The notes beneath the pieces are model-generated. The model was not told the origin of the DNA. It saw only the letters and a list, made by a program, of their open reading frames with translations, and searched no databases. From the NCBI GenBank assembly GCA_029959605.1, contig JASCOC010000006.1, positions 62,001-126,000 on the forward strand: a stretch of 64,000 nt of DNA, read 5' to 3'. Positions within the stretch are counted from its first letter, which is position 1; each line of letters begins with the position of its first letter. Shown here one piece after another: positions 1 to 64,000 of the stretch. This DNA is from Lysobacteraceae bacterium PS02340 (GTDB taxonomy: Bacteria; Pseudomonadota; Gammaproteobacteria; Xanthomonadales; Xanthomonadaceae). A program made the translations under genes and the position numbers.

Positions 1-3000
1 TCCGACCACCAGTGGCCTTCGGTGTTCATGTACTCGCGCATCGCCTTGGCCTGGATGCCGTCGGCATGCAGGGCTTCGAGATACGCCTTGTTGCCGGTCT
101 GCTGCCACGCGAACACGCTCTGCACGCCGGTGTCGCCCTTGTCGGCCGACTGCTGCAGACGCGTGCCCCAGTCCTCGCGCTTGCCGAGCACGTCGACGTA
201 GTTCTCGGCCAGGTTCGACAGGCCCGCGGGACCACTGCGGTCCACGCGGTACTGCAGCGGCTGCAGGTACTTGTCGTCACCGGTCCAGCGCCACGCGGCC
301 CAGTACAGATGCATCGTGTCGGCGCCGCCGGAGCCGTCGAACAGATCGCCGCCGCGGCGCTCGCCGGTCGCCCAGTTGATCTCGTTGGGCAACTGCCAGG
401 CGCCCTTCTCGTCGGTGTAGGCGTGGGCGAGATAACCATCGGCCAGGCCGGTGATCATCGCGCGGCTGGTCGGGTCGGCATTGAACACGCCGAGCAGGAA
501 CGCCGGGTGCAGCACCGGGAACGAATACGGCTTCTGCCACTGCCAGCGCGGCTCGCGGTAGACCTTGTGGCCGCCGAACCAGTTGCTCGAGAACAGCACG
601 TGGCCCTGCGGATTGCGCAGCACGATCTTCTCGTCGAGATCGCGCACGGTCTCCATCAGACGCGTCATCGTCAGCGGATCGCCCCAGTTGAGCAGGGTCA
701 TCGCGCTGTTGGTATTGATGCCTTCCTCGTAGGCATGCAGCTCGTCGGTCTCGATCGTCGACAGGCCACCGGCGAACATGTCGTTCGCGTAGGCGGCATC
801 GGCGAGTGCGGTGATCGAGGCGTTGAGCTTGTCCGGGATCACGCCCATCAGCGCCAGGCCCGGCCACTGCTGCGACAGATCGCTGTCGTCGGAGATGCCG
901 CCGCCGAAATCGCCGAACTCGACCTGGCGCTCGTCGATCCACCATTCGATGAAGCGGCGCACGGCCTTGAGATCTTCGAGCTGGCGGAACGCCCACAGCG
1001 GCACGCCGGCCGGCGCCTCGGGCTGCTCGAACGGCGGCAGGCCCTGGCTGTTGTAGCTCATGTAGTTCCAGTAGCGCCGGCCCAGTTCGTGGCCCGGATC
1101 CACCCGCAGCAGATCGCTGATGTCCGCGTACGCGCGTGCGTACAGGCGCTGACGCTTCGACGTGGTGTGTTCCTCGACCAGGAAGCCCCAGTTGTCGCGG
1201 ACCTGGTTGAAGCGATCAGTGACGTGCTCGGCAATTGCCTCGTCGCGCGGCTTGTAGACCATGCGCACTTCGGCGCCGTCGAGCGCCGCGGCGTCGAAGC
1301 CCGGCGCAGCCGAGGCGATGCTGATCCACAGGCTGTCCTGGGTCAGGATGCGGTCGCGCAGGTCCAGCCACAGCGTGCGCTTCTCGCCCGCCGTTACCGA
1401 GACCGACACGTCGATCATGTCGCGCGCCGGCCAGATCGGATCCTTGATGCGGATGTTGAGCGGGATCGCGTCCGCACCATCGACGCTGTGCGTCGCCGGC
1501 AGCTGCAGCGCCGGAATATCGATGGCGATGCCGTCGAGCCCGTCGTACATGTTCTCCCAGCTGTGCGCCCAGCTGCGGATCAGCGGCTGCGCGGCGGGCG
1601 CGTTGCCGATGCCCGACGGAATCAGCACGTGCACGATCGGCTGCTTGGCCTCGCGCACCGGCGGTGTCGTCCGTTCGCGGAACGCCGCGCGGCCCGGCAG
1701 CGCCAGCACCATGCTGCGCTCCTCGGGCGCGTAACGACCTTCGATGAAGGCGCGCAGATCGGTGAGGTTGGTGTAGTCGATCTCGGCGTTGCTGCGGATC
1801 GTGTACGCCTGCTTCACCGAGCCTTCGGGCTCGGCGGCATCGCTGACGTGATACGCCCAGATTTCCTGGATCGGGGTTTCCTGCGCGGTGTTGGCGAAGC
1901 GCAGGTGGCCGCCCTGGCGGGTCTCGAACTCATCGACGCTGCGCACCGTGCCCTGATGGCGCGAGAACAGCAGCTGCTGCGTATCGGCATCGACGCCGTA
2001 GGTCGCCTCGCCGTAGGCGGCGCCGCGCAGTTCGATGCGGTTGACGGGCTCGTCGGGCAGGGTCAGATCCAGCGCCTTGCCGCCATCGACATAGGTGTTC
2101 CAGTCGGGCAACTGGAAGTAGTCGTCGCGCCCGCGCAACCGCGAGCGGTTGTAGACGCCCGGCCACGTGGTTTCGGCGATGCCGTCGGTGGCCTTCCACA
2201 TCCACTGCTTCAGGTCTTTGGTATCGGCGAACTCGACCTTGCGGATCGTCGTCACCGGCGTGTCGAGCACCGGCGGCGCAACGCCGTCCGCCCAGCCGTG
2301 GCGGAACAGCCACGCGGCATGGCGATCGTTCGGCGCGACAGCTGCGGTCGGCGCGCGGAAGCTGCGCACGGCCTGCACGCCGCTGGCGTCGAGCATTCGG
2401 TCGTGCACGCGGATGTCGTCGAAATCGCTGCCACGCAGGAAGTTGTAGCGGCTCTGCACCTGGTGCGGCGCGAGAATGCGTGCGGCCAGACCGAACTGGT
2501 CCAGGCCCGCGTCGTAGTCGAAACCGGCCTGCGCATTCGCCGGACGCTCTTCGCGCGCGACCTCGCGGCCGTCGATGTACAGGCGCACGCCGATGGTCTC
2601 GTCCCAGGCGAACGCCACATGCGTCCATGCATCAGCAGCGGGCGCGGTGTCCATCTTGAACGAGACGCGCGTGCGCGACAGGTTGGCATCGGTCACGAAG
2701 GCGTCGAAACCCGCGCCGTTCCAGTCGATGCGCAGCCAGGCCATGTCCCAGCTGGAGTGGTCGGCATAGCCGACGCGGAAGATCACGAACGGCGCCTCGC
2801 CGACAGGATCGCGCGAGCGCCAGAAGAAGCTCAGCGTGCCGCGTGCGGCGTCGATGTTGCCGGGTGCGTTCCACGACAGCACGCCGTCGTCGTCCCATTC
2901 GATCGCGCGGCCGCGCACACCGTCGTCGACCAGGCGCACCTTGTCCTTGAAGTTCGGCACCGGATCGCCCGCCGCGGTATCGGCGACGAAATCCTGATCG

Positions 3001-3095
3001 GCCGACACGTGGAACAGCAGGCGGGGCGTATCGTCCGCATGGACGGCGGCGGACAGGCCCAGGGCACAGGCGACGGCCAAGACTCGCTTCGACAT
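1..3095 (-). CDS. LamG-domain secreted protein, probable pectin-related enzyme (3' end outside window)
   Basis: The minus-strand frame is open from about 3095 to the window edge (about 1,031 codons, no stop). It begins with a signal peptide (SKRVLAVACALGLSAAVHA). Residues about 20-230 read as a LamG/concanavalin-like jellyroll (GTLSFFWRSRD, AWTHVAFAWDE, LYIDGREV). A long middle part is unassigned. A helical, glycosidase- or lyase-like C-terminal part follows, with EFGDFGGGISDDSDL (codons near 930) and VLFSSNWFGGHK (near 570). It sits just downstream of pectate lyase and pectinesterase, so a role in pectin or rhamnogalacturonan breakdown in the periplasm or outside the cell is inferred; I cannot name the family. 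The start is uncertain: in-frame GTG (3107) and TTG (3104) codons lie closer to the GAGGAG ribosome site than the ATG at 3095. The opposite strand also carries a long open frame, judged to be a shadow. Confidence 0.75.
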   Translation of the reverse strand, partial: MSKRVLAVACALGLSAAVHADDTPRLLFHVSADQDFVADTAAGDPVPNFKDKVRLVDDGVRGRAIEWDDDGVLSWNAPGNIDAARGTLSFFWRSRDPVGEAPFVIFRVGYADHSSWDMAWLRIDWNGAGFDAFVTDANLSRTRVSFKMDTAPAADAWTHVAFAWDETIGVRLYIDGREVAREERPANAQAGFDYDAGLDQFGLAARILAPHQVQSRYNFLRGSDFDDIRVHDRMLDASGVQAVRSFRAPTAAVAPNDRHAAWLFRHGWADGVAPPVLDTPVTTIRKVEFADTKDLKQWMWKATDGIAETTWPGVYNRSRLRGRDDYFQLPDWNTYVDGGKALDLTLPDEPVNRIELRGAAYGEATYGVDADTQQLLFSRHQGTVRSVDEFETRQGGHLRFANTAQETPIQEIWAYHVSDAAEPEGSVKQAYTIRSNAEIDYTNLTDLRAFIEGRYAPEERSMVLALPGRAAFRERTTPPVREAKQPIVHVLIPSGIGNAPAAQPLIRSWAHSWENMYDGLDGIAIDIPALQLPATHSVDGADAIPLNIRIKDPIWPARDMIDVSVSVTAGEKRTLWLDLRDRILTQDSLWISIASAAPGFDAAALDGAEVRMVYKPRDEAIAEHVTDRFNQVRDNWGFLVEEHTTSKRQRLYARAYADISDLLRVDPGHELGRRYWNYMSYNSQGLPPFEQPEAPAGVPLWAFRQLEDLKAVRRFIEWWIDERQVEFGDFGGGISDDSDLSQQWPGLALMGVIPDKLNASITALADAAYANDMFAGGLSTIETDELHAYEEGINTNSAMTLLNWGDPLTMTRLMETVRDLDEKIVLRNPQGHVLFSSNWFGGHKVYREPRWQWQKPYSFPVLHPAFLLGVFNADPTSRAMITGLADGYLAHAYTDEKGAWQLPNEINWATGERRGGDLFDGSGGADTMHLYWAAWRWTGDDKYLQPLQYRVDRSGPAGLSNLAENYVDVLGKREDWGTRLQQSADKGDTGVQSVFAWQQTGNKAYLEALHADGIQAKAMREYMNTEGHWWS

Positions 3096-3150
3096 CTGGT
3101 TCAACACTCGATCTCCTCGACAGCGCGCGCCGGCCGCAGCCGGCACGTCG

Positions 3151-4212
3151 TTACGGATTGTCGGCCCGACGGCCCTCCAGCGCATGGCGGCGACGCCATT
3201 GCGGCAGATCCTTTTCCAGCAGCGCCTGCGGCCAGATGCCGTACCAGGCATAGCCGGTGCGGCGCTCTTGCGACATGTCGGCCAGCGACGCGACCACTGC
3301 GCCGCCACGATCGACCAGCAACGGCTGTTGCCGCTGCAGATCGTAGAACCGTGCCCAGACCGTCGCGCCCGGTTGCGCGGCGAGACGGACATCGCTCGGA
3401 CGCGAGCCGTCGCGTCCGATGCGTTCGATCGCGGTGTCTTCCAGATCGTGCGCCTCGAACCATGTCGCGGCGTTCTCGATCGCATCGACGACGCGCGGCG
3501 ACGGCGTCTGTCGCATCAGCAGACGCACGATCGCGACCGATTCCGCGCTCGCCAGCGACGGCAGCTCGTAGCTGCGTGCGGTCGCCGGCTGCAGTGTGGT
3601 CTCGTCGTACTGCGCGGCCCAGATCGTCGGCGTGCCGTCGATGCGGACCTGCAGGTCGAGGATCAATGCGATCGCCCGTTCGACCGCGCCCGCCGCGGCG
3701 TCACCACGCAGCGGCTGCAATGCCGCGAGTGCGCCCTCGCCTTCGGCGATGTCCTGCAGCAGGCCGACGACCTGGGTCATCGCGTCGTCGTTGAAGGTCA
3801 CCTGGCCGCGATAGCTGGAGCGGTCGGGATGGAACTGCGGCCAGCCGCCGTTGGCGTACTGCGCAGCGAGCAGATAGTCGACGCCGCGCACGGCGGCATC
3901 GCGATAGCGGGTGTCGCCGTGCGCGCGCCAGGCGTCCGCCAGATGCGCGATCTCGCGTGTGGTCGCGTCGTTGTCGATCGTCGCGTCGTCTGCGCGATCG
4001 GCCTGCGCGAGCGCGGCGCTCGCGGCGTCATTGAACGGCGCCGCGTAGTCGATGGCCTTGCCGTCGAGATGCTTGGGCCAGCCGCCGGACGCGGTCTGCG
4101 TCTGCAGCATGCGTTCGGCGACGGGATCCGCACCAGCTGCGAACGCGGCGGTGCCCGCGATGAGGCCTGCCAGCAGCACGGCACACTGCAACCCACGCAT
4201 CGGAGGTCTCAT
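3151..4212 (-). CDS. Pectate lyase, PL10-like (Pel-15E family)
   Basis: A 353-residue secreted protein matching the pectate lyase family PL10 by its repeated helical motifs: QTASGGWPKHLDGKAIDY, NDATTREIAHL, YLLAAQYANGGWPQF and VTFNDDAMTQVV. PL10 enzymes cleave de-esterified polygalacturonate by calcium-dependent beta-elimination. Hydrophobic residues 6-20 after MRPPMRGLQ look like a signal peptide, so it acts in the periplasm or outside. The start is an ATG that overlaps the stop of the pectinesterase gene (ATGA at 4209-4212), which implies translational coupling; a second ATG at 4200 is possible. Pairing with the esterase makes sense because the esterase creates the de-methylated substrate. 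The family call rests on remembered motifs rather than an alignment. Confidence 0.88.
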   Translation of the reverse strand: MRPPMRGLQCAVLLAGLIAGTAAFAAGADPVAERMLQTQTASGGWPKHLDGKAIDYAAPFNDAASAALAQADRADDATIDNDATTREIAHLADAWRAHGDTRYRDAAVRGVDYLLAAQYANGGWPQFHPDRSSYRGQVTFNDDAMTQVVGLLQDIAEGEGALAALQPLRGDAAAGAVERAIALILDLQVRIDGTPTIWAAQYDETTLQPATARSYELPSLASAESVAIVRLLMRQTPSPRVVDAIENAATWFEAHDLEDTAIERIGRDGSRPSDVRLAAQPGATVWARFYDLQRQQPLLVDRGGAVVASLADMSQERRTGYAWYGIWPQALLEKDLPQWRRRHALEGRRADNP

Positions 4213-5153
4213 TCGAACGGTCTCCAGTCCTGCATCAGCGTGGCGGTATCGGGTGCGGAAGCGGTATCGCGCAGCCACGACACGCGGCCGTCGAGCGCGC
4301 TGCCCGGGCCTGTGTTGCCATGCTCGGCGAAGCGTGCGGTGGCCTGGTTGTCGGGCTTGCCCCAGTCGTGCCACCCCTCGGCCGGCACCGGTGCATCGAT
4401 GCGGCACGTCTCGAAGCGTGTGGCGCCATGCGGCCGCCATGGACGGCCGAGATACACCCGGCTCACATCGGGCGCGGCAGTCAGGGTGCAGTCGCGAAAC
4501 ACGAAGCCGTGAGCCTGGTCTGCGGGCGTCGACGGCGCGGTGACATAACCGTCGCCGATCGAATGCAGCGCACAGCGCTCGAACAGCGCGGTCGCCGCGC
4601 CGAACACATAGTCGACCGTGCCTTCGATCCGGCAGTCGCGGAACCATGCACGGGTTCCAGCGTTGCGCAGATACAGCGTGTCCTGGTGACCGAGCAGGTG
4701 TACGTCATCGAAGGAGGCGCGCGTGCCGTCGACGACTAGCGCCACCGCCTGCCCAACCGGTCCGGCGTCGTTGGCGATGGTCAGATGTTCGGCGTGGAAA
4801 TCGTCGGCGCGCACGAACAGCGTCGCCGAGCCGTAGGTACCGAACGCTTGGCCGGTGCGCGGATCGATCCGGCTCGCGTAGTGATTCTGGACGATGCGGG
4901 TGTGTTGCGTGCCCGCGCCGATGAGCCGCAGTGCGGGCGCGTCTGGCGGCACGTCGACGACGCCGCGCCAGATGCCCGCCGCAATCCGGATTGTGGCGGC
5001 CTCGCCGCCAGCGACTGCCGCATCGACCGCGGCCTGCACATCATCGAATGCAGCGTCGCCAGTGCCGACGTCGAACACGCGCTCGGCCAGTGCGGCCGGC
5101 GCGAGCAGAGCCAATGCCAGTGCGAGGCAGACACGCCCTCGCCACCGTCGCAT
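4209..5153 (-). CDS. Pectinesterase (carbohydrate esterase family 8)
   Basis: A 314-residue protein with the CE8 pectin methylesterase hallmarks: GQAVALVVDG (region of the first catalytic Gln), GHQDTLYL (second Gln and first Asp), GTVDYVFGAA (catalytic Asp) and YLGRPWRP (substrate-binding Arg/Trp). It removes methyl esters from galacturonan, preparing pectin for the lyase encoded next. The start MRRWRGRVCLALALALLAPAALA gives a clean signal peptide. An earlier GTG at 5204 would run into the upstream receptor gene and add a poor leader, so I prefer 5153. It lies in a tight minus-strand series: receptor, esterase, lyase, LamG protein. All motifs expected for activity are present. Confidence 0.93.
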   Translation of the reverse strand: MRRWRGRVCLALALALLAPAALAERVFDVGTGDAAFDDVQAAVDAAVAGGEAATIRIAAGIWRGVVDVPPDAPALRLIGAGTQHTRIVQNHYASRIDPRTGQAFGTYGSATLFVRADDFHAEHLTIANDAGPVGQAVALVVDGTRASFDDVHLLGHQDTLYLRNAGTRAWFRDCRIEGTVDYVFGAATALFERCALHSIGDGYVTAPSTPADQAHGFVFRDCTLTAAPDVSRVYLGRPWRPHGATRFETCRIDAPVPAEGWHDWGKPDNQATARFAEHGNTGPGSALDGRVSWLRDTASAPDTATLMQDWRPFE

Positions 5154-5184
5154 CCGCGACGGCAGCGGGCGACGCAGGGAGGCC

Positions 5185-8100
5185 TCAGAAGCGATAGCGC
5201 GCACCGACGTAGTACTGGCGACCGGTCGTGGTGTAACGGTCGGGCAGCATCAGATCGGAATCGACGTAGCGGCGATCCGGCGTGTCGAGCAGATTGACCG
5301 CTTCGAACGTCAGGCTCAGCTTGTCGGTGAGCTTGTACGAAGTGTTGAAGTCCACGTTGCGCACGCTGTGCTTGCCGGTGACGTCGGCGGTACCGAACTG
5401 GTTGCCGTCGAGATCGACGATGTTCTCCCGACTCAGCACTTCACCGATGTAGCCGTCGCGATAGCTGGTCGACACGCGCGCACTGAAGCGGCCGTCGTCG
5501 TAGTACAGCGTGGCGTTGTACGAGTTCGGCGACAGGTTCACCAGCTGGTTCTCGGTGATCTGGGTCACGACCGCGGTGTTGTTGCTGGCGGCGGTGCTGA
5601 ACATGTACTCGATGTCCGAATCGACATGCGTGTAGTTCATCTGCACGCCGAACTTGCTCCAGAAGCCCGAAAGGAAGGTGAAGGGCTGCTGGTAGGTCAG
5701 CTCCCAGCCCTTCAGCGGACCACCGGGGGTGTTGTAGTAGCTCTGCACGTTGAAGATCGTGTTGGCATTGAAGCCCGGCGGCAGCAGGTCCAGCGAGTAG
5801 CCGAGCTCCGACCACGTGCTCAGCAGACGCGTGCGCTGCACGTAGGTCTCGATGTCCTTGTAGAACACCGCGGCCGACAGCAGGGCGCCCTCACCGAAAT
5901 ACCACTCCGCGCTCAGGTCGAAGTTGGTCGAGCGGAACGGATCGAGCTTCGGGTTGCCGAGGTTGATCGAGTAGAAGCGACCATCGTCGAAGAAGTTCGT
6001 CGGGCCACCGGTGACGCTGGGCGACATGTAGGTCAGCGTCGGACGGGCCATGGTCTTGGCCGCGCCGAAGCGCATCACGAAGGTGTCGCTCAGATCCCAG
6101 GAGAGATTCAGCGACGGCAGCACGTCGGTGTAGTTGTGGCCGACGACGCTCTCGACGACGAAGCGGTCGCCGGCCGCGGACGTCGCATTGGCGACACCGA
6201 ACACGCGCTCGCAGTTCGCCTCGCCGCCCGTCGGGCACGGCGCCCAGCCGGCCGCGCTGATCTGCGTCTTGACCAGTCGCACGCCCACGTTGCCGCGCAG
6301 TGCGCGCGAGAACAGGTCGGTGTTGAAGTCGAGCTGGGCATAGGTCGCCATGCTGCGTTCGTTGACCGAGAAGTTGTTGTTCGACGAACCGAAGTGACCG
6401 ATGCCGGCGAGACGGTAGTCACCGCCCGGCACGCCGTTGTCGGCGTTGCTGTAGATGTTCAGCAGACCGGCGATTTTGTCGAAATCCGGAATCAGCCACG
6501 AAGCCGGCATGCTGCCCGACAGGTTCTTGCCGAAGCCGTCGAGCGTCGTGCTCAGATCACCGATCGTCACCCCGGCCGGCAGCGCCTGCGGCAGGCGGCC
6601 GTAGCTGATGTGCCGATACTCCTCGGTGCTCATGTCGTAGTCCTTCCACGCCAGGCCCGTTCGGAAGGTGAATGTGGGATCGAGATCGAACGACAGATCG
6701 ACCTTGGCCGAATCGAACGCATTGCTGACGTAGTTCGGGTTCAAGCGCACTTCGCTGATGTTCGCGCCGCGGGCCGTGCCGTTGCTGTTGACCGGCACCG
6801 CGCCGTAACCGAGCCACTGCCACGCATCCGGGCTGCTGGTGTCGAACGGGAAGGTCATGCTCGGCATCTCGGGATCGCCGCGCAGATCGAGCACGAAGCC
6901 GTCGAGGTTCGCGTTGTCGAAGCTGACCATCGAGAAGATCGGACGCGCGTAGTCCGACGACGAATGGCCGATCGTCGCGTCGAGGCGCACCGCGTCGTTG
7001 AAGCGGTGTTCGAGCTGCAGGCTGAACTGCTTGAACTCGGTCGACTCTTCGATCTGGCTGGATTCGGTGCGGAAATCGACGTTGTCGAACACGCCGTACT
7101 GCAGCCGGTTGCGGTCGTCGACCTGTGCCTCGCGCACGACGATCTGGGTCTTGCCGCCGAGGTTGGCCGTGCGGTGCAGGTTCGCGCCCAGCGAATCCTC
7201 GCGCTGGTCCTTGTCGAGCTTGGAGTACAGCGCGTCGAAGCTCAGCAGCGTGTCGTCGCTGATGCGGAACTGGAACGCGCCGGTGACGCCGAGACGTTCG
7301 ATGTCGTGCTTGGTGCGGATGTAGCGCGGGTAGCGCGGCAGCCAGGCATTGGTCGCGGTCTCGTAGGCGGCGATGTTCTCCGGCGTCGCAGCAGGCCGCG
7401 GCAGGCCGGTGCCGCAGTTGTTGGCGTCGATGCCGTAGCTGCCCCAACCGTTGTTGCGGTCCTGGTTGGCCTGGCTGCCGACACCGGCCGGCGTTTCGTT
7501 CGTCAGTGGATTGCGCGGCGTCTGCGGGTTGTAACCGGCCGGCGAACAGAATCCGTAGGTGCCGTTGTTGGCGACGTTGGACTGGTTGGAGTTGCGGTGG
7601 TTGCCGTGCTCCCAGCGGACCGGGTTGTAGCCTTCCTCGAAGATCGTGCGCTGGCTGTAGGACGCCGACAGCAGCGCGCCCACGCGGCCGTCGGCCCAGG
7701 TGTTGCTGATCAGGCCCGACACGCGCGGATCGTTCTCTTCGGACAGCTCGTTGTAGCCGACCTGGGCGCTCGCCGAAGCACGGAAGCCCTTGAAGTCGAA
7801 CGGGCGCGAGCCCCGCAGATCGACGGTCGAGCCCAGCGAACCTTCGTCCATCTGCGCCGACTGGGTCTTGTTGACCTTGACCTGGCTGAAGAGCTCGGAG
7901 GCGAAGGTGTTGAAATCGAAGCCGCGCGACCGGTTGACGCCGGCGCTGCCGCTGCCGGCCGTCGCCAGCGCTTCGAGACCGTTGAGGCGCACGCGGGTGA
8001 AGTCGGAACCCAGGCCGCGCACCGAGATGCGCTGGCCCTCGCCGCCTTCGCGATCGATCGAGATGCCGGCGATGCGCTGCATCGATTCGGCGAGATTCTG

Positions 8101-8340
8101 GTCCGGGAACTTGCCGATGTCTTCGGCGAAGATCGCATCGACCTGCTCCACGCTGTAGCGCTTCTCGTCGAGCGATTTCTGCAGGCTTTCGCGATAGCCG
8201 GTCACGGTCACGGCGGCCATGTCGACGGCGCGCTCCTGGTCCGCGGGCTGCTGCGCCATCGCCGGCGAGGACAGGACGACGGCGATGCCGGCGGCCAGTA
8301 AGGTAACCGGTGTCTTCCAGCTGCTACGGATTCGATCCAT
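5185..8340 (-). CDS. TonB-dependent outer membrane receptor, first copy (pectin locus)
   Basis: A 1,051-residue receptor of the TonB-Xanth-Caul type (TIGR01782 style). Order: signal peptide (WKTPVTLLAAGIAVVLSSPAMA); a TonB-box-like region (AAVTVTGYRESL); plug domain with EDIGKFPDQNLAESMQRIAGISI and RGLGSDFTRVRLNGLEAL; then a long 22-strand barrel ending YVGARYRF with the terminal Phe typical of outer membrane proteins. The start ATG follows a strong GGGGAGGAG site. Upstream in-frame codons to 8487 do not look coding. As first gene of the pectin operon it probably imports oligogalacturonides across the outer membrane using TonB energy; substrate is inferred from context. A 15-bp operator-like sequence lies 78 bases upstream of the start. 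Confidence 0.95.
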   Translation of the reverse strand: MDRIRSSWKTPVTLLAAGIAVVLSSPAMAQQPADQERAVDMAAVTVTGYRESLQKSLDEKRYSVEQVDAIFAEDIGKFPDQNLAESMQRIAGISIDREGGEGQRISVRGLGSDFTRVRLNGLEALATAGSGSAGVNRSRGFDFNTFASELFSQVKVNKTQSAQMDEGSLGSTVDLRGSRPFDFKGFRASASAQVGYNELSEENDPRVSGLISNTWADGRVGALLSASYSQRTIFEEGYNPVRWEHGNHRNSNQSNVANNGTYGFCSPAGYNPQTPRNPLTNETPAGVGSQANQDRNNGWGSYGIDANNCGTGLPRPAATPENIAAYETATNAWLPRYPRYIRTKHDIERLGVTGAFQFRISDDTLLSFDALYSKLDKDQREDSLGANLHRTANLGGKTQIVVREAQVDDRNRLQYGVFDNVDFRTESSQIEESTEFKQFSLQLEHRFNDAVRLDATIGHSSSDYARPIFSMVSFDNANLDGFVLDLRGDPEMPSMTFPFDTSSPDAWQWLGYGAVPVNSNGTARGANISEVRLNPNYVSNAFDSAKVDLSFDLDPTFTFRTGLAWKDYDMSTEEYRHISYGRLPQALPAGVTIGDLSTTLDGFGKNLSGSMPASWLIPDFDKIAGLLNIYSNADNGVPGGDYRLAGIGHFGSSNNNFSVNERSMATYAQLDFNTDLFSRALRGNVGVRLVKTQISAAGWAPCPTGGEANCERVFGVANATSAAGDRFVVESVVGHNYTDVLPSLNLSWDLSDTFVMRFGAAKTMARPTLTYMSPSVTGGPTNFFDDGRFYSINLGNPKLDPFRSTNFDLSAEWYFGEGALLSAAVFYKDIETYVQRTRLLSTWSELGYSLDLLPPGFNANTIFNVQSYYNTPGGPLKGWELTYQQPFTFLSGFWSKFGVQMNYTHVDSDIEYMFSTAASNNTAVVTQITENQLVNLSPNSYNATLYYDDGRFSARVSTSYRDGYIGEVLSRENIVDLDGNQFGTADVTGKHSVRNVDFNTSYKLTDKLSLTFEAVNLLDTPDRRYVDSDLMLPDRYTTTGRQYYVGARYRF
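8291..8316 (-). repeat. 26-bp signal-peptide-coding segment shared with the second receptor
   Basis: This stretch inside the 5' end of the first receptor gene is repeated at 11349-11374 in the second receptor with a single base difference. It encodes KTPVTLLAA of both signal peptides. Read on the minus strand it contains GACACCGGTTAC, which resembles the operator-like motif found upstream of both genes. Paralogy alone may explain it. Confidence 0.6.
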
Positions 8341-8417
8341 CAACGCGCTCCTCCCCAAAACCTGTGGTCTTCTTCTCGTACGAAAGGTCGCGTCCCGCGC
8401 CTTCTCTGTGTCGTCAA

Positions 8418-8432
8418 TGACACCGATGGTCA
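8418..8432. promoter_or_regulatory. Operator-like inverted repeat upstream of the first receptor
   Basis: TGACACCGATGGTCA, an imperfect palindrome (TGAC...GTCA arms around an ACCG core). It matches 13 of 15 bases of TGACACCGCGGGTCA at 11484-11498 in the leader of the second receptor; two A residues precede both copies. Position (78 bases before the ATG) and shape fit a LacI- or GntR-type repressor site. The regulator itself is not in this window. Confidence 0.6.
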
Positions 8433-8564
8433 TCGAGGCGCGTAACCTAACAGCGCCGGGCACGAGCGGCATCTTGCAACGCAACAAGACGGCATCGAAT
8501 GTAGGGCGAAACCTGCTTGTTTTTGTGCGTGCGACGCTTCGTCATGCGACGCCAATCGCAGACA

Positions 8565-8596
8565 CAAAAAAAGCCGGAGCGTCGCCGCTCCGGCTT
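8565..8596 (-). terminator. Rho-independent terminator of the second receptor gene
   Basis: An 11-bp perfect stem (8571-8581 with 8586-8596, loop TCGC) followed in minus-strand sense by a run of seven T residues (8572 down to 8566). It lies 22 bases beyond the stop of the receptor gene at 8618 and separates it from the pectin operon promoter region. Confidence 0.92.
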
Positions 8597-8617
8597 CGAT
8601 GTGGTCACGCGGATCGA

Positions 8618-11398
8618 TCAGAACTTGTAGCGCAGGCCCAGCAGGTACTGACGGCCGGTTTCGCTGAAATCGAGCGGCAGGCGCGCGCCGGCGCCGACCC
8701 AGGTTTCCGACGGCTCGTTGGTCAGGTTGATGCCTTCCAGGCTCAGCTCGATCTGCTCGCTGATCTTGTAGCGCAGCGACGCGTCGATCACCGTCGTGCC
8801 GTTCTGGCCGTGGACGTCTTCGGTGAAGCCTGCTTCCTGTCCCGGCACCTGGATCAGATAGTCGTCGCGATTGGTCGCCGAGATGCGGCCCGAGAAGCTC
8901 TGGCCCTCGTAGAACAGCGTCGCGTTCCACGATGTCTTGGACGAACCCAGCAACGATGTGCGCAGCGAGTTCGCACCCGAGGCCGTCAGGTACTGGATCT
9001 CGGTGTCGACATAGGTGTAGTTGAGCTGGATGCCGAAGTCGCTCCAGACACCGGACAGGAACGTGAACGGCTGCACGTAGTTCGCTTCGAAGCCCTTCAA
9101 CGGACCACCCGGCGTATTGAGCGGCACGCTGAAGACGAAGTCGTCGTTGACGGTGGCGCCCGTGCCTTCGAGCAGGCTTGCAGGCAGGCCGCTGGAGGCA
9201 TAGCTGCGCACTTCGCGCGACGGCTGGATGGTCGTCTTGAGATCCTTGTAGAACAGACCCAGGCCGAGCATCGCGCCTTCGTCGATGTACCACTCGAAGC
9301 CGAGATCGGCGGTATCCGCGCGCACCGGGTCGAGCGTCGGATTGCCACCGCTGACGGTGCGCGCACCGCCACTGACGTTGACCGTGACGCCTGGCGTCAA
9401 CGAGCCGAGCCCGGGGCGGGACATCACGCGTGCGGCGCCGAAGCGGACCAGGAAATCAGGGGCGATCTCGGCAACGAGGTTCATCGACGGCAGGGTGTCG
9501 CTGTACTCACGCGTCACCGTCGATGCGATCGGGGTACCGCTGGCGGTTGCGATGCCCGTCGACGCCTGCTTGGTGCGCACGTAACGCACGCCGAAGTTGC
9601 CCGAGAGCGGGACCGAGCCGAGGTCCGTCGAGAATTCGCCCTGCAGGTAGGCACCGCGATCCTGCTCTTCCACGCTGCGGGTGTTCACAGCGCGCTCGGT
9701 CAGCGCGAAGGTGCCGGTGCCGCTGTAGATATCGAAGAAATCGGCGATACCTTCGTAGCTGGGCACGACCCAGCTCGACGGCGATCCGTCGATGCCGCTC
9801 AGATTGCCCGTACCCGTGAGCGCACCCGGCACGATGAAACTGCCGTTCGCGAAGCGCGGCACCGAGACTTCCGAACCCCGGCGCAGTTCGCGGGTGGAGA
9901 ACGCATAGTCCTTCGCCTGCAATCCACCCTTGAGGCGGAAACCCGGGCTCATGTTCCAGTTGAAGTCGACCTGCGCGGTGTCGAAATCGTTGTCGACGTA
10001 TTGCGGCCGCAGACGGATTTCCGCCAGCGTCCAGCCGTTGGGATCGAGCGGATCGATGCCGTAGTTCAGCACCGGCCTGTAGGGATCGCCGCGATAGTCG
10101 TAGCTGTAATTGTCGACGTTCGCCTTGTCCATGATGATCGTGGTCTGGATCGGGTTCTCGTGCTTCGAACGCGAGGTGCCGACCTTGCCCGACAGCGTGA
10201 AGTCGTCGGTGACTTCGAATTTGCCGTCGAGCGTGAGTTGCGTGAAGACCGTATTCCACTCGTCGTGGCGATTCTCCGAGCGGATGTCGACATCGTCGAA
10301 CAGGCCGTACACCAGCGCGCCGCGATCGTCGATCACACCGTCGCGCACGATCGTCTGCGGCTTGCCGGTACCGCTGCGGCTGAAGGAGATCGCCTCGATG
10401 TACTTCTCGTCGCGGATCGCGTCGATCTTCGAGTACAGGCCATCGAGCGAGAACTCGGTGCGGTCGGTCGGCTTGAACTGCAGCGACGCGGTGACGCCGG
10501 TGCGCTTCTGGTCGTGCTCCATCAGCGTGTAACGCGGGAAGCGCGGGTGGAACACGTTCGCGCCGCGCGCGGCGGCGAACGGCGATGCCGCGCTGAAGCC
10601 GCCGTTGCTGGGACCGTTGGCCCAGCGACCGGTACCGCTGCCTTCCTCGAGCGCCTGGCGCTCGCTGTAGGCGACCGACAGCAGCGCGCCGAACTTGCCG
10701 TCCGCCCAGGTATTGGCGATCAGGCCGGCGACGCGCGGATCGGCCTTGTTGGCCATGTCGTTGAAGCTGGCCTGGCCGCTGCCGACGATCGTCAGACCGT
10801 CGTAGTCGAACGGACGCGCGGTGCGCAGATCGACGGTCGCGCCGAGCGAACCTTCCTCGACGTCCGCCGACGCGGTCTTGCGCACGATCAGCTGCGAGAA
10901 CAGGTCGGATGCGAACACGTTGAAATCGAAGCCGCGGCCACGGTTGGAGCCGCCGCTCTGGTCGGACGCGCCGACGGTGGTCAGCGCTTCCATGCCGTTG
11001 ATGCGCACGCGGGTGAAGTCCGGACCGAGACCGCGCACGGTGATCTGACGACCTTCGCCGGCGTCGCGCGCGATCACCACGCCGGGGATGCGCTGCAGCG
11101 ATTCGGCCAGGTTGAGATCCGGGAACTTGCCGATGTCCTCGGCGACGATCGCATCGACCACGCCCGCTTCGCCACGCTTGATGTCGAGCGCCTTCTCGAC
11201 GCTGGCGCGATAGCCCACGACGCGCACCGCTTCGAGCTGGGTCGCATCACCGGCGGTGGCGGTCTCTTCGACGCGGTCGTCCGCAGTGGTCCCGGCGGTC
11301 TGCGCGAACACGGGCATGGCCACCGCCTGCAGCGCGATCGCAATGCTCGCGGCCAGCAAGGTAACCGGTGTCTTTTTCGAACCGAACAACTGCGTCAT
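8618..11398 (-). CDS. TonB-dependent outer membrane receptor, second copy
   Basis: A 926-residue receptor. It has a signal peptide (KTPVTLLAASIAIALQAVAMPVFA), a TonB-box-like stretch (LEAVRVVGYRASVEKAL), a plug with EDIGKFPDLNLAESLQRIPGVVI and RGLGPDFTRVRINGMEAL, and a barrel ending YLLGLRYKF. The ATG at 11398 follows a GGGAGGGGAACGAC ribosome site; sequence further upstream is antisense to the kinase gene and not coding. It is paralogous to the first receptor and shares both the leader operator motif and a near-identical 26-bp signal-peptide segment. It is transcribed divergently from a sugar-acid kinase, so it probably takes up pectin-derived oligosaccharides, but the exact ligand cannot be read from the sequence. 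Confidence 0.95.
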   Translation of the reverse strand: MTQLFGSKKTPVTLLAASIAIALQAVAMPVFAQTAGTTADDRVEETATAGDATQLEAVRVVGYRASVEKALDIKRGEAGVVDAIVAEDIGKFPDLNLAESLQRIPGVVIARDAGEGRQITVRGLGPDFTRVRINGMEALTTVGASDQSGGSNRGRGFDFNVFASDLFSQLIVRKTASADVEEGSLGATVDLRTARPFDYDGLTIVGSGQASFNDMANKADPRVAGLIANTWADGKFGALLSVAYSERQALEEGSGTGRWANGPSNGGFSAASPFAAARGANVFHPRFPRYTLMEHDQKRTGVTASLQFKPTDRTEFSLDGLYSKIDAIRDEKYIEAISFSRSGTGKPQTIVRDGVIDDRGALVYGLFDDVDIRSENRHDEWNTVFTQLTLDGKFEVTDDFTLSGKVGTSRSKHENPIQTTIIMDKANVDNYSYDYRGDPYRPVLNYGIDPLDPNGWTLAEIRLRPQYVDNDFDTAQVDFNWNMSPGFRLKGGLQAKDYAFSTRELRRGSEVSVPRFANGSFIVPGALTGTGNLSGIDGSPSSWVVPSYEGIADFFDIYSGTGTFALTERAVNTRSVEEQDRGAYLQGEFSTDLGSVPLSGNFGVRYVRTKQASTGIATASGTPIASTVTREYSDTLPSMNLVAEIAPDFLVRFGAARVMSRPGLGSLTPGVTVNVSGGARTVSGGNPTLDPVRADTADLGFEWYIDEGAMLGLGLFYKDLKTTIQPSREVRSYASSGLPASLLEGTGATVNDDFVFSVPLNTPGGPLKGFEANYVQPFTFLSGVWSDFGIQLNYTYVDTEIQYLTASGANSLRTSLLGSSKTSWNATLFYEGQSFSGRISATNRDDYLIQVPGQEAGFTEDVHGQNGTTVIDASLRYKISEQIELSLEGINLTNEPSETWVGAGARLPLDFSETGRQYLLGLRYKF
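11349..11374 (-). repeat. 26-bp signal-peptide-coding segment shared with the first receptor
   Basis: Second copy of the segment at 8291-8316, with one mismatch. Both copies lie 24 bases inside their genes. Confidence 0.6.
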
Positions 11399-11483
11399 GT
11401 CGTTCCCCTCCCAGGGTGCGAAGCGGTCTCGGCGCGTCTTGACTGCATCGACGCGCTTGTTATGGTGTTCGCCGGTGCCGGAA

Positions 11484-11498
11484 TGACACCGCGGGTCA
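11484..11498. promoter_or_regulatory. Operator-like inverted repeat between second receptor and kdgK
   Basis: TGACACCGCGGGTCA lies in the 192-bp divergent region between the second receptor (start 11398) and the kinase (start 11591). It matches the site at 8418-8432 at 13 of 15 positions. It is 86 bases before the receptor start and 93 bases before the kinase start, so one bound regulator could control both directions. Confidence 0.6.
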
Positions 11499-11590
11499 AA
11501 CGCTAGCAGAGGCGATTCTGCAAAGCATGTTGCGCCGCCACATCCACATGCCCGCTCCCCCACCGGGCCCGATCGAAAGGCATTGCCGCG

Positions 11591-12619
11591 ATGGGCAAAC
11601 GTATTCTCTGTTTCGGCGAGCTGTTGCTGCGCCTGGGCGCGCCAGGGCGCGAATTCCTGCTGCAATCCCGGCATCTGGAAGTGCACGTCGGCGGCGCGGA
11701 AACCAATGTCGCAGTGTCGCTCGCCCGCTTCGGTCACGACGCCGCGCTGGCCGGTACGGTGGCCGCGAATGCGCTGGGCGATGGCGCATTGGGCGAACTG
11801 CGCCGGCACGGGGTGGATGTCTCGCGCGTCATCCGCACGCCGGGCCGCATGGGCCTGTACTTCTTCGCCGCCGGCGCCGGTCTGCGGCCCAGCGACGTGG
11901 TCTACGACCGCGCCGACTCGGCCTTCGCACGCGCCTCGCCGGACACCTACGACTGGCCTGCCCTGCTCGACGGCATCGACTGCCTGCACGTCTCCGGCGT
12001 GACGCCGGCCGTGGGCCCGCATGCCGCCGAGGCGGCACTGGCCGCGGTGCGCGCCGCACGCGCACGCGGCACCACGGTGTCCTTCGACGGCAATTTCCGT
12101 CCCAAGCTTTGGGCCGCGTGGAACGACACGCCCGCGCCGCTGCTGCGCGGCCTGCTGGCCGAGGCCGATATCGCCTTCATCGATCACCGCGACATCGATC
12201 TCGTGCTCGGCGCGGAGGCATCCGAGACCGGCGCACACGCCAGCGCCGAACGCACCCTGCAGGCATCCGCACGCGCGTTCGCCGCGTTCCCGCATCTGCA
12301 GCGCATCGCGTGCACGCAGCGCACGGTGCACAGCGTCGACCGCCACGCGCTGGGCGCACTGCTGGTGCGTCGCGACGGCGGCGTGCAGCGCATCGACGCC
12401 CTGCCCGTCGACGGCATCGTCGACCGGATCGGCGGCGGCGACGCGTTCGCAGCCGGCGTGCTGCACGGCGTGCTGTCGGGTCTCGACGATGCCCGCACGC
12501 TCGCGTTCGGTCTCGCGGCGGCGCGGCTGAAGCACAGCGTGCCGGGCGACTTCAATCTGGTCGGCGAGAGCGACGTGACCGCGCTCGTCGACAGCGGCCG
12601 GCTCGACGTGCGCCGCTGA
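11591..12619 (+). CDS. kdgK: 2-dehydro-3-deoxygluconokinase (PfkB family)
   Basis: A 342-residue ribokinase-fold sugar kinase. The N-terminal PfkB signature reads HVGGAETNVAVSLARFG (residues 32-48). The C-terminal ATP/catalytic signature is DRIGGGDAFAAG (278-289), with D284 the expected catalytic base. The DRIGGGD variant is the one I associate with KDG kinases. KDG kinase phosphorylates 2-keto-3-deoxygluconate, the product of pectate breakdown, feeding the Entner-Doudoroff pathway. Location beside the pectin genes and a divergent receptor supports this over other sugar kinases. The start follows a weak AAAGG site 9 bases or more upstream. Enzymes linking galacturonate to KDG are not in the window. 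Confidence 0.82.
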   Translation: MGKRILCFGELLLRLGAPGREFLLQSRHLEVHVGGAETNVAVSLARFGHDAALAGTVAANALGDGALGELRRHGVDVSRVIRTPGRMGLYFFAAGAGLRPSDVVYDRADSAFARASPDTYDWPALLDGIDCLHVSGVTPAVGPHAAEAALAAVRAARARGTTVSFDGNFRPKLWAAWNDTPAPLLRGLLAEADIAFIDHRDIDLVLGAEASETGAHASAERTLQASARAFAAFPHLQRIACTQRTVHSVDRHALGALLVRRDGGVQRIDALPVDGIVDRIGGGDAFAAGVLHGVLSGLDDARTLAFGLAAARLKHSVPGDFNLVGESDVTALVDSGRLDVRR

Positions 12620-12643
12620 CCGCAATCGCGATCCCGTAAACGA

Positions 12644-12668
12644 AACGGCCCGCCAATGGCGGGCCGTT
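12644..12668. terminator. Hairpin between convergent kdgK and sppA
   Basis: An 11-bp perfect stem (12644-12654 with 12658-12668) around a three-base AAT loop, placed between the stop codons of two convergent genes. It lacks a long T run on either side, so it is probably a bidirectional but imperfect terminator. Confidence 0.75.
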
Positions 12669-12691
12669 CGTGTGTCAGGCGCTGCGCGACC

Positions 12692-14587
12692 TCACAGTTC
12701 GCAGAAGCAGTACGCGACCGCCTTGACCGGACGACCCGGCTGCGGGGTGATCACGCTTTCGAGCAGCTGCAGATCCTGCTCCGCCCGCGGCACCGCACGC
12801 GCCAGCAGGCCGCGCGCGATGTCGCTGTGGCCGACCAGCGCGCCGCCGAGACGGCCGCTGACGAAGCCGGTCAGGAAGCGGCCGAACGGCGTCGCGGTCT
12901 TCTCCACGTAGCGCGTGCGCCACTTTCCCTCTTCCAGTCCACCGAGTTCGGCCGCCTTGGCGATCGCGGTGCGCAGACCGCCGAGCTCGTCGACCAGACC
13001 GCGATCGAGCGCCTGGGTGCCGCTCCACACGCGACCACGCGCGACGGTGTCGATCTCTGCGCTGCTGCGGCCGCGCGCCTCGCCGACCTTGCCGATGAAG
13101 TTGGCGTAGCCGCGATCGATGATCGCCTGGATCGCCTGGCCGGCTTCGGGCTGCAGCTCGCGGGTCAGATCGAACGCGCCGGCGAAGCGCGTGGTGCCAA
13201 CGCCGTCAGTGCGCACGCCGATCTTCTCCAGCGTGCGCGGGAAGGTCGGCACCAGCGCGAAGATGCCGATCGAACCGGTGATCGTCGACGCATCGGCGTA
13301 GATGCGATCGGCGTTCATGCTGATCCAGTAGCCGCCCGATGCGGCGACGTCGCCCATCGACACCACGACCGGCTTTCCGGCGGCCTTGAGCGCGTCGACC
13401 TCGCGACGGATCTGCTCGGAGGCGAACACTTCGCCGCCGCCCGAATCGACGCGCAGCACGACCGACTTCACGTGCTCGTCTTCAAGCGCCTCGCGCAGCA
13501 GGGCCGAGGTCGACTCGCCACCGATCGTGCCCGGCGGCTGCTCGCCACCGGTGATGCCGCCTTCGGCAACGACGACGGCGACCTGGTCGCGACGGTCCGC
13601 GGCCGAACTGGCCGGCGTCACGTGCGCGAGGAAATCGCGCATCGACACCTGGCGGAACCCGCCCTCGGCATCTTCGTCGGCGACGCCGCGCTCGACGAGC
13701 AGGTCTTCGACTTCGCCCCGCGTCTTCAGGCCGTCGACGAACTTCTGCGACAGCGCGTACTGCGCCAGATCACCCTGCGCCGCGGCGATGCCCTGCGGCA
13801 GCGTGTCGACGCCGGCATTGAGCGCCTCGGGCGTGGTGCCGCGCACCTTGGCGATGTCGGCGATGTGCCGCTGCCAGATGTCGTTCATCCAGTAGAGATC
13901 GGCTTCCTTCGACTCCGGCGACGCGCCGTCGAGGATGTAGGGCTCGGCCGCCGACTTGTACTCGCCGACCTTGAACAGATGCACGTCCACGCCGAGCTTG
14001 TCGGCCAGCGCCTCGCGGTAGTACTGGCGATAGCCGGCCAGACCTTCGAGCATCATGCCGCCTTCGGGATCGAGGTAGACCTCGTCGGCCTGCGCGGCGA
14101 GCAGATACTGCTGCTGTCCGAAGTATTCACCGAACGCGACGACCTGCTTGCCGGCCGCACGCACTTCGCTGATGGCTTCGGCCACTTCGCGCATCGACGC
14201 GTAACCGGAGAAGGTCATGCGGTCGGTGCGCAGCAGCACGCGTTCGATGCGGTCGTCGGTCTTCGCCGCCTCCAGCGCGCGCAGCACGTCGCGCAGCTGC
14301 ACTTCGCCCACGCCGCTGCCGCTGTTCTCGGCCAGCGCGCGCATGAAGGGATCGGACTTGTACTGCTCCACCAGCGCGCCTTCTGGCGCGATGACCAGCG
14401 TGGTGCGTTCGAGCAGCGGCGCCTGCCGCGAACCGCCGCCGACGATCGCGATCAGCACCAGCAGCGCGAACAGGAACAGCAGGCCGAAGAACAGGAAATT
14501 GAGGATCAACCGGCGGATGAAATTCATCCCGTCCCAGATGCCGACAATGAAGCGCGTCAGCGGCGCGCGTGGCTGCACAGTACTCAT
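12692..14587 (-). CDS. sppA: Signal peptide peptidase SppA, 67-kDa type
   Basis: A 631-residue inner-membrane serine protease. One N-terminal membrane anchor (about residues 27-49) precedes two tandem SppA/ClpP-fold domains. The catalytic dyad is visible: Lys211 in VGEYKSAAEPY (first domain) and Ser417 in GDVAASGGYW (second domain). It degrades cleaved signal peptides in the membrane on the periplasmic side. Length is close to the 67-kDa (about 618-residue) E. coli type rather than the short 36-kDa type. Start ATG at 14587; the gene follows the MATE gene in the same direction with a hairpin between them, so it is probably transcribed on its own. Confidence 0.95.
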   Translation of the reverse strand: MSTVQPRAPLTRFIVGIWDGMNFIRRLILNFLFFGLLFLFALLVLIAIVGGGSRQAPLLERTTLVIAPEGALVEQYKSDPFMRALAENSGSGVGEVQLRDVLRALEAAKTDDRIERVLLRTDRMTFSGYASMREVAEAISEVRAAGKQVVAFGEYFGQQQYLLAAQADEVYLDPEGGMMLEGLAGYRQYYREALADKLGVDVHLFKVGEYKSAAEPYILDGASPESKEADLYWMNDIWQRHIADIAKVRGTTPEALNAGVDTLPQGIAAAQGDLAQYALSQKFVDGLKTRGEVEDLLVERGVADEDAEGGFRQVSMRDFLAHVTPASSAADRRDQVAVVVAEGGITGGEQPPGTIGGESTSALLREALEDEHVKSVVLRVDSGGGEVFASEQIRREVDALKAAGKPVVVSMGDVAASGGYWISMNADRIYADASTITGSIGIFALVPTFPRTLEKIGVRTDGVGTTRFAGAFDLTRELQPEAGQAIQAIIDRGYANFIGKVGEARGRSSAEIDTVARGRVWSGTQALDRGLVDELGGLRTAIAKAAELGGLEEGKWRTRYVEKTATPFGRFLTGFVSGRLGGALVGHSDIARGLLARAVPRAEQDLQLLESVITPQPGRPVKAVAYCFCEL

Positions 14588-14621
14588 GCGTAAAACGGCT
14601 CCATCAGAAGAATTCGCGAGT

Positions 14622-14649
14622 CGTGGCCGCCGGCAGCGGTGCGGCCACG
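14622..14649 (-). terminator. Possible terminator after the MATE gene
   Basis: A perfect 9-bp GC-rich stem (14622-14630 with 14641-14649, 10-base loop) downstream of the MATE stop at 14705. The minus-strand sequence beyond it has only a few T residues, so termination strength is uncertain. Confidence 0.5.
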
Positions 14650-14704
14650 GGTCCGCCCAGCACGCAGCCTACCGGGCGCGGCAGGGCAATGCATGCGCCG
14701 GTCG

Positions 14705-16084
14705 TCACTGTGCCGTCGGGTCCAGGGTCGGCGCGGGCACGCGCCGGCTGCTGCGCAGGAAACGGGTGCCCAGCAGCACGGCCGCGACGGTAAGGCCGGC
14801 GATCAGGCCGATCCACATGCCCTTCGGCCCCCACCCCAGCCCCAGACCGAGCGTGGCGCCCAGCGCCATGCCCACGCCCCAGTACGCGGCCGCGGCGAGG
14901 AACATCGGCACGCGCGTGTCCTTGAGCCCGCGCAGCGCGCCGGCCGACAGCGCCTGGATGCCGTCGGGAAACTGGAACGCGGCGGCGTAGAGCAGCAGCG
15001 ATCCGGCCAGCGCGGCGACCGCCGCATCCTCGGTGTAGATGCGCACCACGTGGTCGTGGCCCAGGAGCAGCAGCACGCCGGACACCGTCTGCGTCACCAG
15101 CACCAGCGTCAGGCCGGCGAAGCCCGCCCGGCGCACGCCGGCGCTGCCCAGGCCGCGACCGATCGCATTGCCCACGCGCACCGTGGTCGCTTCGGCCAGG
15201 CCGAACGGCACCATGAAACACAGCGCCGCGACATTGATCGCGATCTGGTGCGCCGCCGCCTCGATCTCGCCGAGCCGGCCGATCAGCAGCGCGGTCACGA
15301 CGAACAGGCTGCCTTCCATCGTCACGGTCACGCCGATCGGCAGACCGGTGCGCAGCAGCGCGCGAATCTCCGTCCAGCGTGGCGGGTCGAAGCGGGTGAA
15401 CAGCTGGTAGCGCGCGAATCGCTTCGACAGCGCCAGATACAGGGCGAATGCGATCGACTGGGTCCACATCATGATCGCGGACGCGATGCCCAGCCCACCG
15501 GCGCCGCCCTCGGGGAACGGGCCCCAGCCGAACGCGAGCGCATAGCCCATCGGCACCAGCACAGCGAGGCCGCCGAAGCCGAACACCATCGTCGGCAGCG
15601 TCCAGTGCAGGCCGTCGCTGAGATAGCGCATGCAGAAATACAGCGTCAGCGCCGGCACGCCCCAGCGGATGCCGTGCAGGAACGCGGTCGCGCCCGGCAC
15701 GATGTCCGGCGCGATGCCGAACGGCCCGAGTCCGGCGGCCAGCGCCGTCAGCAGCCCGAACAGCGCCACGCCCAGACCCGCCGCCAGCCACAGCGCCTGC
15801 CGGAACAGCGGGCCGACCTCGGCGTGGCGGCCTTCGCCGTCGAGCTGCGACACCGACGGCGGCACCGCCATCAGCGTGCCCATCGGCACCATCAGCGGCA
15901 GCCAGAAAATCGCGGTGCCCACGGCGACACCCGCCAGCGTGGCGGTGCCGTGGTGGCCGGCGATGACGGAATCGACGAAACCGATCAGGCCGGTGGCGAC
16001 GTGGCCGGCGACCAGCGGGGCCGCCAGAACGGCGGTGCGCCGCACCTCGTGACCGAAGGGCGGCGGCGTGATTGCGGAGGACAT
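14705..16084 (-). CDS. MATE-family multidrug/cation antiporter
   Basis: A 459-residue polytopic membrane protein with about 12 hydrophobic segments arranged as two similar halves. Typical MATE stretches include AAPLVAGHVATGLIGFVDSV near the N-terminus, RVGNAIGRG in the second half and LSAGALRGLKDTRVPM. Members expel drugs and organic cations in exchange for Na+ or H+. The start MSSAITPPPFGHEVRRT at 16084 is chosen because upstream sequence is antisense to the DUF3667 region. It is transcribed divergently from that gene across a 179-bp gap. Substrate cannot be told. Confidence 0.9.
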   Translation of the reverse strand: MSSAITPPPFGHEVRRTAVLAAPLVAGHVATGLIGFVDSVIAGHHGTATLAGVAVGTAIFWLPLMVPMGTLMAVPPSVSQLDGEGRHAEVGPLFRQALWLAAGLGVALFGLLTALAAGLGPFGIAPDIVPGATAFLHGIRWGVPALTLYFCMRYLSDGLHWTLPTMVFGFGGLAVLVPMGYALAFGWGPFPEGGAGGLGIASAIMMWTQSIAFALYLALSKRFARYQLFTRFDPPRWTEIRALLRTGLPIGVTVTMEGSLFVVTALLIGRLGEIEAAAHQIAINVAALCFMVPFGLAEATTVRVGNAIGRGLGSAGVRRAGFAGLTLVLVTQTVSGVLLLLGHDHVVRIYTEDAAVAALAGSLLLYAAAFQFPDGIQALSAGALRGLKDTRVPMFLAAAAYWGVGMALGATLGLGLGWGPKGMWIGLIAGLTVAAVLLGTRFLRSSRRVPAPTLDPTAQ

Positions 16085-16263
16085 GGGAACGGCTCTGCGG
16101 CTGCGGCCGCGCGTACGACGGATGCGTGCGCTGGCACCGGGGCGCGAAGGACCGCATTCTACCGGCACGCCGCGCAGGGGAGCGACACGCGCGACGCCCG
16201 CTTCTTGCTTTTTTCCGTGTCCGCGGCCGCGCCGCTGCGGCCTTGCCAGGAATCCGTCCGCGC

Positions 16264-17421
16264 ATGACCCACGCTGCCCTGCCGCCGCTGCCGTCCGACG
16301 ACGCGCACCCGTCCGCCTGCGAGAACTGCGGCACGCCGCTGCACGGCGACTTCTGCCACGTCTGCGGCCAGTCCACGCACAGCCCGGTGCGCAACGTCGC
16401 CCACGCGGTGGAGGAAGTCTTCGAATCGTTCTGGCATCTCGACGGTCGCATCTTCCGCACGTTGCGCGACCTGTTCGTGCCGGGCCGCATCGCCAACCGC
16501 TATCTCGGTGGCCATCGCGTGCGCTACGTCGCACCGATGCGGCTCTTCGTGATCCTGACGCTGCTGACGTTCTTCGTCGCCAAGTTCGTCGTCCAGGACG
16601 CGATGCAGGACGTACAGCCCGGCCAGATGGTGCGCACCGACGATGTCGCCACCGAGTTCGCACAGGCGCAGACGGTCGACGAGGTGCGGACGATGCGCGA
16701 CGACGCGCTCGCGGGCATTGCCGAGACCCGACACACCGTCGGCGCATTGCCGGGCGTGACGCCGCAACTGGACATCGCTGCGGCAGACGTGCGCGCGCAG
16801 GCTGAGGCGCGGATCGCGGCACTCGCGCCCGACGGCGCACCGCCGACCGCCGCCGATGCGGCCGCGTCGAACGTCGATGCGCAGGCCGCGACGACACCCG
16901 CGCCCCACGACGTCGACATCCCGATGTCCGGCCCGCCGACCATCGGCGGCCCGATCGGCGAACGCATCGAGCGCAACATCGAACGGTTCAACAACGATCC
17001 GCAGATCTTCGTGCGCGCCCTGTTCGGCGTCGCACCGACCGCGCTCTTCATCCTGGTACCGCTGTTCGCCGTGCTGCTGAAGCTGCTCTACCTGTTCCAG
17101 GGTCGGCTGTATCTCGAGCACGTCGTCGTCGGCCTCTACAGCCACGCGGCGCTGATGCTGGCGTTGTTGCTGGTGCTCTGCGGTGCGCTCGCATCGCCCT
17201 GGCTGGCGACGCACGCGGCGTGGTCGACGGGCATCGTCGGCGTCGCGCAGATCCTGCTGCTGTGGGCGATGCCGGTCTATCTGCTGCTGATGCAGAAGCG
17301 CGTGTACGGCCAGTCGTGGCCGTGGACACTGGTGAAGTTCGCGATCATCGGCATGGCGTACTTCGCGCTGTTTCTCAGCGTCGCGATTCCGATGGCGGGC
17401 TACGCGCTGTACGCGTTGTAG
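16264..17421 (+). CDS. DUF3667 family membrane protein with N-terminal zinc ribbon
   Basis: A 385-residue protein. The N-terminus carries a zinc-ribbon pattern, CENCGTPLHG followed by CHVCGQS (residues about 19-37), then HLDGRIFRTLRDLFVPGR and a first membrane segment (APMRLFVILTLLTFFVAKF), the usual start of DUF3667 proteins. Residues about 115-240 are a hydrophilic Ala/Asp-rich insertion. Four hydrophobic segments follow (about 257-385). Function of the family is unknown. The ATG at 16264 opens the zinc ribbon directly. It converges on the DUF3106 gene with only 19 bases between them. Confidence 0.85.
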   Translation: MTHAALPPLPSDDAHPSACENCGTPLHGDFCHVCGQSTHSPVRNVAHAVEEVFESFWHLDGRIFRTLRDLFVPGRIANRYLGGHRVRYVAPMRLFVILTLLTFFVAKFVVQDAMQDVQPGQMVRTDDVATEFAQAQTVDEVRTMRDDALAGIAETRHTVGALPGVTPQLDIAAADVRAQAEARIAALAPDGAPPTAADAAASNVDAQAATTPAPHDVDIPMSGPPTIGGPIGERIERNIERFNNDPQIFVRALFGVAPTALFILVPLFAVLLKLLYLFQGRLYLEHVVVGLYSHAALMLALLLVLCGALASPWLATHAAWSTGIVGVAQILLLWAMPVYLLLMQKRVYGQSWPWTLVKFAIIGMAYFALFLSVAIPMAGYALYAL

Positions 17422-17440
17422 CGTCGCGTTCGAAACGCCG

Positions 17441-18082
17441 TCAGGGCGTTCCGGCCACCCGCGCACGCAGCCACGCGTTCCGCGTATCGGCCGGCACCGC
17501 CAGCCATTGCGCACGCAGCGCGTCGCGTTCCTGCGGCGGCGTGCGCTGGGCCAGGGCGGCCAAGTCGTCGCGCGCCTGCAGCGACGTCGCGCGCAGCGCG
17601 AGCAGCACCGGGCCGCGCTGGTCTTCGGGCATCGCCGAGAACAGCGGATGCAGCCGTGGCCAGTCGGCGCCGAGCACCGGCCCCAGCAGCCAGCCGCGGC
17701 GCAGGCTCAGATCGAGCTGTTCGAAGGCCAGCCGCAGTTCGCGCTGCTCGGGCTCGGGCAGGGTCTCGAAATGCGCGGCCGCCTGCTGCAGCCGCATGCG
17801 CTCGGCATGCGGCAGGGCGTCGGCCGCCTGCCAGGCGATCCGTCGGCGCGCACGCTCGCCGGCCGGCAGGATCTGCCACGCCGCCAGGCGCGCCTTCAAT
17901 GCATCGCGCTCGGCCGGGGTCATCTGCGCGAGACGTGCGGCGCGGGCTTCGAGTTGTGCGCGTTCGGCGGCCGGCAACGTTTCGGCCTTCAAGGCAGGCG
18001 GCAACGCGGCCTGCGCGAGCGGCGCGGCGAGCAGCAGCCCCGCGACGCCAGCGAAGCGGCGCACGCGCTCAGAGATCGGCAT
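17441..18082 (-). CDS. DUF3106 family protein
   Basis: A 213-residue exported protein: signal peptide (FAGVAGLLLAAPLAQA) followed by Ala/Leu/Arg-rich helices with repeated 'LPxxERxxLxxR' segments (TLPAAERAQLEAR, MTPAERDALKAR, ILPAGERARRR, TLPEPEQRELRL). This repeat pattern is that of DUF3106, whose role is not known. The ATG at 18082 overlaps the stop of the upstream sigma-like gene by 14 bases, so the two are very probably co-translated and functionally linked. Alternatives upstream would overlap more and lack a signal peptide. Confidence 0.85.
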   Translation of the reverse strand: MPISERVRRFAGVAGLLLAAPLAQAALPPALKAETLPAAERAQLEARAARLAQMTPAERDALKARLAAWQILPAGERARRRIAWQAADALPHAERMRLQQAAAHFETLPEPEQRELRLAFEQLDLSLRRGWLLGPVLGADWPRLHPLFSAMPEDQRGPVLLALRATSLQARDDLAALAQRTPPQERDALRAQWLAVPADTRNAWLRARVAGTP

Positions 18083-19064
18083 CGGTGGTCTCCATGCCGT
18101 CGGCATCGTCCGGCACGTCGTCGAGATGGGCGTCGCGGGTGTCGTCGGTCGGGGTTTCGATCTGCGTGGACAGCCACGCGTAGAACGCGGGGTCCTCGCG
18201 CCAGGGCGCGTTTTCCGATTCGGTCAGCAGTTCGAAATCAGGCGCGGTCAGCAGCGCGACCTCGTCGTCGTAGGTCGCTGCCGGGGACTGGGCGTCGGGC
18301 AGGGCTTCGATCCGGATCGTCGTGTCGTCGTCGAGACCGCCGCCCGGCAACGCATCGCGCCAGGTCCAGGCCAGCGCGGCGAGCATCGCGACCAGAACCA
18401 CCGCCTGCGCCGGCCACAACCAGCGGGCACGGGTCCGGGGCGACGACAGCGCAGCTTCGGGCGGGGGCGGCACAGCGACGGCGCGCTGCAACGGAAACCG
18501 GCGCAGCGGCGGCACCTGGCCGCGCAGCGCGGCCTCGCGCAGGCCGGCCAGGCGCGCCAGGCGATCGGGCGGCAGCGCGCGGATCGCTGCTTGCGCGGCC
18601 TCGGCGATGCGACGCCAGGCGTCGGGATCGGGGCTGCCGTCCTCGCGATGCGGCAAGGCGCGCTGCAGGCCCAGTCGATACGTGGCCCGGGTGACGCCCA
18701 GGACCGCGGCCGCTTCGTGTTCCGGCAGGCCGGCCACCATCCGCAGCAGCACCGTGACGCGCGGACCGCCGGACAGACCGGCCAGTGCGGGCAGGCCATC
18801 GGCGTCGTCTGGCAGCACGGCGGGCGCGCGCAGCGCCGGCGCCGCCAGCAGCTGGGCCCAGAACCGGCGCGGCCAATCGGGGAACGGGGTATTGGTCGCC
18901 AGCTGGCCGAAATCGGTCATCGCGGCGGCCAGCGCGGCGTCGCCGGTCTCGATGTCGCCGCTCTGCCACTGCGCGAACGCGGCCGCGCGCCGCTCCACCC
19001 CGCGCAGGAACGCGGCGACGGCGGAGGACATTCCGGGTGGAGCTGACTGGGGAGGCGTGGTCAT
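18069..19064 (-). CDS. Sigma-70 region 4-like membrane protein
   Basis: A 331-residue protein of unusual design. Residues about 100-135 resemble sigma-70 region 4/ECF helix-turn-helix (MVAGLPEHEAAAVLGVT followed by RATYRLGLQRAL). A linker leads to one membrane segment (WLWPAQAVVLVAMLAALAWTW, about 208-228), followed by an acidic tail exposed on the far side. No convincing region 2 is seen, so it is not a normal sigma factor; it may be a membrane-held transcription regulator. It overlaps the exported DUF3106 protein, suggesting a sensor/partner pair. The start ATG at 19064 follows a 3' AT-richer leader. Function unproven. Confidence 0.75.
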   Translation of the reverse strand: MTTPPQSAPPGMSSAVAAFLRGVERRAAAFAQWQSGDIETGDAALAAAMTDFGQLATNTPFPDWPRRFWAQLLAAPALRAPAVLPDDADGLPALAGLSGGPRVTVLLRMVAGLPEHEAAAVLGVTRATYRLGLQRALPHREDGSPDPDAWRRIAEAAQAAIRALPPDRLARLAGLREAALRGQVPPLRRFPLQRAVAVPPPPEAALSSPRTRARWLWPAQAVVLVAMLAALAWTWRDALPGGGLDDDTTIRIEALPDAQSPAATYDDEVALLTAPDFELLTESENAPWREDPAFYAWLSTQIETPTDDTRDAHLDDVPDDADGMETTDADL

Positions 19065-19169
19065 CGGGGCCGGCGTGTGCGACCGCGCATCATAGCCATC
19101 CGCCGCCGCGGCCCAAGCCTTGACAGATCGTCGTGCGAACGTTCCACAGGCGCCGACGCGCGCAAGTGG

Positions 19170-19383
19170 TTGTTCACAGGGTTCACAACGCTGTCATCCA
19201 GCTGAAGATGGCCACATGCCGATGCTGCATGACAACAATGTTTCACGGCCAAGCCGTTGATTCCATTGTGGATTACCCATATGGCACTTTTTTGTCCAAC
19301 ATATCCTTTACCCCACTGAATACCGCATAACGTCGTGTTCGAAGCGGTGTATGCACAGGCTTATCCACAGAGCGTGTGGATAA
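19170..19383. promoter_or_regulatory. DnaA-box cluster in an AT-rich region upstream of priA
   Basis: Within the 425-bp gap before priA there are two perfect DnaA boxes facing each other, TTATCCACA at 19361-19369 and its reverse complement at 19375-19383, five bases apart. Close matches occur at 19349-19357 (GTATGCACA), 19267-19275 (reverse TAATCCACA) and 19170-19178 (TTGTTCACA). The stretch 19245-19330 is strikingly AT-rich for this genome. This is either a DnaA-controlled promoter region or an origin-like element; no dnaA, dnaN or gidA lies nearby. I see no convincing gene in the gap. Confidence 0.7.
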
Positions 19384-19477
19384 GCGGCAATCCCTTTTCT
19401 TTCCGGCACTTGCAGCGACAACGTACAAGTCAAGCGAGGTTGGGCGCGCAAATGATGGAAGGCTTCGGTCGAGCCGA

Positions 19478-19483
19478 TAGAAT
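19478..19483 (+). promoter_or_regulatory. Probable -10 box of priA (TAGAAT)
   Basis: TAGAAT lies seven bases before the GTG start of priA, which would place transcription start at or next to the start codon and give a leaderless message. No clear -35 box is visible. The same hexamer occurs upstream of the xanA-like gene (36289-36294) and etfB (42703-42708). Confidence 0.4.
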
Positions 19484-19489
19484 TTGCAG

Positions 19490-21721
19490 GTGCCCGATCC
19501 GAACGCCGCCGTTTCCGTCCTCCAGATCGCCCTGCCGGTGCCGCTGCCGCGCCTGTTCGACTATCGCGCGCCTGCCGGCACGGCCGTCGGACCGGGCGAT
19601 GTCGGACGCCGGGTCCGGGTGCCGTTCGGGCCCCGGGAACTGGTCGGCGTCGTGGCGGGCGTCGGCGCCCCCGACGATCCCGCGCAGACGCTCCGCGAGG
19701 CGCTCGAATGGCTCGACGACGCCCCGCTGCTGCACGGCGAGCTGGCCGCCTCGCTGCGCTGGCTCGCCCGCTACACCCATGCGCCGCTTGGCGAAGTGCT
19801 GGCGACGGCCCTGCCCGCCGCCCTGCGCCGCGGTGAGGCGCTGCCCGATACCCACGCCTGGGCCTGGCGGTTGACCGAAGCCGGCCGGACCGCGTTGTCC
19901 GGACTCAAAGCCGGTGGCCGCCCGCAGCGCCTGGCCGCCCTGCTCGCGCCCACGCCCAGGGACGAAGACGCGCTGGACCTTGCGATGGACGGCTGGCGCG
20001 CCGCCGCGCGCACGCTGGCCGGTCGCGGCCTCACCGAACGCTTCGCGATTCCGGCATCCCAACTGGCCCCCACGCCACAGCCAGGGCCGTCGCTGCACGA
20101 CGAACAGCAGCAGGCGGTCGAAGCGGTCGCCGCGTGCACCGGCTTCGCCGCGCTGCTGCTCGATGGGGTGACCGGCAGCGGCAAGACCGAGGTCTACCTG
20201 CAGGCGATCGCCGATTGCCTGGCGCGCGGACGACAGGCGCTGGTGCTGGTGCCGGAGATCGGCCTGACCCCGCAGACGCTCGCGCGCTTCCGTGCCCGCC
20301 TCGGCGTGCCGGTGCACGCGCTGCATTCGGGCCTGGGCGATGGCGAACGCGCACGCGTGTGGGCAGCCGCGGCGCGCGGCGAGGCGCGCGTCGTCGTCGG
20401 CACGCGCTCGGCGGTGTTCGTGCCGCTGCCCGATGCCGGCCTCATCGTCGTCGACGAAGAACACGACGGCAGCTACAAGCAGCAGGACGGTATCCGCTAC
20501 CACGCGCGTGATTTCGCGCTGGTGCGCGCCAAGGCGCTCGACGTGCCGGTGCTACTGGGCAGCGCGACACCGTCGCTGGAATCGCTGCAGAACGCCGTCT
20601 CCGGCCGCTACGCGCATCTGCGCCTGACCCATCGTGCCGGCGCGGCGAAACCACCGACCGTGCGCGTGCTCGATGTGCGCAAGCGCCCGCTCGAGGCCGG
20701 CCTGTCACCGGAGATGTTCGCCGCGATCTCCGCCGCGCTCGCCGCCGGTGGACAGGTGCTGGTGTTCAAGAACCGCCGCGGCTATGCGCCGGTGTTGCTG
20801 TGCCACGACTGCGGCTGGAGCGCGCACTGCCCGCGCTGCAGCACGCCCGATCGTCCGCATCCGATGACCGTGCACGCCGGCGGGCGTCGCCTGCAGTGCC
20901 ATCACTGCGGCCATCGCGCGAGCGCGCCGCCGGCGTGTCCCGATTGCGCGAGTCTCGGCCTGCAGCCGCAGGGCGTGGGCACCGAACGCATCGAAGAGCT
21001 GCTGGCCGCGCGCTTCGCTGACGTGCCGGTGTTGCGCATCGACCGTGGCAGCACGCGTCGACGCGATGCGCTGGAAAATCTTCTGGGCGAACTCGGCAGC
21101 CAGCCCGGCATCCTGATCGGCACGCAGATGCTGGCCAAGGGCCACGACCTGCCGAATCTCACGCTCGTGTGCGTGGTCGGCATCGACGAGGGCCTGTTCT
21201 CGGCGGATTTCCGCGCCGGCGAGAAACTCGCGCAACTGCTGATCCAGGTCGCCGGGCGCGCCGGACGCGCGGAGAAGGCCGGTCAGGTCTTGCTGCAGAC
21301 CCACCACCCCGAACATCCGCTGCTGCTGACGCTGATCCAGGGCGGGTACCACGCCTTCGCCGCGGAAGAATTGATGCAGCGCGAAGCTGCGGGATTCCCG
21401 CCGTTCGCACCGCTCGCGCTGCTGCGCGCCGAGTCGCAGCAGGCCGAACCGCCGATGGCCTTCCTGCAGGCCGCGCGCCGCGTGCTCGCGCCGCATGCCG
21501 GCCGCGACGCCGCCGGCATGCCGACACTGTTGCTCGATGGCCCGGTGGTTGCCCCGATGCCGCGCCGCGCGGGCGTGTATCGCGCGCAATTGCTGATCGC
21601 CACCGATCAACGTCCGCGCCTGCACGCGATTCTCGATGCGGCGCTGCCGCTGATCCACGCCCTGCCCGAAGCACGCCGCGCGCGCTGGTCGCTGGATGTG
21701 GATCCGGTGGATCTGTACTGA
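19490..21721 (+). CDS. priA: Primosomal protein N' (replication restart helicase PriA)
   Basis: A 743-residue 3'-to-5' superfamily 2 helicase that recognises stalled forks and reloads the replicative helicase. Visible parts: N-terminal 3'BD domain (VLQIALPVPLPRLFDY); Walker A GVTGSGKTEVYL; DEEH box in IVVDEEHDGSYKQQDGIRYH; LGSATPSLES; the zinc-binding module with paired cysteines (CHDCGW, CPRC, CHHCGH, CPDC); helicase motifs IGTQMLAKGHD and QVAGRAGRAEK. The GTG at 19490 is preferred; an in-frame TTG at 19484 is possible. The upstream region has several DnaA boxes. It converges with the NYN gene with 21 bases between stops. Confidence 0.95.
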   Translation: MPDPNAAVSVLQIALPVPLPRLFDYRAPAGTAVGPGDVGRRVRVPFGPRELVGVVAGVGAPDDPAQTLREALEWLDDAPLLHGELAASLRWLARYTHAPLGEVLATALPAALRRGEALPDTHAWAWRLTEAGRTALSGLKAGGRPQRLAALLAPTPRDEDALDLAMDGWRAAARTLAGRGLTERFAIPASQLAPTPQPGPSLHDEQQQAVEAVAACTGFAALLLDGVTGSGKTEVYLQAIADCLARGRQALVLVPEIGLTPQTLARFRARLGVPVHALHSGLGDGERARVWAAAARGEARVVVGTRSAVFVPLPDAGLIVVDEEHDGSYKQQDGIRYHARDFALVRAKALDVPVLLGSATPSLESLQNAVSGRYAHLRLTHRAGAAKPPTVRVLDVRKRPLEAGLSPEMFAAISAALAAGGQVLVFKNRRGYAPVLLCHDCGWSAHCPRCSTPDRPHPMTVHAGGRRLQCHHCGHRASAPPACPDCASLGLQPQGVGTERIEELLAARFADVPVLRIDRGSTRRRDALENLLGELGSQPGILIGTQMLAKGHDLPNLTLVCVVGIDEGLFSADFRAGEKLAQLLIQVAGRAGRAEKAGQVLLQTHHPEHPLLLTLIQGGYHAFAAEELMQREAAGFPPFAPLALLRAESQQAEPPMAFLQAARRVLAPHAGRDAAGMPTLLLDGPVVAPMPRRAGVYRAQLLIATDQRPRLHAILDAALPLIHALPEARRARWSLDVDPVDLY

Positions 21722-21742
21722 GTCGACCGGAACGCGGACGCG

Positions 21743-22537
21743 TCAGTCCGTCGCCGCCGGCTTGCGGCGACCGCGTGCACGTGACGCCTGTTGCGCAGGC
21801 GGCTTCTTCGGCGCCTCGCGAATCTCGACCGCCTGCCCCACCCGGCGCACTTCGAACAGTCCGGTCGCATCGATCAACGCACTGAGGTTGCGATAGCCGT
21901 AGTTGCGCGCGTCGAACGAGCCTTGGTTGCGCACGTGGCTGCCGACCTCGCCCAGATGCGACCAGCCCGCGTCATCGGCGCCCGCGGACACCGCATTGCG
22001 CAACAGCTGCACGAGCTCGCGATCGGCCTGCAGTTCACCGCCGGTGCGCGGCTTGGTCGTGCCGCCGCTGTCGACCTCATCGGCCGCGCGGAGTTTCTCC
22101 AGATACAGGAACGTCGAACACGCCTTGACGAACGGCGTCGGCGTTTTCTCCTGGCCGAAGCCGTAGACCGCGTAACCGTCGTTGCGCAGGCGCATCACCA
22201 GCGGCGTGAAATCCGCATCGCTGGACACGATCGCGAAGCCGTCGAGATTGCGCGCGTACATCAGGTCCATCGCGTCGATGACCATCGCCATGTCGGACGC
22301 ATTCTTGCCGGTGCTGTAGGCGAACTGCTGGATCGGGCGGATCGCATATTCGTGCAGCACTTTCTCCCAGCCGACCAGATGCTGGCTTTTCCAGTTGCCG
22401 TAGGCGCGCCGCACATTCGCCACGCCGTGGCGCGCGACCTCGGCGAGGATCACGTCGATCTTCGCCGCCGGCGCATTGTCGGCATCGATCAGCAGCGCGA
22501 TGCGTTTCTCGTTGTCGATGCGGGTGTGTTCGCCCAT
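21743..22537 (-). CDS. NYN-domain ribonuclease-like protein with C-terminal LOTUS/OST-HTH domain
   Basis: A 264-residue protein. Residues 12-150 form a NYN (PIN-like) nuclease domain with its acidic residues in ALLIDADNAP, NASDMAMVIDAMDLM and FAIVSSDADFTPLV. A Gly/Thr-rich linker leads to residues about 170-240 that read as a LOTUS/OST-HTH RNA-binding domain (LQADRELVQLLRNAV ... SHLGEVGSHVRN ... YGYRNLSALIDATGLFEV). The tail is basic. This NYN_1-LOTUS_1 layout is widespread in bacteria and is thought to process RNA; no partner is known here. The ATG at 22537 is chosen because it opens the domain directly. Confidence 0.9.
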   Translation of the reverse strand: MGEHTRIDNEKRIALLIDADNAPAAKIDVILAEVARHGVANVRRAYGNWKSQHLVGWEKVLHEYAIRPIQQFAYSTGKNASDMAMVIDAMDLMYARNLDGFAIVSSDADFTPLVMRLRNDGYAVYGFGQEKTPTPFVKACSTFLYLEKLRAADEVDSGGTTKPRTGGELQADRELVQLLRNAVSAGADDAGWSHLGEVGSHVRNQGSFDARNYGYRNLSALIDATGLFEVRRVGQAVEIREAPKKPPAQQASRARGRRKPAATD

Positions 22538-22592
22538 GGCGGCTCTCCGGTCGGGGCGCGCGGCGCGCGCCGGATGCAACGCGGCGGCGCTT

Positions 22593-23099
22593 TCAATCCG
22601 CGCCGAACAGTTCGCGGGCCATGACGATCGCGTCCTCGCGGCCATTGTGCGCGGGGTAGTAACGCGGCCGACGGCCGATCTCGTTGAAGCCTTCGTCGTG
22701 ATACAGCGCGACCGCATTCGGATTCGACGGCCGCACTTCGAGGAACACGCGCTGCGCGCCGTGCTGCTGGGCGAGATCGACCAGGGCGCGGAACAGGCGG
22801 CGGCCGTGGCCGCGGCCATGCAGGTCGGGATCGACGCAGACATTGAGCACGTGCGCTTCGCCGGCTGCGACGCTCAGCACGCCGTACCCGGCGAGTCGCC
22901 GGTCGACGTGCAGCACCCACGCGGGATACGCCGCGCGCAGGCAGTCGTCGAAGATGCCGCGCGTCCACGGAAACGGATACGCGCGCACTTCGATTTCCAT
23001 GACTGCATCGACGTCGGTCGCGCGCATCGGACGCAGCGACCAGTCGCGCGCCGCAGTGGCGGCCTCCGGCATCGACTGCGTGTCGGGCTCAGCCGCCAT
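22593..23099 (-). CDS. rimI: Ribosomal-protein-alanine N-acetyltransferase RimI
   Basis: A 168-residue GNAT acetyltransferase. Motifs: IEVRAYPFPWTRGIFDDCL (the RimI N-terminal signature), VLNVCVDPDLHGRGHGRRLF (acetyl-CoA-binding Q/RxxGxG/A loop) and FLEVRPSNPNAVALYHDEGFNEIGRRPRYY (C-terminal RimI signature). It acetylates the N-terminus of ribosomal protein bS18. The start ATG at 23099 overlaps the end of the HolD-like gene by 11 bases; a later Met (MPEAATAAR) is possible. The order pssA > holD-like > rimI with overlapping ends implies one transcript. Confidence 0.92.
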   Translation of the reverse strand: MAAEPDTQSMPEAATAARDWSLRPMRATDVDAVMEIEVRAYPFPWTRGIFDDCLRAAYPAWVLHVDRRLAGYGVLSVAAGEAHVLNVCVDPDLHGRGHGRRLFRALVDLAQQHGAQRVFLEVRPSNPNAVALYHDEGFNEIGRRPRYYPAHNGREDAIVMARELFGAD

Positions 23100-23343
23100 G
23101 GCGGCGCAACCGGCGCAGCCGCGGCCACAGGGCACGCTTGGCCGACGCCGAACGCAGATCGGCCAACGCGCCGAGACTGCGCACGAAGGCGAACGCGCCA
23201 TCGCCATCGCGTTGCAGGCCGGCAGCGCGCAGCAACGGGTCGACGAGCGGGTCGTCCGGCAACACTTGCCCGGGCACCTGCACGCGATAGCGGTCGTGGC
23301 CCAGCGCATCGAGCGCCGCGATCTGCAGCGCATCCCAGGTCAC
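23089..23343 (-). CDS. Short HolD-like protein, candidate DNA polymerase III psi subunit
   Basis: An 84-residue protein starting with GTG that overlaps the stop of pssA (GTGA, 23340-23343) and ends inside rimI. Its C-terminal part (LGALADLRSASAKRALWPRL) resembles the end of E. coli psi (ALTDLRANPTARAALWQQI), and the N-terminus [14 protein letters not shown] recalls the chi-binding helix of psi (DWQLQQLGI). The middle DDPLVDPLLRA also aligns with psi. In E. coli holD is directly upstream of rimI, exactly as here. It is much shorter than the 137 residues of E. coli psi. Psi bridges the clamp loader and chi/SSB. This is recognition by eye and by position, not a database match. Confidence 0.6.
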   Translation of the reverse strand: MTWDALQIAALDALGHDRYRVQVPGQVLPDDPLVDPLLRAAGLQRDGDGAFAFVRSLGALADLRSASAKRALWPRLRRLRRHGG

Positions 23344-24110
23344 GAGGCGGCCTCCGCGCCTCCGCGGCGCCGCAACAGCCACAGCGTCGGGCCGGACAAT
23401 GCGTAGAGCACGGCGGCGATCAGCAGGGTCTTGGGCGGATCCACCCACATCGCGATCAACAGGCCGACCGCGACAACCAGCGCCACGAACGGCACGCGAT
23501 CGGACTTCGGGCCGGTGCCGCTGCCCTTGAAGCTGGTGTAGCGGATGCGGCTGACCATCAGCAGGCCGCAGACCACCGTGACCGCGAGCGCGACGTAGCG
23601 CAGCGCGTCGCCTGTGAAATCGAGCTCGTGGCAGGTCCAGACGAAACTCGCCATCAGGCCCGCCGCCGCCGGACTCGCCAGGCCGACGAAATAACGCTTG
23701 TCGACCGTCGCCACCTGGCTGTTGAACCGCGCCAGGCGCAGCGCCGCGCAGGCGGCATAGAGAAATGCGCCCAGCCAACCGATCTTGCCGAGCGTGGTGC
23801 CGTCGAGGCGCATCGCCATCAGCGACCAGTGGTACATCACCAGCGCCGGCGCCAGACCGAAACTGATCAGGTCGGCCAGCGAGTCGTACTGCACGCCGAA
23901 CTCGCTCTGGGTATTGGTCAGGCGTGCGACCCGGCCATCGATGCCGTCGAGCACCGCGGCGACGAAGATCGCGATGCAGGCGGCGCTGAAGCGGCCCTGC
24001 GATGCGGCGATGATCGCGAAGAATCCCGCGAACAGGCCGCCGGTGGTGAACAGATTCGGCAGCAGGTAGATGCCGCGGCCGCGGCGCGGGGTCGGGTCGG
24101 GTTGGCTCAT
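23340..24110 (-). CDS. pssA: CDP-diacylglycerol--serine O-phosphatidyltransferase
   Basis: A 256-residue inner-membrane enzyme making phosphatidylserine from CDP-diacylglycerol and L-serine. The CDP-alcohol phosphotransferase signature is complete: [10 protein letters not shown] followed by GVQYDSLAD (residues about 54-78). Flanking parts match the PssA subfamily: [21 protein letters not shown] at the N-terminus, RLARFNSQV and [14 protein letters not shown]. Six to eight hydrophobic segments are present. The start [12 protein letters not shown] at 24110 is preferred; upstream in-frame sequence to 24194 lacks membrane-enzyme character and overlaps the DUF4124 gene on the other strand. Confidence 0.93.
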
Positions 24111-24217
24111 GCGGGCCAGTGTAGCGCCTGCATCGGGCCGGCCGGCGACAGCGGTTGCGCCTGCGGCCCCGGAGTGCTGCAATCGCCGCCACATTCGAGT
24201 ACCTGCCGGGGACCGCC

Positions 24218-24628
24218 ATGCGCCGCACTTTCGTGACCTCCCTTGCGTTGCTCATCGCCGCCGCGCCACTCGCCGCCAGCGAGGTCTACAGCTGGAAGGA
24301 TGCGCGCGGCGTCACCCATTATTCGCAGACACCGCCGCCGGCCGGCACGCGTTTCGAAGTGCGCAACGTGCATGGCAACGCCGCGTCGTCCACGGTGACC
24401 ACGCCTGCACCGGCGGCCGCACCCGCGGCGGCGCCGGCGGCGACCACCGCCAGTGCGGGGGGCGACAAGAGCCAGTGCGCACTCGCCCGGACCAACGTCG
24501 CCGCTCTCAAGGGCGAAGGCGCGGTGCAGCAGCTCGGCGCCGACGGCAAGCCGCGCGAACTCGCCGGCAGCGAACGCGCCGACCAGCTCGCGCTGTCGGA
24601 AGCCGCGGTCCGCGCCTACTGCCGCTGA
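24218..24628 (+). CDS. DUF4124 domain exported protein
   Basis: A 136-residue protein: signal peptide ([19 protein letters not shown]), then the DUF4124 core [30 protein letters not shown], an Ala/Pro-rich linker and a short C-terminal helix region with two cysteines (QCALARTNV ... RAYCR), possibly a disulfide. DUF4124 proteins are small periplasmic proteins of unknown role common in gammaproteobacteria. The ATG at 24218 is chosen for the signal peptide. It runs divergently from pssA and is followed 74 bases later by proS. Confidence 0.85.
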
Positions 24629-24702
24629 CACCCGGCCGGCAGGCCGGCACGCGCGGGGCGCGTGGCACACTATCGCCCCCCGTTCCCAGCCAGAAGCCGC
24701 CG

Positions 24703-26397
24703 ATGCGCCTGTCGCAGTTCCATCTCCGCACCGAGAAAGAAACACCCGCCGATGCCGAGGTCACCAGCCACAAGCTGATGCTCAAGGCCGGCATGCTGCG
24801 CAAGCTGGGCGCCGGTCTCTACACGTGGTCGCCTCTGGGCCTGCGCGTTCTGCGTAGGGTCGAAGGCATCGTGCGCGAGGAAATGAACGCCGCCGGCGCG
24901 ATCGAACTGCTGATGCCTGCCGTGCAGCCGCGCGAGTTGTGGGAGGAAACCGGTCGCTGGGAGAAGTTCGGTGGCCAGCTGCTGAAGATGCAGGACCGCA
25001 AGGAGAGCTGGTACTGCTTCGGCCCGACGCATGAGGAAGTCGTCACCGATTTCGCGCGCAGCGAACTGTCCAGCTACAAGCAGCTGCCGGTGAACTTCTA
25101 CCAGATCCAGACCAAGTTCCGCGACGAGATCCGCCCGCGTTTCGGCGTGATGCGCGCGCGCGAATTCCTGATGAAGGATGCCTACTCGTTCGACATCGAC
25201 GAGGCGGGCATGGCCGCGTCGTACCAGGCCATGCATGCGGCGTACACGCGCATCTTCACCCGTCTGGGTCTCGAGTTCCGCTCGGTGCAGGCCGATTCGG
25301 GCGCGATCGGCGGTGACGCCTCGCAGGAATTCCACGTCATCGCCGATTCGGGCGAGGACGCGCTGGTGTTCTCGACCGGCTCGGAATACGCCGCGAACGT
25401 CGAAGCCGCGCGCGCCGCTGCGCCCGCGCCGCGTCCGGCGGCATCGGAAACCCTGCGCAAGGTCGACACGCCGACGCAGAAGACCTGCGAAGACGTCGCC
25501 GCCCTGCTCGACATTCCGCTCGCACGCACCGCGAAGTCGATCGCGCTGATGGCCGGCGAGACCTTCGTGCTCGCGCTGGTGCGCGGCGACCACGCGGTCA
25601 ATGCGATCAAGCTCGCCAAGGTCGACGGCCTGAGCGATTACCGTATGGCGACGGAAGCGGAAATCGCCGCGCATCTGGGCGCTGCGCCGGGCTTCCTCGG
25701 ACCGATCGGCGCAGCGAAGCCGATCCGCGTCGTCGCCGATCTGGAAGTCGCCGCACTGGCCGATTTCGTCGTCGGCGCCAACGCCACCGGCTTCCACATC
25801 GCCGGCGTCAACTGGAGCCGCGATCTGCCCGAGGCCGACGTGGTCGCCGACATCCGCGACGTCGTCGCCGGTGACCGCGCCGAAGACGGCGGCGAACTGA
25901 AGATCGCGCGCGGCATCGAGGTCGGCCATGTGTTCCAGCTCGGCCGCAAGTACGCCGAGGCCATGCACTTCAAGGTGCTCGACGCGAACGGCAAGGCGAC
26001 CGTGCCGTTCATGGGCTGCTACGGCATCGGCGTGTCGCGCATCGTCGCGGCGGCGATCGAACAGAACCACGACGCCAACGGCATCGTGTGGCCGGTCGCG
26101 ATGGCGCCGTGGCAGGTCGCGGTGTGCGTGATCAATCCGAAGAACGAGGCGCACGTGGCCGAGGCCGCGGACGCGCTGTATCGCGAACTCGGCGCGGCCG
26201 GTTTCGAAACCGTGCTCGACGACCGCGGCCTGCGCCCCGGCATGATGTTCGGCGACATCGAATTGATCGGCATTCCGCATCGCGTGGTGGTCTCGGCGCG
26301 CGGACTGGAATCGGGCGCGTTCGAGTATCGCGCGCGCCGTGCCAGCGAATCGGAGAATCTCGATCGCGAGGCGCTGATGTCGCGCCTGCGCGGCTGA
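24703..26397 (+). CDS. proS: Prolyl-tRNA synthetase (bacterial type, with editing domain)
   Basis: A 564-residue class II aminoacyl-tRNA synthetase. The start [19 protein letters not shown] is typical for this enzyme. Motif 2 region: [22 protein letters not shown]; motif 3: [15 protein letters not shown]. Between them lies the YbaK-like INS editing domain (about residues 240-385; [22 protein letters not shown]) that clears mischarged alanyl-tRNA. The C-terminal anticodon-binding domain has [23 protein letters not shown]. It charges tRNA-Pro in the cytoplasm. Length matches the usual 565-570 residues. Confidence 0.97.
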
Positions 26398-26493
26398 GGT
26401 TTTCCAGGGCGAAACCGGCGGCATTTACCGCCGGATAATCCGCAGCTTTCACGCGACCTGCACGAGCGGACCGCGCTGACGTGCGCGCGGTAT

Positions 26494-26523
26494 TTGTCGG
26501 CCCGCGATAAACCGGATTAAGAT
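26494..26523 (+). promoter_or_regulatory. Possible promoter of the H-NS gene
   Basis: TTGTCG (26494-26499) and TAAGAT (26518-26523) are separated by 18 bases and lie 53 bases before the ATG of the H-NS gene, in a locally AT-richer stretch. The rest of the 179-bp gap after proS shows no other clear feature. Confidence 0.4.
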
Positions 26524-26576
26524 GCCGCCCATGCCAATGGACTGGTATTCCCAATAATCAGCCGGAGCCGACTCGA

Positions 26577-26954
26577 ATGGCGTTTGACCTCAATGCATTT
26601 TCACCCCAGCAGCTCGACGCGCTGATCACCCAGGCCAAGGAGCGCAAGACGACGCTGAAGAAGCGCAAGCCGCTGACGGCCGTGCGCAAGAAGCTGACCG
26701 ACATGGCCGCGGCCGAGGGTTACAGCATCGCCGAGCTGTTCGGTGGCAGCGCACCGCGCGCGGCATCGACCGCGGCTGCGCCTGCGACGCGCAAGAGCGC
26801 GACCAAGGGTCGCAAGCTCGGCAAGGTGGCGCCGAAGTACCGCAATCCGGCGAACAAGGCCGAGACCTGGACCGGTCGGGGCAAGCAGCCGCTGTGGCTG
26901 GCCGCGCACACCAAGAAGGGCCGCAAGCTGGAAGAGTTCCTGATCCAGAAGTGA
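26577..26954 (+). CDS. H-NS family nucleoid-associated protein
   Basis: A 125-residue DNA-binding protein of the H-NS/StpA family as found in xanthomonads. The N-terminal third (LNAFSPQQLDALITQAKERK) is the dimerisation helix region, a Lys/Ala-rich linker follows, and the C-terminus has the family DNA-binding core: KVAPKYRNPANKAETWTGRG then KQPLWLAAHTKKGRKLEEFLI, including the T-W-T-G-R-G-K-Q-P loop that enters AT-rich minor grooves. It probably silences AT-rich, foreign DNA; the lower-GC lps genes in this window would be natural targets. A GGAG site precedes the ATG. Confidence 0.92.
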   Translation: MAFDLNAFSPQQLDALITQAKERKTTLKKRKPLTAVRKKLTDMAAAEGYSIAELFGGSAPRAASTAAAPATRKSATKGRKLGKVAPKYRNPANKAETWTGRGKQPLWLAAHTKKGRKLEEFLIQK

Positions 26955-26988
26955 GCCTGGCGGTTCGCACCGCGCAGTGACGTTCGAA

Positions 26989-27012
26989 AACGCCCTCCGA
27001 CCGGAGGGCGTT
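26989..27012. terminator. Bidirectional terminator between H-NS and ThrE genes
   Basis: A 10-bp stem (26989-26998 with 27003-27012, loop GACC) between convergent genes. Plus-strand sequence continues TTCTCG and the minus-strand side continues with TTTTCG, giving short T runs in both directions. Confidence 0.8.
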
Positions 27013-27024
27013 CTCGTATGCGGC

Positions 27025-28278
27025 TCAGAGGTTCTTGCGCGCCGGCAGCAGCACGTTGCCGAACAGCAGGCCGGCGATCAGCGCCAGCACGATGTTCATC
27101 ACCACCAGCGCCGCTTCCTGGCCGGCGGCCATGTCCTGCTGCTGCACCAGATTCATCAGACCGCGCAGGCTGTTGCTGCCGGGCACCAGCATGATCAGCC
27201 CCGGCACCCGGATCACCGCGCCCGGACGGTTGGCCCAGCGCGCGTAACCGTTGCCGGCCGCGGTGGTCACCAGCGCGGCGACGAACAGGCCGATATTCGG
27301 CCCGAGCGCAGCGCCGACCCAGCGCGAGACGAGATACCCCGACGCGGCGGCGCCCATGACCAGCAGCACGTCGCGACGTCCGGCGCGGAACAGGATCGCG
27401 AACGCGCCGGCCGCGGTCGCCAGCGCCGCCCATTCCACCCAGTCGGGCTGCGGCCGAAGCGCGCGCACGTTCGGCGTGACGCCGAGCATCTGCATCAGCG
27501 TGAGCGCGATGATCGTGCCGATGGTGAGTTTGAGCACCGTGGTGATCGCACCGGCGAAGCGCGCCGTGCCCGACACCAGATGCTGGCTGGTCAGTTCGTT
27601 GATCGCATTGGTGAGCGCCATACCCGGCAGCATCACGATCAGCGAGGCGATGACCACGGTATTGAGATTCAGCGGTGCGACGAACGCCGACACCAGGATC
27701 GCGACCACGCCGGCGACCATGCCGGCCAGCGCTTCGTGCGCTTCCTTGAGCCGCGTGCCGTTGCGCGTGACCAGGTCGAGCAGACCGATCAGCAGGCCGA
27801 TGGTGCCCGCCGTCGCGATGTCGGCCCAAGGCAGCCGCCACAGGCCGGCGACGCCCATCGCGACCATCGCGAAGCCCATGACCTGCGCCGCCTTGCCCCA
27901 GGCGCGCGGTTCGCGTGCGTCGAGCGCGCGCAGCGCGGCGTAGCCTTCAGCCAGATCCATCTCGCCGGCCATGACCTGCTCGGCGATGCGGTCGGTCTCG
28001 CACAGCTTGTAGAGGTTCACGTCGCCCGGCGACATGCGGATCACGCGCGTGGTGTCGCTGTCGCCCGGCGGGCGCAGCGGATCGCTGAAGGACAGCACCA
28101 TGCCGGTCGGATTCACCCAAGGCTCGCAGTCGATACCGAGTTGCTGGGTCACCGCGATCACCGCGCCTTCGAGGCGCTGCGCGGTGGTGCCGTAGGCATG
28201 CAGATGCTCGGCCAGCTCGACCACGAAGGCGATGCGCGTGGCGTAGCTGGCAGTGGTGAGCGGGGTGGCGCCGGACAT
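27025..28278 (-). CDS. Threonine/serine exporter family protein (ThrE-type)
   Basis: A 417-residue protein with the two parts of the ThrE/YjjP-YjjB family fused. The N-terminal cytoplasmic domain carries VELAEHLHAYGTTAQRLEGAV and WVNPTGMVLSFSD, and ten hydrophobic segments follow, including VVIASLIVMLPGMALTNAI (the conserved LPG near the middle) and RVPGLIMLVPGSNSLRGL near the end. Members export threonine, serine or, in enterobacteria, succinate. The ATG at 28278 is preferred; upstream sequence to 28398 is cysteine-rich and unlikely to be coding. It is divergent from the Mla operon, with 118 bases between starts. Confidence 0.87.
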   Translation of the reverse strand: MSGATPLTTASYATRIAFVVELAEHLHAYGTTAQRLEGAVIAVTQQLGIDCEPWVNPTGMVLSFSDPLRPPGDSDTTRVIRMSPGDVNLYKLCETDRIAEQVMAGEMDLAEGYAALRALDAREPRAWGKAAQVMGFAMVAMGVAGLWRLPWADIATAGTIGLLIGLLDLVTRNGTRLKEAHEALAGMVAGVVAILVSAFVAPLNLNTVVIASLIVMLPGMALTNAINELTSQHLVSGTARFAGAITTVLKLTIGTIIALTLMQMLGVTPNVRALRPQPDWVEWAALATAAGAFAILFRAGRRDVLLVMGAAASGYLVSRWVGAALGPNIGLFVAALVTTAAGNGYARWANRPGAVIRVPGLIMLVPGSNSLRGLMNLVQQQDMAAGQEAALVVMNIVLALIAGLLFGNVLLPARKNL

Positions 28279-28396
28279 CGGCACAGGATCGCACGTCGCG
28301 CCGGGCGCCCGGTAGACCGCGCCGCCGTGATGCGCGGCCTCACACCTGATTTCGGTATGCTCACCGGCGTTTGCACCTCGACCGACCGATGCCTGC

Positions 28397-29509
28397 ATGA
28401 CCGTCCCCCGTCACGCCACGCCCAGCGCCGATTCCGGTGACGGTGGATCGCTGCGGCTGCGCGGTCACTGGACGCTCGCCTACGCCGGCGACATCGAGAC
28501 GGTCCTGCGCGCGCACGAGGCGCCAGCGGGCGACGTGGACGCGACCGGCGTCGACCGGCTGGACTCGGTGGGCGTGCTGCAGCTGCTGCGCTTCGCCGAA
28601 AAACGCGGCCTGGATTTTTCGACGTTCCGGTTCCGCGACGACCACCACGCGCTGGTCGAGGCGATCGAGGACGTCGCCGACGACCGGCCGAAGAAGAAGC
28701 GCGATTACGGCGTGTATGCCGCGCTCGCCCGTTTCGGCGAGACGATGCACGACAACTGGCGCGAGATCGTCGCGCTCGTCAGCTTCCTCGGCGAAACCCT
28801 GCTCAAGCTCGGACGCCTGCTGGTGTCGCCGCGACGCTTCCGCATGACCTCGACCGTGCACCACATGGAGCAGGTCGGCCTCGACGCGGTGCCGCTGGTC
28901 GCGCTGCTGTCGTTCCTGGTCGGCGCGGTCATCGCCTTTCTCGGCTCGACCGTCCTGGCCGAGTTCGGCGCGACGATCTTTGTCGTCGAACTGGTGTCGA
29001 TCGCGTTCCTGCGCGAATTCGGCGTGCTGCTGACAGCGATCCTGCTCGCCGGTCGCACCGCCAGCGCGTTCACGGCGCAGATCGGCGCGATGGTGAGCCG
29101 CGAGGAAGTGGATGCGATCCGCACGCTCGGGCTGGACCCGGTGGATCTGCTGGTGATTCCGCGCGTGGTCGCGCTGATGGTGATGCTGCCGCTGCTGACC
29201 TTCATCGCGATGATCGCCGGCCTGATCGGCGGCCTGACCGTCGGTGCCTTCAGTCTCGACATTCCCCCGCAGGCCTACATGGCGCGCATGTACGAGACCA
29301 TGAACGTCCGGCACTTCTTCGTCGGCATGTCCAAGGCGCCGATCTTCGCGATGGTGATCGGCCTGATCGGCTGCCTGGAAGGCCTGCAGGTCAAGGGCAC
29401 GGCGCAGTCGGTCGGCGAGCGCACGACCTCGAGCGTGGTGCAGACGATCTCGCTGGTGATCGTGTTCGACGCGTTCGCCGCGATCTGGTTCATGCACGTG
29501 GGATGGTGA
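28397..29509 (+). CDS. MlaE-type lipid transport permease fused to an N-terminal STAS domain
   Basis: A 370-residue protein. Residues 17-90 form a STAS/MlaB-like domain (GGSLRLRGHWTLAYAGDI ... VDRLDSVGVLQLLRFAEKRG). After a linker, the MlaE permease domain covers about 120-370 with five or so membrane segments and the conserved FLREFGVLLTAILLAGRTAS, EVDAIRTLGLDPVDLLVIPR and TTSSVVQTISLVIVFDA. It forms the membrane core of an ABC complex that moves phospholipids between inner and outer membranes. Here MlaB and MlaE are one chain, while E. coli has them separate. First gene of a four-gene operon with overlapping ends. Confidence 0.92.
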   Translation: MTVPRHATPSADSGDGGSLRLRGHWTLAYAGDIETVLRAHEAPAGDVDATGVDRLDSVGVLQLLRFAEKRGLDFSTFRFRDDHHALVEAIEDVADDRPKKKRDYGVYAALARFGETMHDNWREIVALVSFLGETLLKLGRLLVSPRRFRMTSTVHHMEQVGLDAVPLVALLSFLVGAVIAFLGSTVLAEFGATIFVVELVSIAFLREFGVLLTAILLAGRTASAFTAQIGAMVSREEVDAIRTLGLDPVDLLVIPRVVALMVMLPLLTFIAMIAGLIGGLTVGAFSLDIPPQAYMARMYETMNVRHFFVGMSKAPIFAMVIGLIGCLEGLQVKGTAQSVGERTTSSVVQTISLVIVFDAFAAIWFMHVGW

Positions 29510-29511
29510 CG

Positions 29512-30345
29512 ATGTCCGACACGCCCACCCGCGATGCGCATGCGCAGGACGACCTCGGCGACGAGATCGCGATCCGCGTGCGTGGCCTGGTCAACCGTTT
29601 CGGCGCGCAGACCGTGCACGAGAACCTTGATCTCGACGTGCGTCGCGGCGAGATCCTCGGCGTGGTCGGCGGTTCGGGCACGGGCAAGTCGGTGCTGATG
29701 CGCAGCATCCTGGGGCTGCGTCCACCGCAGGCGGGCACCATCGAGGTGCTGGGCGCCGATGCGCTGTCGCGCGACGTCGAGGAGCGCCGGCACATCGAAC
29801 GCAACACCGGCGTGCTGTTCCAGGACGGCGCGCTGTTCTCGTCGCTGACCGTCGGCGAGAACGTGCAGGTGCCGCTGAAGGAACACCATCCGGACCTGCG
29901 CGATTCACTGCGTTACGAGCTGGCACTACTGAAGGTCAAACTCTCCGGCCTGCCGGCGAACGCGCTCGACAAGCTGCCGGCGGAACTGTCGGGCGGCATG
30001 CGCAAGCGCGCGGGCCTGGCGCGGGCGCTGGCGCTCGACCCGCCGCTGCTGTTCCTCGACGAGCCCACGGCCGGTCTCGATCCGATCGGCGCGGCCGCGT
30101 TCGACCGCCTGATCCGTACGCTGCAGGAAGCGCTGGGACTGACCGTGTTCCTGATCACACACGACCTCGACACTCTGTACGCTATCTGTGACCGCATCGC
30201 GGTCCTGGCCGACAAACAGGTGATCGCGGTGGCGCCGGTGGCGGAGATCGAACAGGTCGACCATCCCTGGATCCAGGATTATTTCCACGGCCCGCGCGGC
30301 CGTGCCGCACGCGACGCCAGGGCCAACACCCCGGGAGCCCACTGA
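29512..30345 (+). CDS. MlaF-type ABC transporter ATP-binding protein
   Basis: A 277-residue ABC ATPase that powers the Mla lipid transporter on the cytoplasmic face. Walker A is GGSGTGKSVLMRSILGL, the Q-loop region is GVLFQDGALFSSLTV, the signature is LSGGMRKRAGLARAL, Walker B is PPLLFLDEPTAGLDP and the switch His lies in FLITHDLDTL. The FQDGALFSSLTV stretch is typical of MlaF. An ATG at 29503, inside the end of the preceding gene, could also be used; I chose 29512 (MSDTPTRDAH), which has a GGTGA just before it. The stop shares a base with the next start. Confidence 0.94.
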   Translation: MSDTPTRDAHAQDDLGDEIAIRVRGLVNRFGAQTVHENLDLDVRRGEILGVVGGSGTGKSVLMRSILGLRPPQAGTIEVLGADALSRDVEERRHIERNTGVLFQDGALFSSLTVGENVQVPLKEHHPDLRDSLRYELALLKVKLSGLPANALDKLPAELSGGMRKRAGLARALALDPPLLFLDEPTAGLDPIGAAAFDRLIRTLQEALGLTVFLITHDLDTLYAICDRIAVLADKQVIAVAPVAEIEQVDHPWIQDYFHGPRGRAARDARANTPGAH

Positions 30346-31271
30346 TGGAAACCAGAGCCAATTACGTCCTCATCGGCGCGTTCACGCTCATCGCGTCGAT
30401 CGCCCTGCTCGGCTTCGCGCTGTGGGCGGCGAAGTATTCGTCCGACCGCAGCTGGAACGAGTTCGACGTCGTCTTCCGCGAGCCGGTGACCGGCCTGACC
30501 GAGGGCAGCAGCGTGCAGTACAACGGCATTGCCGTGGGCACGGTCGACAACCTGCAGCTCGCGCCGCAGGACCCGCGCCAGGTCATCGCGCGGCTGCGCG
30601 TGCAGGCCAATGCGCCGGTGAAGACCGACACCCGGGCGCGCATGTCGATGACCAGCCTGACCGGTTCGCCGATCATCCAGCTCACCGGCGGCTCGCCCGA
30701 AGCGCCGATGCTGGTGTCCGAAGACAGCGACCGCGTACCGATCATCCAGACCGAAGCCTCGGCGCTGCAGAACATCTCCGACACCGCGAACCGCCTCGTC
30801 GAACGCCTCGACCGCGTGCTCAGCGAGGAAAATGTCGCGCGCATCTCCAACACGCTGGAGAACATCGAAGGCATGACCGGATCGGTCGCCGGGCAGCGCG
30901 AGGATCTCGCCGCGATCATCGTCAATGCGCGGACCGCCAGCGAACAGCTGGAGCAGACGCTGACCACGACCAACCGCGCGATGACCAACTTCGACCGCGA
31001 ACTGGTGCAGAAGCTGCCGGGCCTGGTGTCCAGCCTGGAAAGCACGCTCGCGCGCATGGACTCGGCCGCCGGCGGCGCCGATACCATCCTCAACGAGAAC
31101 CGCGCGGCGATCAGCAGCTTCGCCAACGACGGCCTGTCGCAGCTCGGCCCGACGCTGGGCGAACTGCGGTCGCTGGTCCGCGACCTGCGCCGCATCAGCG
31201 ACCGTCTCGACGCCAATCCCGCGCGCTATCTGCTCGGCCGCGACGCGCCGAAGGAATTCGAACCCGAATGA
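30345..31271 (+). CDS. MlaD/Mce-domain lipid-binding protein
   Basis: A 308-residue protein anchored by one N-terminal membrane segment (NYVLIGAFTLIASIALLGFALWAA), followed by one MCE domain (about 38-115: VVFREPVTGLTEGSSVQYNGIAVGTV ... MTSLTGSPIIQLTGG). The remaining 190 residues are mostly helical with heptad-like spacing (ISDTANRLVERLDRVLSEENV, SNTLENIEGMTGSVAGQRED). MCE domains form hexameric rings that bind lipid in the periplasm. The tail is far longer than in E. coli MlaD (183 residues), suggesting a longer bridge or tube. Start and stop overlap its neighbours by a few bases, showing tight coupling. Confidence 0.93.
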   Translation: METRANYVLIGAFTLIASIALLGFALWAAKYSSDRSWNEFDVVFREPVTGLTEGSSVQYNGIAVGTVDNLQLAPQDPRQVIARLRVQANAPVKTDTRARMSMTSLTGSPIIQLTGGSPEAPMLVSEDSDRVPIIQTEASALQNISDTANRLVERLDRVLSEENVARISNTLENIEGMTGSVAGQREDLAAIIVNARTASEQLEQTLTTTNRAMTNFDRELVQKLPGLVSSLESTLARMDSAAGGADTILNENRAAISSFANDGLSQLGPTLGELRSLVRDLRRISDRLDANPARYLLGRDAPKEFEPE

Positions 31272-31966
31272 TCACGCTCACGACCTCCGCGCGACGCGCC
31301 CTGCCCCGTCTCGCCGTCGCACTCGCGCTCGGCACCCTGCTCGCCGGCTGCAGCTCGCTGCTCGGCGGCGGTGGCGGCGAGCGCGACCGTTCGACGATCT
31401 ATGCGCCCGATCCCCGCGTCGAAGCCAATCCCGCGTGGCCGCGCGCCGAGTGGCAGCTCACGCTGAGCCCGCCGACCGCCGCGCGCATGATCGACAGCTT
31501 CCGTATCGCCGTGCGCCCGACGCCCGCCGAACTGCAGGTCTACCGCGGCGCCAGCTGGGCGAAGACGCCGACCGACATGCTGCAGGACACCGTGCTGCGC
31601 ACGATGGAAGACTCGGGCCACATCCCGGCCGTCGCGCGCCAGGGCGCCGGCATCACCGCCGACTACAAGCTGGTCATCGATCTGCGCCGGTTCGAAGCCG
31701 ACTACAACGGCAACGTGCTGCCGGCGGCGACGATCGAGGCCAACGTCAAGCTGATCCACAACATCGACCAGACCGTTGTGGGTTCGCGTACGTTCATCGC
31801 GGCGCAGCCGGCGTCGAGCACCGAAGTCGCGCAGGTCGTCGATGCGTTTTCGGTTGCCCTGCAGAGCATCAGCGGCGAGATGGTCGGCTGGATTCTCGAG
31901 TCGGGCAACGCGCACGAAGTGACCCACGATCGCAGGCCGCCGGCGGCGGCCGCGCCGCGCCGCTGA
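31268..31966 (+). CDS. ABC-type transport auxiliary lipoprotein (PqiC/ABC_trans_aux family)
   Basis: A 232-residue lipoprotein: signal peptide with lipobox LAGC (about residues 24-27), a glycine-rich spacer, then a domain with SFRIAVRPTPAELQVYRGASWAKTP and TPTDMLQDTVLRTMEDSG typical of the ABC_trans_aux/PqiC family (PF03886). These lipoproteins sit in the outer membrane and dock the Mce bridge. The ATG overlaps the stop of the Mce gene (ATGA at 31268-31271). The operon therefore has permease, ATPase, Mce protein and docking lipoprotein, but no MlaC-type periplasmic carrier. Confidence 0.88.
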   Translation: MITLTTSARRALPRLAVALALGTLLAGCSSLLGGGGGERDRSTIYAPDPRVEANPAWPRAEWQLTLSPPTAARMIDSFRIAVRPTPAELQVYRGASWAKTPTDMLQDTVLRTMEDSGHIPAVARQGAGITADYKLVIDLRRFEADYNGNVLPAATIEANVKLIHNIDQTVVGSRTFIAAQPASSTEVAQVVDAFSVALQSISGEMVGWILESGNAHEVTHDRRPPAAAAPRR

Positions 31967-32042
31967 GTCGCGTCTTCGCCGCGCTTTTCTTGCGTCGCGC
32001 CTCGTCCGGCGCGCGTGGCTGATCTGCAGTCGCGTCCGACGA

Positions 32043-32061
32043 CGCGGGTAGTCGACCCGCG
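32043..32061. terminator. Hairpin between convergent Mla lipoprotein and alkB-like genes
   Basis: A perfect 7-bp GC-rich stem (32043-32049 with 32055-32061, loop AGTCG) in the 116-bp gap between two convergent stop codons. There is no T run, so it is only a candidate terminator. Confidence 0.4.
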
Positions 32062-32082
32062 GTGCCGTCCCGACGACCTGAC

Positions 32083-32676
32083 TCAGGCCAGGATCCGCCG
32101 GAACGTCAGATTGACCCGCGGCCCGACCGGCCGCGCAGTCCGCGGCAGCGCATGCCGGAACCGCGTCTGCGTGTCGCCGCGCATCACCAGCAGACTGCCG
32201 TGCGGCAGCTCCAGCACATGCCGCGCGAACTGCCCGTCCGCGTCCGCCGCACGCGCCTTCAGCACGAAGCGCCGCGTCGCGCCCAGACTCAACGACGCGA
32301 TCACCGGCTCGGGCCCCAGTTCGCGCTCGTCGTCGCTGTGCCAGCCCATCGCGTCCTGTCCGTCGCGATAGAGATTGGCGAGCACGCTGTTGAAACCGGC
32401 GCCTGCCGCCTCGGAAACCGCATCGCGCACCGGCACGAGTGCCGCAGGCCACGGCTCGGGCGTGAACCGCGTGCCCGAATAGCGATACATCGCCTCTGGA
32501 TCGCCGATCCAACAGCTGAGTCGCGGCGCGTCGAGCTCGCGCCCGAAGATGCGCAGGCGATGGCGCGTCCAAGGGATGTCGGCCAACAACGCTTCCAGCG
32601 CCGCCGTGGCGTGGGCCTCGGGCAGCCAGCCTGCCTGCAACGTCCATCCGTTTGTGTCGCGCAGGTCGGGTCCCAT
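32083..32676 (-). CDS. AlkB-like Fe(II)/2-oxoglutarate dioxygenase
   Basis: A 197-residue protein of the AlkB family, which repairs alkylated nucleic acid bases by oxidative demethylation. The iron triad is visible: His113 and Asp115 in MGWHSDDEREL and His175 in TRFRHALP. The 2-oxoglutarate-binding arginines are in RVNLTFRR at the C-terminus. PRLSCWIGDPEAMYRYSG is the nucleotide-recognition lid, and NSVLANLYRDGQDAMGWH is typical of the ALKBH2/3-like group. The ATG at 32676 gives the usual length. It is convergent with the Mla operon and divergent from the glycosyltransferase gene with 57 bases between starts. Confidence 0.92.
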   Translation of the reverse strand: MGPDLRDTNGWTLQAGWLPEAHATAALEALLADIPWTRHRLRIFGRELDAPRLSCWIGDPEAMYRYSGTRFTPEPWPAALVPVRDAVSEAAGAGFNSVLANLYRDGQDAMGWHSDDERELGPEPVIASLSLGATRRFVLKARAADADGQFARHVLELPHGSLLVMRGDTQTRFRHALPRTARPVGPRVNLTFRRILA

Positions 32677-32733
32677 GGTCAGACCGTAACAGCTCGGGTC
32701 GTGAGCGTGCGCGGAATCTGGGATCATGTGCCG

Positions 32734-34794
32734 ATGTCCAGCCGTCGACTGCGCACCTTCGCATTCAAGCTCCTGCGCTTCGCATTCCGTTGCGTCCCGA
32801 TGACTGTCGCGACACGCGATCGTCTGCGTGCGCGTTTCCTCGATCGCTACAGTCACCTCGTTCCGCCGCCGCCGCGTGGTCAGGATGCAGGCACGAGACG
32901 TGAGATGCGTCCGCGTTCCCGCGCTGGCGCACGCGCCATCGGTTATCGGGAGCGGATCACGGATGCGCCGCCAACGGACGTGTCCGCACGCCTGATCGCG
33001 TTCTACCTGCCGCAGTTCCATCCGATTCCCCAGAACGATGTCTGGTGGGGAGCCGGGTTCACCGAATGGCACAACGTGACCCGTGCACTGCCTCAGTTCG
33101 AAGGCCACCAGCAACCGCGCCTGCCTGCCGACCTGGGCTTCTACGATCTGCGTGCACCCGATGTCATGCGCGCGCAGGCGGCCCTTGCGCGCGAGGCCGG
33201 CATCGAAGGCTTCTGCAGCTACTTCTACTGGTTCGGTGGCATGACGCTACTGGAAGCGCCGCTACGTGGCTGGCTGGACGATCCGACGATCGAACTGCCG
33301 CTGTGCCTGTGCTGGGCCAACGAGAACTGGTCGCGCCGCTGGGACGGCCGCGCCGACGACGTTCTCGTCGCGCAGTCGCACAGCGCCGAGGACGATATCG
33401 CGTTCATCGCGTACATCGCGGAGTACCTGCGCGATCCCCGCTACATCCGGGTCGACGGCAAACCGCTGCTGCTCGTCTATCGTCCGCACCTGTTGCCCAA
33501 TGCCGCGGCCACAGCCGTCCGCTGGCGCGACTGGTGCCGCGACGCCGGCATCGGCGAACTCCAGCTCGCGTATGTACAGGGCTTCGAACGTCCCGATCCC
33601 CGTGACATCGGTTTCGATGTGGCGATCGAGTTTCCGCCCAACATGAGCACGCCACGATCGATCGTCGACAGGCAGACACTGCTCAACCCGGATTTCAACG
33701 GAGACGTGCTCGACTGGCGTGCGCTCGCAGCAGACGCGGCCGTCCGTCCGATGCCGTCGTATCCACTCTATCCGGGTGTGAATCCCGGATGGGACAACGA
33801 ACCGCGGCGCTCCGGGCGCGGCCGCGTGTTCGCGCATGCGTCGCCGCGCGGCTATCGCGACTGGCTGCGAGCGACGATCCACGGTCGCCTGCGCGACGTC
33901 GCGCCGGCCGACCGGATCGTCTTCGTCAATGCGTGGAACGAGTGGGCCGAAGGCGCGGTGCTGGAGCCGGACACGCGGCTTGGCCATGCTTGGCTGACGG
34001 CAACGCGTGCCGCGCTCACGCTACCAGCGTCCGTGACGGCGCAGACGCCCTGCGTCGTCATCCATGCCTGGTATCCCGAAGTGCTGCCGGAGATCCTGTC
34101 TGCTCTGTCTGCCAGTGGCCTTGTTTGGCGTATCGTGATCACCACGGGTCATGCCCAGCGCGAACACGTGCAGGCATGTCTCGAAAGCGTCGGCCTCTCA
34201 GCCGACATCCGGATTTTCGCCAACCAAGGCCGCGATATCCTGCCGTTCCTGCATATCGCCGACGAGTTGCTCGACGATGGCCAGCACGTGGTACTCAAGC
34301 TGCACACGAAGCGTTCCACGCATCGCCCGGATGGAGATGCGTGGCGCGCGGAGATGCTGGAAAGTCTGCTGGCGCCGGCGCGCGCCGCCGCACTTCTTTC
34401 AGCATTCGACGATCCGGCGCTCGGGATCGTGGCACCGGAAGGCCATATCCATCCGCTCGGCTATTTCCTCAGCTCGAACGAGACAGCGATCGACCACCTG
34501 CTCCGGCGCACCGGTGTGACATGGACAGAAGACCTAGAATTGCCGTTCCCGGCGGGCAGCATGTTCTGGGTCAGGCTCGATACGCTGCGCCCACTGCTCG
34601 ATGCGCATCTATCTGCGGATGACTTCGAGGCGGAAGGGGGGCAGCTCGACGGCACACTTGCGCACGCCATCGAACGCCTGATCGGATTGCTGGCGCATGC
34701 TCAGCGAAAGCGGCTTGATGACGCGGCGACAGCGAGTGGTACACCGCCATTGCGCTCGAGTACCGCTCCGTACGCATACGCGCGCCGGAACTGA
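32734..34794 (+). CDS. WbsX/RgpF two-domain polysaccharide glycosyltransferase
   Basis: A 686-residue protein with two recognisable parts. Residues about 86-420 form a WbsX-type domain (RLIAFYLPQFHPIPQND, WWGAGFTEWHNV, GFCSYFYWFGG, CWANENWSRRWDG and FVNAWNEWAEGAVLEPD near residues 397-412). Residues about 437-660 resemble the rhamnan-synthesis RgpF domain (CVVIHAWYPEVLPEIL, IFANQGRDILPFLHIADELLDDG, KLHTKRS, LPFPAGSMFWVRLD). Both domains occur in large O-antigen glycosyltransferases. With the rml genes nearby, it probably acts on rhamnose-containing polysaccharide; donor and linkage are unknown. No signal peptide; probably cytoplasmic. The ATG at 32734 is followed by a basic, membrane-associating N-terminus. 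Confidence 0.85.
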   Translation: MSSRRLRTFAFKLLRFAFRCVPMTVATRDRLRARFLDRYSHLVPPPPRGQDAGTRREMRPRSRAGARAIGYRERITDAPPTDVSARLIAFYLPQFHPIPQNDVWWGAGFTEWHNVTRALPQFEGHQQPRLPADLGFYDLRAPDVMRAQAALAREAGIEGFCSYFYWFGGMTLLEAPLRGWLDDPTIELPLCLCWANENWSRRWDGRADDVLVAQSHSAEDDIAFIAYIAEYLRDPRYIRVDGKPLLLVYRPHLLPNAAATAVRWRDWCRDAGIGELQLAYVQGFERPDPRDIGFDVAIEFPPNMSTPRSIVDRQTLLNPDFNGDVLDWRALAADAAVRPMPSYPLYPGVNPGWDNEPRRSGRGRVFAHASPRGYRDWLRATIHGRLRDVAPADRIVFVNAWNEWAEGAVLEPDTRLGHAWLTATRAALTLPASVTAQTPCVVIHAWYPEVLPEILSALSASGLVWRIVITTGHAQREHVQACLESVGLSADIRIFANQGRDILPFLHIADELLDDGQHVVLKLHTKRSTHRPDGDAWRAEMLESLLAPARAAALLSAFDDPALGIVAPEGHIHPLGYFLSSNETAIDHLLRRTGVTWTEDLELPFPAGSMFWVRLDTLRPLLDAHLSADDFEAEGGQLDGTLAHAIERLIGLLAHAQRKRLDDAATASGTPPLRSSTAPYAYARRN

Positions 34795-34818
34795 TTCCGG
34801 CGCGCCGCGCAGCGAGAC

Positions 34819-35454
34819 TCAGGATGCGTGGGTGAACTCCACGCCAGTCTTGTCCTGCAGATCCAGGGCGTCCACACCCTCCGCCATCTCGACGAGCACG
34901 AGGCCATCTGCGGTCACATCGAACACCGCGAGATCCGTGATGATCCGGTCGACCACACCCACGCCGGTCAGCGGCAGGGTGCACTCGGGCAGAATCTTGT
35001 GGCTGCCGTCCTTCGCGACGTGCTCCATCAGCACGACCACGCGCTTGACGCCGGCGACGAGATCCATCGCGCCGCCCATGCCCTTGACCATCTTGCCGGG
35101 CACCATCCAGTTCGCGAGATCGCCGCTGCCGGTGACCTGCATCGCGCCGAGGATCGCCAGATCGATGTGCCCGCCGCGGATCATCGCGAACGAGTCGTGG
35201 CTGCCGAAGTAGCTCGCGCCCTTGCGTGCGGTCACGGTCTGCTTGCCGGCGTTGATGAGATCGGCATCGACCTCGTCCTCAGCCGGAAACGGGCCGATGC
35301 CGAGCAGGCCGTTCTCGCTCTGCAGCCAGACGTCGACGCCATCGGGGATGTGGTTCGCCACCAGCGTGGGCAGGCCGATACCGAGGTTCACGTACGCACC
35401 GTCGGTCAGCTCGCGCGCAGCGCGCGCGGCCATTTCGTCACGGGTCCAGGCCAT
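34819..35454 (-). CDS. 3-oxoacid CoA-transferase subunit B
   Basis: A 211-residue CoA-transferase beta subunit. The catalytic Glu lies in [15 protein letters not shown], the SENG signature of family I CoA-transferases. Other matches are [31 protein letters not shown] and [14 protein letters not shown], all typical of succinyl-CoA:3-ketoacid CoA-transferase. With subunit A it moves CoA from succinyl-CoA to acetoacetate or similar acids. The ATG overlaps the stop of subunit A (TAATG at 35454). It interrupts the polysaccharide genes and has no evident link to them. Confidence 0.93.
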
Positions 35455-36185
35455 TACTTCACTCCTCGCACGGTGCGCTGTTCGATGCGCTTCTCCGGCG
35501 TCGTGTTGACGACGATGCGGTCGACGTAGATGCCGGGCAGATGCACCTGGTCGGGGTCGATCGCGCCGATCTCCACCAGCTCCTCGACCTCGACCACGCA
35601 GACCTTGCCTGCCATCGCGCAGGCCGGATTGAAGTTGCGTGCGGTCTTGCGGAACACGAGGTTGCCGGCGGTGTCGGCCTTCCACGCCTTGACCAGCGCG
35701 ATGTCGGCGATCAGCGCGGTTTCCAGCACGTAGTGCTTGCCGTCGAATTCGCGCGTTTCCTTGCCTTCGGCGACGATCGTGCCGTAGCCGGTCGCGGTGA
35801 AGAACGCCGGGATGCCCGCGCCACCGGCGCGCAGGCGCTCGGCCAGCGTGCCCTGCGGGTTGAATTCCAGCTCGAGTTCGCCGCCGAGGTACTGGCGCTC
35901 GAACTCCTTGTTCTCGCCCACATACGACGAAATCATCTTGCGGATCTGCCGGGTCTCGAGCAGCTGGCCGAGGCCGAAGCCGTCCACGCCCGCATTGTTG
36001 GAGATCGCGGTGATGTCCTTGACGCCCGAATCGCGCAGCGCGGCGATCAGCGCTTCGGGAATGCCGCACAGGCCGAAGCCGCCGACGGCGAAGGTCTGGC
36101 CGTCGGCCACGATGTCGGCCAATGCCGTCGCGGCATCGGGATACTGCTTGCCGCGTCGACCCGCGGCGGAACTCTGCTCGCTCAT
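35454..36185 (-). CDS. 3-oxoacid CoA-transferase subunit A
   Basis: A 243-residue CoA-transferase alpha subunit. The glycine-rich CoA-binding signature [19 protein letters not shown] is clear, followed by [36 protein letters not shown] and [11 protein letters not shown]. The ATG at 36185 has an AGGA site six bases upstream; a second ATG at 36197 lacks one, so the shorter form is preferred. It is cotranscribed with subunit B. The gene starts 135 bases from the divergent phosphohexomutase gene. Confidence 0.93.
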
Positions 36186-36288
36186 TTCGATCCTCATGGC
36201 GCAACGGCCTTCGATTCTACCGGTTGCGCGTGCACACGGCCTTGGACCTTGGTGCAGTGGCGCAAACGGTCCTGTCCGCGCGAGACGC

Positions 36289-36294
36289 TAGAAT
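36289..36294 (+). promoter_or_regulatory. Possible -10 box of xanA (TAGAAT)
   Basis: TAGAAT followed by CGGG, 26 bases before the xanA start. The identical TAGAATCGG occurs upstream of etfB. No good -35 match is seen, so this is a weak call. Confidence 0.3.
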
Positions 36295-36320
36295 CGGGCT
36301 TCCCCACCGATGGATCGACC

Positions 36321-37676
36321 ATGCCCCTGCCCGCCTTCAAGGCCTACGACCTCCGCGGCCGCGTGCCGGACGAACTCAATCCCGCCCTTGCCCGCGACAT
36401 CGGCATTGCACTGGCTGCGCAGCTGCCGCCCGGCGCGATCGTACTGGGCCGTGACGTGCGGCTGAGCAGTCCGGAACTGCAGGTCGCGTTGTCGGACGGC
36501 CTGCGCAGCCAGGGACGCGAGATCATCGACATCGGCGTCGGCGGCACGGAGGAAGTCTATTTCCAGGTCGACCATCTCGGTGCGGCAGGCGGCGTCATGG
36601 TGACCGCCAGCCACAACCCGATGGACTACAACGGCATGAAGCTGGTGCGCGAGCATGCGCGGCCGATCAGTTCGGACACCGGCCTGTTCGCGATCTCCGA
36701 CGCGGTCGAGGCAGGCAACCTGCCTGCGCCCGTCTCGACGGTGGGTACCGAGACCGCTGCGACCGACAAGTCCGCGTACATCGATCACCTGCTGGGTTAC
36801 GTGGACACCACGGCCCTTCGCCCGCTCAAGCTCGTGGTCAATGCCGGCAACGGCGGCGCCGGCTCGATCGTCGACCTGCTCGCGCCCCACCTGCCGTTCG
36901 AGTTCGTGCGCGTGTTCCACGAGGCCGACGGCAATTTCCCCAACGGCATTCCCAATCCCCTGCTGCCGGAGAACCGGCAGGCGACCGCCGACGCGGTGCG
37001 CGAACACGGCGCGGATTTCGGCATCGCCTGGGACGGCGATTTCGATCGTTGCTTCTTCTTCGACGAGACCGGTGCGTTCATCGAAGGCTATTACCTCGTC
37101 GGCCTGCTGGCCGAGGCGATCCTCGCCAAGCAGCCGGGCGGCAAGGTCGTACACGATCCGCGCCTGGTCTGGAACACGGTCGAGCAGGTCGAAGCCGCCG
37201 GCGGTGTGCCGGTGCTGTGCAAGAGCGGCCACGCCTTCATCAAGGAGAAGATGCGCGCTGAAGACGCGGTCTACGGCGGCGAGATGAGCGCGCACCACTA
37301 CTTCCGCGAGTTCGCGTATGCGGACTCCGGCATGATTCCGTGGTTGCTGATCGCAGAACTCGTCTCCACCAGCGGTCGCTCGCTGGGCGATCTGGTGGCC
37401 GAGCGGGTCGCAAAGTTCCCGTGCAGTGGCGAGATCAACTTCCGCGTCGCCGACGCGAAAGTTGCTGTCGACCGCGTGATGGCGCACTACGCCGCGCAGT
37501 CGCCGGAGATCGACCCGACCGACGGCATCAGCGCCGACTTCGGCGACTGGCGCTTCAATCTGCGCAGCTCCAACACCGAGCCGCTGCTGCGGCTCAACAT
37601 CGAGACACGTGCGGACCGTGCGCTGCTCGATGCCCGGACGCGCGAGCTGTCCGACCTGTTGTCCGCCGACGCCTGA
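36321..37676 (+). CDS. xanA: Phosphomannomutase/phosphoglucomutase
   Basis: A 451-residue alpha-D-phosphohexomutase. The catalytic phosphoserine is Ser97 in GVMVTASHNPM; the metal loop is DGDFDR (238-243); the sugar-binding loop is GGEMSAHHYF; the phosphate-binding loop near the C-terminus is RSSNTEPLLRLN. Such enzymes interconvert 1- and 6-phosphates of glucose and mannose, supplying mannose-1-P for GDP-mannose and glucose-1-P for dTDP-rhamnose. In Xanthomonas the xanA-xanB pair serves xanthan and LPS; the same adjacency occurs here with 8 bases between genes. Confidence 0.93.
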   Translation: MPLPAFKAYDLRGRVPDELNPALARDIGIALAAQLPPGAIVLGRDVRLSSPELQVALSDGLRSQGREIIDIGVGGTEEVYFQVDHLGAAGGVMVTASHNPMDYNGMKLVREHARPISSDTGLFAISDAVEAGNLPAPVSTVGTETAATDKSAYIDHLLGYVDTTALRPLKLVVNAGNGGAGSIVDLLAPHLPFEFVRVFHEADGNFPNGIPNPLLPENRQATADAVREHGADFGIAWDGDFDRCFFFDETGAFIEGYYLVGLLAEAILAKQPGGKVVHDPRLVWNTVEQVEAAGGVPVLCKSGHAFIKEKMRAEDAVYGGEMSAHHYFREFAYADSGMIPWLLIAELVSTSGRSLGDLVAERVAKFPCSGEINFRVADAKVAVDRVMAHYAAQSPEIDPTDGISADFGDWRFNLRSSNTEPLLRLNIETRADRALLDARTRELSDLLSADA

Positions 37677-37684
37677 GGCCTGCC

Positions 37685-39097
37685 ATGTCCACGATCGTCC
37701 CGATCCTGCTCTCCGGCGGCTCAGGCACGCGCCTGTGGCCGCTGTCGCGCGAGATGTACCCCAAGCAGTTCCTGCCCCTGGTCGGCACGGACACGATGCT
37801 GCAGGCGACCTGGCTGCGCGCAGCGCCACTGGCAGGCGATGCCGGGCCGATCGTCGTTGCCAACGAGGCGCACCGCTTCGTCGTCGCCGAGCAGTTGCAG
37901 CAGGTTGGCGCGACGCCGGCGGCGATCGTGCTCGAACCGGTCGGCCGCAATACGGCGCCTGCGATCGCCGCAGCCGCACTCGAGGCGCTTCGCAGGACGC
38001 CGGATGCGGTCCTGCTGGTGCTGCCGTCGGATCATGTCGTGCAGACACCCGAGGCCTTCCACACGGCGGTACGCGCCGCGCTGCCTGCGGCCGAAACCGG
38101 CAAGCTGGTGACGTTCGGTGTGGTGCCGCGCGGACCGGAGACCGGCTACGGCTACATCCAGGCAGCAGCCGGCAACGGCGACGGCCCTGTGCCTGTCGAG
38201 GCTTTCGTCGAAAAGCCGGACCTGGCCCGCGCCCAGGCCTATGTCGCGTCCGGCGATCATTTCTGGAACAGCGGCATGTTCCTGTTCCGCGCCGATGTCT
38301 ATCTCGCCGAACTGGAACGTCACGCGCCGGCCATGCTGGCTGCGGTGCGCGCGTCGTGGTCCGCCGCGCGCCAGGACGTGGATTTCACCCGGCTCGATGC
38401 GGACGCGTTCGCCGCGAGCCCGTCGGATTCGATCGACTACGCCGTCATGGAGAAGACCGACTCGGCCGTCGTGATGCCACTGGACGCAGGCTGGAGTGAT
38501 GTCGGCTCGTGGGCAAGTTTGCGCGAGGTCTCGCCGCAGGACGACGACGGCAATGCCCATCACGGCGAGGTCGTCTCGATCGACTGCCGCAACACGTACG
38601 CCTATGGCGAGCGCCTGATCGCGATGATCGGCCTGGAAGACACGATCGTCGTGGAAACGCCCGACGCGATCCTCGTCGGGCGCAGCGACCGCATCCAGCA
38701 GGTCAAGGACGTAGTGGCCGAACTCAAGTCACGCGAACTGCCGCAGGCAGCCTGGCATCGCAAGGTCTACCGTCCCTGGGGCGCCTACGACTCCATCGAC
38801 AACGGTCCGCGACATCAGGTCAAGCGCATCACCGTCAAGCCCGGCGGCGTGTTGAGCCTGCAGATGCACCACCACCGCGCCGAGCACTGGATCGTCGTCA
38901 GCGGCACTGCCGAAGTCACGCGTGGCGACGACGTGCTGCTGTTGAGCGAGAACCAGAGCACCTACATTCCGCTCGGCGTGACGCATCGGCTGCGCAACCC
39001 AGGCAAGGTGCCGCTGGAACTGATCGAGGTGCAGTCGGGCAGCTATCTGGGCGAGGACGACATCGTGCGTTTCGAGGACACCTACGGACGCGCCTGA
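37685..39097 (+). CDS. xanB: Mannose-1-phosphate guanylyltransferase/mannose-6-phosphate isomerase
   Basis: A 470-residue bifunctional enzyme. The N-terminal GDP-mannose pyrophosphorylase domain opens with ILLSGGSGTRLWPLSREMYPKQF (nucleotide loop at residues 9-19), followed by LPSDHVV and VEAFVEKPDLARAQAYV. The C-terminal type II PMI cupin has RPWGAYDSIDNGPRHQVKRI and LQMHHHRAEHWIVVSGTA, with the metal-binding histidines. It makes GDP-mannose from fructose-6-P via mannose phosphates together with XanA. Length is that of XanB/AlgA proteins. Second gene of the xanA-xanB operon. Confidence 0.94.
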   Translation: MSTIVPILLSGGSGTRLWPLSREMYPKQFLPLVGTDTMLQATWLRAAPLAGDAGPIVVANEAHRFVVAEQLQQVGATPAAIVLEPVGRNTAPAIAAAALEALRRTPDAVLLVLPSDHVVQTPEAFHTAVRAALPAAETGKLVTFGVVPRGPETGYGYIQAAAGNGDGPVPVEAFVEKPDLARAQAYVASGDHFWNSGMFLFRADVYLAELERHAPAMLAAVRASWSAARQDVDFTRLDADAFAASPSDSIDYAVMEKTDSAVVMPLDAGWSDVGSWASLREVSPQDDDGNAHHGEVVSIDCRNTYAYGERLIAMIGLEDTIVVETPDAILVGRSDRIQQVKDVVAELKSRELPQAAWHRKVYRPWGAYDSIDNGPRHQVKRITVKPGGVLSLQMHHHRAEHWIVVSGTAEVTRGDDVLLLSENQSTYIPLGVTHRLRNPGKVPLELIEVQSGSYLGEDDIVRFEDTYGRA

Positions 39098-39121
39098 ATC
39101 CGGTCGACCCCGCTCCAATGC

Positions 39122-39147
39122 AGAACGGCGCCCGAGGACTCCGTTCT
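39122..39147. terminator. Weak hairpin between xanB and rmlD
   Basis: A 7-bp stem (AGAACGG at 39122-39128 with CCGTTCT at 39141-39147, 12-base loop) in the 71-bp gap between convergent genes. No T run follows; a tentative terminator. Confidence 0.35.
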
Positions 39148-39168
39148 CATGTGTCCGGCCGCAGCGCC

Positions 39169-40074
39169 TCAGCGCTGCGTGGCCGCCAGGGTATCGAGCA
39201 CATCGCCCAGCGCAGCCTGCCAGTCAGGCAGCGTGATCCCGAAATCACGCTCGAGCGTGCCGGTGTCCAGGCGGGAATATGCCGGACGCCTGGCCGGCGT
39301 CGGATAGTCGGCCGTGGTGATCGCCTCGAGCGTCGGCGCACGCGCGATCAGGCCACGTTCGACCGCGCCTTCGAAAATCGCCTGCGCGAATCCGTGCCAG
39401 CTGGTTTCACCCGCTGCCGTCAGATGCCAGGTCCCGGAAACCGCGACGTCTCCCTGCAGGGCCTGCGCGGTGACATCCGCGATCAGTGCCGCCGGTGTCG
39501 GTGTGCCAATCTGGTCGGCAACCACGCGCAGCATGTCGCGCTCAGCACCCACGCGCAGCATCGTGCGCAGGAAGTTCTGGCCGTGTGCGGCATAGACCCA
39601 TGCGGTACGGAAGATCAGATGGCGGCCACCCGCTGCACGGGTCGCATTCTCGCCCGCGAGCTTGCTGGCGCCGTAGACGCCAAGCGGCGCCGTGGCGTCG
39701 TCAGGGCGATACGGACGCGTGCCGCTGCCGTCGAACACGTAATCGGTGGAGTAATGCACCAGCGGCACAGCGTGCGCGGCACACCAGCGTGCGATCGCGC
39801 CCGGGGCCTCTGCGTTGGCGGCCTGCGCCGCCGCGGGCTCACTCTCGGCCTTGTCGACCGCGGTGTACGCGGCAGCGTTGATCACGCGCGTCGGCCGCGT
39901 TGTGTCGAGCAGCGCGACGACCGATTCCGGATCCGAAAAGTCAGCGGTCCGGCATGCGCTGCCGTCGGGCAGCGTGCCGGTCCGGGTCGTGCCGAACACA
40001 GCGCCCAGCGGCGCGAGCGCACGCAGCAGCTCCTGCCCGACCTGTCCGTTAGCGCCGAAGACCAGCGAGGTCAT
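39169..40074 (-). CDS. rmlD: dTDP-4-dehydrorhamnose reductase
   Basis: A 301-residue short-chain reductase catalysing the last step of dTDP-L-rhamnose synthesis, NAD(P)H-dependent reduction of the 4-keto group. The nucleotide-binding motif is FGANGQVGQELL (residues 6-17); the YxxxK pair is Tyr134/Lys138 in YGASKLAGE; STDYVFDG and INAAAYTAVDKAE are family motifs. The ATG overlaps the rmlC stop (ATGA, 40071-40074). Last gene of the minus-strand rmlB-A-C-D operon. Confidence 0.95.
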   Translation of the reverse strand: MTSLVFGANGQVGQELLRALAPLGAVFGTTRTGTLPDGSACRTADFSDPESVVALLDTTRPTRVINAAAYTAVDKAESEPAAAQAANAEAPGAIARWCAAHAVPLVHYSTDYVFDGSGTRPYRPDDATAPLGVYGASKLAGENATRAAGGRHLIFRTAWVYAAHGQNFLRTMLRVGAERDMLRVVADQIGTPTPAALIADVTAQALQGDVAVSGTWHLTAAGETSWHGFAQAIFEGAVERGLIARAPTLEAITTADYPTPARRPAYSRLDTGTLERDFGITLPDWQAALGDVLDTLAATQR

Positions 40075-40628
40075 GCGGCGAACACCGGCAGACGGTCCTG
40101 TGCGATGTCGGCCAGCAACGGTGCGTGGGTGTCCTTGTCGGACAGCAACGGCGCGTCGATCCGCCAGTCGACACCGATTGCGGGATCGTTCCAGCGCACG
40201 CCGGCATCGGCCTCTTTCACGTATACGTCGGTGCACAGGTAGCTGAAGACCGCGCTGTCGGACAGCACCGCGAAACCATGCGCAAAGCCTTCCGGAATCC
40301 AGAACTGGCGCTTGTTCTCCTCGCTCAGGATCACGCCCTCCCACTGCCCGAATGTCGGCGACCCGCGGCGGATGTCGACAGCGACATCGAGCACCTCGCC
40401 GCGCAGCACGCTGACCAGCTTGCCCTGCGGACGCGGCCACTGGTAATGCAGCCCGCGCAGCACGCCCTTGGACGATGACGACACGTTGCTCTGCACGAAG
40501 TTCGTCGGCAGGCCGTGCTGACCGAACCGCTCGGCATTCCAGGTCTCGAAGAAGAAGCCACGCGCGTCGCCGAACACGGCCGGCTCGATGACAACGGCGC
40601 CCGGCAGTTTGGTTTCTATGACCCTCAA
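40071..40628 (-). CDS. rmlC: dTDP-4-dehydrorhamnose 3,5-epimerase (TTG start)
   Basis: A 185-residue cupin epimerase (about the usual 185). The catalytic His is in RGLHYQ (His61), with [16 protein letters not shown] before it and IPEGFAHGF (second conserved His) later. There is no ATG, and the only good initiator is TTG at 40628, which overlaps the rmlA stop (TTGA, 40625-40628) and follows a GGAG site by seven bases. It gives [16 protein letters not shown], matching the usual N-terminus. Part of the rml operon. Confidence 0.93.
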
Positions 40629-41512
40629 CGCACCACTCCACGGTGGACGAGTGACATCAGGTACTGGCCGTAGCCGTTCTTGGACAGCGGCTTGGCGAGC
40701 GCCAACAACTGTTCGGCATCGATCCAGCCGTTGCCGTAAGCGATCTCCTCCGGACAGCACACCTGCAGACCCTGACGATCCTGGATGGTCTGGATGAAAT
40801 TCGAAGCCTCATGCAAGGACTGGTGCGTGCCGGTGTCGAGCCACGCAAATCCGCGACCGAGCTGCTCGAGATACAGCGTGCCTTCGTCGAGATAGCGGCG
40901 ATTGAGATCGGTGATCTCCAGTTCGCCACGCGGTGAAGGTTTCAGCTCGGCGGCGTAGTCACTGGCACGCCCGTCGTAGAAATACAGGCCCGTAACGGCG
41001 TAGTTCGAACGCGGCGTCTCGGGCTTCTCTGCGATATCGATCACCTTGCCGGCGGCATCGAACTCGGCCACGCCATAGCGCTCGGGATCGTTGACCCAGT
41101 AGCCGAAGACGGTCGCACCGTCGCTGCGCGCGTCAGCGCTCTTGAGCGTGTCGGTGAGGCCATGCCCGTGGAAAATGTTGTCGCCCAGCACCAGGCAGCT
41201 CGGCTTCCCAGCCACGAAATCGCGGCCGATCAGATACGCCTGCGCCAGGCCATCCGGACTCGGCTGCACGGCGTACTGGATGTCCATGCCCCACTGCGAA
41301 CCGTCACCGAGCAGGGTCTGGAACAGCACCTGCTCGTGCGGCGTATTGATGATCAGCACCTCACGGATGCCGGCCAGCATCAGCACGCTGAGCGGGTAGT
41401 AGATCATCGGCTTGTCGTACACCGGCAGCAGCTGCTTGCTGACGCCCTTGGTGATCGGATACAGCCGCGTACCGGAGCCGCCGGCGAGGATGATGCCCTT
41501 GCGCGCCGTCAT
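40625..41512 (-). CDS. rmlA: Glucose-1-phosphate thymidylyltransferase
   Basis: A 295-residue nucleotidyltransferase making dTDP-glucose from dTTP and glucose-1-P, the entry to dTDP-rhamnose. Motifs: [35 protein letters not shown] (split: nucleotide loop at 10-20, then [11 protein letters not shown]), [18 protein letters not shown], and the sugar-binding [10 protein letters not shown] and [11 protein letters not shown]. The ATG overlaps the rmlB stop (ATGA). dTDP-rhamnose acts as feedback inhibitor in this family. All essential residues appear intact. Confidence 0.95.
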
Positions 41513-42564
41513 GCCTCAGCTCCCATACGTTCAAGACGGTAACTACCGTCGAGGATGCGCTGTACCCAAGGCTGGTTGTCGAGGTACCAGTCCACTGTTG
41601 CTTCGATACCGGTCTCGAAAGTGTGCTCGGGCTTCCAGCCGAGTTCGCCCTGGAGCTTCGATGCGTCGATTGCATAGCGACGGTCGTGGCCCGGCCGATC
41701 CGTGACGTAGGTGATCTGCGTCGCGCGCGACTGGCCGTCCTCGCGCGGTCGGCGTGCGTCGAGCAGGCGGCAGATCGTCTCGACTACCTCGATGTTCTGA
41801 CGCTCGGAATCTCCACCGACGTTGTAGGTCTCGCCGACGCGACCTTTCTCGAGCACCGTGCGGATCGCGGCGCAGTGGTCGGTCACGAACAACCAGTCAC
41901 GGACCTGCTTGCCATCGCCGTACACCGGCAGCGGCTCGCCGGCCAGCGCCTTGGCGATCACCAGCGGGATGAGCTTTTCCGGGAAGTGGTACGGCCCGTA
42001 GTTGTTCGAGCAGTTGGTGGTGAGCACCGGCAGCCCGTAGGTGTGGTGGAACGCACGCACCAGATGGTCGGACGCGGCCTTGGAGGCCGAGTAAGGCGAG
42101 TTCGGCGCGTAGGGCGTGGTTTCGGAGAACTTGCCGGTCTCCCCCAGTGTGCCGTAGACCTCGTCGGTCGACACATGCAGGAAACGGAACGCCTCGCGAC
42201 GGCTGTCAGGCAAGGCCTTCCAGTAGTCGCGCACCGACTCGAGCAGACCGAGTGTGCCGACGACGTTGGTTTCGATGAACGCGGCCGGGCCGTCGATGGA
42301 ACGGTCGACGTGGCTCTCGGCGGCGAAGTTCAGCACCGCGTCAGGCTGATGCTCGGCCAGCAGCCCCGCGACCAGATCGCGATCCCCGATGTCGCCATGG
42401 ACGAACACATGGTTCGGGTCGGACTCGATCGACGCCAGCGTCTGCAGGTTGCCTGCATAGGTCAGGGCATCGAGATTGATCACGCGGACGCCGCGACGTA
42501 CGGCCTCCAGTACGAAATTGCCGCCGATGAAACCGGCGCCGCCGGTGACGAGCCATGTGGGCAC
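41509..42564 (-). CDS. rmlB: dTDP-glucose 4,6-dehydratase (GTG start)
   Basis: A 351-residue extended short-chain dehydratase with the NAD+ loop GGAGFIGG (residues 8-15), the catalytic DE of STDEVYG (about 132-138), and Tyr158/Lys162 in YSASK. It converts dTDP-glucose to dTDP-4-keto-6-deoxyglucose. That product feeds both the rhamnose branch (RmlC/D) and, by inference, the aminotransferase at 46821. The start is GTG ([12 protein letters not shown]) behind an AGGAG site seven bases upstream. First gene of the rmlBACD operon, divergent from etfBA. Confidence 0.95.
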
Positions 42565-42702
42565 GAGTTCACTCCTGTGGACGATCGGAATACCCCGTAA
42601 GGGGCCAGCTGCCAAGGATACCGGCTCGTCCGGTCGATTTCGGCACGAAGATGAACGCCCTGCTTGCACGCGCAGTTGTTCGCGCGCCGGAGGCTGCGCC
42701 GT

Positions 42703-42708
42703 TAGAAT
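42703..42708 (+). promoter_or_regulatory. Possible -10 box of etfBA (TAGAAT)
   Basis: TAGAATCGG 67 bases before etfB, identical to the nine bases upstream of xanA. No -35 at proper spacing is obvious. Confidence 0.3.
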
Positions 42709-42774
42709 CGGCAGATTGCCCCGCGCCAGCCGTCACGGCCGGGGGATCCGCAACGCACAAGGAATGCCGTACCG

Positions 42775-43521
42775 ATGAAGATCCTCGTCGCCTACAAGCG
42801 CGTGGTGGACTACAACGTCCGCATCCAGGTCAAGCCGGACGGGTCCGGCGTGGTCACCGATGGCGTCAAGCTCTCGGCCAACCCGTTCGATGAAATCGCG
42901 CTGGAAGAAGCCCTGCGCCTGCGCGACAAGGGCATCGCCACCGAGGTCGTGGTCGCGACGATCGCGCCCGCCGACGCCCAGGCGCACCTGCGCAACGGTC
43001 TGGCCATGGGCGCGAACCGCGCCATCCACGTGGTCTGTGACGAGGCGATCCAGCCGCTGACGGCCGCCCGCACCCTGCTCAAGCTGGTCGAGAAGGAGCA
43101 GCCGGACCTAGTGATCCTCGGCAAGCAGGCCATTGACGACGACGCCAACCAGACCGGTCAGATGCTGGCGACGCTGTGGGGCCGCCCGCAGGCGACCTTC
43201 GCCTCGAAGGTCGAGATCGCTGACGGCAAGGCCACCGTCACACGCGAAGTCGACGCCGGCCTGGAGACGCTTGAAGTCGACCTGCCGGCCGTCGTCACGA
43301 CCGATCTGCGCCTCAACGAGCCGCGGTTCATCAAGCTGCCCGACATCATGAAGGCGAAGTCGAAGCCGATGGAATCGATCCCGTTCGCCGACCTCGGCGT
43401 CGAGTCGGTCGATACGCTCAAGACCACGCACTACGAGGCGCCGACCAAGCGCGGCAAGGGCGTCATGGTCAAAGACGCGGCCGAACTGGTCGCCGCGCTC
43501 AAGGCCAAGGGCCTGCTCTGA
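42775..43521 (+). CDS. etfB: Electron transfer flavoprotein subunit beta
   Basis: A 248-residue ETF beta subunit. The start MKILVAYKRVVDYNVRIQVK is highly typical; NPFDEIALEEALRLRDKG and the C-terminal part VTTDLRLNEPRFIKLPDIMKAKSKP match the ETF-beta signature. ETF carries electrons from acyl-CoA and other flavin dehydrogenases to the membrane ETF-quinone oxidoreductase. An AAGGA site lies upstream. Cotranscribed with etfA, 69 bases downstream. In Xanthomonas, etfA is one border of the lps locus. Confidence 0.96.
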   Translation: MKILVAYKRVVDYNVRIQVKPDGSGVVTDGVKLSANPFDEIALEEALRLRDKGIATEVVVATIAPADAQAHLRNGLAMGANRAIHVVCDEAIQPLTAARTLLKLVEKEQPDLVILGKQAIDDDANQTGQMLATLWGRPQATFASKVEIADGKATVTREVDAGLETLEVDLPAVVTTDLRLNEPRFIKLPDIMKAKSKPMESIPFADLGVESVDTLKTTHYEAPTKRGKGVMVKDAAELVAALKAKGLL

Positions 43522-43590
43522 ATTCCGTCGCTTCCGCGCGCGCGGGAGCCCAGTGACATCCGGCCCGGGGCCGGATCGCAGGAGAACCTC

Positions 43591-44535
43591 ATGTCCAAAG
43601 TCCTTGTCATCGCCGAACACCTCGACGGCACCCTGAACGCCAGCGCGACCGCCAAGACCGTCGCCGCGGCGCAGGCGCTGTCGCCCGGCGCCATCGACGT
43701 CGCGGTGTTCGCCGCGGACCCGGCGGGCGCCGCCACCGAAGCCGCCACGATCGCGGGCGTCTCGAAGGTGCTCGCCGTCGCCAATCAGGCCAACGCACAG
43801 GCCCTCGCGCAGGTGTTGGGCCCGCAGATCGCCAAGCTTGCCGCCGGCTACAGCCACGTCTTCGCGCCGTCGACGACATTCGGCAAGGACCTGCTGCCGG
43901 TCGTCGCCGCGCTTCTGGGCGTGAACCAGATCTCCGACCTGATGACGGTCGAGAGCAGCCACGTCTTCAAGCGCCCGATCTACGCCGGCAATGCAATCGT
44001 CACTGTCGAGGCCCCAGCCGACCAGCCAGTCGTCGCCACGGTGCGCACCGCGTCCTGGCAGGAAGCGGCACGCGGCGGCAGCGCAACGGTCGAAACCACC
44101 AGCGTCGACGCCCAACTGCCAACGCACACCCGCTTCATCGGTCTCGCCGCAGGCAGCACCGACCGCCCCGACCTGCAGAGCGCCAAGCGCGTTGTCTCGG
44201 GCGGCCGCGGTGTCGGCTCGGAAGAAAACTTCAAGGTCGTTTTCGACTTCGCCGACAAGCTCGGCGCCGCCGTCGGGGCCTCGCGCGCCGCGGTCGATGC
44301 CGGTTATGTACCGAACGAGCTGCAGGTCGGCCAGACCGGCAAGATCATCGCTCCCGAGCTCTACGTTGCGATCGGCATTTCCGGTGCCATCCAGCATCTG
44401 ACCGGCATCAAGGATGCAGGCACGATCGTCGCGATCAACAAGGATGCAGACGCCCCGATCTTCGAAATCGCGGACATCGGCCTGGTGGGCGATCTTTTCA
44501 AGGTGCTGCCGGAGCTGGAAGCGGCACTCCATTAG
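43591..44535 (+). CDS. etfA: Electron transfer flavoprotein subunit alpha
   Basis: A 314-residue ETF alpha subunit. The FAD-binding C-terminal half has [71 protein letters not shown] and [19 protein letters not shown], all diagnostic. The N-terminus [18 protein letters not shown] is regular. An AGGAGAACCTC site precedes the ATG. Immediately after it the base composition drops and the polysaccharide genes begin. Confidence 0.96.
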
Positions 44536-44693
44536 ATCGGCCGCCTGCGAATTTGTACTCCCGCAAACTGTTCTCCTGAACTCGTGAGCGTCCCTGAGCC
44601 TGGATGTATCGTGGAGCTCAATGCGCTGCGATCACGCACGAGACAAAGCTCGAAACCGTTTGTTGCGTTAATCAGTATGGACACGCCACTCAG

Positions 44694-45653
44694 ATGCTGA
44701 ACACCGAAGTCATTTCTCCATCTGCGACCCGGATCGACGTTTCGGTCGTCAGCCCTGTTTATGGGTGCAACGGATGCCTTGAAGAGCTTGCTGACCGGAT
44801 AGAAAGGACGCTCAGTCGCTTACCGGTCAGTTTCGAGCTGATCTTGGTCGACGATTCGAGTCCCGACGGTTCGTGGAAACGGATCCGGGAACTTTCCGCG
44901 CAGCGCTCTTGGATCTCGGGCATCCGTTTTTCGCGGAATTTTGGACAGCACGCTGCCATTTCTGCGGGCCTGCTAGCGGCGAAGGGGGATCGCGTCGTTG
45001 TGATGGACTGCGACCTGCAGGATCGTCCTGAGGAGATTCCTACATTGCTTGCGAGCGTGACCGGGTCCACTGAGGTTGCCCTTGCGCAGCGTATCGAACG
45101 TCGGGACAACGCTTTCAAACGGTTTGGGTCCTGGGCTTTCTACCGATTCCTCGGGTGGTTGACTGGCACCGCCTACGATCACACCACCGCAAATTTTGGC
45201 GCATACAGCCGACGCGCGGTGAATGCGGTCAATGCCATGCCCGAATCTGAGCGCTTTTTCCCACTTCTGATGAAATGGAACGGATTCGCGACAGTGAAGG
45301 TGCCGATCGTGCACGACGCGCGATCCCATGGCCAAAGTGGCTATAGTTTCCGAAAGCTGCTGAAACTCGCAGCCAATATCGCGCTGTCATTTTCTGACAA
45401 GCCACTTCGACTCGTCGTCATTGCAGCTCTCTTGAGTGCCGCAGTGGCGCTGTTGATTGCGGCTTTTAGCGTGTCCCGCTACTTCGCCGGTGATATACGA
45501 ATTGCCGGCTTCACCAGCGTCGTCGCATCGATCTGGCTAGTAGGCAGCGCGACACTCGGCAGCATTGGTGTGCTGGGGCTCTACATCGGACGTATCTTTA
45601 CCGGGGTGAAGGGCAGGCCCGCATTCGTGGTCGGCGAGCGCACCGATGACTGA
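44694..45653 (+). CDS. Family 2 glycosyltransferase with C-terminal membrane anchors (polyprenyl-phosphate sugar synthase type)
   Basis: A 319-residue protein like GtrB/DPM1/ArnC. The GT-A domain has SVVSPVYGCNGCLEEL, ILVDDSSPDGSW (residues 50-61), SRNFGQHAAISAGL and the metal site DCDLQD (105-110). Two membrane segments lie at about 238-260 and 272-297. Such enzymes move a sugar from a nucleotide donor to undecaprenyl phosphate on the cytoplasmic face. Context suggests an amino-deoxy sugar as cargo. The start is uncertain: ATG at 44694 is used, with an earlier ATG at 44604. Its stop overlaps the next gene by eight bases. Codon usage is less GC-rich than in flanking genes. Confidence 0.88.
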   Translation: MLNTEVISPSATRIDVSVVSPVYGCNGCLEELADRIERTLSRLPVSFELILVDDSSPDGSWKRIRELSAQRSWISGIRFSRNFGQHAAISAGLLAAKGDRVVVMDCDLQDRPEEIPTLLASVTGSTEVALAQRIERRDNAFKRFGSWAFYRFLGWLTGTAYDHTTANFGAYSRRAVNAVNAMPESERFFPLLMKWNGFATVKVPIVHDARSHGQSGYSFRKLLKLAANIALSFSDKPLRLVVIAALLSAAVALLIAAFSVSRYFAGDIRIAGFTSVVASIWLVGSATLGSIGVLGLYIGRIFTGVKGRPAFVVGERTDD

Positions 45654-46434
45654 AAAAGTCGTGACGTTGTCAGAATCTGACACAGCCAGATTTGGGATGC
45701 GCATCGCACGCGCACGCTTTGATCACGACACCGGGCACCGCGAGGTGATCAAAGGTTTCGACGATTTGGCGGTCGATCTCTTAGTCCTGCGTCTCCCGGC
45801 AGGCTCTCATCAGGCACCGCGAGCGCTTGCAGAGGCTGGGTTCCGGGTGATTCACGCGGACACGCTGGTCTATTACCAGACGTCGTTGTCTAGTTGGGTG
45901 CACGGGAAGAACTGGTGTGGGGAAGCATCTTTTTCCCGGGTCACATCGGCGGATGTGGAAGGAGTCCAGGCTGTAGCACGAAACAGCTTTCGAGGCTATC
46001 GAAGTCATTATCAGGCCACGCCATCGCTCGACGCGGATCTGGTTTCGGAAGGATATGCGGAATGGGCGGCGCGCTACGCTTCCACCTCAAGCGAAGATCG
46101 ACTTACGTACGTGGTCCGCTCGGGCGGAGTTGTCGTGGGATTCGTGGCGTCCAGCCTTGATAAGGCTACCCGGGTATGCGACGTGGTCCTCAATGCAGTC
46201 GTGCCAGAACATGAGGGTCGCGGACTGTATCGTGAAGCCCTGGGGCGAGTCATGACCGAAGCGCGATCCGAAGGTTTCCAGACCGGCACGATTTCGACGC
46301 AGATATGGAATTATCGCGTCCAGCGGGTTTGGACGAGATGTGGCATGCACCTTACGCACGCCTACGACACCTATCACGTGTCCCGCTCGGCGCAGCACAC
46401 TGCCGCGGACAAGCAGAGTCGACCTCAAGAATGA
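45646..46434 (+). CDS. WecD-like GNAT acetyltransferase (candidate dTDP-amino-sugar N-acetyltransferase)
   Basis: A 262-residue protein with a degenerate N-terminal GNAT-like part (FGMRIARARF ... RALAEAGFRVIHADTLVYYQ) and a C-terminal GNAT fold with the acetyl-CoA loop VVPEHEGRGLYREAL. The layout follows E. coli WecD (dTDP-fucosamine acetyltransferase): FFG-type start, 'LxxLGF' helix, an SFRGYRSHYQ segment corresponding to SRFRAPWY, and a C-terminal WNYRVQRVWTRCGM strand-helix. Together with the RffA-type aminotransferase two genes on, it probably N-acetylates a dTDP-4-amino-4,6-dideoxyhexose. It overlaps both neighbours. The relation to WecD is my reading by eye. Confidence 0.72.
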   Translation: MTEKVVTLSESDTARFGMRIARARFDHDTGHREVIKGFDDLAVDLLVLRLPAGSHQAPRALAEAGFRVIHADTLVYYQTSLSSWVHGKNWCGEASFSRVTSADVEGVQAVARNSFRGYRSHYQATPSLDADLVSEGYAEWAARYASTSSEDRLTYVVRSGGVVVGFVASSLDKATRVCDVVLNAVVPEHEGRGLYREALGRVMTEARSEGFQTGTISTQIWNYRVQRVWTRCGMHLTHAYDTYHVSRSAQHTAADKQSRPQE

Positions 46435-46796
46435 GCTACTTCTTCATCGCGATGACGATTGCGCTGACTGTGTATGGACAGCTGATCCTGAAATGGCGCG
46501 TCGGTGTGTTCATGAGCTCCGTGGCACCGCCTTACACAATCACCCACGGGATCATGCTCCTGCTCAACCCATGGGTCATTTCGGCTTTCGCCGCAGCATT
46601 CGGCGCGTCACTGTTCTGGATGGCTGCTATCAGTCGCTTGCCCATCAGCAAGGCCTACCCGTTCATGGCCTTGAACTTCGTCTTCGTCATGGCCTTCGCG
46701 GCGGTGATCTTCAACGAGAGCCTCAATCATTACAAGTTGGTCGGCACCGCGATCATTATTGTTGGCGTGCTGGTCCTGTCTCGATCGCCTGCCTGA
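46431..46796 (+). CDS. Small EamA/SMR-type membrane protein, candidate lipid-linked sugar flippase
   Basis: A 121-residue protein with four hydrophobic segments (MSYFFIAMTIALTVYGQLIL; ISAFAAAFGASLFWMAAIS; KAYPFMALNFVFVMAFAAVIF; LVGTAIIIVGVLVLSRS), the size and style of ArnE/ArnF and other half-size EamA transporters. LPISKAYPFMALNFV is a typical family stretch. Such proteins flip undecaprenyl-phosphate-linked sugars to the periplasm, usually as pairs or dimers. The ATG overlaps the stop of the acetyltransferase (ATGA), so the genes are coupled. It occupies the place that GtrA has in gtr operons. Confidence 0.82.
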   Translation: MSYFFIAMTIALTVYGQLILKWRVGVFMSSVAPPYTITHGIMLLLNPWVISAFAAAFGASLFWMAAISRLPISKAYPFMALNFVFVMAFAAVIFNESLNHYKLVGTAIIIVGVLVLSRSPA

Positions 46797-46820
46797 CCTT
46801 CTTTAGCACATGGAGTTCCA

Positions 46821-47948
46821 GTGATTCCCTTCAACAAGCCGTATATGACCGGGCGCGAGCTTGCTTACATTGCACAGGCGCACGGAAATGGACATCTGAG
46901 TGGCGATGGCCCTTTCACCAAACGTTGCCATGCGTGGTTGGAAGCGCGCACCGGTGCGAAGAAAGCCCTCCTCACGCACTCGTGCACGGCAGCTTTGGAA
47001 ATGGCGGCGCTGCTGCTCGATATCGAGCCCGGCGATGAAGTCATCATGCCGTCCTTCACCTTCGTTTCCACCGCAAACGCTTTTGTCCTGCGTGGCGCGA
47101 CTGTGGTCTTCGTCGATGTGCGGCGGGATACGCTCAACATCGATGAGTCTTTGATCGAAGCCGCGATCACGTCCCGGACGCGAGCGATATGTGTGGTTCA
47201 TTACGCGGGTGTTTCCTGCGAGATGGATGCGATCCTTAAGATCGGCGCAGCACATGATCTTCCGGTAGTAGAGGATGCAGCACAGGGCATCATGTCGACA
47301 TATCGCGGGGCGCCGCTCGGAACGATCGGTGAACTGGGCGCTTTCAGTTTTCACGAAACAAAAAACATCATTTCTGGTGAAGGTGGCGCACTGCTGTGCA
47401 GAGACGCAACTTATGCAGAGCGTGCAGAAATCATCCGTGAGAAGGGGACGAACCGCAGTAAGTTCTTCCGGGGCCAGGTCGACAAGTACTCCTGGGTCGA
47501 CGCGGGCTCATCCTATCTCCCGGGAGAAATCACGGCTGCGTTTCTCGCCGGACAGATGGACGATGCAGTGGCGATCACCCAGCGCCGCCTTGCGCTTTGG
47601 GATCGCTACCACACTCATTTCGAATCCGCAGAAACCCAAGGAACGCTACGCAGACCAGTTGTACCGGCACACTGCGAGCATAACGCTCACATGTATTATC
47701 TATTGCTGCCGGACCTCGAGGCGCGAACCAGTTTCATTGCGCGGATGAAGGCGCTTTCAGTTCAGACCGTTTTCCATTACATCCCGCTGCACGGTGCACC
47801 GGCCGGCCTGAAATACGGCCGCTGCGGAAGTGGGATGTCGGTTACCGAGGATATAAGCGATCGACTCGTCAGGCTTCCGCTGTGGGTGGGGCTCGAAGAG
47901 CACATCGACCAAGTCCTCGAAGCCTGTGACCGTAGCCTGAGTGTTTGA
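46821..47948 (+). CDS. dTDP-4-amino-4,6-dideoxygalactose transaminase, RffA/WecE type
   Basis: A 375-residue DegT/DnrJ/EryC1 aminotransferase. The PLP lysine is Lys181 in FSFHETKNIISGEGGALL; other motifs are IPFNKPYMTGRELAYIAQA, HLSGDGPFTKRCHAWLE and SSYLPGEITAAFLAGQ, which match RffA/WecE closely. It would use dTDP-4-keto-6-deoxyglucose, the RmlB product, to make dTDP-Fuc4N (4-amino-4,6-dideoxy-D-galactose). Start is GTG at 46821 with GGAG upstream. The DegT family is broad, but the HETKN motif and length favour this subgroup. Confidence 0.88.
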   Translation: MIPFNKPYMTGRELAYIAQAHGNGHLSGDGPFTKRCHAWLEARTGAKKALLTHSCTAALEMAALLLDIEPGDEVIMPSFTFVSTANAFVLRGATVVFVDVRRDTLNIDESLIEAAITSRTRAICVVHYAGVSCEMDAILKIGAAHDLPVVEDAAQGIMSTYRGAPLGTIGELGAFSFHETKNIISGEGGALLCRDATYAERAEIIREKGTNRSKFFRGQVDKYSWVDAGSSYLPGEITAAFLAGQMDDAVAITQRRLALWDRYHTHFESAETQGTLRRPVVPAHCEHNAHMYYLLLPDLEARTSFIARMKALSVQTVFHYIPLHGAPAGLKYGRCGSGMSVTEDISDRLVRLPLWVGLEEHIDQVLEACDRSLSV

Positions 47949-47952
47949 CACG

Positions 47953-50031
47953 ATGCGATTTGCCGCTAGGTGGCCCTGGGTTACGGATTTCGCGAATCAG
48001 ATCGATCGGACTTCCCGTCCGAGACTGATCGATCTGAGCATCTGGTTGATTGCCTTGTTGAGCCTGATCGGCTTGGCATTGATGCCGAAATCCGAAGTGT
48101 TCCAGATCCAGGTAGAAGCCACTTCCGCGGGAGAGCTGCAGCTCTTCTTCGACCAGGGAGCTGGATTCTCGGAGACCCTCTCGTCCACTCGCACATTTGG
48201 GTCGGGGACACAAACGCTCGAATTTCCGCTGCCTGCAGGCGAAAGCAATCGGATCAGACTGGACCCCTCGCCCGGCACCGACGAGATCGTTCTGCATCGC
48301 ATCGGATCGAGTGCAAGCGAATTACCGGTTCCGTTCGACAATCTGTCTCAAGCGCATGAAGTGGCCTCTGTACTCGTTACCGACGCCTCAGCAAGGGTGC
48401 GCATGCAGGATGGCGCAGTGGACCCACAATTGCTGATTCATCTCGACCAACCGCTTGGCACGGACAGCGGGGCTGCAACCGCAAGAGACCTTCTGTGGCA
48501 GATATTTTTGGCCTGCAGCGTCATGCTTGTAGTCCGGAACCTCAATCTCCCACAAATCTCCTCGCTGGTTTTCGTTTCGGTGGCGATCACACTTGTGGTT
48601 GTAATGGCATTACTGTCTCCGCTTGTGCCCTCTCCACATCCCGACGAGTTCCTTCATGTTGCAGATGCGCAGCACTTCGGCACCCACTGGCTGCCTCCTT
48701 CCCTAGGCAGCGGCGAGCTTGCGCCCAGCTACACCAACAATGTCTACGGCGTCTCCTATCTATACGAATGGAATATCGTCTATTGGTTCGCAGGCAAGGC
48801 GGGCAGCCTCGCGTCCACAATCGGTCTCGATCCTGCTTTGGCCTACCGCCTGTTCAATGCAGGCCTCATGGGTCTGGTCGCCTTGACGATCGTCTGGGCT
48901 CGCCTGCCCTTTACAACCCTCGCCGTTCTGCTTGTGACACCCCAGCTCTGGTACGTCTTCGCATACTTCAATGGCGATGCGTTCCCGCTCGCAATGGCCT
49001 GCATCGCAGTTGCCTTCGCAAGCTCACGTAGCGGCCCCGTGCAGACGTATATCAGCACCGGCGGGCGCTTTCCTGCCCAAGCGGTTCTTTTTGCAATCGC
49101 CATGGCGATGCTGCTCATCTCCAAAAAGAACTTCCTGCCTGCCGCAGTATTCGCAAGCCTATGGCTGTGCGCGAGCTGCCTTCGATTGCGGACGACGATG
49201 GCGTCCGCCGCCGTTGCCGCCTTTGGTATCTGTGTGTGCGTGGCTACCGCTGGACCCGCCCTCGAAGCCGAGTTCGGCCTTCGGTGGCAGATTCCCGCGC
49301 TCATCCTGTTTGTAACTGGCGTAGTACTGGGTGCGCGATGGTTTTACGAAGAATGGTTCGTTGATTATTCCAGGCGTCCCGCGCTGATCCGGTTTGCGTA
49401 TTTGCACTTGATCGTGGTTATCATCGCGCTCCCTTGGATCGGCGCAGATATTCTCCAGAATGGAACCGGTGCGACCAAGGCTCAGTTGGTGACCGAGCTC
49501 CGTGAGCAACACGCGGCGTATCCTTTCAAACCATCGACGATCATCAATCTGCCCGAGCAGAGTCAACCGGGCCTGCAGCTCGCAGCCAAGGATGTCGGCC
49601 TCGCAGATACTCTGCGTGCGCCGTATAGCTGGATACGGGGCTCTTTCCAGAGCTTCTTCTCGGCTTACGGTTACATGAAGTTCTACGGCTCAGGCTGGCT
49701 TTATGCGCTCTTCGGAACCTCGCTCGGATTATTAGTGTTGATAGGAGCGATTTCCGGCCTGAGAGGGGGAGCCTTTGGACTTCGTCACCTGGCGCTCATA
49801 TTCGGTTGCTCCTCGGTCGTAATCGTCGCAGCCGCACTTCATAGCTGGACTTACGACTTTCAACCCCAGGGTCGATACGTCTTCGGCATACTGCCCATGC
49901 TGATGCCGTTATTCGCTGCGGAACCGGTGCGACGGGGCGCCATGAAAGGTGCTTTTCAAGCAGCCCTTCTGACAGCAGTAGCGCTGTCCACTTATTCATT
50001 TATCCAGATTGGGCTCGCCAACCTCGTCTGA
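47953..50031 (+). CDS. DUF2142-like polytopic membrane protein, candidate GT-C glycosyltransferase
   Basis: A protein of about 692 residues. One membrane segment (LIDLSIWLIALLSLIGLAL) is followed by a periplasmic beta-rich domain of about 140 residues (FQIQVEATSAGELQLFFDQ ... RIRLDPSPGTDEI), then about eleven more hydrophobic segments. The first loop of that part has SPLVPSPHPDEFLHVADAQHFG, whose PDE acidic motif fits the DUF2142/GT-C pattern where an Asp or Glu acts in catalysis. It is probably the periplasmic transferase that uses a lipid-linked sugar. The start is ambiguous (GTG 47941 or ATG 47953). It ends 31 bases from a convergent gene. Confidence 0.72.
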   Translation: MRFAARWPWVTDFANQIDRTSRPRLIDLSIWLIALLSLIGLALMPKSEVFQIQVEATSAGELQLFFDQGAGFSETLSSTRTFGSGTQTLEFPLPAGESNRIRLDPSPGTDEIVLHRIGSSASELPVPFDNLSQAHEVASVLVTDASARVRMQDGAVDPQLLIHLDQPLGTDSGAATARDLLWQIFLACSVMLVVRNLNLPQISSLVFVSVAITLVVVMALLSPLVPSPHPDEFLHVADAQHFGTHWLPPSLGSGELAPSYTNNVYGVSYLYEWNIVYWFAGKAGSLASTIGLDPALAYRLFNAGLMGLVALTIVWARLPFTTLAVLLVTPQLWYVFAYFNGDAFPLAMACIAVAFASSRSGPVQTYISTGGRFPAQAVLFAIAMAMLLISKKNFLPAAVFASLWLCASCLRLRTTMASAAVAAFGICVCVATAGPALEAEFGLRWQIPALILFVTGVVLGARWFYEEWFVDYSRRPALIRFAYLHLIVVIIALPWIGADILQNGTGATKAQLVTELREQHAAYPFKPSTIINLPEQSQPGLQLAAKDVGLADTLRAPYSWIRGSFQSFFSAYGYMKFYGSGWLYALFGTSLGLLVLIGAISGLRGGAFGLRHLALIFGCSSVVIVAAALHSWTYDFQPQGRYVFGILPMLMPLFAAEPVRRGAMKGAFQAALLTAVALSTYSFIQIGLANLV

Positions 50032-50062
50032 GTAGATGACTCCGCAGCGGTAACTGCCTGGA

Positions 50063-51289
50063 TCAAAGGTAGCTGCCGCCTTGCAACAACTTGACGAAAT
50101 AGTAGAGGCCGCTGCCCAAATGCCCGGCGAGCAGCATCCATCCGAAACCGCGGATGATCCTCCCCCCTGCTGGCCTGAACAAGAACATCTCGATTGCGGC
50201 GAGAAACATGAAGTACATGCTAGACAGATATCCCCAGCTGAAATTCGCATGGGTGAATCTGAAGCCCTTTTCTGCAAGAAAATAGTAGATGAGGGTCGCG
50301 ATAATGAAGTTCATCAGGGCCACCGTCATGAGCGGGGTAATTCCGCTTCGGTATACACCCACGATGTAAAGTGGGAATGCCATGCCAGCCAGAATGGACA
50401 GCGGGATATTCGCCGAATAAAGCTTCCACACCGAACCCCAAGTCAAGATGACCCCACCCTCTTGCGACGCGCCACCGTAAACCGCTGCCTCAATCGTCAT
50501 CAAAGGCAGCAGCGCGGGTAGCAGTGCCAAACCAACTGCAACTGTGTATTTCAATGAAAGCCGCGTCGATGATGCGGATTTCCACAGAAAGAAGACAGCC
50601 ACCGCGGGGAGAAGAGACATCAGAAACGACGGTTTCGCCCACATCGACAGAATCGCGACTGCCGCAATCGCTACGAGCCTTCGCACGGAATGCTGTTTCG
50701 CCAGCCCGTCGAAGTAAGCGCCAAGCACCAGAAACAGCACCGCAATCGAGAACGGTCTCGCGAAGATGTAGGTCGGGTTATGCCAAGGGTTCGGCGTTCC
50801 AATGCCGATATAGAGACTTTCCGTGTCTCCAGGTACGACGAACATCGAAACGATGGAAAGAACGAGCGGTGCCAAACCCGCCAACCAAGGAAAGTGTGAC
50901 GCGTACCTGTTGAAATAGCTCACCAGCAGTACCGATGTTGCGACCATCGATACAACTAGAAGCAGTGTCATGGCTGTGACGTAGCTCTCCAGACCAGTAC
51001 CGCTGCCAAACCATCCCGCGACAGTCACCATCGCGTTGAGGACGACATGCAGCAACGAGTATGCGCTGCCTGGTGCTTCGACTTCGCCTAGAGCATATGC
51101 GGCATGGGCACGTGTATCAGCAGGAAAAACACCGGCTCCCTGCTGATGGAAGAGATAAGCACTCGCCGACCACAGCACAATATGGCATAGACCGAAGAAA
51201 ACCAGGGGATCAGCTCTGAGCAACAGGGGCACACGCTGAGCACTCGGTATATACGCCCCCTTCACAAGTTTCGTCACTTCGCCCCCCAT
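50063..51289 (-). CDS. Polytopic membrane protein of the lps locus
   Basis: A 408-residue protein with about ten hydrophobic segments (for example PLVFFGLCHIVLWSASAYLF, SYVTAMTLLLVVSMVATSVLLV, LVAIAAVAILSMWAKPSFLMSLLPAVAVFF). A periplasmic loop after the first segment (QQGAGVFPADTRAHAAYALGE) with an Asp, and the PNPWHNPTYIFARPFS motif, recall GT-C type transferases, but I do not recognise the family. It ends the minus-strand transcript that begins with wzm. A GTG at 51355 overlapping the upstream stop would give 430 residues; the ATG at 51289 was chosen because GGAAAACC precedes it. GC is lower than average here. Confidence 0.7.
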   Translation of the reverse strand: MGGEVTKLVKGAYIPSAQRVPLLLRADPLVFFGLCHIVLWSASAYLFHQQGAGVFPADTRAHAAYALGEVEAPGSAYSLLHVVLNAMVTVAGWFGSGTGLESYVTAMTLLLVVSMVATSVLLVSYFNRYASHFPWLAGLAPLVLSIVSMFVVPGDTESLYIGIGTPNPWHNPTYIFARPFSIAVLFLVLGAYFDGLAKQHSVRRLVAIAAVAILSMWAKPSFLMSLLPAVAVFFLWKSASSTRLSLKYTVAVGLALLPALLPLMTIEAAVYGGASQEGGVILTWGSVWKLYSANIPLSILAGMAFPLYIVGVYRSGITPLMTVALMNFIIATLIYYFLAEKGFRFTHANFSWGYLSSMYFMFLAAIEMFLFRPAGGRIIRGFGWMLLAGHLGSGLYYFVKLLQGGSYL

Positions 51290-51351
51290 GGTTTTCCGGT
51301 TCAAATGCTCGCGATCAGCGATATGCCTGGCAGCAATCCTGGTATCCGGTC

Positions 51352-53610
51352 TCACCCGCGTGGCGGATACGCAAGAGAGAAAGGCGCACTAGTTAAAGTG
51401 AAATTCGGATTGTAGTAAGGGTCTTTCTCCAGAAGATCACCCCACCGGTCCTTCATCAAAGCCTCCTCTCGCATGAACCTCGCGATCTTTTCCGGAGTGT
51501 TTTCGTAACCCCGCGATGCGGATTCGTAATGATAGAGCTCTGCAAAGGGTGTCCAGAGGTTGCGATACCCTGCCTCGCGCACTCGGATACAAAGATCCAC
51601 GTCGTTGAAAGCGACGACCAGTGTCTCGTCAAGCCCTCCCACCTCTTCGAATACGGACCTCCGCAACAGAGCGCATGCCGCAGTGACCGCACTCAGCGAC
51701 TGCACCAGACCCGCGCGATGCTTGTCCCCTGGGTATCCCCGCGGCATGCCGACATAGGAATGCCCCGCTACGCCACCGATACCCAGCACCACGCCTGCGT
51801 GCTGGATCGTATCGTTGGGGTAGTACAGCATCGCACCGACCACACCGATCTCGGTGCGATTCGCGTGGGACACCATTTCAGTCAACCATTCCGGACTGAT
51901 GACCTCGATGTCGTTATTGAGCAGCCCGATGATTTCGCCTTGAGTGCTGGACGCTCCGAAATTGTTGATCTTCGAGTAATTGAACGGCGCGTCGTAACGA
52001 AGCACCCGGACATTCGAATGGTCTCTCAGCTCTCGAAAATACGCGATCGTTTCCTTCTCTACCGACCCGTTGTCGAGAATTACGACTTCATAGTTTCGGT
52101 AGGTCGTACGTTCCAAGATGGAATCCACACACTGTCGCAACAGGTCGACACGGTCTCGTGTCGGGATGAGCAAACTGACCCTTGGCTGCGGCTCTGGAAT
52201 CTCATGGGCAATATGATAGTAACCGCTGTATCCGGGCATCTCTTCGACTTTGGCAGGTGTGCCGGTGCGGTCGAAATGATCCTGGATGGCGCGCAGAGCG
52301 GCGAAGTGCGCATAGCTCTTTTCACCCGGCGCCAGCGCGGTTGATCCTTCGATCATTCGCCAGTGATACAGCACCTTGGGTACATGGCCGATCTGGTCAG
52401 ACAGGAGAGCTTCGCTGGCGCGCAGTGCAAGATCCCAATCCTGGGCCCCGTCGAATCCTTCACGGAATCCTCCGATTTCCTCGATCAGCGCGCGCTCGTA
52501 AACTCCAAGGTGGCAAACGCAGTTCTGCGACTGGAACAGATCAGGATTCCAGTCCGACTTGAAGTATGGATCGCTGCGATGGCCCTCGGTGTCGATCTTG
52601 TCCTCGTCGGTGAACAGCATCCGCCACTGTGGATTCTGCTCGAGCGCAATGGCACACCAGGCAAGCGCAAGCGGATGCAGCGCGTCGTCGTGATCGAGCA
52701 ATGCAATGTGAGTACCCGTGGCCAGCGCCAAGGCGCTGTTCGAGGCAGCGGCGATGTGCCCATTGGTGTCTCGCCGGACCGCCCTGATTCTTGAATCTGC
52801 TGCAGCAAGACTTTGGATCAACGCCCATACCTGCGGATCCGGAGATGCATCGTCCGCGATGCAAAGCTCCCAATGCGGATAGCTCTGCGCTTGCACGCTT
52901 TCGATGCATGCACGCAGCCACTTGGGGTCTGTGTTGTAAGTCGGCACGACGATCGAAAAGCGAATGGCGTCGCCGACGACCGGCATCGTCTCCAGCGTCA
53001 GCGCGATGCCCTCATCGGTACAGTCGTCGTAGAAGTCGACCCAGACCTGATAGTCGGAAACGCCCGTCGTCGCTACTTCGGCGGCATACGCGCGATATAG
53101 ACGATCGGCCATATGCCTCGGCCCACGGAACACATCGAGGGCGACGTCACGCAGCAACGAGACGCGATCCGCCCCTGCGCCTCGAGACCAGAGAGCATTG
53201 AACATCGTACGCGCTGCATCCAACTTCCCGATCCTCTCGAGCGAGAACGCGAGCACACGGAACTCGCAGGGAATCAAGGTCGGATCGAAGCGCAGAACCG
53301 TCACATCTGCGACAAATCGCACCAGTCGACGCACCCGATGCCTGCCCGCACGCGCATCGATCAGCGGAATCGACAGGCGATCGGCCTCGAGCACGTATCC
53401 TCTCGAGTAATCTGGATACAGCACAGGGCCGTGGATACGTCCGCGGAATACTTCAAATTCCAGCTCGACGATGTACCAACCGCCCACCAGCCCGCTCTCG
53501 GGAAGCTGGACTTCGAAGTAGGGATCATTGCCAGAGGCACGCCATCGGGACTGGGCGCCATCGCCATCCAGGCGGTCAAGCTGCTGTATCGGACTCAGCT
53601 TTGCATTCAT
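51352..53610 (-). CDS. Large tandem GT2 glycosyltransferase with N-terminal beta module
   Basis: A 752-residue protein. Residues about 22-128 are a beta-rich module (GNDPYFEVQLPESG, WYIVELEFEVF, LRFDPTLIPCEFRVLAFSL) also found in the next two upstream proteins. A helical part follows, then two GT-A domains: about 217-420 (SIVVPTYNTDPKWL, ADDASPD, LLDHDDAL at 304-311) and about 477-700 (SLLIPTRDRVDLL, ILDNGS, LLNNDIEV at 563-570, FNDVDLCIRVREAGYRN). Both carry acidic metal-binding motifs, so it may add two sugars in alternation. No membrane segments. Its start overlaps the upstream gene by 35 bases. Acceptor and donor are unknown. Confidence 0.88.
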   Translation of the reverse strand: MNAKLSPIQQLDRLDGDGAQSRWRASGNDPYFEVQLPESGLVGGWYIVELEFEVFRGRIHGPVLYPDYSRGYVLEADRLSIPLIDARAGRHRVRRLVRFVADVTVLRFDPTLIPCEFRVLAFSLERIGKLDAARTMFNALWSRGAGADRVSLLRDVALDVFRGPRHMADRLYRAYAAEVATTGVSDYQVWVDFYDDCTDEGIALTLETMPVVGDAIRFSIVVPTYNTDPKWLRACIESVQAQSYPHWELCIADDASPDPQVWALIQSLAAADSRIRAVRRDTNGHIAAASNSALALATGTHIALLDHDDALHPLALAWCAIALEQNPQWRMLFTDEDKIDTEGHRSDPYFKSDWNPDLFQSQNCVCHLGVYERALIEEIGGFREGFDGAQDWDLALRASEALLSDQIGHVPKVLYHWRMIEGSTALAPGEKSYAHFAALRAIQDHFDRTGTPAKVEEMPGYSGYYHIAHEIPEPQPRVSLLIPTRDRVDLLRQCVDSILERTTYRNYEVVILDNGSVEKETIAYFRELRDHSNVRVLRYDAPFNYSKINNFGASSTQGEIIGLLNNDIEVISPEWLTEMVSHANRTEIGVVGAMLYYPNDTIQHAGVVLGIGGVAGHSYVGMPRGYPGDKHRAGLVQSLSAVTAACALLRRSVFEEVGGLDETLVVAFNDVDLCIRVREAGYRNLWTPFAELYHYESASRGYENTPEKIARFMREEALMKDRWGDLLEKDPYYNPNFTLTSAPFSLAYPPRG

Positions 53611-55792
53611 TGCAACGGTCAACCTGCGTACTGGCCCGCGCCGCAGAAGCGGCCGCCCGGGCGGGGTCGATCGAAAACGCACGACCGAAAAGGGAAAGGT
53701 TGGGATTGTAGGCGGGATCACTGACGAGCACGTCAGCCCATCGGGCTTTCATCAATTCGACTTCGCCCGCAAATCGTGCACGCTTTTCGGGGCTGTCTTC
53801 GTGGCCGCGACTCGCCGATTCATGATGGTACATCCAGACCCAGGGCAGCCACAGATTGCGATAGCCCGCCTCGCCGACGCGAAGGCAGAAATCCACGTCG
53901 TTGAAGGCGACCGCCAGATCAGGATCCAAGCCGCCGACTTCATCAAAAACGCTGCGTCGGACGGCCAGACATGCCGCCGTGACCGCCGACATCCGCTGGG
54001 CGGCCAATGCGCGCCCGAACTGTCCCGTGTGGGACCGTGGAAATCCGGGATACGCGTGCGCCGCGACCCCTTCCACGCCGAGTATCACGCCGGCATGCTG
54101 AAGGCTTCCATCCGGATAGAGAAGCTTGGCGCCGACGGCGCCGATTTCGGAACGGCATGCATGAACCGCGAGTTCCCGCAGCCAGGCACCATCGGCGATT
54201 TCGATGTCGTTGTTGAGCAGGACGACGACGTCAGCGGTGGACGTTGCCACCGCGCGATTGTTGAGTGCCGAATAGTTGAACGGGGATTCGTCGCGGATTA
54301 CGCGGATCCGTCCGTCTTCGCGCAGATGATCCAGATACGCAAGAGTTCCAGCCTCAACCGAACCGTTGTCGACCACCACGATTCCGTAATCCACGCCAGT
54401 GGTAAGCGCGAGGATGCTGTCTACGCAGACCGAAAGAAGCTCCAGCCGGTCGCGCGTCGGAATGATGATGTCGCAGCGAACGTCCTTCGGAAGTTCATAA
54501 GTTGGGCGTGGCAACTCGGATTCCATCGAAACCTCCACACCGCTCGCACCCAGTGGCCGTAACCGCGCAAGTGCGCCGGCGACCTCCGCGACCGAAGCGC
54601 CTCCCGTCCGCAAAGGGCGATGCACCGGCCCGGGTCCTGAAAGATGGCGGCGCGCCTGGACCGGCAGGTGCAGGATCGCCACATTCCCCACAAGCTTCGC
54701 GACGCGAAGTGGCAGGACATGCGCCCACCCGCCACCATCTCCAGCTACATCCGGCCGAATCTGCCTCAGCAGGTCCACACGATAAAAAGAAGATGGGCCG
54801 ACGAAGTCGTGCTGGGCCTGAAGGTCGGGATCCCAAGCAGGCTTGAAATACGGAGAAAGCGCGTTGCCTGCGATGTCCGAGAAATCTTCGTCCGTGTAGA
54901 GCGCAGCGACATTTTCTGCGTCGGCCAGAGCTTCACAGATGCTCTGGAGACCGCTTTGCGATATCCGCTCGTCGGCGGATATCCATCCGATGTAGCGGCC
55001 GCGTGCCTGGTTCAACCCGGGTGCGATCGCAGGCGCCATCGGCGGAAGCAATTGCACGCCGGGTACATCGGCGAGCGCCGCCGATGCGGGCAGGATAAGC
55101 TCGACACCTGGCACAAGCTGCTCGGCGAGCGCACGTGCTGCGGCGCGCAGCGCGCTCGTGCCCGCAGCGGGCAACAGGACGAGCGTAACGATCGTGGACT
55201 GTGGCAGTACTGCGCGCTCCGGTCTGGTTGCCGGCGTCGTTGCCTCGCTCGATGCCGACATCCAGTCTCTGTACGCGATCCGCGCACTGCCCGCGTCCTG
55301 AATTCGATAGGCGGGCCAGAGATGTTCAGCACGGATCTCGGCCGATTCGCCGGACGTGGCTGCCTGCGCCGAGCGAACTCCAGAAAGCGCGCGCCACATT
55401 CGCCACACAGCCTCGCTGGGCGGCACGGCTTCGAAGCGGATACTGCCGAGCGAGAAGCGGCCCGGTCGCGTGCTAGGGTCCAGTCGCACGTGTCGCAGCG
55501 TGTCCCTGACGCGGACGATCGCATCGACCCCGCCCGTATCGTCCAGATCGAGATCCTGACGTTCGGACTCGCGCAGGCCTGCCCCGCAATCCAGATAAAG
55601 GCTGGGAAGCGAAACGCGCCCGTCGATGGGCATGCGCAGGCGGTACCAGCCAGGTGGAAGCTGTGGGGCAAGCGCGAACACAAGGTGTGGGTCGTGTCCT
55701 TCGCTGACAAGCGCCCTGTCTTCGAGCTGCATTTGCGAGCTCGCGACCAACGTCCATCCTGAAGGAACATCGAACGCTTCAGCTTCAATCAT
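53576..55792 (-). CDS. Second large GT2 glycosyltransferase with N-terminal beta module
   Basis: A 738-residue paralogue of the neighbouring glycosyltransferase. The beta module (about 22-122) has EGHDPHLVFALAPQL, GWYRLRMPI and HVRLDPSTRPGRFSLGSIRF. The first GT-A-like domain (about 200-385) looks degenerate: where the neighbour has LLDHDDA, this one has GWISADERIS, although LYTDEDFSD is kept. The second GT-A domain (about 438-660) is intact, with DIIIPTRDRLELL, VVDNGSVE, LLNNDIEIAD and FNDVDFCLRVGEAGYRN. It probably has one active site. Its start overlaps the methyltransferase stop by eight bases. It lies in the wzm-wzt operon. Confidence 0.86.
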   Translation of the reverse strand: MIEAEAFDVPSGWTLVASSQMQLEDRALVSEGHDPHLVFALAPQLPPGWYRLRMPIDGRVSLPSLYLDCGAGLRESERQDLDLDDTGGVDAIVRVRDTLRHVRLDPSTRPGRFSLGSIRFEAVPPSEAVWRMWRALSGVRSAQAATSGESAEIRAEHLWPAYRIQDAGSARIAYRDWMSASSEATTPATRPERAVLPQSTIVTLVLLPAAGTSALRAAARALAEQLVPGVELILPASAALADVPGVQLLPPMAPAIAPGLNQARGRYIGWISADERISQSGLQSICEALADAENVAALYTDEDFSDIAGNALSPYFKPAWDPDLQAQHDFVGPSSFYRVDLLRQIRPDVAGDGGGWAHVLPLRVAKLVGNVAILHLPVQARRHLSGPGPVHRPLRTGGASVAEVAGALARLRPLGASGVEVSMESELPRPTYELPKDVRCDIIIPTRDRLELLSVCVDSILALTTGVDYGIVVVDNGSVEAGTLAYLDHLREDGRIRVIRDESPFNYSALNNRAVATSTADVVVLLNNDIEIADGAWLRELAVHACRSEIGAVGAKLLYPDGSLQHAGVILGVEGVAAHAYPGFPRSHTGQFGRALAAQRMSAVTAACLAVRRSVFDEVGGLDPDLAVAFNDVDFCLRVGEAGYRNLWLPWVWMYHHESASRGHEDSPEKRARFAGEVELMKARWADVLVSDPAYNPNLSLFGRAFSIDPARAAASAARASTQVDRCNECKAESDTAA

Positions 55793-57410
55793 GGGCGGAC
55801 GCTTTCTTCCACCAGGATCTGCTCTGTGCCTGTTCGATCCTTTCGACAACCGTCGCGATCGCCTGCACCTGTGATTGCAGCTGCGTATGGGCCGCCGGCA
55901 CCCGTTCCACCAGCTCGAGAATCGCCTGGAAGCGAGCCCGGTGGTCCGCGAGCAGGTCGATGGAGAACTGCGCCGAACCGTTGGCGGAATGTTGCAGAGT
56001 CGCGATCGCCTCCCTCAGGGCCGGCAAGTCCACTGCCGTACGAACCGCATGTTCGGACACGGTCGAGAGCCTGTCCTGCAGCGCGTCGAACGCCAGCCGC
56101 AATTCCGCCTTCAATTCGGCGCCCACGATCTGCGGCACATTCGCGGCAGACGCACCGAGTTCCCGCACCTCACGAAGCGCGAATTCCAGCAGGTGGGTCA
56201 TGTGCGTCTGCGTCCTCGCCGATTCGAGTACCCCGTCTATCGCCGTTTGCATTGCATCGAACACCTGCTGGGCGCCATCGGACGCGACGATCGCCTCGAA
56301 ATCCAGCGTCAGCTCGACGAACCTGACCCCTTCGTACTCGAGTTCAGGAACGTCCAGCTCGATGTGGGGATCACGCCCGAGCGACACCCACCTGAGCCAG
56401 TTGGGCTTCTCAGGTCGCAGCACATCCCCTTCCAGCGCAACGAGACGCGCTTCCAGGTCGTCGATCTCACGCAGCACCTCGCCGTCCTCATCCAGCAACG
56501 CCAGCCGCGCGATTCCGAACACGCCTGCACGTTCCGCCGGATCGATCCGCAGACGGTTCACTGTCGGGTCCAGGGGTAACGCAAAGCGCAGCGCGGATGG
56601 ACCCGGAGCGAGCGGCCTGCTCACGAACGCCTGGCGCGACTCTTCGAAATCTCCATCGGCGCGCCGGAAGTAGACCCGGACGTCTTCGTGCCCCTGCGCA
56701 TTCGCGTCCAGCCCGATTGTGGACGGATCGGGCGCTGCGGCAGCAAGGAAATCAGCAAGCCCAGCATCTCGCGCGAATGCGTCGGCGAACGCCAGCATCG
56801 GTTCCGGGACGTCGCTGCCCACCAGCACCACACCCAGGCCATTGCTGTGCAGAAAATTAAAAGTGCGATAGCGTGATGAGAGCTCACGAAGATAACGGCC
56901 GACGCCGAATCCGCGCTCCTCTACGGCCGTGTCGTGCAGCAGAACCACTGCGCGCGAGCTGAGCTTCGGAAGCCAAGTCTCGAAATCGTGGCGCACCGCC
57001 TCGTAGGTGTGCAGGCCATCGATGTGCAGAAGGTCTACGCTGCCATCCTCGAATTCATCGAGCGCGTCGTCGAACAAGCGGCGGCACAATCGCGAGAACC
57101 TGCCGTACCTCGGGTTGTGATAGGCGCGCAGGGCGGACAACACGCCTTCGCCATACGCTTGTGCATGCGCATCTCCTTGCCATGAGTCGACCGCCACGCA
57201 CTTCGTGTGCAAGTCGAGATGGTCGACCGCCTGACAGAACGCGAGGTAGGAGTTGCCCGAATGCGTTCCCAACTCGACCAGCAGCCCGGGCCGCAGCAGA
57301 TCCACGACCAGGTAAGCGAACGGGATATGCCCGATCCACGAGTAGGGCTGCGACACGTGCGGGCGCTGGAGCAGAACCGGGTGCTTTTCGATCCGGAAAG
57401 AGACGTTCAT
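55785..57410 (-). CDS. SAM-dependent methyltransferase with beta module and long helical tail
   Basis: A 541-residue protein. Residues about 35-200 form a class I methyltransferase of the Methyltransf_24 type (LLVELGTHSGNSYLAF for SAM at 43-58, AVDSWQGD, LLHIDGLHTYEAVRHDF at 127-143, AVVLLHDTAVEERGFGVG). Residues about 242-313 and 340-372 carry both halves of the beta module shared with the two glycosyltransferases, here in swapped order (YFRRADGDFEESRQ ... RIDPAERAGVFGIARLAL, then GRDPHIELDVPELEY). The last 160 residues look helical. It overlaps wzt by four bases. Methylation of the O-chain end and chain-length control, as by WbdD, is an inference. Confidence 0.83.
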   Translation of the reverse strand: MNVSFRIEKHPVLLQRPHVSQPYSWIGHIPFAYLVVDLLRPGLLVELGTHSGNSYLAFCQAVDHLDLHTKCVAVDSWQGDAHAQAYGEGVLSALRAYHNPRYGRFSRLCRRLFDDALDEFEDGSVDLLHIDGLHTYEAVRHDFETWLPKLSSRAVVLLHDTAVEERGFGVGRYLRELSSRYRTFNFLHSNGLGVVLVGSDVPEPMLAFADAFARDAGLADFLAAAAPDPSTIGLDANAQGHEDVRVYFRRADGDFEESRQAFVSRPLAPGPSALRFALPLDPTVNRLRIDPAERAGVFGIARLALLDEDGEVLREIDDLEARLVALEGDVLRPEKPNWLRWVSLGRDPHIELDVPELEYEGVRFVELTLDFEAIVASDGAQQVFDAMQTAIDGVLESARTQTHMTHLLEFALREVRELGASAANVPQIVGAELKAELRLAFDALQDRLSTVSEHAVRTAVDLPALREAIATLQHSANGSAQFSIDLLADHRARFQAILELVERVPAAHTQLQSQVQAIATVVERIEQAQSRSWWKKASAHD

Positions 57411-58759
57411 TCAAGGAGCTCCAGGGAGATCTTGGACATCGGAAGGCCGAGGATTCCGATCGACCAGGACTGGCAAAGAGATTTCAGCGCAAGTGCCTCG
57501 TGCACCCAGTGCTGGATCGAATGTTCGTCCTTGCCACCATCGGCAACGCCGACGGTGATGAAGTAATCGCCCGCCTTGAGACGCGGCATCTCGAACGCGA
57601 ACCGCGCGCGCCCGCGTGCGCCAGCCGGCAGCGAACCTTCGTTGCCAAGGGAGGCGAGATAGGTATTGTCGCCAAACAGTAGCTGACCCAGTCGGTCTTT
57701 CAGGTAGAAGCCCAGAATCGGGCGCTCGAGAAACTCGTCGACCACGAAGTCGATGTCGAGCACCACAGACTCGCCGCCCACGCACCAGGCAAGATCCCGC
57801 GCGTGTTCGTCGCGCAATGTGACATCGACGATGCGTGCTCGCAGCTCACCAAAGCCAGACGCCTGAGGATCGAACGGTACAACTTCGATGTCGTTTCTCA
57901 AATTGGATGCATTGACGACATCACGGCGCATGTCGTGCCGGTGACGGGCCTGTGCTGCATCACCGGCCGTCGCGACCCGCATCGAAGACTCGCCCTGCCG
58001 GTTCGCAATGACGGACTCGAGATACTGTTGGACGACGTCCCGGGATTCGCCGTAAGCCATCGGACGACCACTGTCGATCCACAGCGCCTTGTCGCACAGA
58101 CCGCTCACCGCAGCATCGTCATGGCTGACGAAAAGAAGGGTGCCGCGCGCTTTGAATTCGCGCAGAAAACGCATGCATTTCTGCGTGAAGAACGCATCGC
58201 CGACTGCGAGCGCTTCGTCGATGATCAGTACATCCGCATCGACGTGAGCCATTACCGAGAACGCCAACCGCATCACCATGCCACTGGAATAGTTCCGGAT
58301 GGGCTGATCGATGAAATCGCCGATGTCTGCGAAGTCGAGGATATCCTGCAGACGCGCGTCGATCTGGGCGCTCGACAGACCGAGGATGGACGCGTTGAGG
58401 AAGACGTTCTCACGCCCGGTGAAATCAGGATTGAAGCCGCTGCCCAGCTCGAGCAGTGCCGCGATCCTGCCTTGGATTGAAATTCGCCCCTCCGTAGGGG
58501 ATAGCGTCCCGGCGATCATCTGGAGCAGCGTTGATTTGCCTGACCCGTTCTTCCCGATGATGCCCAGAGTTTCACCGCGACGGACCTGCAGGTTGACTCC
58601 GCGCAAGGCCCAGAATTCCTTGTAGAACTGGCGCGAGTCACCGAAAAGGCCCTGCAGGAGCCGGTGCGAGGGACGCTCGTATATCTGATAGCACTTGCCG
58701 ACGCCACTCGCGTCGATGATCAGATCTCCTGCATCTGTAGAAGCTGGTTCAGAGGACAT
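57407..58759 (-). CDS. wzt: O-antigen ABC transporter ATP-binding protein with C-terminal cargo domain
   Basis: A 450-residue Wzt. The ATPase half has Walker A GKNGSGKST (69-77), GSGFNPDFTGRENV, signature NYSSGMVMRLAFS (156-168) and Walker B VLIIDEALAVGDA (177-189), as in polysaccharide exporters. Residues about 300-450 form a beta-sandwich Wzt-C domain (VVPFDPQASGFGELRARIVDVTL ... LGFYLKDRLGQLLFGDNT ... GDYFITVGVADGG). In E. coli O8/O9a such domains recognise the capped end of the O-chain before export. It pairs with the permease encoded just upstream, overlapping by 11 bases. Confidence 0.95.
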   Translation of the reverse strand: MSSEPASTDAGDLIIDASGVGKCYQIYERPSHRLLQGLFGDSRQFYKEFWALRGVNLQVRRGETLGIIGKNGSGKSTLLQMIAGTLSPTEGRISIQGRIAALLELGSGFNPDFTGRENVFLNASILGLSSAQIDARLQDILDFADIGDFIDQPIRNYSSGMVMRLAFSVMAHVDADVLIIDEALAVGDAFFTQKCMRFLREFKARGTLLFVSHDDAAVSGLCDKALWIDSGRPMAYGESRDVVQQYLESVIANRQGESSMRVATAGDAAQARHRHDMRRDVVNASNLRNDIEVVPFDPQASGFGELRARIVDVTLRDEHARDLAWCVGGESVVLDIDFVVDEFLERPILGFYLKDRLGQLLFGDNTYLASLGNEGSLPAGARGRARFAFEMPRLKAGDYFITVGVADGGKDEHSIQHWVHEALALKSLCQSWSIGILGLPMSKISLELLE

Positions 58760-59582
58760 CGGCGAACCCTCGACGAGTCTTCTGGAACACCGCGAACGCG
58801 AGGTAGGCAAACGCCATAGCCCCTGCCAGGTACATTATCAAGCCATACCAGTCTGGTAGCCGTCCCCAGAAAGCGACTTCCCGCACTTGATCGATGATGA
58901 ATGTCAACGGATTCAGCCGGAAGACCGCCTGATAATTTTCAGGGAGCGTTCGCACGGGAATGATCGCAGAAGACAGGAACAGCAGCGCGGTCGCCAGTAC
59001 GCCGGTGATCTGGGCGATATCGCGCAAGAACACGCTCAGCGATGACAGCAGCCAGATCGTTCCCAGTGCCACGAAGGCCAGCGGCGCCAGTACCAACGGC
59101 CAGAACACGAGCGTCCAGTGGATCTCGCCCCGCAGCAGAAAGTTGAGCAGAACGAAAACCACCATGTTGGTCATCGCGTGAAAAAGCGCGGAGAGCACGA
59201 CCGTCCACGGCAGCACTTCCAACGGAAACACGATTTTCTTGACAAGATTGACGTTGCCGGAGATCAGGGTCGGCGCCCGGGTCAGGCACTCTGCAAAGAA
59301 GCCATGCGTCAGGAGCCCAAGGAACAGCAGCATGGCGAAGTCCGCCGTATTCCCCGTAGTCCCGGGCCAACGCGCCTTGAGGATGTAACCGAACGCGAGT
59401 GTGTAGACGATCAGCATGAGGAACGGGCTGATCAATGACCACAACAGCCCGAAGCTCGCACCGCGATAACGCCCGAGAATGTCGCGACGCGAGAGCTCGA
59501 TCGTCAGCGAGCGATGCTTGATCCATGCGCTGAAAGGCCCGCCAATCGAGAACAGCGGGGTGGGTGACATGCTGGTACGCAT
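58749..59582 (-). CDS. wzm: O-antigen ABC transporter permease
   Basis: A 277-residue ABC-2 type permease with six hydrophobic segments. The N-terminal RDILGRYRGASFGLLWSLISPFLMLIVYTL is diagnostic for polysaccharide exporters (RYRxSxLGxxWxxxxP), and the C-terminal LNPLTFIIDQVREVAFWG is the other family signature. With Wzt it exports lipid-linked O-antigen across the inner membrane. The ATG at 59582 lies one base after the metB stop; MSPTPLF at 59570 is an alternative. First gene of the minus-strand lps operon; metB is just upstream in the same direction, so transcripts may join. Confidence 0.94.
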   Translation of the reverse strand: MRTSMSPTPLFSIGGPFSAWIKHRSLTIELSRRDILGRYRGASFGLLWSLISPFLMLIVYTLAFGYILKARWPGTTGNTADFAMLLFLGLLTHGFFAECLTRAPTLISGNVNLVKKIVFPLEVLPWTVVLSALFHAMTNMVVFVLLNFLLRGEIHWTLVFWPLVLAPLAFVALGTIWLLSSLSVFLRDIAQITGVLATALLFLSSAIIPVRTLPENYQAVFRLNPLTFIIDQVREVAFWGRLPDWYGLIMYLAGAMAFAYLAFAVFQKTRRGFADVL

Positions 59583-59583
59583 G

Positions 59584-60759
59584 TCAGGCCTCCAGCGCGC
59601 GATCGATATCGGCGCGGAGATCATCGAGCGCTTCCACCCCCACACTCAACCGCACCAGATCATCGTGCATGCCCAGCTCGGCACGCCGCTCCGCCGGCAC
59701 CGACGCATGCGTCATTACCGCGGGATGGTTGACCAGGCTTTCCACGCCGCCGAGTGACTCGGCCAGCGTGAACAGTTCGGTACGTTCGCAAAACCGCTTC
59801 GCGGCCTCGAAACCACCCTTGATGCGGACCGAGATGATGCCGCCGAAGCCGTCCATCTGGCGCTTGGCGAGTGCGTGCTGCGGGTGCGAGGCGAGGCCGG
59901 GGTAGATCACCTGCTCGACCGCGGCGTGACCATCGAGGAACTCCGCCAGGGCCTGCGCGTTTTCGCAATGCGCTTTCATGCGCAGATGCAAGGTCTTGAG
60001 GCCGCGCAGCGCGAGGAAGCTGTCGAAGGGGCCCTGCACCGCGCCTGCGGAGTTCTGCAGGAACGCGAGTTGTTCGGCGAGTTCGGCGTCGCCGCCGACC
60101 ACCAGCATGCCGCCGACCATGTCGGAGTGGCCATTGAGGTACTTGGTCGCCGAGTGCATGACGATGTCGGCGCCATGTTCGATCGGGCGCTGCAGGATCG
60201 GCGAGGCGAAGGTGTTGTCGACGACGACGATCAGGCCGCGCTTGTGCGCGATGTCCGCGATCGCCCGGATGTCGACGATCTTCAGCATCGGGTTGGTCGG
60301 CGTCTCGATCCAGACCAGCCTGGTCTTCTCCGTGATCGCCGCTTCGAACGCTGACGGGTCGGTCATGTCGACGTAGCTGAAGGACAGGCCGGCGCTGCGC
60401 GTGCGCACGCGCTCGAACAGGCGGTAGCTGCCGCCGTAGAGGTCGTCCATCGCGATGACGTGGTCGCCGCTGTCCAGCAGTTCAAGCAGGGTCGCAGTCG
60501 CCGCCATGCCGGACGCGAACGCGAAACCGCGGGTACCGCCTTCCAGGCCCGCCACGCAGCGCTCGTAGGCGAAGCGCGTCGGGTTGTGGGTGCGCGAGTA
60601 CTCGAAGCCCTGGTGCTCGCCCGGGCTGGACTGGGCATAGGTCGAGGTCGCGTAGATCGGCGGCATCACCGCGCCCGTCGAGGGATCGGGCGATTGGCCG
60701 GCATGGATGGCCAACGTGGCCAGCGCGTAATCGCGATGCCGGGAACTGGATTCGGACAT
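59584..60759 (-). CDS. metB: Cystathionine gamma-synthase/lyase-type PLP enzyme
   Basis: A 391-residue Cys/Met metabolism PLP enzyme. The PLP lysine is Lys206 in MHSATKYLNGHSDMVGG; YSRTHNPTR and FASGMAATATLLELL are further hallmarks, as is the C-terminal SLGGVESLVNHPAVMTHASV. Synthases and lyases of this family are hard to tell apart by motif; in Xanthomonas the gene at the lps border is called metB. With the cystathionine beta-synthase-like gene upstream it could run reverse transsulfuration (homocysteine to cysteine). AGGAAG precedes the ATG. Confidence 0.93.
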   Translation of the reverse strand: MSESSSRHRDYALATLAIHAGQSPDPSTGAVMPPIYATSTYAQSSPGEHQGFEYSRTHNPTRFAYERCVAGLEGGTRGFAFASGMAATATLLELLDSGDHVIAMDDLYGGSYRLFERVRTRSAGLSFSYVDMTDPSAFEAAITEKTRLVWIETPTNPMLKIVDIRAIADIAHKRGLIVVVDNTFASPILQRPIEHGADIVMHSATKYLNGHSDMVGGMLVVGGDAELAEQLAFLQNSAGAVQGPFDSFLALRGLKTLHLRMKAHCENAQALAEFLDGHAAVEQVIYPGLASHPQHALAKRQMDGFGGIISVRIKGGFEAAKRFCERTELFTLAESLGGVESLVNHPAVMTHASVPAERRAELGMHDDLVRLSVGVEALDDLRADIDRALEA

Positions 60760-60841
60760 GACAGCTTCCTGAAAGGACGGGAGATTCTAGCCAGCAGCGC
60801 TGAACGACAGGTTCAGAGCCGCGGCGATCAACGCGCAGGCG

Positions 60842-62218
60842 TCACTGCACCCGGCGGCGCAGGTAGTTCAGCAGGTCGATCCGGGTGATCAGACCCAGGA
60901 ATCTGTCGCCGTCGGTGACGATCGCGACCTGGCCGCGGTCGAACACCGGCAGCAGGGCTTCGACCGGGGATTTGACGTCGAGGAAGTCGAGCTTGCTGAC
61001 CATCGCCGAGGACACCGGCTCGCGGAAGCGGGCTTCGTCGCCGTAGACGTGCAGCAGCACGTCGCTCTCGTCGAGGATGCCGACGATGCGGTCGCCGTCC
61101 ATGACCGGCAGCTGCGAGATCTCGTAGAGCTTCATGCGCTGGTAGGCCGTGACCAGCAGGTCGGTCGGCTGCAGCACCACGGTGTCGCGACGCGAGTACG
61201 GGCGCAGGATCAGATCGCGCAGGTCGCCGTGCTGCTCGCGCTCCAGGAAGCCGTTGTCGAGCATCCAGTAGTCGTTGTAGAGCTTGCTCAGATACTTGTT
61301 GCCGGTGTCGCAGACGAAGACCAGCACCTTTTTCGGCGTCGTCTGCGCGCGGCAATACTTGAGCGCGGCGGCCAGCAGCGTGCCGGTCGACGAACCGCCG
61401 AGGATGCCCTCGGTGCGCAGCAGTTCGCGCGCGGCGAGGAAGCTTTCCTGGTCGCTGATGGCGTAGGCCTGCTTGACCCGCGAAAAATCCGAGATGCCCG
61501 GCAGGAAGTCCTCGCCGATGCCCTCGACCATCCAGCTGCCCGACTTGTCGTTGAGCACGCCGTCATTGATGTACTCGGCGAGGATCGAGCCAACCGGATC
61601 AGCGAGCACCAGCTCCACGTCCGGCGCGTCCTTGGCGAAGCAGCGCGACAGGCCGGTCATCGTGCCCGAGCTGCCGCAGCCGAAGACGATCGCGTCCAGC
61701 CCGCCCACTTCACTCATCTGCCGCAGGATTTCCGGCCCGGTGCCGTGCTCATGCGCGGCCGGGTTGTCGGGGTTGCCGAACTGGTTGATGAAATAGGCAC
61801 CCGGGGTCTCGCGCGCGATGCGCTCGGCGAGGTCCTGGTAGTACTCGGGATGGCCCTTGGCGACGTCGGAGCGGGTCAGCACGACCTCGGCGCCCATCGC
61901 CTTGAGATTGAAGATCTTTTCCCGGCTCATCTTGTCCGGGACCACGAGAATCAGCTTGTAGCCCTTCTGCTGGGCCACCAGCGCCAAACCGATGCCTGTA
62001 TTGCCGGCAGTGCCTTCCACGAGCGTCGCGCCGGGCGCGATGTCGCCGCGTGCTTCGGCGGCCTCGATCATGCGAAGGCCGATGCGGTCCTTGATGGAGC
62101 CGCCCGGATTCTGGCTCTCAAGCTTGAAATAGAGTTCGCAGGGGCCCGCGTCGAGGCGGCGCGCACGCACGATGGGCGTGTCGGCGATCAGGTCGAGAAC
62201 GGAGTCGGCGATCGGCAT
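60842..62218 (-). CDS. Cystathionine beta-synthase-like enzyme with C-terminal CBS pair
   Basis: A 458-residue PLP enzyme. The PLP lysine is Lys43 in NPGGSIKDRIGLRMI; the PLP phosphate loop is GCGSSGTMTGL; EGTAGNTGIGLALVAQQKGY and GGSSTGTLLAAAL are further family motifs. Residues about 335-455 form two CBS motifs (MKLYEISQLPVMDGDRIVGILDESD and the following half ending TRIDLLNYLRRR), which may sense nucleotides or SAM. It would condense serine and homocysteine to cystathionine, or make cysteine. It is 82 bases upstream of metB in the same direction, suggesting an operon. Confidence 0.9.
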   Translation of the reverse strand: MPIADSVLDLIADTPIVRARRLDAGPCELYFKLESQNPGGSIKDRIGLRMIEAAEARGDIAPGATLVEGTAGNTGIGLALVAQQKGYKLILVVPDKMSREKIFNLKAMGAEVVLTRSDVAKGHPEYYQDLAERIARETPGAYFINQFGNPDNPAAHEHGTGPEILRQMSEVGGLDAIVFGCGSSGTMTGLSRCFAKDAPDVELVLADPVGSILAEYINDGVLNDKSGSWMVEGIGEDFLPGISDFSRVKQAYAISDQESFLAARELLRTEGILGGSSTGTLLAAALKYCRAQTTPKKVLVFVCDTGNKYLSKLYNDYWMLDNGFLEREQHGDLRDLILRPYSRRDTVVLQPTDLLVTAYQRMKLYEISQLPVMDGDRIVGILDESDVLLHVYGDEARFREPVSSAMVSKLDFLDVKSPVEALLPVFDRGQVAIVTDGDRFLGLITRIDLLNYLRRRVQ

Positions 62219-62274
62219 TGCAGGTCCGGGTTGCAGCGAGACAGATCGCGATTATCGCATCCGCGGACAACATT

Positions 62275-62317
62275 CGCGGGCGATGGTGACCGACGAGGAT
62301 GGCCACCACCGCCCGCG
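62275..62317 (-). terminator. Long hairpin between the DUF465 gene and the CBS-like gene
   Basis: A 17-bp stem (62275-62291 with 62301-62317, 9-base loop). Two positions mismatch as plus-strand RNA (A with C) but pair as U-G wobbles in minus-strand RNA, so the structure fits transcription from the DUF465 gene (stop 62328) towards the CBS-like gene (start 62218). No T run follows. It is either a Rho-independent-like terminator of the DUF465 gene or a leader structure of the downstream gene. Confidence 0.65.
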
Positions 62318-62327
62318 ACAGACGAAC

Positions 62328-62549
62328 CTAGTGTTTCTGCATCTGGTCGTACATCTGGGTCAGGCGATCCTTTGCCGCGAGCTTCTCGCGCTTCATCTGC
62401 GACAGCGTGGTCTCATCGACGGCGAACACGCCGAGCTCTGCGTTCAGCACCTTCTTGTCCAGCTCCTTGTGCCGGTAGTAGAGCTGCCGGAACTCGACGT
62501 TTCCTTTCATGATCTCTTCGAGTTCGGTCTGCGATTGCGCTTCGAACAT
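62328..62549 (-). CDS. DUF465 (YdcH family) small protein
   Basis: A 73-residue, highly charged helical protein. HKELDKKVLNAELG and LSQMKREKLAAKDRLTQMYDQM match the DUF465/YdcH pattern (helix, short turn after a G, then a Lys-rich helix ending near the C-terminus), a coiled-coil hairpin of unknown role. An AGGAGGATTC ribosome site directly precedes the ATG, a very strong one. It appears to be a single-gene unit bounded by hairpins on both sides. Confidence 0.9.
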   Translation of the reverse strand: MFEAQSQTELEEIMKGNVEFRQLYYRHKELDKKVLNAELGVFAVDETTLSQMKREKLAAKDRLTQMYDQMQKH

Positions 62550-63019
62550 GGAATCCTCCTGACTGGAAATACGAACGCCCCGACCGGCGACGGGCGGGGC
62601 GCTACGTGGACTGCATCCAGGAACGTGGGGCGGACGATCCGATCAGGTCGCCGTGGCCGTCCTGTGGACGGAATACGGGGACCTCGTGGGGGATCATCTC
62701 GGTCATCGGCCTGGCTCAGTGACCGGATGGCGGAAGGAATCGGTGCCACCCGGACAACCGACCCTACTCCTCGGACCGGAGGCCCACAAGGGCGAAAAAC
62801 CCGATTGCGTGCGCGGCGCCCGGTCAGACGCGAAAACGCTTCCAGCTTGCCCACCCGCGAACCGCGCCACAACGCGGCGCGCAGCCGGAAATCGGCGCAA
62901 GTGATTGATTTCAATTGGATTCAGTCTGACGAAAAACTAACAACCATTCGTCGGACGGCGCAATGCCGCGCGTCGGCGCGCAGTGCGCAGGCAGGCCGGT
63001 AGACCCCGGCCCGCGTCGC
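62550..63019. other. 470-bp intergenic region
   Basis: No convincing gene is seen. Near the DUF465 start there is a hairpin at 62576-62601 (two GC-rich stem parts around one mismatch, GCGA loop in plus sense). The stretch 62903-62950 is markedly AT-rich for this genome and could hold a promoter or a weak transcription stop for the envelope gene ending at 63020. A plus-strand open frame at 62653-62904 has no recognisable product and no ribosome site. Confidence 0.5.
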
Positions 63020-63613
63020 TCAGGGCTGCTCGAGACTCTTGAGCAGCTCGGCCTCGCGCCGACGCAGTTCCGCGTCGCGCTGGCGGGCCGCGCGCAGCTT
63101 GGCCGCCTCGCCGGTGGCCACGCCCTGCAGCACGGTCTCGGCCTGCTGACGGGCGGTGGTCTCTTCCTCGGCTGCCAGACGCAGGCGCGCGGCTTCCTCG
63201 GCCTGGATCTGGGCCTGGATGCGCAAGCGCTCGGCTTCCTGGCGGGCACGCACGGCGTCCGCACGGCTGGCTTCGACGATCAGCGCACTGCGCTCGCGCT
63301 CGAGCTGGGTCAGCTCGCGACGCGTGGCCTCGGTGCGCGCGGCCAGTTCGGCCGTCTCCACGCGCCACTGGGCAATCTGCAGGGCCGCGGCCCGCTGGTT
63401 GCTGCGGACCGTGCCCAGCGCCGCCAGGGACTGACGCGCCTGCAGGCGTTCATAGGCGGCCGTACCGGCCGTGTCGGGATTGCTGTCGATCGCCTGCAGT
63501 CGCTGCTGCAGAAGCGCGGCCTCGTCTTCCGGCGCGGACTGGGCACTGGCGGCGAACGGCACCAGCAGTGCGAGGGCCAATGCGTAGGGCGTCATCGATC
63601 GCATCGTGCTCAT
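63020..63613 (-). CDS. Exported coiled-coil protein
   Basis: A 197-residue protein: signal peptide (MRSMTPYALALALLVPFAASA, mature start near AQSAPEDEA), then a long, almost continuous helix rich in Ala, Glu, Arg and Gln with heptad spacing (ELAARTEATRRELTQLERER; EAERLRIQAQIQAEEAARL; RQRDAELRRREAELL). It is likely a periplasmic coiled coil. The ATG overlaps the stop of the DUF4398 lipoprotein gene (ATGA at 63610-63613), so the two are coupled and may form one envelope complex. Function unknown. Confidence 0.82.
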   Translation of the reverse strand: MSTMRSMTPYALALALLVPFAASAQSAPEDEAALLQQRLQAIDSNPDTAGTAAYERLQARQSLAALGTVRSNQRAAALQIAQWRVETAELAARTEATRRELTQLERERSALIVEASRADAVRARQEAERLRIQAQIQAEEAARLRLAAEEETTARQQAETVLQGVATGEAAKLRAARQRDAELRRREAELLKSLEQP

Positions 63614-63990
63614 TCCTCCACCCGCAGCCGCTGGCGCAGGTTGGTGATTTCCGCCCGGCGTGCGGACAGTTCGGATTCGGTTTCCGCCTGACGCGCGCGA
63701 GCATGCGCGAGGTCGGCGAGCGCGCTGGCCGACAGCGCCAGCGTGCGTGCCTCGTCGGCGCGGTCCATGCCCATCGCGGCCTGCGCCTGCGACAACGCGC
63801 GACGCGCCTGGGTGATGTCGGTGGGCGCGTACTGGTCGGCATCGGCGTCGCCGGCGCGGGCGATCGACAGCTGCGCAGCGGCGAGTTCCTCGGTCGGCGG
63901 CGGCGTACTCGCGCAGCCGGCCAGCGCCAGCACACCTGCGAGCGCGAGGCCCTGCAGCATTGGACGGATGTATGCGAAGCTTGTGTTCAT
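63610..63990 (-). CDS. DUF4398 family lipoprotein
   Basis: A 126-residue lipoprotein: signal peptide with lipobox LAGC (PMLQGLALAGVLALAGCAS), then the DUF4398 pattern PTEELAAAQLSIARAGDADADQY, APTDITQARRALSQAQ and a helical tail with DEARTLALSASALADLAHARARQAETESEL. DUF4398 proteins are envelope lipoproteins often encoded with OmpA-like proteins. The downstream coiled-coil gene overlaps by four bases. The region upstream of the ATG is cut by the window edge. Confidence 0.88.
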   Translation of the reverse strand: MNTSFAYIRPMLQGLALAGVLALAGCASTPPPTEELAAAQLSIARAGDADADQYAPTDITQARRALSQAQAAMGMDRADEARTLALSASALADLAHARARQAETESELSARRAEITNLRQRLRVEE

Positions 63991-64000
63991 CGAGGAATCG

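Follow-up and report, generated by a model that had tools for sequence, protein, structure and literature searches.

Five consecutive genes (44694-50031) in a stretch of 64,000 nucleotides, referred to here as the window, very probably serve to produce an unusual amino sugar, to move it through the inner membrane on a lipid carrier and to link it to a polysaccharide of the cell surface. Described in its specific form, as a periplasmic glycan-decoration cassette that makes N-acyl Fuc4N and then loads, flips and attaches it, this reading is one that we regard as likely. The cassette is a variant of a system known from Xanthomonas, here with EamA and WecE.

From the protein families, the gene order, the recurrence among relatives and a GT-C-like structural model, all obtained by computation, we infer the substrates, the acyl group, the flipping and the acceptor of the following route. 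RmlA and RmlB would supply dTDP-4-keto-6-deoxyglucose, which the WecE-type enzyme would aminate to dTDP-4-amino-4,6-dideoxygalactose (Fuc4N). The WecD-like GNAT would N-acylate Fuc4N, most likely with an acetyl group, and the GT2 would transfer the N-acyl sugar to undecaprenyl phosphate at the cytoplasmic face. A half-size EamA protein, which probably works as a dimer, would flip the lipid-linked sugar. On the periplasmic side, the GT-C-like protein would attach the sugar as a side branch of the polysaccharide that Wzm/Wzt export. This order of events, from amination and N-acylation through loading on polyprenyl phosphate and flipping to periplasmic transfer, had been proposed in a sequence-only reading of the window, and it finds support gene by gene.

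The cassette and its locus

The five reading frames are all open, lie on the plus strand and have ends that overlap or nearly touch, as the sequence-only reading had described. They sit inside an LPS-type locus with rmlBA, a Wzm/Wzt ABC exporter and glycosyltransferase genes:

40625-41512, minus strand: rmlA (TIGR01207, 508.1 bits; cut-off 360.65)
41509-42669, minus strand: rmlB (TIGR01181, 506.5 bits; cut-off 365.1)
42775..44535, plus strand: open reading frames presumed to be etfB and etfA, marking one end of the LPS locus
44694-45653, plus strand: GT2, predicted polyprenyl-phosphate N-acyl-Fuc4N transferase of the GtrB/ArnC type
45646-46434, plus strand: WecD-like GNAT, overlapping the GT2 by 8 bp; predicted N-acyl transferase on dTDP-Fuc4N, probably N-acetyl
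46431-46796, plus strand: half-size EamA protein, overlapping the GNAT by 4 bp; predicted ArnE/ArnF-like flippase of the lipid-linked amino sugar
46821-47948, plus strand: WecE/RffA-type dTDP-4-keto-6-deoxyglucose aminotransferase, GTG start, 24 bp after the EamA gene
47941-50031, plus strand: GT-C-like 696-aa predicted membrane glycosyltransferase, GTG start, overlapping the WecE gene by 8 bp
50063..57410, minus strand: a 430-aa membrane protein, two large GT2 proteins and a methyltransferase, convergent with the cassette and probably making the acceptor glycan
57407..59645, minus strand: Wzt (with a Wzt_C domain) and Wzm, the ABC exporter (Wzt_C 105.2, ABC_tran 84.5, ABC2_membrane 82.0 bits)
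59584..60759, minus strand: open reading frame of presumed metB type, the other border of the LPS locus

Both rml products score above their curated cut-offs, which bears out the supply of dTDP-4-keto-6-deoxyglucose assumed earlier. The names etfA, etfB, metB and FdtB are labels that we presume from the sequence. Genes of the etfB/etfA type adjoin the cassettes of relatives too, and a metB-type gene adjoins Wzm in two relative loci as well (L109 and L110). The borders of the LPS locus have been given as etfA and metB (PMC2238763).

Families of the five proteins

The GT2 (Pfam Glycos_transf_2, 76.7 bits) matches two structures over nearly its whole length in a PDB search: GtrB sll0501 (5ekp, 158.9 bits, residues 10-315 of 319) and ArnC (9hwj, 148.7 bits, residues 16-313 of 319). 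It falls under the ArnC equivalog cut-off (166.2 vs 529), and on these sequence matches we assign it to the polyprenyl-phosphate GtrB/ArnC type. The EamA protein, of half size at about 120 aa, passes the Pfam EamA gathering score (38.8 over 28.2); the family searches used a version of it that is two residues longer at the N-terminus (from 46425). Its nearest models are ArnF (PRK02971, 47.5 against a cut-off of 99) and ArnE (PRK15051, 41.1 against 92), and because both scores are below the curated cut-offs it is filed as neither. Searched against the PDB, its sequence gave no match.

The GNAT (Pfam Acetyltransf_1, 35.7 bits) aligns with the WecD model PRK10975 near full length (residues 11-238 on model positions 12-224 of 232, 31.8 bits). 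The scores are far below the two curated WecD cut-offs (31.8 vs 219 and 21.7 vs 195.1), and for this reason it is not filed as a WecD equivalog. In its aligned family, all 24 members match PRK10975 and 20 of 24 match wecD_rffC. The sequence-only reading had called the protein WecD-like and had named a better match to a non-sugar GNAT as evidence against this. A profile of the 24 sequences sides with WecD, narrowly: its top PDB match is WecD (2fs5, 32.9 bits, E 3.8e-7), with a polyamine acetyltransferase about 1 bit behind (31.7 bits). The single-sequence PDB search goes the other way, since WecD is absent from the four GNATs it listed, with an IAA acetyltransferase on top. A single-sequence fold was uninformative (pLDDT 40.3). 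By sequence comparison, then, the GNAT is best described as a distant, full-length relative of WecD.

This distance bears on which acyl group is transferred. MaoC-like domains handle 3-hydroxyacyl or enoyl thioesters, and such a domain is fused to the GNAT in 8 of the 24 family members, which suggests other acyl groups in some of them. In other cassettes a related GNAT comes with AMP-binding, SDR, LuxE and LuxC genes. It is thus possible, though we would bet against it, that the pathway is the same and the acyl group is not acetyl (e.g., a 3-hydroxyacyl or another short acyl group). Against this, the GNAT of the window stops short of a MaoC part, and the GT2 and EamA genes have no gene for acyl supply between them. 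The non-acetyl reading overlaps with the N-acyl Fuc4N route that we prefer, which leaves the acyl group open.

The 696-aa protein matches no Pfam family, DUF2142 included, at E 0.001, and its sequence has no match in the PDB. Its AlphaFold2 model is confident (pLDDT 87.1, pTM 0.82) and includes an N-terminal beta domain at about residues 53-174. Among the best 50 Foldseek matches listed, 16 have a probability of at least 0.87; they comprise 13 GT-C enzymes (EmbB, AftA, ArnT, ALG9, ALG12 and PMTs), two carbohydrate-binding modules and one chain of the MmpL5 complex. The similarity is weak, with only one match at E < 0.001 and GT-C TM-scores of about 0.2-0.3 by query length. A PDExxH motif (234-239) has P234, D235, E236 and H239 invariant in an alignment of 33 sequences. 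With the resemblance in fold and the conserved acidic D235/E236, placed beyond the first portion of the membrane domain, the modeled protein resembles GT-C enzymes, and the GT-C assignment made earlier holds up at this level.

Relatives of the 696-aa protein match PMT or DUF2142. One of them (L113) lies just under the DUF2142 gathering score (PF09913, 29.8 vs 30.1), and an hhalign comparison between A1 and a set of four proteins, of which two were shown to match DUF2142, gave 98.5% over 195 columns, covering the N-terminal part only. Near home the protein is rare: a match is present in 4 of 198 family genomes including its own, and the other three cover N-terminal residues only. Closer relatives are found beside WecE genes.

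What this protein would decorate is a separate question. GT-C enzymes serve varied acceptors, and with protein O-mannosyltransferases among the Foldseek matches the acceptor might be a protein, for instance a pilin, or some envelope glycan other than the LPS polysaccharide. We consider this unlikely, given the Wzm/Wzt and glycosyltransferase genes of the same locus and the effect of the Xanthomonas counterpart on O-antigen branches (PMC4878081). In the preferred route the predicted acceptor is the LPS polysaccharide.

The aminotransferase (Pfam DegT, 284.5 bits) is the only strong WecE-type copy in its genome. It exceeds both curated WecE cut-offs (PRK11706, 596.5 against 375; TIGR02379, 590.5 against 434.85) and scores 203 on the NCBIfam ArnB model. 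Its best PDB matches are WecE structures (6blg, 470.3 bits; 4piw, 464.3 bits), and the next families are ArnB (158.5), perosamine synthetase (146.8) and QdtB (132.2 bits). While the sequence family does not prove the stereochemistry, so that the product could be Qui4N (gluco) instead of Fuc4N (galacto) with the remaining pathway unchanged, both sets of scores favor WecE by so much that we think this improbable. WecE and WecD also serve the enterobacterial common antigen (ECA) pathway, but a role there, with Fuc4NAc in a repeat unit, is very improbable and was rejected because a search of the genome for WecF (PF07429) gave no match while the E. coli control did, and the sugar genes are grouped with a polyprenyl-phosphate GT2, an EamA gene and a GT-C-like gene.

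Recurrence and exchange of parts in the family

WecE is present in 54 of 395 family genomes. A GT2 and an EamA gene stand upstream of it, on one strand, in 45 of the 50 other family loci read, an arrangement beyond chance. The combination is thus not unique to the genome of the window, and the search for the gene order in other genomes, suggested earlier, recovered its GT2, EamA and WecE core. The large membrane protein is missing within three genes downstream in 11 of the 50. Presence counts of this kind are lower bounds because the simple gene finder misses genes: tblastn found an overlooked GNAT and LuxC in L102, and a GT2, GNAT and EamA in L083.

Between the GT2 and EamA genes the content is swapped across loci, with GNAT, GNAT-MaoC, GNAT with LuxC/LuxE, WbqC or sulfotransferases. 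The GT2 subclass changes with the acyl module and WecE hardly differs, in loci compared without correction for relatedness. The membrane proteins encoded downstream form 13 clusters by sequence, set by a phmmer threshold and possibly distant kin of one another. The chemistry parts are interchangeable in relatives around the same core.

We lean towards a broader reading of these loci, in which the cassette of the window is one example of a modular platform for surface decoration. WecE and the half-size EamA protein would form its core, producing and flipping Fuc4N donors. Each N-substituent module (GNAT by itself; GNAT-MaoC; GNAT plus LuxC/LuxE and acyl activation; WbqC plus a hexapeptide transferase; or a sulfotransferase set) would come with a matching GT2 subclass, and the GT-C would be swapped independently, so that a single chromosomal site would yield surface coats of different chemistry.

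Known systems and what the cassette would mean

The closest precedent is wxcKLMNO of Xanthomonas, five consecutive genes that form region 3 of the wxc O-antigen cluster (PMC12573098, PMC4878081). It follows closely after rmlB on the etfA side and, like the cassette, has an aminotransferase, a GT, an acyl enzyme (acetyltransferase/isomerase), and a small and a large membrane protein. Mutants in wxcK and wxcN lose the FucNAc branches of the rhamnan O-antigen, with polar effects possible (PMC4878081); in Xanthomonas hortorum, one phage needs wxcK and wxcO to adsorb (PMC12573098), and other strains have a different large protein in place of wxcO (PMC2238763). The gene order differs from that of the cassette, and wxcKLMNO has 3-amino-sugar enzymes (a transaminase and WxcM), whereas the cassette has WecE and a WecD-like GNAT. 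No FdtA-type isomerase (PF05523) was matched in the genome of the window, where WecE is present instead of a 3-amino transaminase. The small membrane protein is GtrA in the comparable loci read in this analysis and EamA in the cassette. The earlier view that the combination was undescribed as a unit is not supported: with this precedent at the same site, the cassette is not new in kind. A cassette of WecE, EamA and GT-C was not described in the open-access literature searched.

Other systems share parts of the design. Gtr O-antigen glucosylation also uses a polyprenyl-phosphate sugar synthase, a small flippase candidate and a variable GT-C (PMC11127046). Gtr moves glucose and uses GtrA; the cassette comes with its own supply of an amino sugar, and its small membrane gene is EamA. 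Arn (ArnB, ArnC, ArnE/ArnF, ArnT) is similar in its 4-amino sugar, ArnC-like GT2, half-size EamA and GT-C transferase; with the aminotransferase ArnB, two EamA genes and lipid A as acceptor, it differs from the cassette, which has WecE, one EamA gene and a predicted glycan acceptor. The pentofuranose three-component systems (GT136, Citrobacter youngae) share a side chain added after polymerisation, a lipid-linked donor, an ArnE-similar transporter and a GT-C, but make the donor from PRPP and use a different GT-C family (PMC11127046). A variant CPA locus of Pseudomonas syringae (dapH, glycosyltransferase, 'wecE', rfbA/B/C, ABC transporter) likewise places an amino-sugar transaminase, an acetyltransferase and a GT beside an ABC exporter; its transaminase is annotated as the dTDP-3-amino-3,6-dideoxy type, and the text of that paper has no mention of EamA (PMC12608077). 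ECA wec genes have WecE and WecD relatives in common with the cassette.

The cassette and its relatives suggest a gene-level rule by which side-branch sugars could be predicted for the variable polysaccharide locus between etfA and metB in Xanthomonadaceae, including Stenotrophomonas: the aminotransferase class tracks the flippase class, the GT2 subclass tracks the N-substituent module, and the GT-C is free to vary. Its parts would also bear on the difference in cargo between the small EamA and GtrA proteins.

The cassette and its setting

We begin by considering the five genes that the sequence-only reading had joined into one plus-strand cassette (44694-50031). The cassette is confirmed as real, and the ends of its genes overlap or nearly touch:

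44694-45653, plus strand, GT2
45646-46434, plus strand, WecD-like GNAT
46431-46796, plus strand, half-size EamA protein
46821-47948, plus strand, WecE-type aminotransferase
47941-50031, plus strand, GT-C-like membrane protein of 696 aa

The genes 5' of the cassette we take to be etfB and etfA. Just past them rmlA and rmlB lie on the opposite strand. On the 3' side the cassette meets polysaccharide genes that run towards it, and beyond these lie Wzt (which carries a Wzt_C domain), Wzm and a gene of metB type. The arrangement matches the etfA-metB LPS locus of xanthomonads, as given in PMC2238763. The G+C content is about 0.57 across the cassette versus about 0.65 upstream, which fits horizontal exchange.

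Two minus-strand genes on the 3' side are also of interest. The 430-aa membrane protein at 50063-51355, convergent with the cassette, has no match in Pfam or NCBIfam and is perhaps another membrane glycosyltransferase. The Methyltransf_24 methyltransferase at 55785-57410, which has a long C-terminal part and adjoins Wzt, may serve to end the chain and set its length.

Evidence for each step of the proposed route

Judged by computation, the route from amination through N-acylation, loading on polyprenyl phosphate and flipping to transfer in the periplasm is well supported. The aminotransferase is of the WecE type, as first read: it exceeds both curated WecE cut-offs, and in the PDB search the WecE crystal structures (470 and 464 bits) are far ahead of the next family, ArnB (158.5 bits). 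It is the sole strong WecE copy in its genome, where the second match scores 19.9 bits.

The GNAT aligns with a WecD model over nearly its whole length, at 31.8 bits against a cut-off of 219. A single-sequence PDB search returns four GNATs, with an IAA acetyltransferase at the top (E 0.00099) and WecD not among them. We aligned the window GNAT with 23 of the 24 listed members of its cluster; all 24 sequences match PRK10975 and 20/24 match wecD_rffC. The profile of this alignment finds WecD (PDB accession code: 2fs5; 32.9 bits, E 3.8e-7) first, with a polyamine acetyltransferase close behind (31.7 bits). From the near full-length alignment and these family and profile results, a WecD-like role is likely. 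The earlier assignment thus keeps WecD as its top profile structure, but by only about 1 bit, far under the cut-off and missed by the single-sequence search. Acetyl is the simplest guess for the acyl group. A MaoC match is found in 8/24 aligned members; by eye, it sits in extra C-terminal sequence absent from the window GNAT, and the carriers of this hot-dog domain are L061, L072, L073, L095, L096, L097, L100 and L106 (L numbers denote loci read in relatives). The fusion suggests N-(3-hydroxyacyl) sugars in those strains.

For loading, the GT2 aligns almost end to end with GtrB (5ekp, 158.9 bits) and ArnC (9hwj, 148.7 bits). For flipping, the EamA protein is nearest to ArnF and ArnE, under the cut-offs of both. 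Seven loci of relatives (L055, L057, L059, L062, L064, L066, L098) each hold two distinct genes for half-size membrane proteins, one of cluster 18 and one of cluster 16, which resemble an ArnE/ArnF pair; a cluster-18 protein has a weak EamA match, and 6/7 of these loci also have a sulfotransferase gene.

The 696-aa protein has no match in sequence searches of Pfam, NCBIfam and the PDB. Its predicted structure (mean pLDDT 87.1, pTM 0.82) bears out the GT-C-like assignment, since its top fold matches are mostly GT-C enzymes, at low TM-scores. EmbB is the best Foldseek match in the PDB (E 3.8e-4) and the sole one below 0.001 among the best 50 of 460 (E 10 or better). Of those 50, 16 have a probability of at least 0.87: 13 GT-C enzymes, 2 carbohydrate-binding modules and 1 MmpL5-complex chain. 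Searching genome contigs with an alignment of the protein and five relatives gives 46 loci (L109-L154), many from sulfate reducers and methanotrophs. P234, D235, E236 and H239 are invariant throughout an alignment that includes proteins from 32 of these loci. Among four members scanned, L133 matches PMT just over the cut-off (22.9 against 22.7), L113 matches DUF2142 just under it (29.8 against 30.1), and two have no family match; comparison with a DUF2142-bearing set by hhalign reaches 98.5%, confined to the N-terminal part. Since 35/46 loci have no WecE within the available stretch (many stretches are short), this family is not bound to the WecE-made amino sugar.

Recurrence and exchange of modules

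We turn our attention to the relatives. WecE exceeds the cut-off in 54/395 family genomes (own genome counted), in 21 of 54 genera. We read 50 of the 54 loci, omitting the own genome, G235, G269 and G329; the GNAT led to 5 more loci outside the family but within the order, which were read as well (55 in total). GT2 and EamA lie 5' of WecE on the same strand in 45/50 loci; etfA is within the stretch, which reaches only about 7 kb, in at least 21/50, and the WecD-like GNAT is present in 20/50. The full order etfBA, GT2, GNAT, EamA, WecE, GT-C relative occurs in one locus of 55 (L091).

Other modules 5' of WecE are WbqC (16/50), two sulfotransferase clusters (3 + 3 of 50), hexapeptide transferases and methyltransferases. 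A second GNAT type is found in 5/50 loci; the genes that go with it are SDR, AMP-binding and LuxE, in 7 loci each, and LuxC, in 6. In Stenotrophomonas maltophilia LMG 978 (L109), one strand carries etfBA, GT2, GNAT, SDR, AMP, LuxE, LuxC, EamA, WecE and a GT-C related to the one in the window, and the opposite strand Wzt, Wzm and metB. Such cassettes, with LuxE and LuxC of fatty-acid reductase type beside AMP-binding, SDR and GNAT genes, lie at L109:2843-8316, L110:2927-8400 and L102:1127-6539. A small methyltransferase gene (cluster 10, e.g. L067:6378-6998) stands beside WecE in 14 loci, 5' of it in 12/14 and in most cases with EamA on its other side; methylation of the sugar is a possible role. 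A large membrane protein lies at most 3 genes 3' of WecE in 39/50 loci (none in 11/50); these proteins form 13 clusters at the chosen threshold.

The GT2 follows the acyl module. Leaving aside 3 of the 55 loci, which have no GT2 call, similarity to the window GT2 is 0.95-1.46 bits per residue in all 28 GNAT loci and 0.29-0.53 in 23 of the other 24; the exception, L102 (1.18), holds a GNAT missed by the gene finder and recovered with tblastn. WecE scores are nearly equal between the groups (medians 1.66 vs 1.60, rank test p 0.027, ignoring kinship), and EamA scores differ somewhat, with a wide overlap (medians 110.5 vs 90.3, p 0.0015, ignoring kinship). The GT2 thus likely recognises the N-substituent, in which case acylation would precede loading. 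Alternatively, adjacent GT2 and acyl genes may have been exchanged together as one block.

Relation to known O-antigen branch systems

The nearest precedent is wxcKLMNO, the Xanthomonas O-antigen branch cassette with 3-amino-sugar enzymes. In X. campestris B100, the FucNAc branches of the rhamnan O-antigen are lost in wxcK and wxcN mutants, with polar effects possible (PMC4878081). In X. hortorum, the locus tags of wxcK, wxcL, wxcM, wxcN and wxcO follow one another directly, a short way past rmlB, and mutants in wxcK or wxcO are resistant to a phage (PMC12573098). Other strains have a different large protein in place of wxcO (PMC2238763).

FdtA, a 3-amino-sugar type enzyme, is found in 25/149 family genomes, and we read 20 FdtA regions drawn from 19 of the 25. 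Several (e.g. L157, L163, L164) hold, in this order, etfBA, an aminotransferase, a GT2, at least one modifying-enzyme gene (a single FdtA/hexapeptide gene in L163), and a small then a large membrane protein. The small one is GtrA in 5/5 tested, and the large one matches GtrII in 1/2 tested. Counting same-strand genes no more than 6 kb away in all the loci read, EamA is near 51/55 WecE genes (one of them, L077, has GtrA too) and 4 have neither; FdtB-type genes have GtrA near 10/22, EamA near none and neither at 12. L087 and L161 are one FdtB-type locus, giving a distinct GtrA count of 9/21.

The idea that the combination was undescribed as a unit is therefore not supported: the cassette is a member of an already known kind of system, with wxcKLMNO as precedent. 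The way its parts are combined is new, and its relatives show an unexpectedly regular modular pattern.
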